From the NCBI RefSeq assembly GCF_000186865.1, contig NW_008705563.1:1633883-1656830 (forward strand): DNA of 22,948 nucleotides, read 5' to 3'. The translations under genes were made by a program, and so were the position numbers. Shown one piece after another: positions 1 through 22,948 of this stretch. How positions within the stretch are numbered: the stretch's first letter is position 1; the number at the start of each line of letters is the position of its first letter. Source of the DNA: Aureococcus anophagefferens. Lineage: Eukaryota > Sar > Pelagophyceae > Pelagomonadales > Pelagomonadaceae. Below the pieces are notes generated by a model. The model had not been told where the DNA came from. It made no database searches and was given only the letters and a program-made list of their open reading frames with translations.

Positions 1-1206
1 CGCCAGCGCGCACGACGCGGCCGCGGCCGCGAGGTCCGCGCCGAGCGAGAGGCGCCAGGGCCGCGCCTTCGACCTCGCGCCGTCGGCCTCGGCGAGGGCC
101 TGCTTCGCGGACCGCGCGACCTGCTTCGCGAAGGTCTTGGCGCACTGCGTCAGGTGCCCCGCCCAGAAGGCGCGCGCGCCCTCGGCCGCGTAGAGCGCCT
201 TGAACGACGACAGGACGCCCGGCGGCGGCCTTCGGGAGGTCTGGGCGACGGTGACGAGGCGCTTCAGGGGCGCCGCGGCCGTCGCGTCCGCGGCCGCGGC
301 GAGGCCGCCGGCGACGCAGCCCGCCGCCGCGCGCAGCGCCGCGCCCGCCTTGAACCGCCTCCCGAGGAACGCGACCGTGCCGAACTCGGGCAGGGCCGTC
401 AGGAGCTCGAGCTCCTTGGCGACGGCGTCGTCGTCGTTGGTGAAAGCGGACACGCGGTCCGCGCTCGCCTTCGCTTCGTCTTTCGCGTTCGCCACGGCCA
501 CGCCCACGCCGCAACACGCGAGCATCTCGACGTCGTTGAACGAATCGCCAAAGGCGACGGTGCGCGCGAGCTCCGGCTCGCTCAGGAGCTCGCGCAGCGC
601 CGCGGCCTTGTTGACGCCCTCCGCGAGGAATTCGACGTGCACCTCGGCGGCGACGACGACGATGCCGCTGTGGCGGCCGAGCGCCTTTCGCGCATTTTTC
701 GCCGTCGCCGCCGGGTCGTCGCAGAGCCCCAGGACCTTCACCGTCTCCCGGCGGTACGGCGCCCAGTCCTCGACGATCTCCTGCGGCGACCCCTCGAGCG
801 CGACGAACGTCTCGAGCAGCTCGCGCTGCTTCGCCGTCGGCGCGACGGCGACGGCGCGGTCCGGGAGGACCAGGGACGCGCAGCACCCGAGCGCGAGCGC
901 GGCCTCGACGGCCGTCGCCGCGCGGTGCACGTCCAAAAAGGTCTGGAAGACGCGCCGCGGCGGCTTCCGCGGCCGGAGCTCCGCGGCGCCCGCGCCGTTG
1001 AACGTCACGGCGACGACGGCGGCGTCCAGGGCGTCGACGAAGCGCTGCGTCGAGTAGCTCGGCCGGCCCGTCGCGATGATCACCTTGATGCCCTTCTCCA
1101 ATGCGTCGGCGACGGCGCGCTTCGTGCGCGGCGCGAGCTCGTGGCGGTCGTCGAGCGTCGTGCCGTCGAGGTCCAGCGCCACGGCGTAGGGGCGGAAGGC
1201 CGGCAT
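1..1206 (-). CDS. HAD-superfamily (Cof-type) phosphatase fused to a mitochondrial-carrier-like segment, 3' end off the window
   Basis: The frame opens at ATG 1206 and runs 402 codons without a stop off the left edge. Residues 1 to about 270 form a HAD hydrolase: motif I LDLDGTT (Asp12, Asp14), motif II ATGR (Thr46), Lys200 in GVNKAAAL, and motif IV GDSFNDVEM (Asp221, Asp225). The spacing, with a large cap between motifs II and III, fits Cof-type sugar- or nucleotide-phosphate phosphatases; the substrate cannot be told. Residues about 293-350 read as the first half of a mitochondrial carrier repeat (AGCVAGGL, then APLKRLVTVAQ, then EGARAFWAGH). Lys stands where carriers usually have Asp or Glu in the PxD/E signature. 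There is no Met between residue 229 and the edge, so the carrier part has no start of its own here. The HAD call is firm; the carrier call is moderate. It is divergent from the gene at 1314, with a 107-bp spacer. Confidence 0.85.
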   Translation of the reverse strand, partial: MPAFRPYAVALDLDGTTLDDRHELAPRTKRAVADALEKGIKVIIATGRPSYSTQRFVDALDAAVVAVTFNGAGAAELRPRKPPRRVFQTFLDVHRAATAVEAALALGCCASLVLPDRAVAVAPTAKQRELLETFVALEGSPQEIVEDWAPYRRETVKVLGLCDDPAATAKNARKALGRHSGIVVVAAEVHVEFLAEGVNKAAALRELLSEPELARTVAFGDSFNDVEMLACCGVGVAVANAKDEAKASADRVSAFTNDDDAVAKELELLTALPEFGTVAFLGRRFKAGAALRAAAGCVAGGLAAAADATAAAPLKRLVTVAQTSRRPPPGVLSSFKALYAAEGARAFWAGHLTQCAKTFAKQVARSAKQALAEADGARSKARPWRLSLGADLAAAAASCALA

Positions 1207-1313
1207 TTCCGGTATCAGTTGCGTCTTCCACACGCACGAGCCACGCCCATGCGCTGAGGCAGAAAGGTCAACGACGACCTCGGTTCCTCAACTTGAAGCA
1301 AAATATTTTCACG

Positions 1314-2594
1314 ATGGAGCCCCAAATTCAGCGCGCAGCGTTGCTGCTCGTCGCCTTCGCGAGCGCCGCGCGACGCTCCGTCTACGTGAAGCGCGCGTCG
1401 GGCCACTCCGGCAGCCGCTGGATCGCCGTGAACCTCGCCGCGTCCAATTTGAGCACCTTCTTCCAGGACGGGGGCCTCTGCGCCGGCCGCTGCTGCCTGC
1501 CCACGGGCGCGCCGCAGGCGACGCCGGCGCGGCGCCTCGACGCGCTCGCGGCGCTCTACGACGCGGGCTGCCGGTGCATGTTCGCGCGCGACGCGCGCGC
1601 CGGCGCGGGTTTCGGCAACGAGCGGTGCATGACGTGCGGCAAGGGCGGCCCGCGGCCGAGGCAAATCCGCGCCAACGAGACGGGCTGCCAGTGGGGCGAG
1701 TACTGCCGCGGCGCCTGCGCCGCCGAAGCGCCGGCGGCCTGCGCGGGCGTCGCGACGGTCGGCGCGATTCCCGACGACCCCGCGGACGACTACCACGACA
1801 AGTGCGACGGCAAACGATCGTGGTGCCTCAACAAGGCCGTCGCGCGGCGCGCCTGGCACGCGGATTTGAAGCGCCGCATCCCCGACCTCGCCGTCGTGTC
1901 CTGGGACCGCGACAACAGCGTCAAGCACGCGCTGAGTTACCTGAAGCACAACCACCACTTCGACTGCGCGTCGCCGTACCTCGCGAACCACGGCCACCGC
2001 GACGAGGCCAGCCTGGAGGCGCGGGCGGCGCCGCGGTCCTTCCTCTACGTGCACCCGACGCGGCTGCTCTTGAAGGCCGCGGAGAAGGCGCTCGGAAGGT
2101 TGGCGCTAAAGCTGGAGCTGAAGAGCGTCGACGTGTCGTACGCGGCGCACTACGAGGCGTTCCAGGTCGACGAGGCCGGCGAGATGGCGCGGCTGCTGGG
2201 CGCGCTGGGCGTGCCCGTGCCCGACGCGTGGGCGACGGACGAGCTCGTGAAGCTCACGCCGGAAGATCTGCGCGACTTGCTCGTGAACTTCGACGAGCTC
2301 AACGCGACGCTCGCGCCGTGGCCCTGCCTGCGGGCCATGCTCGGCAGCGCGGCGCCGGAGCGCTTCGCGCCCTGCGCGGAGACGGAGCTCCCGAGCCCGA
2401 GGGAGGTCGCCGCGCTGCGCGTCCCGTCCATGTCCGCGTCCGCCGCGGTCGTGTTGCCCTGCGACGGCGGCCGCCGCGCCGCGAAGCTCCCGAGGCACGT
2501 CAAGGCGGACCCGGACGCCCTCTGCGCCCGGGCGGCGGCCATGGGGCGGGCGCTCCACGGGTCGCCGCGCGCGGAGGTCTGCGTGCTGCCCTAG
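1314..2594 (+). CDS. Secreted or Golgi sulfotransferase-like protein
   Basis: This codes for 426 residues. I chose ATG 1314 because it opens a hydrophobic leader (ALLLVAFASAA); the open frame continues upstream but there is low-complexity and Arg-rich. A P-loop-like GHSGSRW lies at residues 30-36, where sulfotransferases bind the PAPS 5'-phosphate. Further on, RDNSVKHALSYL resembles the 3'-phosphate binding stretch. The C-terminal part (EDLRDLLVNFDELNATL, then a Cys-containing segment) matches the pattern of algal sulfotransferase-like proteins. The middle (about residues 55-190) is rich in Cys and probably disulphide-bonded, consistent with the secretory route. The acceptor substrate is unknown. 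It could be a non-catalytic relative, since the P-loop is not a perfect match to the family. Confidence 0.7.
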   Translation: MEPQIQRAALLLVAFASAARRSVYVKRASGHSGSRWIAVNLAASNLSTFFQDGGLCAGRCCLPTGAPQATPARRLDALAALYDAGCRCMFARDARAGAGFGNERCMTCGKGGPRPRQIRANETGCQWGEYCRGACAAEAPAACAGVATVGAIPDDPADDYHDKCDGKRSWCLNKAVARRAWHADLKRRIPDLAVVSWDRDNSVKHALSYLKHNHHFDCASPYLANHGHRDEASLEARAAPRSFLYVHPTRLLLKAAEKALGRLALKLELKSVDVSYAAHYEAFQVDEAGEMARLLGALGVPVPDAWATDELVKLTPEDLRDLLVNFDELNATLAPWPCLRAMLGSAAPERFAPCAETELPSPREVAALRVPSMSASAAVVLPCDGGRRAAKLPRHVKADPDALCARAAAMGRALHGSPRAEVCVLP

Positions 2595-2627
2595 GTGGTA
2601 AAGACAGGCTGGCGGAGTCGTCGCGGG

Positions 2628-2693
2628 AGCGCTAGCGCTAGAGCTCAGTTGCCGCAACTCCGGCGTCGCCTAGATCTAGCTAGGAATTCCTAG
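2628..2693. repeat. Cluster of short perfect palindromes between two genes
   Basis: Three perfect palindromes lie within 66 bases: AGCGCTAGCGCT at 2628-2639, CTAGATCTAG at 2670-2679 and CTAGGAATTCCTAG at 2680-2693. They sit 34-99 bases after the stop of the sulfotransferase-like gene and before the clathrin start. A 3'-end or promoter role is possible, but nothing here decides it. Confidence 0.5.
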
Positions 2694-2840
2694 CCCCAAG
2701 ATTCCCCTGCCGGCTCATCGCGCAACCTCGCCGCGCCTCCGCATCGAGTGGCATCGCGGCGCACGATAGGACGTCGGCTCGCGGACACGAGCTCGGCCTA
2801 AGACCGAGGCTGTAGCGCCCGCCGGCGGCGCGCGTCCATC

Positions 2841-5800
2841 ATGGCGGCGATCCCGGTGAATTTCTCAGAAGTCCTGAACGTACGTGACGCGCGCGCGCCG
2901 CCGAAATATGTTACTGAGAGCGTTTCCTTTCGCAGCTTCCGAGCCTCGGCGTCTCGGCGGGCTCCATCAAGTTCGGGGTGCGTCTGCGCGGCGTCCCCGG
3001 CCTCCGGCCGTCCACCGCGCAGTTTTTCACGCGCGCCTTCCGTAGTCATGCGCGATGGAGTCGGAGAAGTTCATCTCGGTCTGCGACAACAGTTCCGGCT
3101 CGCCGCAAGTGTTCATCGTGGACCTGGCGTCGGGCAGTCCGCCGCAGGTGACGAAGCGGCCCATGTCCGCCGAGGCGGCGATCATGAACCCCGTGTCCAA
3201 GGTCCTCGCGCTGCGCGGTCCGGCACGCCGCGTCCTCCGGACGCGCGGCGTCGCGCGCGCGCGCGCCTCACTCCGTTCCCCCCCGCGCGCAGCCGGGACC
3301 CAGCTCCAGATCTTCAACCTCGAGCTGCGGGCCAAGATGAAGAGCCACAACATGACGGAGACCGTCGTCTTCTGGCGGTGGACGTCGCCGAACAACATCG
3401 CGCTCGTGACGCCGACGGCGGTGTTCCACTGGTCCATCGAGGGCACGTCGGAGCCCGTCAAGGTGCTCGACCGCCACGCGTCCCTCGGCGAGGGCACGCA
3501 GGTCATCAACTACCAGGTGTCGCCCGACGAGAAGTGGTGCCTCCTCATGGGCATCAGCCAGGCGGCCGGCGGCGTCATCCAGGGCAACATGCAGCTCTAC
3601 AGCGTGGAGAAGAAGGTGTCGCAGACGCTCCAGGGCCACGCGGGCTGCTTCCACTCCATGGCCGTGCCCGGGCGGAGCGACCCGGCCCAGGTGCTCATCT
3701 TCGAGGAGAAGAAGGCGGACCAGCCCGCGAAGCTCTTCGTCATGGAGGTCGGCCGCGACAAGGACGCGCCCGGCGGCGTCTTCCGCCTCGCGCCCGTGGC
3801 CATCCCCGTGCCCGCCGACGCGCCCAACGACTTCCCCGTGTCCATGGTGCCCTCGCCGAAGCACGACGTCGTCTACATGGTCACGAAGATGGGCTACCTC
3901 TACCTCTTCGACTGCCTCAGCGGCAAGGCGCTCTACCGCGCGCGCATCACGACGGACACCGTGTTCGTGACCTGCGGCGTTTCCGCGACGGGCGGCCTGC
4001 TGGGCATCACCGCGCGCAAGGGCCAGCTGCTCCAGGTGTCGCTCAACGAGCAGACGCTCGTGCCCTACGTCGTGTCGACGCTCCGCGACAACGCGCTGGG
4101 CATCGCCCTGGCGTCGCGCCTGAACCTGCCGGGCGCCGACGACCTCTACGTGGCCGAGTTCAACCGCCTCCTGGGCGGCGGCGACGTCGCGGGCGCGGCG
4201 AAGCTCGCGTCCGAGTCGCCGAGCGGCCTCCTCCGGACCGCGGAGACGATCCAGCGCTTCCAGGGCATCCCGGGCCAGCCGGGCCAGCCCCAGCCCGTCT
4301 TCCAGTACTTCCACATGCTCCTCGAGAAGGGCAAGCTCAACGCGCTCGAGTCGATGGAGCTCGCGAAGCCCGTGCTCCAGCAGGGCCGGACGCAGTTCCT
4401 CGAGAAGTGGCTCACGGAGGACAAGCTCGAGTGCTCGGAGCAGCTCGGCGACCTCGTCATGCAGAATGACGTGAACATGGCCCTGTCCGTCTACCTCCGC
4501 GCGAACGTGCCCGAGAAGGCGATCAACTGCTTCCTGCAACGTGGCGAGTTCGACAAGATCGCCGCGTACGCGACCAAGGTCGGCTACCGCTGCGACTACA
4601 GCTTCATGCTCGGCAACCTCGTGCGCGCGAACCCGCCCGGCGCCCTCGACTTCGCCAAGCAGCTCGCCGCGGGGTCCCTCGTGGACCCGAACTCCGTCGT
4701 CGAGATCTTCATGGCCGCGAACCGCATCCAGGAGACGACCGCGTTTCTGCTGGAAGCGCTCAAGGGCAACAAGCCCGAGGAGGGCTACCTCCAGACGAAG
4801 CTCCTCGAGATCAACCTGCGCGGCGGGTCGCCCCAGGTCGCCGACGCGATCCTCCAGAACGCCATGTTCACGCACTACGACCGCCAGTACGTCGCCAAGC
4901 TCTGCGAGGCCGCGGGCCTGTCGCAGCGCGCGCTGGAGCACTACACGGACGTCGACGACATCAAGCGGAGCTTGTTGGCCATGTGCGCGAACCCCCAGGC
5001 TCTGAACCCGGAATTCGTGCTGAGCTACTTCGGGTCGCTGTCGCCCGAGGCGTCCTTGGAGTGCCTCAAGGAGCTCCTGGCCCGCAACATGCGCGGCAAC
5101 ATGCAGATCGTCACGCAGGTCGCGGCCAAGTACAACGAGCAGATCGGCGCCCAGCCCCTCGTGGACTTGTTCGAGTCCTTCAAGTGCTACGAGGGTTTGT
5201 TCTACTACCTCGGGCAGATCGTCAACTTCAGCCAGGACGCGACGGTGCACTACAAGTACATCGAGGCCGCGGCCAAGTGCCAGCAGTACAAGGAGGTCGA
5301 GCGCGTCTGCCGCGACTCGACGGTCTACGAGCCCCAGCCCGTCAAGGAGTTCCTCATGGAGATGAAGCTCCCGGACCCGCGGCCTTTGATCCACGTCTGC
5401 GACCGCCACGACTTCATCGAGGAGATGACGGCCTATTTGTACGGCAACAACCTGCAGAAGTACATCGAGGTCTACTGCAACAAGGTGAGCCCCCAGAAGA
5501 CGCCCATGGTCGTCGGCAAGCTCCTGGATTTGGACTGCAACGAGGACTTCGTGCGCGGGCTGCTGAACTCCGTGGGCCACGCGTGCCCCGTCGAGGAGCT
5601 CGTGGAGCAGGTCGAGCACCGCAACCGCCTGCGCCTGCTCCAGCCCTGGCTCGAGGCGCGCATCGCCACGGGCAACCAGGAGACGGGCACGCACAACGCC
5701 ATCGGCAAGATCTACGTGACGCTGAACCGCGACCCCGTGTCGTTCCTCACGAACGACCAGTACTACGACCCGCGCGTGCTCGGCAAGTACTGCGAGAAGC

Positions 5801-8460
5801 TGGACCCGTCCCTCGCCTTCCTCGCCTACAAGCGCGCGGGCGGCGAGTGCGACGCGGACCTCATCCGCGTGACGACGGAGAACGGCCTGTTCAAGGACCA
5901 GGCGCGCTACCTCGTCGAGAAGCAGGACCTGGAGCTGTGGGCGTCCGTGCTGACGCCGCCGGCGGAGGAGGCCGTCGGCGACGCGTCGGAGGCGAACCGG
6001 CGCGCGCTCATCGACCAGGTCGTGCAGACGGCGCTCCCGGAGACGCGCGACCCCGATCACGTGTCGACGTCCGTGAAGGCGTTCATGGCCGCGGACCTGC
6101 CCCACGAGCTCATCGAGCTGCTGGAGCGCATCGTCCTCCAGGGCAGCGACTTCTCGGAGAACAAGAACCTGCAGAATTTACTGATCCTCACGGCCATCAA
6201 GGCGGACAAGGAGCGCGTCATGGAGTACGTCAACCGCCTCGACAACTTCGACGGCCCGGAGATCGCGAAGATCGCCGCGTCGGACCAGTACAATCTGTAC
6301 GAGGAGGGCTTCGTGATCTACACGAAGTTCGCCAAGGCGGCGCCCGACGCCGCCGCGGCCGCGGAGTTGAACGTCGCGGCCGTCGGCGTTCTCGTCGACC
6401 TCGTGCGGAACCTCGAGCGCGCGTCCGAGTTCGCGGAGCGCGTCAACGAGGCCGGCGTCTGGTCGCGCCTCGCCAAGGCCCAGCTCGCGGAGGACCTCAT
6501 CGCCGCGGCCGTGGCGTCCTTCATCAAGGCCGGCGACGCGACGTGCTACGGCGAGGTCATCGCCGCCGCGGAGCGCGAGGATTCCTACGAGACGCTCGTG
6601 CCGTTCCTCGCGATGGCGCGGAAGCACGTCAAGGAGGCCCAGCTCGACACCATGCTCATCTACGCCTACGCCAAGTCGAACATGCTCGGCGACCTCGAGG
6701 AGTTCATCGCCGCGCCGAACGTCGCGTCGATCCAGTCCATCGGCGAGCGGTGCTTCGACGAGGGCCTGTTCTCCGCCGCGAAGCTCCTCTTCGCGTCCAT
6801 CAACAACAACGCGAAATTGGCGCTCTGCTACGTGAACCTGGAGATGTACCGCGAGGCCGTCGACGCGGCGCACAAGGCCAACTCCGTGTCGACGTGGAAG
6901 GAGGTGAACCGCGTCTGCGTCCAGGTCGGCGAGTTCCGCCTCGCGCGCGTCGCGGGGCTCCAGATCATCGTCCACCCGGACCACCTCGAGGAGCTGACGC
7001 TCCTCTACGAGCGCGCGGGCCAGCCCATGGAGCTGATCCAGCTCATGGAGCAGGGCCTGGGCCTCGACGCGGCGCACTCGGGCATCTTCACGGAGCTCGG
7101 CGTGCTCTACTCGAAATACGTGCCCGCGAAGCTCATGGAGCACATCAAGATCTTCTGGAGCCGCATGAACACGCCCAAGCTCATGCGCGCCTGCGAGAAG
7201 GCCCTGCTCTGGGACGAGGCCGTGTTCCTGCTCAAGGAGGACGAGCAGCACGACTCGGCGCGGATTTCGGCTCGGGGGGTCCCCGCCACACGTCAGAACT
7301 CTCGAGCTCGGTCACATCGACGTCGATTCGGCTGATTTTTGGACGAATCGAAGGCTCTCGTCGAGTTCTCGAAGCACGGCCGAAGCGTCCGGTCCACATC
7401 GTTCGAGTACGCGCGCATTGAAGTCGGGTCGAAGATTTGGCATCCGCGCAGGTACGACAGCGCGGTGAAGACGATGATCGCGCACGCGACGGCGTTCGGC
7501 CACGACCTCTTCCTCGACTGCGTCCAGAAGGTGCGCAACTCGGAGATCTACTACAAGTCCATCGCCTTCTACGTGGAGCAGCAGCCCCTCCACCTGAACC
7601 GGCTCCTGCAGGTGCTCACGCCGCACCTCGACCACTCGCGGTGCGTGCACCAGGTGCGCAAGCTCGAGAATCTGCCGCTCGTGCTGCCCTACCTCAAGGC
7701 CGTGCAGAAGGAGAACCTGACGGCCGTGAACGACGCCGTCAACGAGCTCTACGCGGACGACGAGGACTACGAGGCGCTCCGCCAGTCGATCGACGACTTC
7801 GACAACTTCGACCACATCGCGCTCGCGCAGAAGATCGAGAAGCACGAGCTCCTCGAGTTCCGCCGCATCGCCGCCTACATCTACAAGAAGAACAAGCGCT
7901 GGCAGAAGAGCGTCCAGCTCTCCAAGGCCGACAAGATGTACAAGGACTCGATCGACACGTGCGCCGAGAGCGGCGACAGCGAGATCGCCGAGGACCTGCT
8001 GCGCTTCTTCGTCGACGTCTGCGACAAGGAGTGCTTCTGCGCGACGCTCTACACGTGCTACAAGGTCATCAAGCCCGACGTGGCCATCGAGCTCGCGTGG
8101 CGGTCGAACTACGTCGACTTCGTCATGCCCTACGTCGTCCAGTACACGCGGCACCTCCACGACAAGCTCGAGGAGCTCGACAAGCGCACGGCGCCCAAGG
8201 CGGAGGACGAGGCGTCGCCCGAGGCCGCCGCGGCCCAGGCCATGATGTACGGCGACCCGGCCATGGGCATGGCCGGCGGGCCCCCGATGCTCATGGCGCC
8301 GCCGGGCGCGCCGGGCGCCTACGTCGACCCCAACGCCTACGGCATGCCCCAGAACGGCGGCATGCCGCCCCAGATGGGCATGCCCGGCATGCCCCAGCCG
8401 GGCTACGGCATGCCCCCGCAGGGCATGCCCGGCATGCCCCCGCAGCCGGGCATGTTCTGA
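2841..8460 (+). CDS. Clathrin heavy chain, five exons
   Basis: Exons are 2841-2879, 2936-2977, 3046-3217, 3293-7247 and 7452-8460. Together they give 5217 nt and 1738 residues (animal clathrin heavy chain is about 1675). The product forms the triskelion leg of clathrin coats in endocytosis and Golgi-endosome traffic. The N-terminal beta-propeller carries MESEKF, IMNPVSKV and LQIFNLEL. The rod of CHC repeats includes LEKWLTEDKLECSE, FTHYDRQYV and PWLEARI. The trimerisation end includes KHELLEFRRIAAY. The three small N-terminal introns were placed because removing them aligns the start (MAAIPVNFSEVLN, then LPSLGVSAGSIKFG, then SCAMESEKF) without gaps to the known family. The fourth intron is an introner; removing 7248-7451 joins EDEQ to YDSAVKTM, again without a gap. 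The tail (after about residue 1670) is Met-Gly-Pro-rich with repeated GMP. Confidence 0.97.
2880..2935 (+). other. Spliceosomal intron 1 of the clathrin gene (56 nt, GT-AG, phase 0)
   Basis: The donor is GTACGT and the acceptor TTTCGCAG, with a short pyrimidine run before it. TTACTGAG about 25 nt upstream of the acceptor is a plausible branch site. It is located by continuity of the clathrin N terminus. Confidence 0.85.
2978..3045 (+). other. Spliceosomal intron 2 of the clathrin gene (68 nt, GT-AG, phase 0)
   Basis: The donor is GTGCGT and the acceptor CCGTAG. Splicing joins SIKFG to SCAMESEKF and keeps the exact family spacing before MES. The ATG at 3055 is therefore an internal Met (residue 31), not the start. 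Confidence 0.8.
3218..3292 (+). other. Spliceosomal intron 3 of the clathrin gene (75 nt, GT-AG, phase 1)
   Basis: The donor is GTCCGG and the acceptor CGCGCAG after a C-rich tract. It is 75 nt long and stop-free, so an unspliced reading stays open and would insert 25 Arg/Ala-rich residues between SKVLALR and GTQLQIF. The gap-free fit to clathrin when removed shows it is an intron. Confidence 0.85.
7256..7451 (-). mobile_element. Introner element copy A (196 bp), serving as clathrin intron 4
   Basis: The 8-bp target duplications are 7248-7255 (gcacgact) and 7452-7459 (gtacgaca), 6 of 8 identical. The ends are imperfect inverted repeats (CGGCGCGGAT on the left against CTGCGCGGAT from the right, 9 of 10). 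The intron is 7248-7451 (204 nt, GC-AG, phase 2) and splits a Gln codon. The core matches copies B and C, but relative to transcription this copy is in the opposite orientation. The strand given is that of the family orientation used for copies B and C in their hosts. Its end sequence and duplications have drifted, so it looks older. Confidence 0.9.
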
Positions 8461-8621
8461 GCGCGGCTCCCCCTCCCCCCACCGCCCGCGACTGCCAGAC
8501 CGCGGGCCGCACGCCCCCCCCCCGCCCCGCCCCGCAACGCTCGGCTCTCTACCTTCCGCCGTAAAAGAAATCAGCCCCGCCCCCGCGACGACGCGCCTGC
8601 AGCCAAAGCCCCCCCCTCGTA

Positions 8622-9365
8622 TTAGTAGCCCAGGAACGCCTTGATCTTCGCCTTGACGGCGTCGTCGTCCTCCTCGAAGACGTCGAACTCGAGGAGCTGG
8701 TCCCGGGGCACGAGGCAGCGCACGAGCGCGTTGTGGGCCGCGAGGAGGAGCGCCGCGTCGAGCGCGTTCGAGCCGCGCATCTGGCCGGTCGGGTTCTCCT
8801 CATTCTTGATGATGCGCTGCACGGGCCGGTTCGAGAGCGACGCGAAGGGCACGGGCGACCGCTGCTTCTGTATGAGGCCGTGGGACCGCGACTTCCACCA
8901 CGCCGTCCCGTTGCGCGTCGTGAGGATGACCCGGGCGTTCGGATACGTCGCGAAGATGTAGGGGAAGAGCTGGGGCACGGGCGTGTCGAAGACGCCATCC
9001 CAGTCCTGAAAAATGTCGAAGTCGAACGTCGCGCGCCGCTGCGGCTTCGCGTCCATGAGCGCCTTGAAGGGACCGAACTTCCACTTCCGGTTGTGCGCGA
9101 CGCGCCGCTCGGGGTCCGTGTAGTTCGGGTAGCCCATGAAGTAGTGGCCGACGAGGAGCGGCGGGTCGCGCGCCTCGCTGACCCACTCCGCGACGGTGTG
9201 CGTGCCCGTCGTCCCCTCGCCGGCGCCGATGACGAGGCGCTTCGCGCTCGTCGTCGGCGGCCGGTACGTGTCCCGCCAGGTCCGGCGGAGGCCGCCGCAG
9301 GCCGCGTCCTCGGGCTCGGCGGCGCACGCGGCGACGAGCGCGACGATGGCGATGGACCGACGCAT
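8622..9365 (-). CDS. Secreted sulfotransferase-like protein
   Basis: This codes for 247 residues from ATG 9365, opening with a signal peptide (MRRSIAIVALVAACAA). A P-loop VIGAGEGTTGTHT at about residues 45-57 matches the 5'-phosphosulfate loop of sulfotransferases. YIFATYPNARVILTTRN followed by WWKSRS resembles the strand and the Arg/Ser pair that bind the PAPS 3'-phosphate. The C terminus (LLEFDVFEEDDDAVKAKIKAFLGY) has the usual family close. It is short for the family but looks complete. It converges on clathrin, the stops being about 160 bp apart across a C-rich spacer that includes a run of ten C at 8514-8523. The substrate is unknown. It is distinct in sequence from the one at 1314. Confidence 0.75.
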   Translation of the reverse strand: MRRSIAIVALVAACAAEPEDAACGGLRRTWRDTYRPPTTSAKRLVIGAGEGTTGTHTVAEWVSEARDPPLLVGHYFMGYPNYTDPERRVAHNRKWKFGPFKALMDAKPQRRATFDFDIFQDWDGVFDTPVPQLFPYIFATYPNARVILTTRNGTAWWKSRSHGLIQKQRSPVPFASLSNRPVQRIIKNEENPTGQMRGSNALDAALLLAAHNALVRCLVPRDQLLEFDVFEEDDDAVKAKIKAFLGY

Positions 9366-9504
9366 CGCGTCCGTGACGAGGGCGCGTCGCGGCGACGATG
9401 GCTCGCTGACCGATCTCCACTAGATTTCCACTACCGTGCCACGGGCGTCGCCTCGACCTCGCGTCAAAATCGCTCAAAATCTTACCCCAGGGCTAAGCCC
9501 ACCG

Positions 9505-9718
9505 CTAGAGCATCGCGTTCATGTCGCTCTCCATGCCCCCCTCGGCGGCGTCGTCGTCCTTGCTCCAGGCAGGCCGCGTTCAGAAACGCGAGGCACCAGA
9601 CCGCGACGGTCGGCGCGGAGAGGAACGCCGCGACGACGACGCCAAGGACAAGCGCGACTCGCCCGCGCGCAAGCGCAGCATCTCGGGCTCGGGCGACGAC
9701 GCGGCACGAATACTTAGG
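9505..9718 (-). pseudogene. Membrane-helix-coding tail after the Sel1 gene, copy 1 (frameshifted)
   Basis: Directly after the TAG of the Sel1 gene, the same frame stays open and codes a hydrophobic helix (VVVAAFLSAPTVAVWCLAFL). It then loses frame through a net 2-nt deletion relative to copy 2, just after FLNA. The acidic end (DDDAAEGGMESDMNAML) is still readable in another frame. It may be the remnant of a once longer gene or an unrelated 3' gene fragment caught in the duplication. It also accounts for most of the 353-bp gap between the coding regions at 9365 and 9719. Confidence 0.55.
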
Positions 9719-10887
9719 CTATACTTGCGGGTCGAGGCGTGCGAGGTTCCCTGTGGCTGTCTCGTCGCCCTTGGCAGCGGCGCGCTCGAACCAGTATCTG
9801 GCTTTGCCGGGGTCGACTTCCGTGCCGTCTCCTTCCATGTAAGAGCAGCCAAGGTTATTCTCCGCCTCGGTATAGCCTTGATCCGCCGCGAGCGCGTAGT
9901 ACCGGAACGCTTCTTCAAGTTTCTTCTCACGACGAAGGAAGTCCCCTAAATTGCTTTGCGCGACCGCGTCGCCCCGATCTGCGGCCGTGCGATACAGTTT
10001 CATCGCCTTCTTCTTGTCCAGCTTGACGCCCAACCCCTCGCGGTACATTTCCCCAAGGAATACCATCGCGTCCACGTCGCCGAGCTCCGCTGCGCGCCGG
10101 TAAATCTTCGCCGCTTTCTTATCGGATTTCACGAGGCCCAACCAACCGCGGCGGTACGCGCCTCCCAAAAACATAATCGCTTCCGGCACCTCGTTCTCCA
10201 CGTGGCGACGAAGACGCGCGAGCTGCTCCGCAGTGCCCTTTGGGTACGGTACCCGACAGAGGGGACACGCGTCGCGGCCGACCTTGTCATCGCACGACTT
10301 GCAGACCTTTCGGCAGCAACAGATGCGAAGCATGCCCGGATCATTCACGTCCCACTCCTCGAGGCAGATCGGGCACCGCGAGCCGTACCGCGCCGACGTC
10401 GGCTCGGGCTCCGGATTCGCCTCGCGCCGCGCCCGCGCCGCTTCGTGCTCCGCCGCGATGCGCGCGCGGACCTCGTCGGCGTGCGACCGCGGCGCGGGGC
10501 CGTAGAACACCTCGGGCGTGGGCGTCGGGGCTTCCGCCCGCGCCGCCTCCGCCGCGCGCTCGTCGCGGATCTTCTTGCACGCCTTCCGGTGGCCTCGGTC
10601 GCGCCAGTCGATGCGTTGGCAATCGGTCGAGCAGTACCTGGCGGGTCGCACGTGACTGCGCCCCGGAACGCGTCGCGCGCCGCCGGACGCGTCGCGCGGC
10701 GCGAGCGCACCGCCCCCCCGTTCACGGCGCCGGGGTCGCACTGCGTCGTCCCACAGGGGCAGTTGAGCTTCGCCTTGTCTCCACAAATCGTACATTTCAA
10801 GCGGAGCGCGAGCGCCTTGGCGCGGGCCTTTCTTTCCTCATACTCGAGCTTCTTCTTTATGAGGACGGGGTCCATCGGCGGGACCAT
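9719..10887 (-). CDS. MYND zinc finger, RING-like and Sel1-repeat protein, copy 1 (two exons)
   Basis: Exons are 10887-10742 and 10637-9719, giving 354 residues from ATG 10887. The MYND finger starts at CTICG (residue 32) and ends with CSTDCQRIDWRDRGH; the intron cuts it after GTT. A RING-like module follows (CPICLEEW, CCCRKVC, CPLCRVPYP). It lacks a clear His, so it may be a treble-clef variant. About four Sel1 repeats (for example DAMVFLGEMYREGLGVKLD and ALAADQGYTEAENNLG) make up the C-terminal half. This suggests a protein-protein adaptor or ubiquitin-linked scaffold, but the actual role is unknown. It is a near copy of the gene at 11199-12284, which has no intron. Confidence 0.85.
10638..10741 (-). 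other. Intron inside the MYND finger of copy 1 (104 nt, GT-AG, phase 2)
   Basis: The donor is GTGCGACC and the acceptor CCGCCAG. Removing it restores GTTQ-YCSTDCQ, which matches the intron-free paralogue. A 9-bp direct repeat GTGCGACCC begins the intron (10733-10741) and recurs near its end (10643-10651). It has no similarity to the introner family and no convincing target duplication. Confidence 0.85.
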
Positions 10888-10982
10888 CTCCAATCTCTCG
10901 TGTACGTGAGCTAGGGGCTTGTGGCCGGAGGGCGGGGGCGGGCAAAATCGCTCAAAATCTTACCCCAGGGCTAAGCCCACCG

Positions 10983-11198
10983 CTAGAGCATCGCGTTCAT
11001 GTCGCTCTCCATGCCCCCCTCGGCGGCGTCGTCATCCTTGCGCCAGGTTGGCTTCGCGTTCAGGAACGCGAGGCACCAGACCGCGACGGTCGGCGCGGAG
11101 AGGAACGCCGCGACGACGACGCCATGGCCAAGCGCGACTCGCCCGCGCGCGAGCGCAGCATCTCGGGCTCGGGCGACGACGCGGCGTGAAGACTTAGG
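10983..11198 (-). other. Membrane-helix-coding tail after the Sel1 gene, copy 2 (intact frame)
   Basis: The 71 sense codons plus stop follow the Sel1 TAG in the same frame. They code PKSS, an Arg-rich stretch, a hydrophobic helix (VVVAAFLSAPTVAVWCLAFL) and an acidic end (DDDAAEGGMESDMNAML). There is no early ATG of its own, so translation would need readthrough, alternative splicing (a CCTAAG acceptor lies just past the TAG) or an upstream exon. It may equally be a relic. It fills most of the 311-bp gap to the start of the copy 1 gene. Confidence 0.5.
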
Positions 11199-12284
11199 CT
11201 ATACTCGCGCGTCGAGGCGCGCGAGGTTCTCTATAGCATCCTCGTAGCCCTTGGCAGCGGCGCGCTCGAACCAGAATCTGGCTTTGCCGAGGTCGACTTC
11301 CGTGCCTGCTCCGGTCCCGTAACAGCAGCCAAGGTTGTGCTCCGCATCGGTATAGCCTTGATCCGCCGCGAGCGCGTAGTACCGGACCGCCTCTTCAAAT
11401 TTCTCCTCAGAATGAAGGAAAGCCCCTATATTGTTTTGCGCGTCCGCGTCGCCGCGATCTGCGGCCGTGCGAAACAGCCTTTCCGCCTTCTTCTTGTCCA
11501 GCTTGACGCCTTCCCCATACTTGTACAATTCCCCAAGAAATACCATCGCGTCCACGTCTCCGAGCTCCACGGCGCGCTTCCAAATTTTCGCAGCTTTCTT
11601 ATCGGATTGCACGAGGCCGTACTGACCGCAGGTGTACGCAGTTCCCAAAACCGTAATCGCTTCCGGCACCTCGTTCTCCACATGGCGGCGAAGACGCGCG
11701 AGGTTTTCCGCGTCATCTTCCGGGTACGGTAATCGACAGAGAGCACACGCCTCGAATCCGATCTTATCCTCGCACGATTGGCAGACCGTCCGGCAGCAAC
11801 AGACGCGAAACACGCCCGTATCATTCACGTCCCACTCCTCGAGGCAGATCGGGCACCGCGACCCAAACCGCGCCGACGCCGGCTCGGGCTCCGGGTTCGC
11901 CTCGCGCCGCACGCGCGCCGCCTCGTGTTCCGCGGCGATGCGCGCGCGGATCTCGTCGGCGTGCGACCGAGGCGCGGGGCCGTAGAACACGTCCCGCGGC
12001 GGCGGCGGCGGGGGCTCCGGCGCTTCGGCCCGCGCCGCCTCCGCGGCCTGGATCTTCTTACAGACCTTCCGGTGGCCCCGGTCGCGCCAGTCGATGCGTT
12101 GGCAGTCCGTCGAACAGTAGGCCGTCGTGCCGCACCCTTGGCACGCCTTGGCCTTGTCGGCGCCGCAGATCGTGCAGGTCTTGAGAGTGTCGAGTTTTTT
12201 GCCCCTCGCTCGGGCCATGCGATTCTCATACTCCAACTTCTTCTCCTGCCACGACGTCGCGCCCCCCTCCCGATTGCCGGCCAT
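11199..12284 (-). CDS. MYND zinc finger, RING-like and Sel1-repeat protein, copy 2 (single exon)
   Basis: This codes for 361 residues from ATG 12284; TTG 12296 is in frame but less likely. The MYND finger is at about residues 37-75 (CTICGADKAKACQGCG, then YCSTDCQRIDWRDRGHRKVC). A Pro-rich linker with EPPPPPPRD follows. The RING-like module at about 144-190 (CPICLEEW, CCCRTVCQSC, ACALCRLPYP) has no obvious His ligand. Sel1 repeats run from about 208 to 355. The sequence is intact and ungapped through the MYND finger, where copy 1 has an intron. The function is likely protein binding, with no substrate visible. It is one of two tandem copies that have diverged mainly in the N terminus and in the Sel1 surface residues. 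Confidence 0.88.
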   Translation of the reverse strand: MAGNREGGATSWQEKKLEYENRMARARGKKLDTLKTCTICGADKAKACQGCGTTAYCSTDCQRIDWRDRGHRKVCKKIQAAEAARAEAPEPPPPPPRDVFYGPAPRSHADEIRARIAAEHEAARVRREANPEPEPASARFGSRCPICLEEWDVNDTGVFRVCCCRTVCQSCEDKIGFEACALCRLPYPEDDAENLARLRRHVENEVPEAITVLGTAYTCGQYGLVQSDKKAAKIWKRAVELGDVDAMVFLGELYKYGEGVKLDKKKAERLFRTAADRGDADAQNNIGAFLHSEEKFEEAVRYYALAADQGYTDAEHNLGCCYGTGAGTEVDLGKARFWFERAAAKGYEDAIENLARLDARV

Positions 12285-12496
12285 CGCGTCGACCAAGACT
12301 CTGGCGAGGGACCCTGACTTAGCGACGCATCATGCGCAGGCAGGACGCCCCCCGGCCCAGGGCCTGGATCTGCCCTGGAGCCCTCCCTTGATCTCTCTGA
12401 GCTTATCCGGACGGCGGCGGCGGCGCGCGGCGGGGCGGGCGCGGCGGCGGCGGTCTTCTGCGCGGGCTTCGGCGAGCTCGGCGCGCGGTAAGGGCC

Positions 12497-12524
12497 GGCC
12501 GTCGCTTGACGACAAGCGACGGCC
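12497..12524 (-). terminator. Perfect 12-bp stem, 4-nt loop hairpin downstream of the Cys-rich membrane protein gene
   Basis: GGCCGTCGCTTG at 12497-12508 pairs perfectly with 12513-12524 around the loop ACGA. It begins about 50 nt past the stop of the gene at 12573-13070 on the minus strand, so it would lie in that 3' UTR. A 3'-end role is inferred from position only. Confidence 0.5.
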
Positions 12525-12572
12525 CGCGCGGCGCGGCGCGCGGCGCGCTTGGTCGCGAGCCCCGTCGCGCGC

Positions 12573-13070
12573 TTAGGCGCCGCGGCGCCTGCAGCAGATG
12601 CAGCAGGCGACGATGGACGCGATGACGACGATGATGGCGACGACGATGCCGATGATGATGCCGATGGCGAGTTTCTTGGCCGTCTTCTTGGAGAGCTCAT
12701 TCTTGCAGTGGAGGTAGGCGTCGCCGCACTTCGGGTAGCTGCTGTCGCGGTCGCAGCACCAGGTCAAGCCTTCCTTCTCGCAGTTCCGCGCGTTGTCGTA
12801 GAAGAGGTCGCAATACTCTTCTTCGTCGTCGTGGCCGTCGTGGTCGTCGTGCCCCTCGGGGGTGCAGTAGAACCAGCCCCCTTCCACGGCGGAGCACCAT
12901 GGGTTGGCATCCCCGTCACATGCGATTGCCGGGCACCCATACTGCTGGTCCATGCAACCGTCCGTATCGTAAGACCATTCTTCCAAGCACGTCCCGGTCT
13001 CGATCATATCATGATCGCCGAAGGCGCCGAGCGCGAGGGCCGTGAGGGAGAGGATGGACTTGAGCATCAT
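12573..13070 (-). CDS. Small Cys-rich type I membrane protein
   Basis: This codes for 165 residues from ATG 13070 (the second Met is the next codon). A signal peptide (LKSILSLTALALGAFG) leads a Cys-rich, acidic ectodomain with about 14 Cys, WSYDTDGCMDQQYGCP, an Asp/His-rich stretch (GHDDHDGHDDEEE) and WCCDRDSSYPKC. A strong single membrane segment (IGIIIGIVVAIIVVIASIVA) follows, and then a short cytosolic CCICCRRR tail that could be palmitoylated. I do not recognise the family. The His/Asp run could bind metal. The Cys pattern suggests a disulphide-rich surface or vesicle protein. Confidence 0.8.
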   Translation of the reverse strand: MMLKSILSLTALALGAFGDHDMIETGTCLEEWSYDTDGCMDQQYGCPAIACDGDANPWCSAVEGGWFYCTPEGHDDHDGHDDEEEYCDLFYDNARNCEKEGLTWCCDRDSSYPKCGDAYLHCKNELSKKTAKKLAIGIIIGIVVAIIVVIASIVACCICCRRRGA

Positions 13071-13591
13071 CTGCGGGGGGATGTCGGTCGAGGCTAAGGG
13101 AAGGGAACGAGGAGTCGGGGATGTTCGGTTCGGCGCGATCGAGTCGGATCGACGCGCGCGCGGGCTGACATCGGGGGATTTTTTTGGGGGGGGGGGCGCT
13201 CTCTCGGGCCGCGGGGAGGACGTCGAGCGCGTGCGGTGCTTCCCGGCGCCGCGGCGGCAACGAAGCGTGCATTTTGCGGCGATCGAGTCTAAAGATAAAA
13301 TTGCGCGGCGAGTTCGTTGCCAAAAGTCGACACGTTCGACGGGATGCGGGGTTCAGGGCGATGCGAGCGGGGGGTGTTTGGAGGGTGACTCACGGTGTTG
13401 GTACGGAGTCTGGCGTGCGAGAGGCCTAAACCTTGAAGGAGCGAACTCAGATCACTTGGCGGTTGAGGGAACCGGCACTAGATCGGCACTCGCGGAAGCG
13501 GACTCAAGGCTGCGAGGCCTGCTGCGACACGCGAAGGCTTACGCGAAGGACGCGGCGATCAATGTCTGGGCGGCGCCTCCCAAAATAAATA
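13071..13591. other. 521-bp gap: promoter side of the Cys-rich gene and 3' flank of the fucosyltransferase-like gene
   Basis: I see no convincing gene here. It holds a homopolymer pair of seven T and eleven G (13179-13196). The GC content from 13260 to 13560 is lower than in flanking coding DNA. An open frame on the plus strand crosses it but has no recognisable protein character. Confidence 0.5.
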
Positions 13592-14932
13592 CTACGAACC
13601 TACTCCACCCACCGGCACGTCCCCCGTGCCCTCCTCGTGCGCGCGGCAGAAGAGGGAGTGCTGGAGCGCGTCGAGGCTCCGCCGTTTCGACGCGGGCGGC
13701 GCGCCGGCGCAGCCGTCCCGGTGGACGATGACGGACTGGGGCCGCCTGTGGAGCACGGCGGCGGCCTGGCCGAAGGTCGAGTGGAAGCCCCGGAAGACCG
13801 CGGCCGTCGACGCGAGGGCCCAGAGGTCCGCGGCGGCCGCGCGCTCGCCCGCCGCGCGGCCGCGGCCGCCGCGGTCCTCGGCGGCCGCGTCGAGCGCCAG
13901 CACCTCGAGGCGCGGCGTGCCCGCGGCGTCGCTGCCCGCGCGGAGCGCGTCCGCGAACTCGGCGACGAGCGCGGCGTCGTTCGACGCGACGTAGACCGCG
14001 CGCGTCGCGGGCTCGCCCCGCGCGCGCCGCCGCGCGGCGTCGCGGAGCACGGCCTCGGCGAAGGCCGGCGCGCCGACGCAGACGTCGAGCTTGTTGCCCC
14101 AGGTCGTGCCGTCGCCGCGGTCCCAGGGGTCCGCGCCGCGGAGGTGCACGCCGACGAGTTCGCCGGACGCGTAGCCGCCGACCGCCGCGGGCACCTGCGA
14201 GACGCGCGATGAGCGCGAGACAGAGGAGAGACACGGACGCGGCGCACGCGCGGCGTCGCGCACCGCCGCGGCGGGCCGGAAGCCGTCGAGCCAGCCGAGG
14301 ACGCGCGCGGAGCAGAACGCCGCGTCGTCGACGCGGACCGCCGACACGTTGCGCCCGTCGCGGCCCTCGAAGAAGTCGCGCGAGGTCACGGCCCGCAGCT
14401 TGCCGTCGCTCGTCGGGACGCGCCACACGCGCTTCTTGTGGGGCCGCGGCCGCGCGTCGGGGACCCACGCGCGCGCGACGTCGACGAACTGGCGCGCGAC
14501 GTGGCCGCCGCAGCTCGCGAAGACGCAGGGGCCGGACCCGGGCCCGCCGGCCGGCGCCGCGCAGGTCAGGTCCGCGAAGTCGCGCACGGCGACGCCCTCC
14601 GCGAAGCCGGACGCGGACCGCGCCGCCGCGCCGTCGCGGCCGCACGTGACCCGGCCGCCGGATTTGCCGCGATCGCTCGTCGCGTCGACCTCCACGACGC
14701 GGTCGAAGGCCGGGTGGGCCTCCCAAAGGTCGCCGAAGGCCGCGCCGAGCACCGAGCCCCGGACCCAGTTCACGGACGGCGCGAGGGACCAGGCGTGGGC
14801 CAGGGCCAACGCCTCCATCATGACGGCGATGCGGTTCCCGATGCCGCAGCAGGGGACGACGACGAGTTCCTGGCGCTCCGGCGTCGACGCGGCGGCGGCC
14901 AGGACGCATGCCGCGAGCCCGAGGCGACGCAT
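13592..14932 (-). CDS. Secreted or Golgi fucosyltransferase-like glycosyltransferase
   Basis: This codes for 446 residues unspliced, or 423 if the 69-nt candidate intron at 14195-14263 is removed. I chose ATG 14932 because it opens a signal peptide (MRRLGLAACVLAAAAST); an in-frame ATG at 15055 lies upstream. CCGIGNRIAVMMEALALAHA (residues 28-47) is the G-x-GNR donor-loop motif of the fucosyltransferase/NodZ group. VGVHLRGADPW holds the HLRG seen in that superfamily. VYVASNDAALVAEF and DLWALASTAAVFRGFHSTFG match its late donor-binding strands. This suggests GDP-sugar transfer in the secretory pathway; the acceptor is unknown. It is divergent from the ankyrin gene, with a 121-bp spacer. Confidence 0.75.
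   Translation of the reverse strand: MRRLGLAACVLAAAASTPERQELVVVPCCGIGNRIAVMMEALALAHAWSLAPSVNWVRGSVLGAAFGDLWEAHPAFDRVVEVDATSDRGKSGGRVTCGRDGAAARSASGFAEGVAVRDFADLTCAAPAGGPGSGPCVFASCGGHVARQFVDVARAWVPDARPRPHKKRVWRVPTSDGKLRAVTSRDFFEGRDGRNVSAVRVDDAAFCSARVLGWLDGFRPAAAVRDAARAPRPCLSSVSRSSRVSQVPAAVGGYASGELVGVHLRGADPWDRGDGTTWGNKLDVCVGAPAFAEAVLRDAARRRARGEPATRAVYVASNDAALVAEFADALRAGSDAAGTPRLEVLALDAAAEDRGGRGRAAGERAAAADLWALASTAAVFRGFHSTFGQAAAVLHRRPQSVIVHRDGCAGAPPASKRRSLDALQHSLFCRAHEEGTGDVPVGGVGS
14195..14263 (-). other. Candidate stop-free 69-nt intron in the fucosyltransferase-like gene
   Basis: The donor is GTGCGC and the acceptor TCGCAG in phase 0, with a pyrimidine-rich run between (around tctctcctctgtctcg). 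The length is divisible by three and has no stop, so it is hidden in the open frame. It codes 23 Ser/Arg-rich residues between GFRPAAA and VPAAVGG that do not look like the rest of the fold. Confidence 0.65.
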
Positions 14933-15053
14933 GGGGCGGAGCCAAGCTTGCGAGGCCTTGCTCGATCGCACAAAGCCTTTGTGGTAATTTTTTGAGTCGC
15001 AATAGTGTGCGCGTGGGCGCGCGGCACACGACACAGGGACACCCCGCGCGAGC
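14933..15053. promoter_or_regulatory. 121-bp divergent promoter region
   Basis: It lies between the starts of the fucosyltransferase-like gene and the ankyrin gene. It contains an AT-richer patch (14980-15005) in otherwise GC-rich DNA. No TATA box is evident. Confidence 0.4.
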
Positions 15054-15818
15054 ATGGATCAAGCGTTCATCGCCAACGGATGGACAACACCGCAAGGAGA
15101 GGCTTTGCTAAGGGGGGACCGTGTGGCGCTTAAGAAATGGCTGGACGAAGGCGGCGATCCCAATATGAGATTCAATTTTCATTGTCTCCTCCACATGACT
15201 TTGTACGGAGACCAAACTACTAGAGCTGATCGGTCAGATATGGTTCGCCTCTTGGTTTCTAATGGTGCGGATATAAACGTCCGACGCGGCGACGGAATGA
15301 TGCCGATTCACTTATGCTCGTATCCAAGCGAGGCTTCGCTACTACTCGATTTGGGCGCCGATGTGGATGCTCGCACTGACGATGGGCGAACGCCTCTTTT
15401 TTGTTTCACTTTTGGTGGACGTCTGGAATGCGCGCGTTTCATCGTGCGACGCGGGGCCGACGTGAAACTGACGGCCGACGATGATGGTTGGGATGCGTTT
15501 GAAGAAGCTCGCGAGGAAGGGACATATGATCAGTGTTTGGCGGACTTCGTCTCCGCCGTCCGTGCCGCGGGGGGGTGGCAAACCTACATCCGAGCACCTC
15601 GTATCGAGCTCGTCCGCCTACGTCTGCTTTGCGCTCGCGGCCGCGCGCGACCTCCGATCGCACGCCGCGACCCCATCCTCGCGCGACTCTTCTCCGCCGC
15701 GCCGTCATCCTCCTCGACCCCGAAGCGTCTCGCGAGCCGCCAGCTCCACCGCCCGATTCCCAACGAGGTCTTCTGGCACATCCTCTCGTACTGGCGCACG
15801 AGCCGCGACGACGCCTAA
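15054..15818 (+). CDS. Ankyrin-repeat protein with a conserved C-terminal LSYWRTSRD module
   Basis: This codes for 254 residues from ATG 15054. Ankyrin-type repeats occupy about residues 13-140 (DMVRLLVSNGADINVR, SLLLDLGADVDARTDDGRTP, ECARFIVRRGADVKL). A helical C-terminal module follows (YIRAPRIELVRLRLLCARGRA) and ends in PNEVFWHILSYWRTSRD, which recalls the short box motifs at the ends of adaptor proteins. It is likely a protein-binding adaptor; the partner is unknown. Codon use changes inside the gene: the first two thirds (to about 15540) are AT-richer with many A/T third bases, while the last third is GC-rich like the neighbourhood. That suggests a mosaic origin from a multicopy family. 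Confidence 0.8.
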   Translation: MDQAFIANGWTTPQGEALLRGDRVALKKWLDEGGDPNMRFNFHCLLHMTLYGDQTTRADRSDMVRLLVSNGADINVRRGDGMMPIHLCSYPSEASLLLDLGADVDARTDDGRTPLFCFTFGGRLECARFIVRRGADVKLTADDDGWDAFEEAREEGTYDQCLADFVSAVRAAGGWQTYIRAPRIELVRLRLLCARGRARPPIARRDPILARLFSAAPSSSSTPKRLASRQLHRPIPNEVFWHILSYWRTSRDDA

Positions 15819-15879
15819 AAGACCACATCGAATCCCGCTGAAAGACCAACATCGAATCCCCCGGAGAATTAATTGAGCC

Positions 15880-16407
15880 TCAAACCTCGTCCTCGTCGAG
15901 GACGTGGACCTCGAGCGCGAAGCGGGGCGCGCGGTCGACGTCGTTGACCTCGAAGCGGTGGCCGCCCGTCGCGGTGTGCGTGACGTGGTGGCCCTTCTCG
16001 ATCCAGAGGTAGCCCGCGTCGTGGTGCTTGAGCTCCATGGCGCCGCCCTCGGGCTCCTCCATGATGTTGTAGAAGCTCACCTTGTAGGGCTGCGCGTCGT
16101 CGTCGTGCGCGTAGAGCGAGAACCGCGCGCGCCACCGCATGTCGGCGCTCCGCAGGGCGAAGGCGTCGGAGAAGGCGACGTAGCGGCCCGCCTCGCCGCC
16201 GGGCTCGATGATGGCGTTGAGCGTCTCCGAGCCGTCCCACATGGCGACCTCCGGCCCGGGGTCGTAGCCGTTGCCGAGGTAGTAGAAGCCCAGGTCCTCG
16301 CTGCCCGTGTTGTGCACGATGATCTTGTGCCGGTCCGCGCCGTCGTAGGGCACGACCTGGGCGCGCGCGACGCAGCAGAGCGCGACGAGCGCGAGCGGTG
16401 CGCGCAT
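15880..16407 (-). CDS. Secreted protein of unknown function
   Basis: This codes for 175 residues from ATG 16407, chosen because it opens a clean signal peptide (MRAPLALVALCCVARAQ). The mature part is compact and probably all beta: HKIIVHNTGSEDLGFYYLG, then AMWDGSETLNAIIEPGGEAG, then YLWIEKGHHVTHTATGGHRF. The order (strand, N-[TR]-x-S/G, hydrophobic strand, PGG turn) is loosely like the VHL beta domain found in some extracellular hydroxylase-linked proteins, but I would not name it so. There are no catalytic motifs. It ends in an acidic LDEDEV. It is divergent from the gene at 16619. Confidence 0.65.
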   Translation of the reverse strand: MRAPLALVALCCVARAQVVPYDGADRHKIIVHNTGSEDLGFYYLGNGYDPGPEVAMWDGSETLNAIIEPGGEAGRYVAFSDAFALRSADMRWRARFSLYAHDDDAQPYKVSFYNIMEEPEGGAMELKHHDAGYLWIEKGHHVTHTATGGHRFEVNDVDRAPRFALEVHVLDEDEV

Positions 16408-16618
16408 GGCGCGGCGGGGCAGCGTCTCGTGAGCGTCTCGAATGGCAACCGACTCGTTTCCCTTCAAGTTGCATAGTTCGGGCTGATGTCAACCTCTTGC
16501 GTATGATGATCGCATCGCATCGTTCGCGACGCTGAGACGCGACGCATCGCAGCCTTCGCGGCAGTAGACGACATCTCGACGACCCATCGCATCGTTCGCG
16601 ACGCTGCTCCTCGACACA
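16408..16618. promoter_or_regulatory. Divergent promoter with a perfect 22-bp direct repeat
   Basis: Positions 16513-16534 and 16585-16606 are identical over 22 bases; the core is CATCGTTCGCGACGCTG. They are 72 bp apart. The second copy ends 12 bp before the start codon of the gene at 16619. They could be binding sites for a shared regulator of the two divergent genes, or a simple local duplication. Confidence 0.5.
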
Positions 16619-17365
16619 ATGAGACATCCAATGCTCCTCGCGCTGGCCGGCATCGCGGCAGCGCTCGACCTGCGGCCGGCGCTCGTGAAGCCGGGCAAGA
16701 CGCTCGCGGTGAGCGTGCAGGTGCGCGGCACGGATGCGGCGGCGCTCAAGGAGCTCTCGCGCGAGTTGCGCACGAGCTGCAAGGCGGCGACGCTCTGGGC
16801 CGACGACGTCGCCACCGTCGAAGCGCTCGTGGAGGAGCAGGCGACGGCGCTCGGCGACTTCCCCGGCCCGTGTCCGGTGATCTTCGACGGCGCGGCGGAG
16901 GACCGGGCGGGGGCGATTTCCCGGGGCGCGTCCGCCGTCGTCGTCGACGCGGCGGGCGACGTCGACGTCGGCGGCGACGTCTCGAAGATCTGGCGCTGCG
17001 GCGGCGCCGCGGACGCGAGCGCGCTCGCGGCGCGGGGCGAGGGCCCCTACTTCCTCCTCGACGGCATCGACGACGCCGCGGACCTGCCGCCCGAGGCCGT
17101 CGTCGTGGCGGGCGTCGACGCCATGCAGCCGGACCACGGCGAGATCGACGCGGGCCGCGCCGCGCAGGCCGCGGGCGCCCGCGGCGTGCTCCTGCGCGGC
17201 GCCTGCGTCGGCGACAACGAGGACGCGCCCTACGCGGCCTTCGCCATCGGCCGGCTCCGCACGAAGAAGTCGACGTCCTTCGGCATGGACGGCTTCACGG
17301 GCTCGACGAACGGCCACTTCGGCTCGCCGGTCGACTCGGACCCGCGGCCCTGGAAGCGCGCGTAG
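16619..17365 (+). CDS. Unknown protein with signal-like leader, possible TIM-barrel relative
   Basis: This codes for 248 residues from ATG 16619. The leader MRHPMLLALAGIAAALD is hydrophobic and could be a secretory or plastid presequence. The body alternates strand and helix with repeating GA-rich turns (RGASAVVVDAAGD, PEAVVVAGVDAM, AAGARGVLLRGACVGDNED), as in a TIM barrel of the phosphate-binding type. The C terminus is distinctive: RTKKSTSFGMDGFTGSTNGHFGS and then PRPWKRA. I do not recognise a catalytic motif. Indole-glycerol-phosphate-synthase-like folds are possible but unproven. It converges with the RibD-like gene, 28 bp from its stop. Confidence 0.6.
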   Translation: MRHPMLLALAGIAAALDLRPALVKPGKTLAVSVQVRGTDAAALKELSRELRTSCKAATLWADDVATVEALVEEQATALGDFPGPCPVIFDGAAEDRAGAISRGASAVVVDAAGDVDVGGDVSKIWRCGGAADASALAARGEGPYFLLDGIDDAADLPPEAVVVAGVDAMQPDHGEIDAGRAAQAAGARGVLLRGACVGDNEDAPYAAFAIGRLRTKKSTSFGMDGFTGSTNGHFGSPVDSDPRPWKRA

Positions 17366-17393
17366 GCATGGGCCCAAAGCTAAAACACCACCA

Positions 17394-18107
17394 TTACGTT
17401 TCGTCGACGACGAGCGCGCCGTCGAGGAGCATGGCCCAGATCGGCGCGGCGCCGGGCCGCGTCCACGTGTGCGTGTCGTCGCCGCCGACGTCCCTCCGGC
17501 TGTGGAAGGCGAGCCCCGCGCCCCGGAGCAGGGCCGCGTCGATGCCCGAGGGCACGGGCTGTTCGAAGACGACGGGCGCGCGGACGATGACCGCGCGGTC
17601 GACGAGCCCCGCGGCGAGAAACGCGCGCGCCGTGAACGGCCCGCCCTCGACCATGAGGTGCGCGACGCCGTGGTCGCGCTCCAGGGCGTCGAGCATGGTC
17701 GGCAGCTCGCCGAAGGGCTCGAGGGCCACGGCCGGGTCGACGGCGCCGAAGTCGCCCCGGGAGAAGACCGCCGTCGGGAGGCCGTCGGTGAGCAGCGCGG
17801 CGTCGCGCGGCGCGCGGCCGTTCGGGTCGAGGATGACGCGCAGCGGCTGCGCGTCGTCGATGGGGTCCACGCGGCGCACGGTCAGCGACGGGTCGTCGCG
17901 CGCCACCGTCGAGACGCCGACGAGCACGGCGTCGGACCCGCGCCGCAGGCGGTGCACGCAGTCGAGCGACGCCGGCGACGTGAAGCGCCCGGACTTGCCG
18001 CCCAGGTCGTCGACGGCGCCGAAGCGGTCCACGGCGACCTTGAGCGTCACGTGGCCGCTCCACGCCTGGGCCACCGGCAGCCAGGCGAGCAGCGCAAAGA
18101 TGGCCAT
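17394..18107 (-). CDS. RibD C-terminal-domain (riboflavin-pathway reductase) protein, likely plastid-targeted
   Basis: This codes for 237 residues from ATG 18107; the GTG codon just upstream is not needed. The RibD_C/DHFR-like signature is clear: VTLKVAVDRFGAV, then SDAVLVGVSTVARDDPSLTVR (about residues 58-78), PLRVILDPNGRAP and LMVEGGPFTARAFLAAGLVD. Such proteins use NADPH to reduce the ribosylamino-pyrimidine intermediate of riboflavin synthesis; there is no deaminase domain, so it acts alone or is a relative. The leader MAIFALLAWLPVAQA followed by W resembles the bipartite plastid presequence (ASAF-like cleavage site) of algae with red-lineage plastids. It shares a 68-bp divergent promoter with the gene at 18176. 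Confidence 0.85.
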   Translation of the reverse strand: MAIFALLAWLPVAQAWSGHVTLKVAVDRFGAVDDLGGKSGRFTSPASLDCVHRLRRGSDAVLVGVSTVARDDPSLTVRRVDPIDDAQPLRVILDPNGRAPRDAALLTDGLPTAVFSRGDFGAVDPAVALEPFGELPTMLDALERDHGVAHLMVEGGPFTARAFLAAGLVDRAVIVRAPVVFEQPVPSGIDAALLRGAGLAFHSRRDVGGDDTHTWTRPGAAPIWAMLLDGALVVDET

Positions 18108-18116
18108 CACCTCAGA

Positions 18117-18142
18117 GACCTCAATTGATCAAGATTGAGGTC
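18117..18142. promoter_or_regulatory. 26-bp inverted repeat in a 68-bp divergent promoter
   Basis: GACCTCAAT at 18117-18125 and its exact complement at 18134-18142 flank an 8-nt spacer. The repeat lies between the start codons at 18107 (-) and 18176 (+), where there is little other room for a regulatory site. Confidence 0.5.
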
Positions 18143-18175
18143 GGTGCTGCAGCCATCTTGCCGCCGTGGGGCAGC

Positions 18176-19451
18176 ATGGTGCCCATGCTCGTCGTCCTCG
18201 CCGCGGCGACGGCCGACGTCCTCGCCGCGGCGTCGGCCGACGCGCGGCGCTTCGCCGTCATCGTGCGCGGCGACGCGTTCCGGAGCCACGGCGAGAAGCG
18301 GAACCAGCGCCTGAAGAACGTGCTGCGCTGCACTCCCGAGGCGGCGGCCATGCAGGAGGCGCTCGCGGCCCAGTTCCGGGCGCACGTCGTCGCGCCGCTG
18401 GAGACCGCGGGACACGTCGACGTCTTCCTGAGCGGCGCGGGCTGCGCGGGCGACGCCGCGTCGTCGCGGAACGCGGGCGACGCGCACGGCGACGGCGCGC
18501 GCGCGCGAGCGACGTGGGACGCGGCCCTCGCGGTGTGGTACGGCCCCGTCGCGGCCGCGGAGCTCGGCGCCCGCGGCGCCCTGCAGACGGACAAGGTCCT
18601 GCGGGGCTTCGACCTCGTTGCGGGCCACGAGCGGGCTGCGGGCGTCGCCTACGACGCCGTGCTCGTCACGCGGTTCGACGCGTCGCACCGCGCGCCGCTG
18701 GCCGCGGCGGGCCTCGGCGACCTGCTCGCGGCGACCTTCGTCGAGGTCCACGGCGACTGGTTCTGGTCCGCGCCGCGCGAGGCCGTGCCCGCGCTCGTCG
18801 CCCAGCTCCGCGGCGGCTGCGCGGCGGACGCGGGCGAGGACCCGTGCGCAAATCAAATCTTCAACCCGACTTCAATGTGCGCGTATTCGAATGTTTTGAC
18901 ACGAGCACTTCCGCCGTGCTTCGAGAACTCGCTGAGAGCCATCGATTCGTCCAACAATCAGCCGAATCGACTTCGATGTGACCGAGCTAGAGAATTCTCA
19001 AGTTTGGCCCCGACGTCCCAGCTCACTGGTTGATTTCCACACAGGCGAGGACCCGGCGAGCGACTCCGTGCACCTCTACCACTGCGCGTGGGCCGTGCGC
19101 GACCACGTCCACAAGGGCACGCTGCCGGCCCTCGCGGGCCTCGCCTACGGCGGCCGCGGCGCCTTCGAGCGGAGCGCCGGCGGCGGCGTGCTCCTGCTCC
19201 AGCGCGTCTACGACGAGGCCGCGCGCGCGCGGCCGCCGCACCGCCGCGACCCGCGGCGCTGCCGCGAGGGCCTCCCCGACGACGGCTGCGGGCCGTCGGC
19301 CTGCGAGACGCTCCAGCGCGACTTCGGCGGGCCGCCCTGCGAGCCCGCGGCGCTCCGGGACCCGCTCTGCGCGGCGCTCGCGCGGCGCCTCGACGCGGGC
19401 GAGCCCATCCCCGCGCACTACGGCTGCGACGCGCGGCGGGAGCTCACGTAA
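18176..19451 (+). CDS. Lumenal glycosyltransferase-like protein, two exons split by an introner
   Basis: Exons are 18176-18833 and 19045-19451, giving 354 residues. ATG 18176 opens a signal-like leader (MVPMLVVLAAATADVLAAA). FAVIVRGDAFRSHG near residue 26 and AYDAVLVTRFDASH further on follow the pattern of nucleotide-sugar transferases (first Rossmann strand; an Asp-containing metal-site strand). The second exon (HLYHCAWAVRDHVHKG) continues the fold. Its C-terminal third is Cys-rich and ends in DARRELT. The donor is GC at 18834 and the acceptor AG at 19044 (phase 1). Splicing there restores AG-EDPASDSV; no other GT site keeps the frame as well. The sugar and acceptor are unknown. Its stop is 10 bp from the stop of the helicase gene on the opposite strand. 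Confidence 0.7.
18842..19044 (+). mobile_element. Introner element copy B (203 bp), intron of the glycosyltransferase-like gene
   Basis: The target duplications are perfect: gcgaggac at 18834-18841 and 19045-19052. The ends are a 15-bp inverted repeat, 12 of 15 matching (CCGTGCGCAAATCAA left; TTGATTTCCACACAG right). The intron is 18834-19044 (211 nt). Its base composition is strikingly AT-rich next to the host exons. It differs from copy C at 8 of 203 positions. Confidence 0.95.
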
Positions 19452-19461
19452 GTCTTTCGTC

Positions 19462-21817
19462 TTAGGCCCCGAACTCGCTCACCTGGGACGCGAAGAGCGT
19501 CTTCCGCTTCTTCGCCGCGTGGGCCTTGCCCTTGAGGTGGGACGCCGTCGACCCGACGCTCCGCGACTGGTGGCCCTTGTTGGAGCTCGCCTGCTTCTTC
19601 AGGTTGCGCGACCGCTTCGTGCCGCCGCGCGTCTCCGCCGCGCGCCGCGCCTTCGCGTCGAGGCCGTCGTCGTCGCGGTCCTCGCGGCTCCGCTTCGCGA
19701 TCTTCGCCGGCGTCTCCCGCAGGCCAAAGGCCTTGGCGCAGTGGCCGAGGTGGATCTTGCGGATGTGGAACGCCTTGTGCAACGCGTCGCGCTCCGCGTC
19801 GTCCGTCGCGGCGTCGCGGCCTGTGTGCAAATCAACCAGTGAGCTGGGACGTCGGGGCCAAACTTCAGAATTCTCTAGCTCGGTCAAATCGAAGTCGATT
19901 CGGCTGATTTTTGGACGAATCGATTGCTCTCAGCGAGTTCTCGAAGCACGGCGGAAGTGCTCGTGTCAAAACATTCGCATACGCGCACATTGAAGTCGGG
20001 TTGAAGATTTGATTTGCACACAGGTCGCGGCCTCGAAACGCGGAGCTCGCGTACGCGCGGACGTGCGCCGAGAAGGCGTCGCGCGCCTTGGCGCCGAGGT
20101 CGTCGTCGCCGGCGACGAGCTTCTCGAGCACCGTCGCCGCCGCCGTCGCCTTGGCGTCGTCGAAGTGGGCCTTGGACGCGAGCGCGGACCGCCGCGGCGG
20201 GCCGGCGCGGAGCCGGCGCGCGAGCGCGTCGAGGAAGGGCCGCTCCGACGGCAGGAGCACGAGCGTCGAGCTGCCGGCGTTGCCCGCGCGGCCCGCGCGG
20301 CCGCAGCGGTGCACGTAGGTGCCCGCGTCGCGCGGCGCGTCGAGCTGGACGACCCGCTCGACCTTGGCGGCGTCGAAGTCCAAGCCGCGCGCGGCGACGT
20401 CCGTGGCGACGAGCACGGCGGCGCCGCTGCGGCAGAACTCGACGTAGGCGCCCCGGCGCTCGTCGCGCTTCATGTTCCCGTGGAGCCGGCCGGCGACGCG
20501 GGGCGCCTTGGTCGCGCCCTCCCAGAGCCGGCGGCACTCGGGCCGATTGAGGAGATCCGCGTGGAACTCCGCGGACGCGCACGTGGACACGAAGACGAGC
20601 GTCTTCGCGTGCGGGTGGTCCCGGAGCATGGCCGCGAGGGCGCCTAGACGGAGCTTGAGCGTGCAGATGGCGTAGGACTGGGCCAGCGTCTCCGGCATCG
20701 CGATGGTCTCCACCGCGCCGGGCGCCGTCTCCCTTTTCGCGACCTCGACGAGCGCGTGGTCCCGCCCCAAATGGGCCTTGGCCAGATCCGCGAGCTTGGC
20801 CGTGATCGTCGCCGTGACGAGCACGGTCACGTAGGTCTTGGCGCCGAGCCGCCGGATGATGTCGTCGATCTGCGGGCCGAAGCCCATGTCCAGGAGCCGG
20901 TCGACCTCGTCCAAAACCACCCAGTCCAAAGCGTCGAATTTCAAACAGGCCGTCGATTTCAAATGGTCCAGCAGCCGGCCCGGCGTCGCGACCACCAGGC
21001 TCAGGCCCTTGCGGAGCCGCGCCTTCTCCGACTTGCGCCGCTCGCCGCCGGTGATCGCGCCGGGGACGATCGACACGTCGTACTTCCTCGCGACGACCTC
21101 GACGACGTCGGCGATCTGCAGGCAGAGCTCGCGCGTCGGCGCGAGCACGAGGCAGCCCGCGCCGTCGCCGCGGCCCTTCTTGCGCGCCGCGAGCGCCTCG
21201 AGCACGGGGAGCGCGTACGCGAGCGTCTTCCCCGAGCCCGTCGGCGCGACGAGCAGCGCGTCCTTTTTCGACCGGAGCGCCAAAAGGGCCCGGGTCTGCA
21301 CCTCCGTGGGTTTTGCCAATCCCAGGCCGCCGCGGTCGCCGCGCGGCGCCGAGCAGATGGCCGCGAGCCGGTCGTCGTAGCCGGCGTCGAGGAACGCGGC
21401 GCGCGCGCCGCCGGCGTCGTGCGCGGGCTTGGGCCGCGGCGCCGCCGGCGCCGCCGCGTCGCCCCGGGGCCGCGTCAGCTCCGCGGGCGACAGGTGGAAC
21501 GCGCTGAACTCCTGGCTCGGCGTCCACGCGTGCCGCTTCTTCCGGCTCGGCGGGCCCGCGTCGGCGGCCTCGGCCGCGGGCGCCGCGGGTGCTTCGGCCG
21601 CGGCCTCGGGTTCGGCCGCGGGCGCCTCGCGCTCCGCTTTCTTGACGGTGACGACGCCCTTCTTGATCGTGATCGTCGGCCGCCCGCTCGCCGACGCCTT
21701 GGCCGCGTGCGCCTTGTGCGCGCGCGCCTTGCGCTCCTTCTTCGTCTCCTTCTTCGGCGCCGACCGCGGCGCCGCGGCGCCCGACGCCACGAAATTGAAG
21801 GTGAATGAGTCGGTCAT
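19462..21817 (-). CDS. DEAD-box RNA helicase, DDX31/Dbp7-like, two exons split by an introner
   Basis: Exons are 21817-20032 and 19820-19462, giving 714 residues from ATG 21817. A Lys/Ala-rich, probably nucleolar N terminus (about 1-100) precedes the core. Motifs are Q174 in the Q motif region, I VAPTGSGKT (190-198), Ia PTREL (227-231), Ib TPGR (278-281), II DEVD (303-306) in place of DEAD, III TAT (335-337), V ATDVAARGLD (471-480) and VI HRCGRAGR (503-510). After the core, AHVRAYASSAF and FHIRKIHLGHCAKAFGLRETP form the DUF4217 domain of the DDX31/Dbp7 group, known in large-subunit ribosome assembly. The introner cuts this domain (phase 1). The tail is Lys/Arg/Ser-rich. DUF4217 also occurs in Spb4 and Dbp4 relatives, so the subgroup is likely rather than certain. 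Confidence 0.88.
19821..20023 (-). mobile_element. Introner element copy C (203 bp), intron of the helicase gene
   Basis: This is the best-preserved copy. It has a perfect 15-bp terminal inverted repeat (CTGTGTGCAAATCAA at 19821-19835, and its complement at 20009-20023) and perfect 8-bp target duplications (gtcgcggc on the plus strand at 19813-19820 and 20024-20031). On the minus strand the intron is 20031 to 19821 (211 nt), GC-AG, phase 1. Splicing restores FRG-RDAATDD. Confidence 0.96.
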
Positions 21818-21821
21818 CTTT

Positions 21822-21859
21822 TTGCTTGTTGTCAGGCCTGTTGCTTGTTGTCAGGCCTG
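21822..21859. repeat. Two perfect 19-bp tandem repeats just upstream of the helicase start
   Basis: The unit TTGCTTGTTGTCAGGCCTG is repeated exactly at 21822-21840 and 21841-21859. Shorter degenerate units (cttgatcaggc, cttgctcaggcc) follow to about 21892. It lies immediately 5' of the helicase ATG, in its leader or promoter. Confidence 0.7.
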
Positions 21860-22057
21860 TCGCTTGATCAGGCTTCCCACTTGCTCAGGCCTTCATCGCC
21901 TGAAAAGCTTCGGCAACCACACGGCAACACCGGCTGCATGCAGCGCGCGCGCAACCACTTCCCCTATCCCGTACGACATCAAGGCCGCCATCGCGTCCTA
22001 TCTCCACCTAGGCGTATAGACCTAGTCTAGGTAGGCCTTTCCAACCCCGTTCGAAAA

Positions 22058-22486
22058 CTAATTTAGCGCTCCACGCAGCTCGTGCCGCGGCGAGCGGCGG
22101 GGTCGGTGGCGCGGCGCGCCGAGCGGCTCGTAGGGATACCGCCCGGGGAAATATCGTTTCAGGACCGTCTCCCGGAAGTCCTCGAGGCTCACGCCGACGT
22201 CCGCGCCGGCGTCGAAGTCCCGGCGGCACGCAACGTCGGCGAGGCACTCGTGGGCCAGGGCGACGGCGGAGAACGCCGCCGCGGAGCCGCCGCGGTCCGG
22301 GTGCGCGGCGAGCGACGCCGCGCGGTACGCGGTTTTCAGCTCCGCGTCCGTCGCGAAGTCGACGGGCACGCGGAGTACGCGGTAGTGGTTCCGCGAGTTC
22401 TCGCCGCGGGCGTCGCCGAGCGCCTCCTGGGCGCAGCAGACGAACTCGAGGTCCAGGGCCCAGCCGTGGCTCATGGGCACGCCCAT
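22058..22486 (-). CDS. J-domain (DnaJ-like) protein, 5' end uncertain
   Basis: This codes for 142 residues from ATG 22486, the first in-frame Met. The J domain spans about 34-92: NHYRVLRVPVDFATDAELKTAYRAASLAAHPDRGG with HPD at residues 62-64, then AVALAHECLADVACRRDFD. Such domains stimulate Hsp70 ATPase. Coding character continues upstream in the same frame (about 22651-22487: GWLGGWTFDDRFSVDQDGRD), with no ATG and no AG acceptor on that strand between 22632 and 22560. Either a non-ATG start (GTG 22531), a sequence error, or a frame change near 22650 is likely. The tail is basic and Pro-rich (RYPYEPLGAPRHRPRRSPRH). Confidence 0.75.
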   Translation of the reverse strand: MGVPMSHGWALDLEFVCCAQEALGDARGENSRNHYRVLRVPVDFATDAELKTAYRAASLAAHPDRGGSAAAFSAVALAHECLADVACRRDFDAGADVGVSLEDFRETVLKRYFPGRYPYEPLGAPRHRPRRSPRHELRGALN

Positions 22487-22810
22487 CTCCGGCAGGCGCG
22501 TGACCACGAGGTCCCGGCCGTCCTGGTCCACGGAGAAGCGGTCGTCGAAGGTCCAGCCGCCGAGCCAGCCGTCGCGGTCGACGAGTCGCGGGCACGTCGC
22601 GTCCGTGCGCAGCGTAGTGAAGGTCAGGCATCAGAGACCCAGAGACTAGAGACCTGGGCATCGAGCATCAGACCTGGGTTTCAGACTAAGAGAGACCTGG
22701 GATTGAAACCCAGGCCCTCGAATTACGAAAAAAACCTAGAAGTCGCCCAGGGCGTGGTCCAGGTCGCCGGCGGTGGGCCACAGGTGGACCACAATCACCT
22801 CCATCACCTT
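22487..22810. other. 5' flank of the J-domain gene with repeated AGACCTGGG motifs
   Basis: The part to about 22651 is coding-like in the J-domain frame. From 22634 to 22720 the motif agacctggg recurs three times, and CCTGGG...CCCAGG forms a short hairpin around ATTGAAA (about 22697-22715). I see no RNA gene here. Confidence 0.45.
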
Positions 22811-22837
22811 CAGCAGCAGCAGCAGCAGCAGCAGCGT

Positions 22838-22909
<72 letters not shown>

Positions 22910-22924
22910 GCGCGCGCGCGCGCG
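22811..22924. repeat. Compound microsatellite (CAG)8 (GTC)5 (GCC)19 (GC)8
   Basis: CAG repeats run 22811-22834, GTC repeats 22836-22850, GCC repeats about 22851-22908 and GC dinucleotides to 22924. Each block passes into the next with one changed base, as expected of slippage plus substitution. Confidence 0.95.
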
Positions 22925-22948
22925 GGCATTCGAACCTACAATCAGACA

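Follow-up and report, generated by a model that had tools for sequence, protein, structure and literature searches.

Mobile DNA elements as predicted spliceosomal introns in three genes of Aureococcus anophagefferens

Three copies of a family of mobile DNA elements of about 203 bp, which have inverted ends and duplicate 8 bp of the target, lie within the stretch of Aureococcus anophagefferens DNA analysed here (22,948 nucleotides, hereafter the window). We are highly confident that a transposase encoded elsewhere likely moved the family and that each insertion is a predicted spliceosomal intron. The ends, duplications, copy number, coding-like flanks, frame continuity and strand-specific GC/GT start of these insertions were read directly from the DNA. 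The window presents three stages together: copy C is almost pristine, copy B is lightly altered, and copy A is old and sits in a conserved gene.

Results

Elements of the window and their host genes

Copy A was located on the reverse strand at positions 7256-7451 (196 bp), copy B on the forward strand at 18842-19044 (203 bp) and copy C on the reverse strand at 19821-20023 (203 bp), the last with perfect 15-bp inverted ends. The initial annotation had described three elements of about 200 bp, with inverted repeats and 8-bp duplications, in different genes. The lengths agreed with this description, and the duplication at A departed from it: 6 of its 8 bases were identical, while the duplications at B and C were exact. 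At A, the intronic copy of the duplication (7248-7255, forward strand) reads GCACGACT and the exonic copy (7452-7459, forward strand) reads GTACGACA, with 2 mismatches between them. At B, the intronic copy and the exonic copy (19045..19052, forward strand) both read GCGAGGAC. At C, the duplication is GTCGCGGC twice, or GCCGCGAC in the gene sense; its exonic copy (19813..19820, reverse strand) was likewise read directly from the sequence. Relative to its host gene, copy A has the orientation opposite to that of B and C.

Divergence from the family consensus was 0.5% for C, 3.4% for B, which differs from C at 8 of 203 bases, and 23.5% for A, the most diverged of the three, which matched the consensus at 85% over 155 nt. 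When the consensus was compared with the window, copies A, B and C were matched, each with an E value of 4e-47 or better. No further copy was found in the window; the next matches were single arms of C (E 0.013) and B (E 0.54), and the rest had E values of at least 1.9.

Each predicted intron comprises the intronic duplication copy and the element. The predicted introns are 204 nt long in the clathrin heavy chain gene (7248..7451, forward strand), 211 nt in the host gene of B (18834..19044, forward strand) and 211 nt, including the duplication copy at 20024-20031, in the gene of a DDX31-like helicase (19821..20031, reverse strand). All three have GC, provided by the duplicated bases of the host, as the predicted 5' splice site and CAG as the predicted acceptor.

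The clathrin heavy chain gene (2841..8460, forward strand) was recognized by the Pfam family Clathrin and delimited by exon models; more short introns occur towards its 5' end. The gene that hosts B (18176..19451, forward strand) encodes a protein of unknown family, and neither of its unspliced pieces was matched in Pfam. The host gene of C (19462..21817, reverse strand, ends taken from the sequence) encodes a DEAD-box helicase of the DDX31/DBP7 type, as indicated by Pfam DEAD and Helicase_C and by the names of its relatives; this protein was 99% identical to a named A. anophagefferens protein (P0002) across 71% of the query. Removal of the element and one duplication left 354 aa and a stop (1065 nt) in host B and 714 aa and a stop (2145 nt) in host C. 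The initial annotation had claimed a restored frame for all three hosts, which was reproduced; the total of 5217 nt given for clathrin is one among many exon models that keep the frame and vary only in the 5' introns.

At site A, the predicted splice joins EQ to YDSAVKTM in frame. Of the 119 relatives spanning the site (among 120 listed of 153 found), 106 had no gap within 12 residues of it. The 13 gapped relatives in this listed set were a misread A. anophagefferens model (P0125) and 12 distant relatives, and the sole listed relative that did not span the site was another clathrin model (P0233), which stops in the element. Among the 12 closest clathrin relatives listed, the residues at the site were EQYDSA in eight, EQYDTA, DQYDSA and GQHDSA in one each, and those of the misread model in one. 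All four named A. anophagefferens models that reach site C (P0002 and P0003) or site A (P0125 and P0233) misread the introner: two treat the element ends as coding, one is mis-spliced, and one stops within the element. The named gene models of this species seen here thus contain truncated or wrong proteins where introners were misread.

Two other features of the window were observed. A tandem duplication at 9465-12300 consists of two largely repeated stretches, spaced about 1,480 bp apart, whose segments are 78-96% identical, and long runs of CAG/CGT/CGC triplets and CG dinucleotides occupy 22800-22925, near the window end.

Uninterrupted versions of the host proteins

The protein collection contained uninterrupted versions of all three host proteins. 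A helicase (P0001), encoded on a contig of 6,481 bp, matched the spliced product of host C without a gap at 700 of 714 residues. A homologue of host B (P0121), on contigs of up to 7,205 bp, was uninterrupted and identical around the insertion site. A clathrin (P0123), found on 27 contigs of up to 12,241 bp, was 99.3% identical over 1,634 aa without a gap. Because these contigs exceed the expected mRNA length, it is likely that they represent genomic alleles of the three hosts that are free of the element; alternatively, the uninterrupted versions may have come from spliced RNA.

Another sequence (P0122, from an ENA contig of 2,040 bp) reads from host B into an introner at the same site, and its introner translation differs from that of B at several residues. 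Given these differences, the insertion at the B site may date back far enough to have allowed divergence of the element.

Copy number and anatomy of the family

A 49.05-Mb assembly of 86 contigs was searched. With copy C as the query, the best 40 of 1,730 first-look candidates were scored, each with at least 97% identity. Perfect paired 14-bp ends separated by 150-180 bases were found in 78 copies, including C, versus none with a reversed control pattern; therefore, these copies are not due to chance. A looser end pattern, which included sub-families, yielded 686 + 674 = 1,360 ends versus 1 in the control. As a copy has at most two ends, this number corresponds to about 680 copies or more. On contig C1, a hand count gave 88 ends, comprising 28 pairs and 32 single ends, from which the family size is estimated by extrapolation at approximately 1,000 copies. 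The many copies expected from the earlier reading of the window were thus found. Sub-families with different, self-matching ends were also seen, for example CTGTGCCGAAACC...GGTTTCGGCACAG; these are 203 bp long as well (L027 2311-2513, L029 543-745 and L063 2129-2331).

A sample of 87 copies was compiled from the best matches to C, about 52 listed of the 78 perfect-ended copies and others in the same fetched stretches. Identical loci were merged, and both ends had to be within 4 mismatches, so that diverged copies are under-represented; copy A, too diverged for this end pattern, was included only in an alignment of 88 copies. The element was exactly 203 bp long in 78 of the 87 copies. Of the 87 duplications of 8 bp, 66 were exact, 16 had a single mismatch and 5 had more, which is contrary to the alternative, considered at the outset, of only three copies, all without duplications. 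No pair among the 85 copies scored for their flanks (see below) shared flanking sequence; therefore, the copies are separate insertions and not segmental duplicates.

In the 88-copy alignment, the median divergence from the consensus was 2.5%, and 46 of the 88 copies were under 2.5%, in a sample that favours copies close to C or perfect-ended. With this proviso on sampling, the recent activity proposed for the family is supported. The G+C content of the consensus is 49%, compared with 69% in the window. In the predicted RNA fold of the consensus, the first and last 15 bases pair in both orientations; judged by their sequences, the ends of copies B and A pair less well.

Location in genes and continuity of the reading frame

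To score the flanks of the copies, a codon model was trained on the clathrin and helicase exons of the window. To count as coding, the 240 bases to either side of a copy had to show one frame with a lead of 8 log-odds units over the next, and 85 of the 87 copies could be scored, the other two having too little flank. Both flanks had one clearly best coding frame in 82 of these 85 copies, versus 118 of 158 neighbouring segments (p=6e-6). The flanks were on the same strand in 81 copies, and after removal of the element and one duplication the frame was continuous in 78 of these; it was off by one base in two copies and by two bases in one. The seven scored copies not called in-frame genic had flanks on different strands (three), a frame shift (three) or a weak flank (one). 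In 10 of the 78 in-frame copies, the best coding score of one flank was non-positive, so that these copies pass by the margin between frames alone; under a stricter rule that also demanded positive coding scores, the frame was continuous in 68 of 70. If the element was kept, an in-frame stop resulted in 77 of the 78 copies. The intron phase was 0 in 40 copies, 1 in 21 and 2 in 17.

On the sense strand, the duplication started with GC in 55 of the 78 in-frame copies, with GT in 22 and with GA in one. In the antisense control, 23 of 78 had a GC/GT start, and the background rate was 0.20. The corresponding sense and antisense counts were 67 and 21 of the 68 copies of the strict set and 83 and 27 of all 85 scored copies. 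One locus (L001) overlaps with the sequence used for training; its removal left 76 copies, with GC in 53, GT in 22 and GA in one. Among the least diverged in-frame copies (<5%), 49 of 49 had the GC/GT start. The 3' end of the element was CAG in 78 of 78 in-frame copies. The two orientations of the element within genes accounted for 48 and 30 of the 78 copies, so that one was slightly favoured (p=0.04 for 48 of 77).

The asymmetry between sense and antisense strands argues that the 5' splice site is host sequence and that the 3' site, CAG, is the end of the element. On the simplest reading of the frame, the stops and this asymmetry of letters, the upstream duplication opens with the two bases of the predicted donor, and the predicted acceptor is CAG. 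The same three lines of sequence evidence support the earlier proposal that the insertions act as spliceosomal introns.

Sequence around the putative donor

The information around the putative donor was low beyond its first two letters: positions -8 to -1 and +3 to +8 each carried less than 0.5 bit. The match to the standard donor context, 1.56 of 7 positions, did not clearly exceed the 1.42 at other GC/GT sites of the same exons (p=0.22), and the share of GC, 55 of 77, was about the 78% expected by availability (p=0.16). These tests of donor preference rest on 77 sites, at which modest preferences would go undetected.

The two copies of the duplication differed at base 2 in 3 of the 78 in-frame copies, in each case as C/T, and never at base 1. 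The duplication of copy A in the window likewise has a C/T difference at base 2. Because the tyrosine of the clathrin relatives matches the exonic copy GTACGACA, the donor of A probably started as GT and later drifted to GC.

No match to U1 snRNA was found in the whole genome, either with the Rfam model, which also failed to match the control, or with a conserved pattern, and two places with a U1-like 5' end were rejected for lack of a match to U1. The U1 of A. anophagefferens may be divergent, may have been missed or may be missing from the assembly. U6 is present in the genome with a canonical ACAGAG box. In the window, no Rfam family reached the gathering score.

Search for an autonomous partner

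An autonomous partner of the family was found neither in whole-genome Pfam searches nor by searches for the end pattern. In the whole genome, MULE families gave no match (4 controls matched), IS1595/Merlin gave none (one control matched), and KDZ gave none with its control also unmatched; the hAT dimer family gave four weak matches. In one of these four (region L076), the 5 kb examined contained no introner end at 3 mismatches or fewer. This region carries a transposase gene of the hAT type that has one frame break (L076 1-2494, G000:C1:941400-943893), and its twin on contig C13 continues alike past the gene, which indicates a segmental duplication. A search for the core of the inverted repeat followed by a base foreign to the family hit one place genome-wide, which is not an introner. 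A pair of facing unpaired ends 4.5 kb apart on contig C1, picked by eye, turned out to belong to two ordinary copies whose ends had mutated. The left end of the element had no match in viral_contigs or genome_contigs, and host B had none in viral_contigs. An autonomous element may carry the full end sequence of the family, or it may be absent from the assembly. A duplication length of 8 bp fits hAT elements, among others, and hAT as the mover of the introners is on this basis a lead only.

Discussion

Proposed mechanism of intron formation and its alternatives

The data suggest the following sequence of events. Upon insertion, the element would duplicate 8 host bases, and the upstream copy of the duplication would supply the 5' splice site as its first two bases, GC or GT. 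The inverted end (TTGATTTGCACACAG in the consensus) would supply the 3' splice site in either orientation. Splicing would then take out the element together with one duplication and return the original mRNA. Insertions into targets without a GC or GT start on the sense strand could not be removed in frame and would probably be lost by selection.

The strong bias of the sense strand towards GC and GT could instead reflect a cutting preference of the transposase, unconnected with splicing, and the presence of these letters in all 49 of the least diverged in-frame copies would fit such a preference. For an element with inverted-repeat ends that inserts in both orientations, however, a cutting preference should be symmetric, whereas GC or GT starts the duplication in 77 of 78 copies on the sense strand and in 23 of 78 on the antisense strand, which makes this explanation very unlikely; a target preference coupled to transcription may nevertheless lie behind the GC/GT start. 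An element carrying both splice sites (GTGTGC...CACACAG), with the duplication staying in the mRNA, was also considered. All 78 in-frame copies have GTG at the inner 5' end, the GTGTGC two bases inside the 5' end of the element is a more usual-looking donor than the bare GC of the host, and a family with both sites and 12 extra bp is described for another Aureococcus isolate in the legend of Fig. 2F of PMC9860276. The internal donor would add 10 nt and not 12, however, and would shift the frame of B; moreover, exact removal keeps the frame in 78 of 81 copies, and carriage of both sites gives no reason for the 77 GC/GT starts among 78. We consider it highly improbable as the general mode, although there may be minor use of the internal GTGTGC donor.

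That these are ordinary small non-autonomous transposons, which disrupt dead or dying genes and are left unspliced, would agree with the four named A. anophagefferens models that read into the element instead of excising it, but the hosts include a clathrin heavy chain and a DDX31-like helicase whose frames are intact outside the element. In addition, coding-like sequence flanks 82 of 85 copies on both sides, and a stop would be introduced by 77 of 78 if they were kept, so this possibility appears extremely remote. Spread of introns through RNA by reverse splicing, the interpretation given for fungal introners in PMC9860276, is hardly credible here, as the inverted ends, the 8-bp duplications and the two insertion orientations fit DNA transposition. 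Transposition of DNA copies that are predicted to be spliced out together with one duplication is therefore retained as the best explanation.

A possible minimal donor

The findings at the donor allow a tentative proposal, which we think possible but on balance doubtful. The 5' splice site would here need only two host letters, G followed by C or T, with GC equal to GT in effect and no further pairing of the U1 type required. Everything else would come from the introner: a donor position held 8 nt upstream of the inverted end, and a 15-bp stem, suggested by the predicted fold of the consensus, that would hide the competing GT and bring donor and acceptor together. If this is true, any exonic GC or GT is a ready intron site, which would explain how a mobile element could seed introns genome-wide. 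The genome-wide sample yields a simple and directly testable rule, namely, that a donor consists of GC or GT with little else, in near the ratio that exons offer.

Comparison with known introners

Few sources of mass intron gain are as well documented as introners. In Micromonas pusilla, introners are DNA transposons that co-opt a host splice site, and by this description the elements of the window are alike in both respects. For A. anophagefferens, Huff, Zilberman and Roy reportedly described in 2016 introners with 8-bp target repeats in hundreds to thousands of copies, which are said to insert between nucleosomes.

The introners of this species are about 210 bp long (PMC9481584), have direct repeats as well as terminal inverted repeats of constant length (PMC7789003), and co-opt splice sites and insert in both orientations (PMC10228655). 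The window comes, by protein identity, from the same species, one of the two introner-bearing lineages named in the initial annotation. The length is shared (about 210 bp versus 211 nt for B and C and 204 for A), as are the high copy number and, compared by description only, the terminal inverted repeats and direct target repeats. The combination of one carried and one co-opted splice site is also shared, here at the level of the sequence. Less easily reconciled is the word 'canonical' that PMC7789003 applies to the splice motifs, since GC exceeds GT by 55 to 22 here; the same text also places the species in the group richer in non-canonical introns.

Family 4 of Aureococcus sp. (Gozashti 2022, PMC9860276, Fig. 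2F) shares the genus and the 8-bp duplication. According to its figure legend, that family brings both splice sites with it and leaves 12 bp extra, whereas splicing is predicted to be exact here, and its example spans 77 bp by the positions stated, compared with 203 bp for the present element. The introners of Symbiodinium microadriaticum (Fig. 2B of the same paper), as presented there, share a 3' site within the element, a 5' site recruited from the duplication and inverted ends, but their duplication is 4 bp long instead of 8 bp. The elements of the window are likely the introners previously described in A. anophagefferens. The phenomenon itself is already published for this species, and its quantitative part, a donor of GC or GT only, taken about as exons offer it, may be new.
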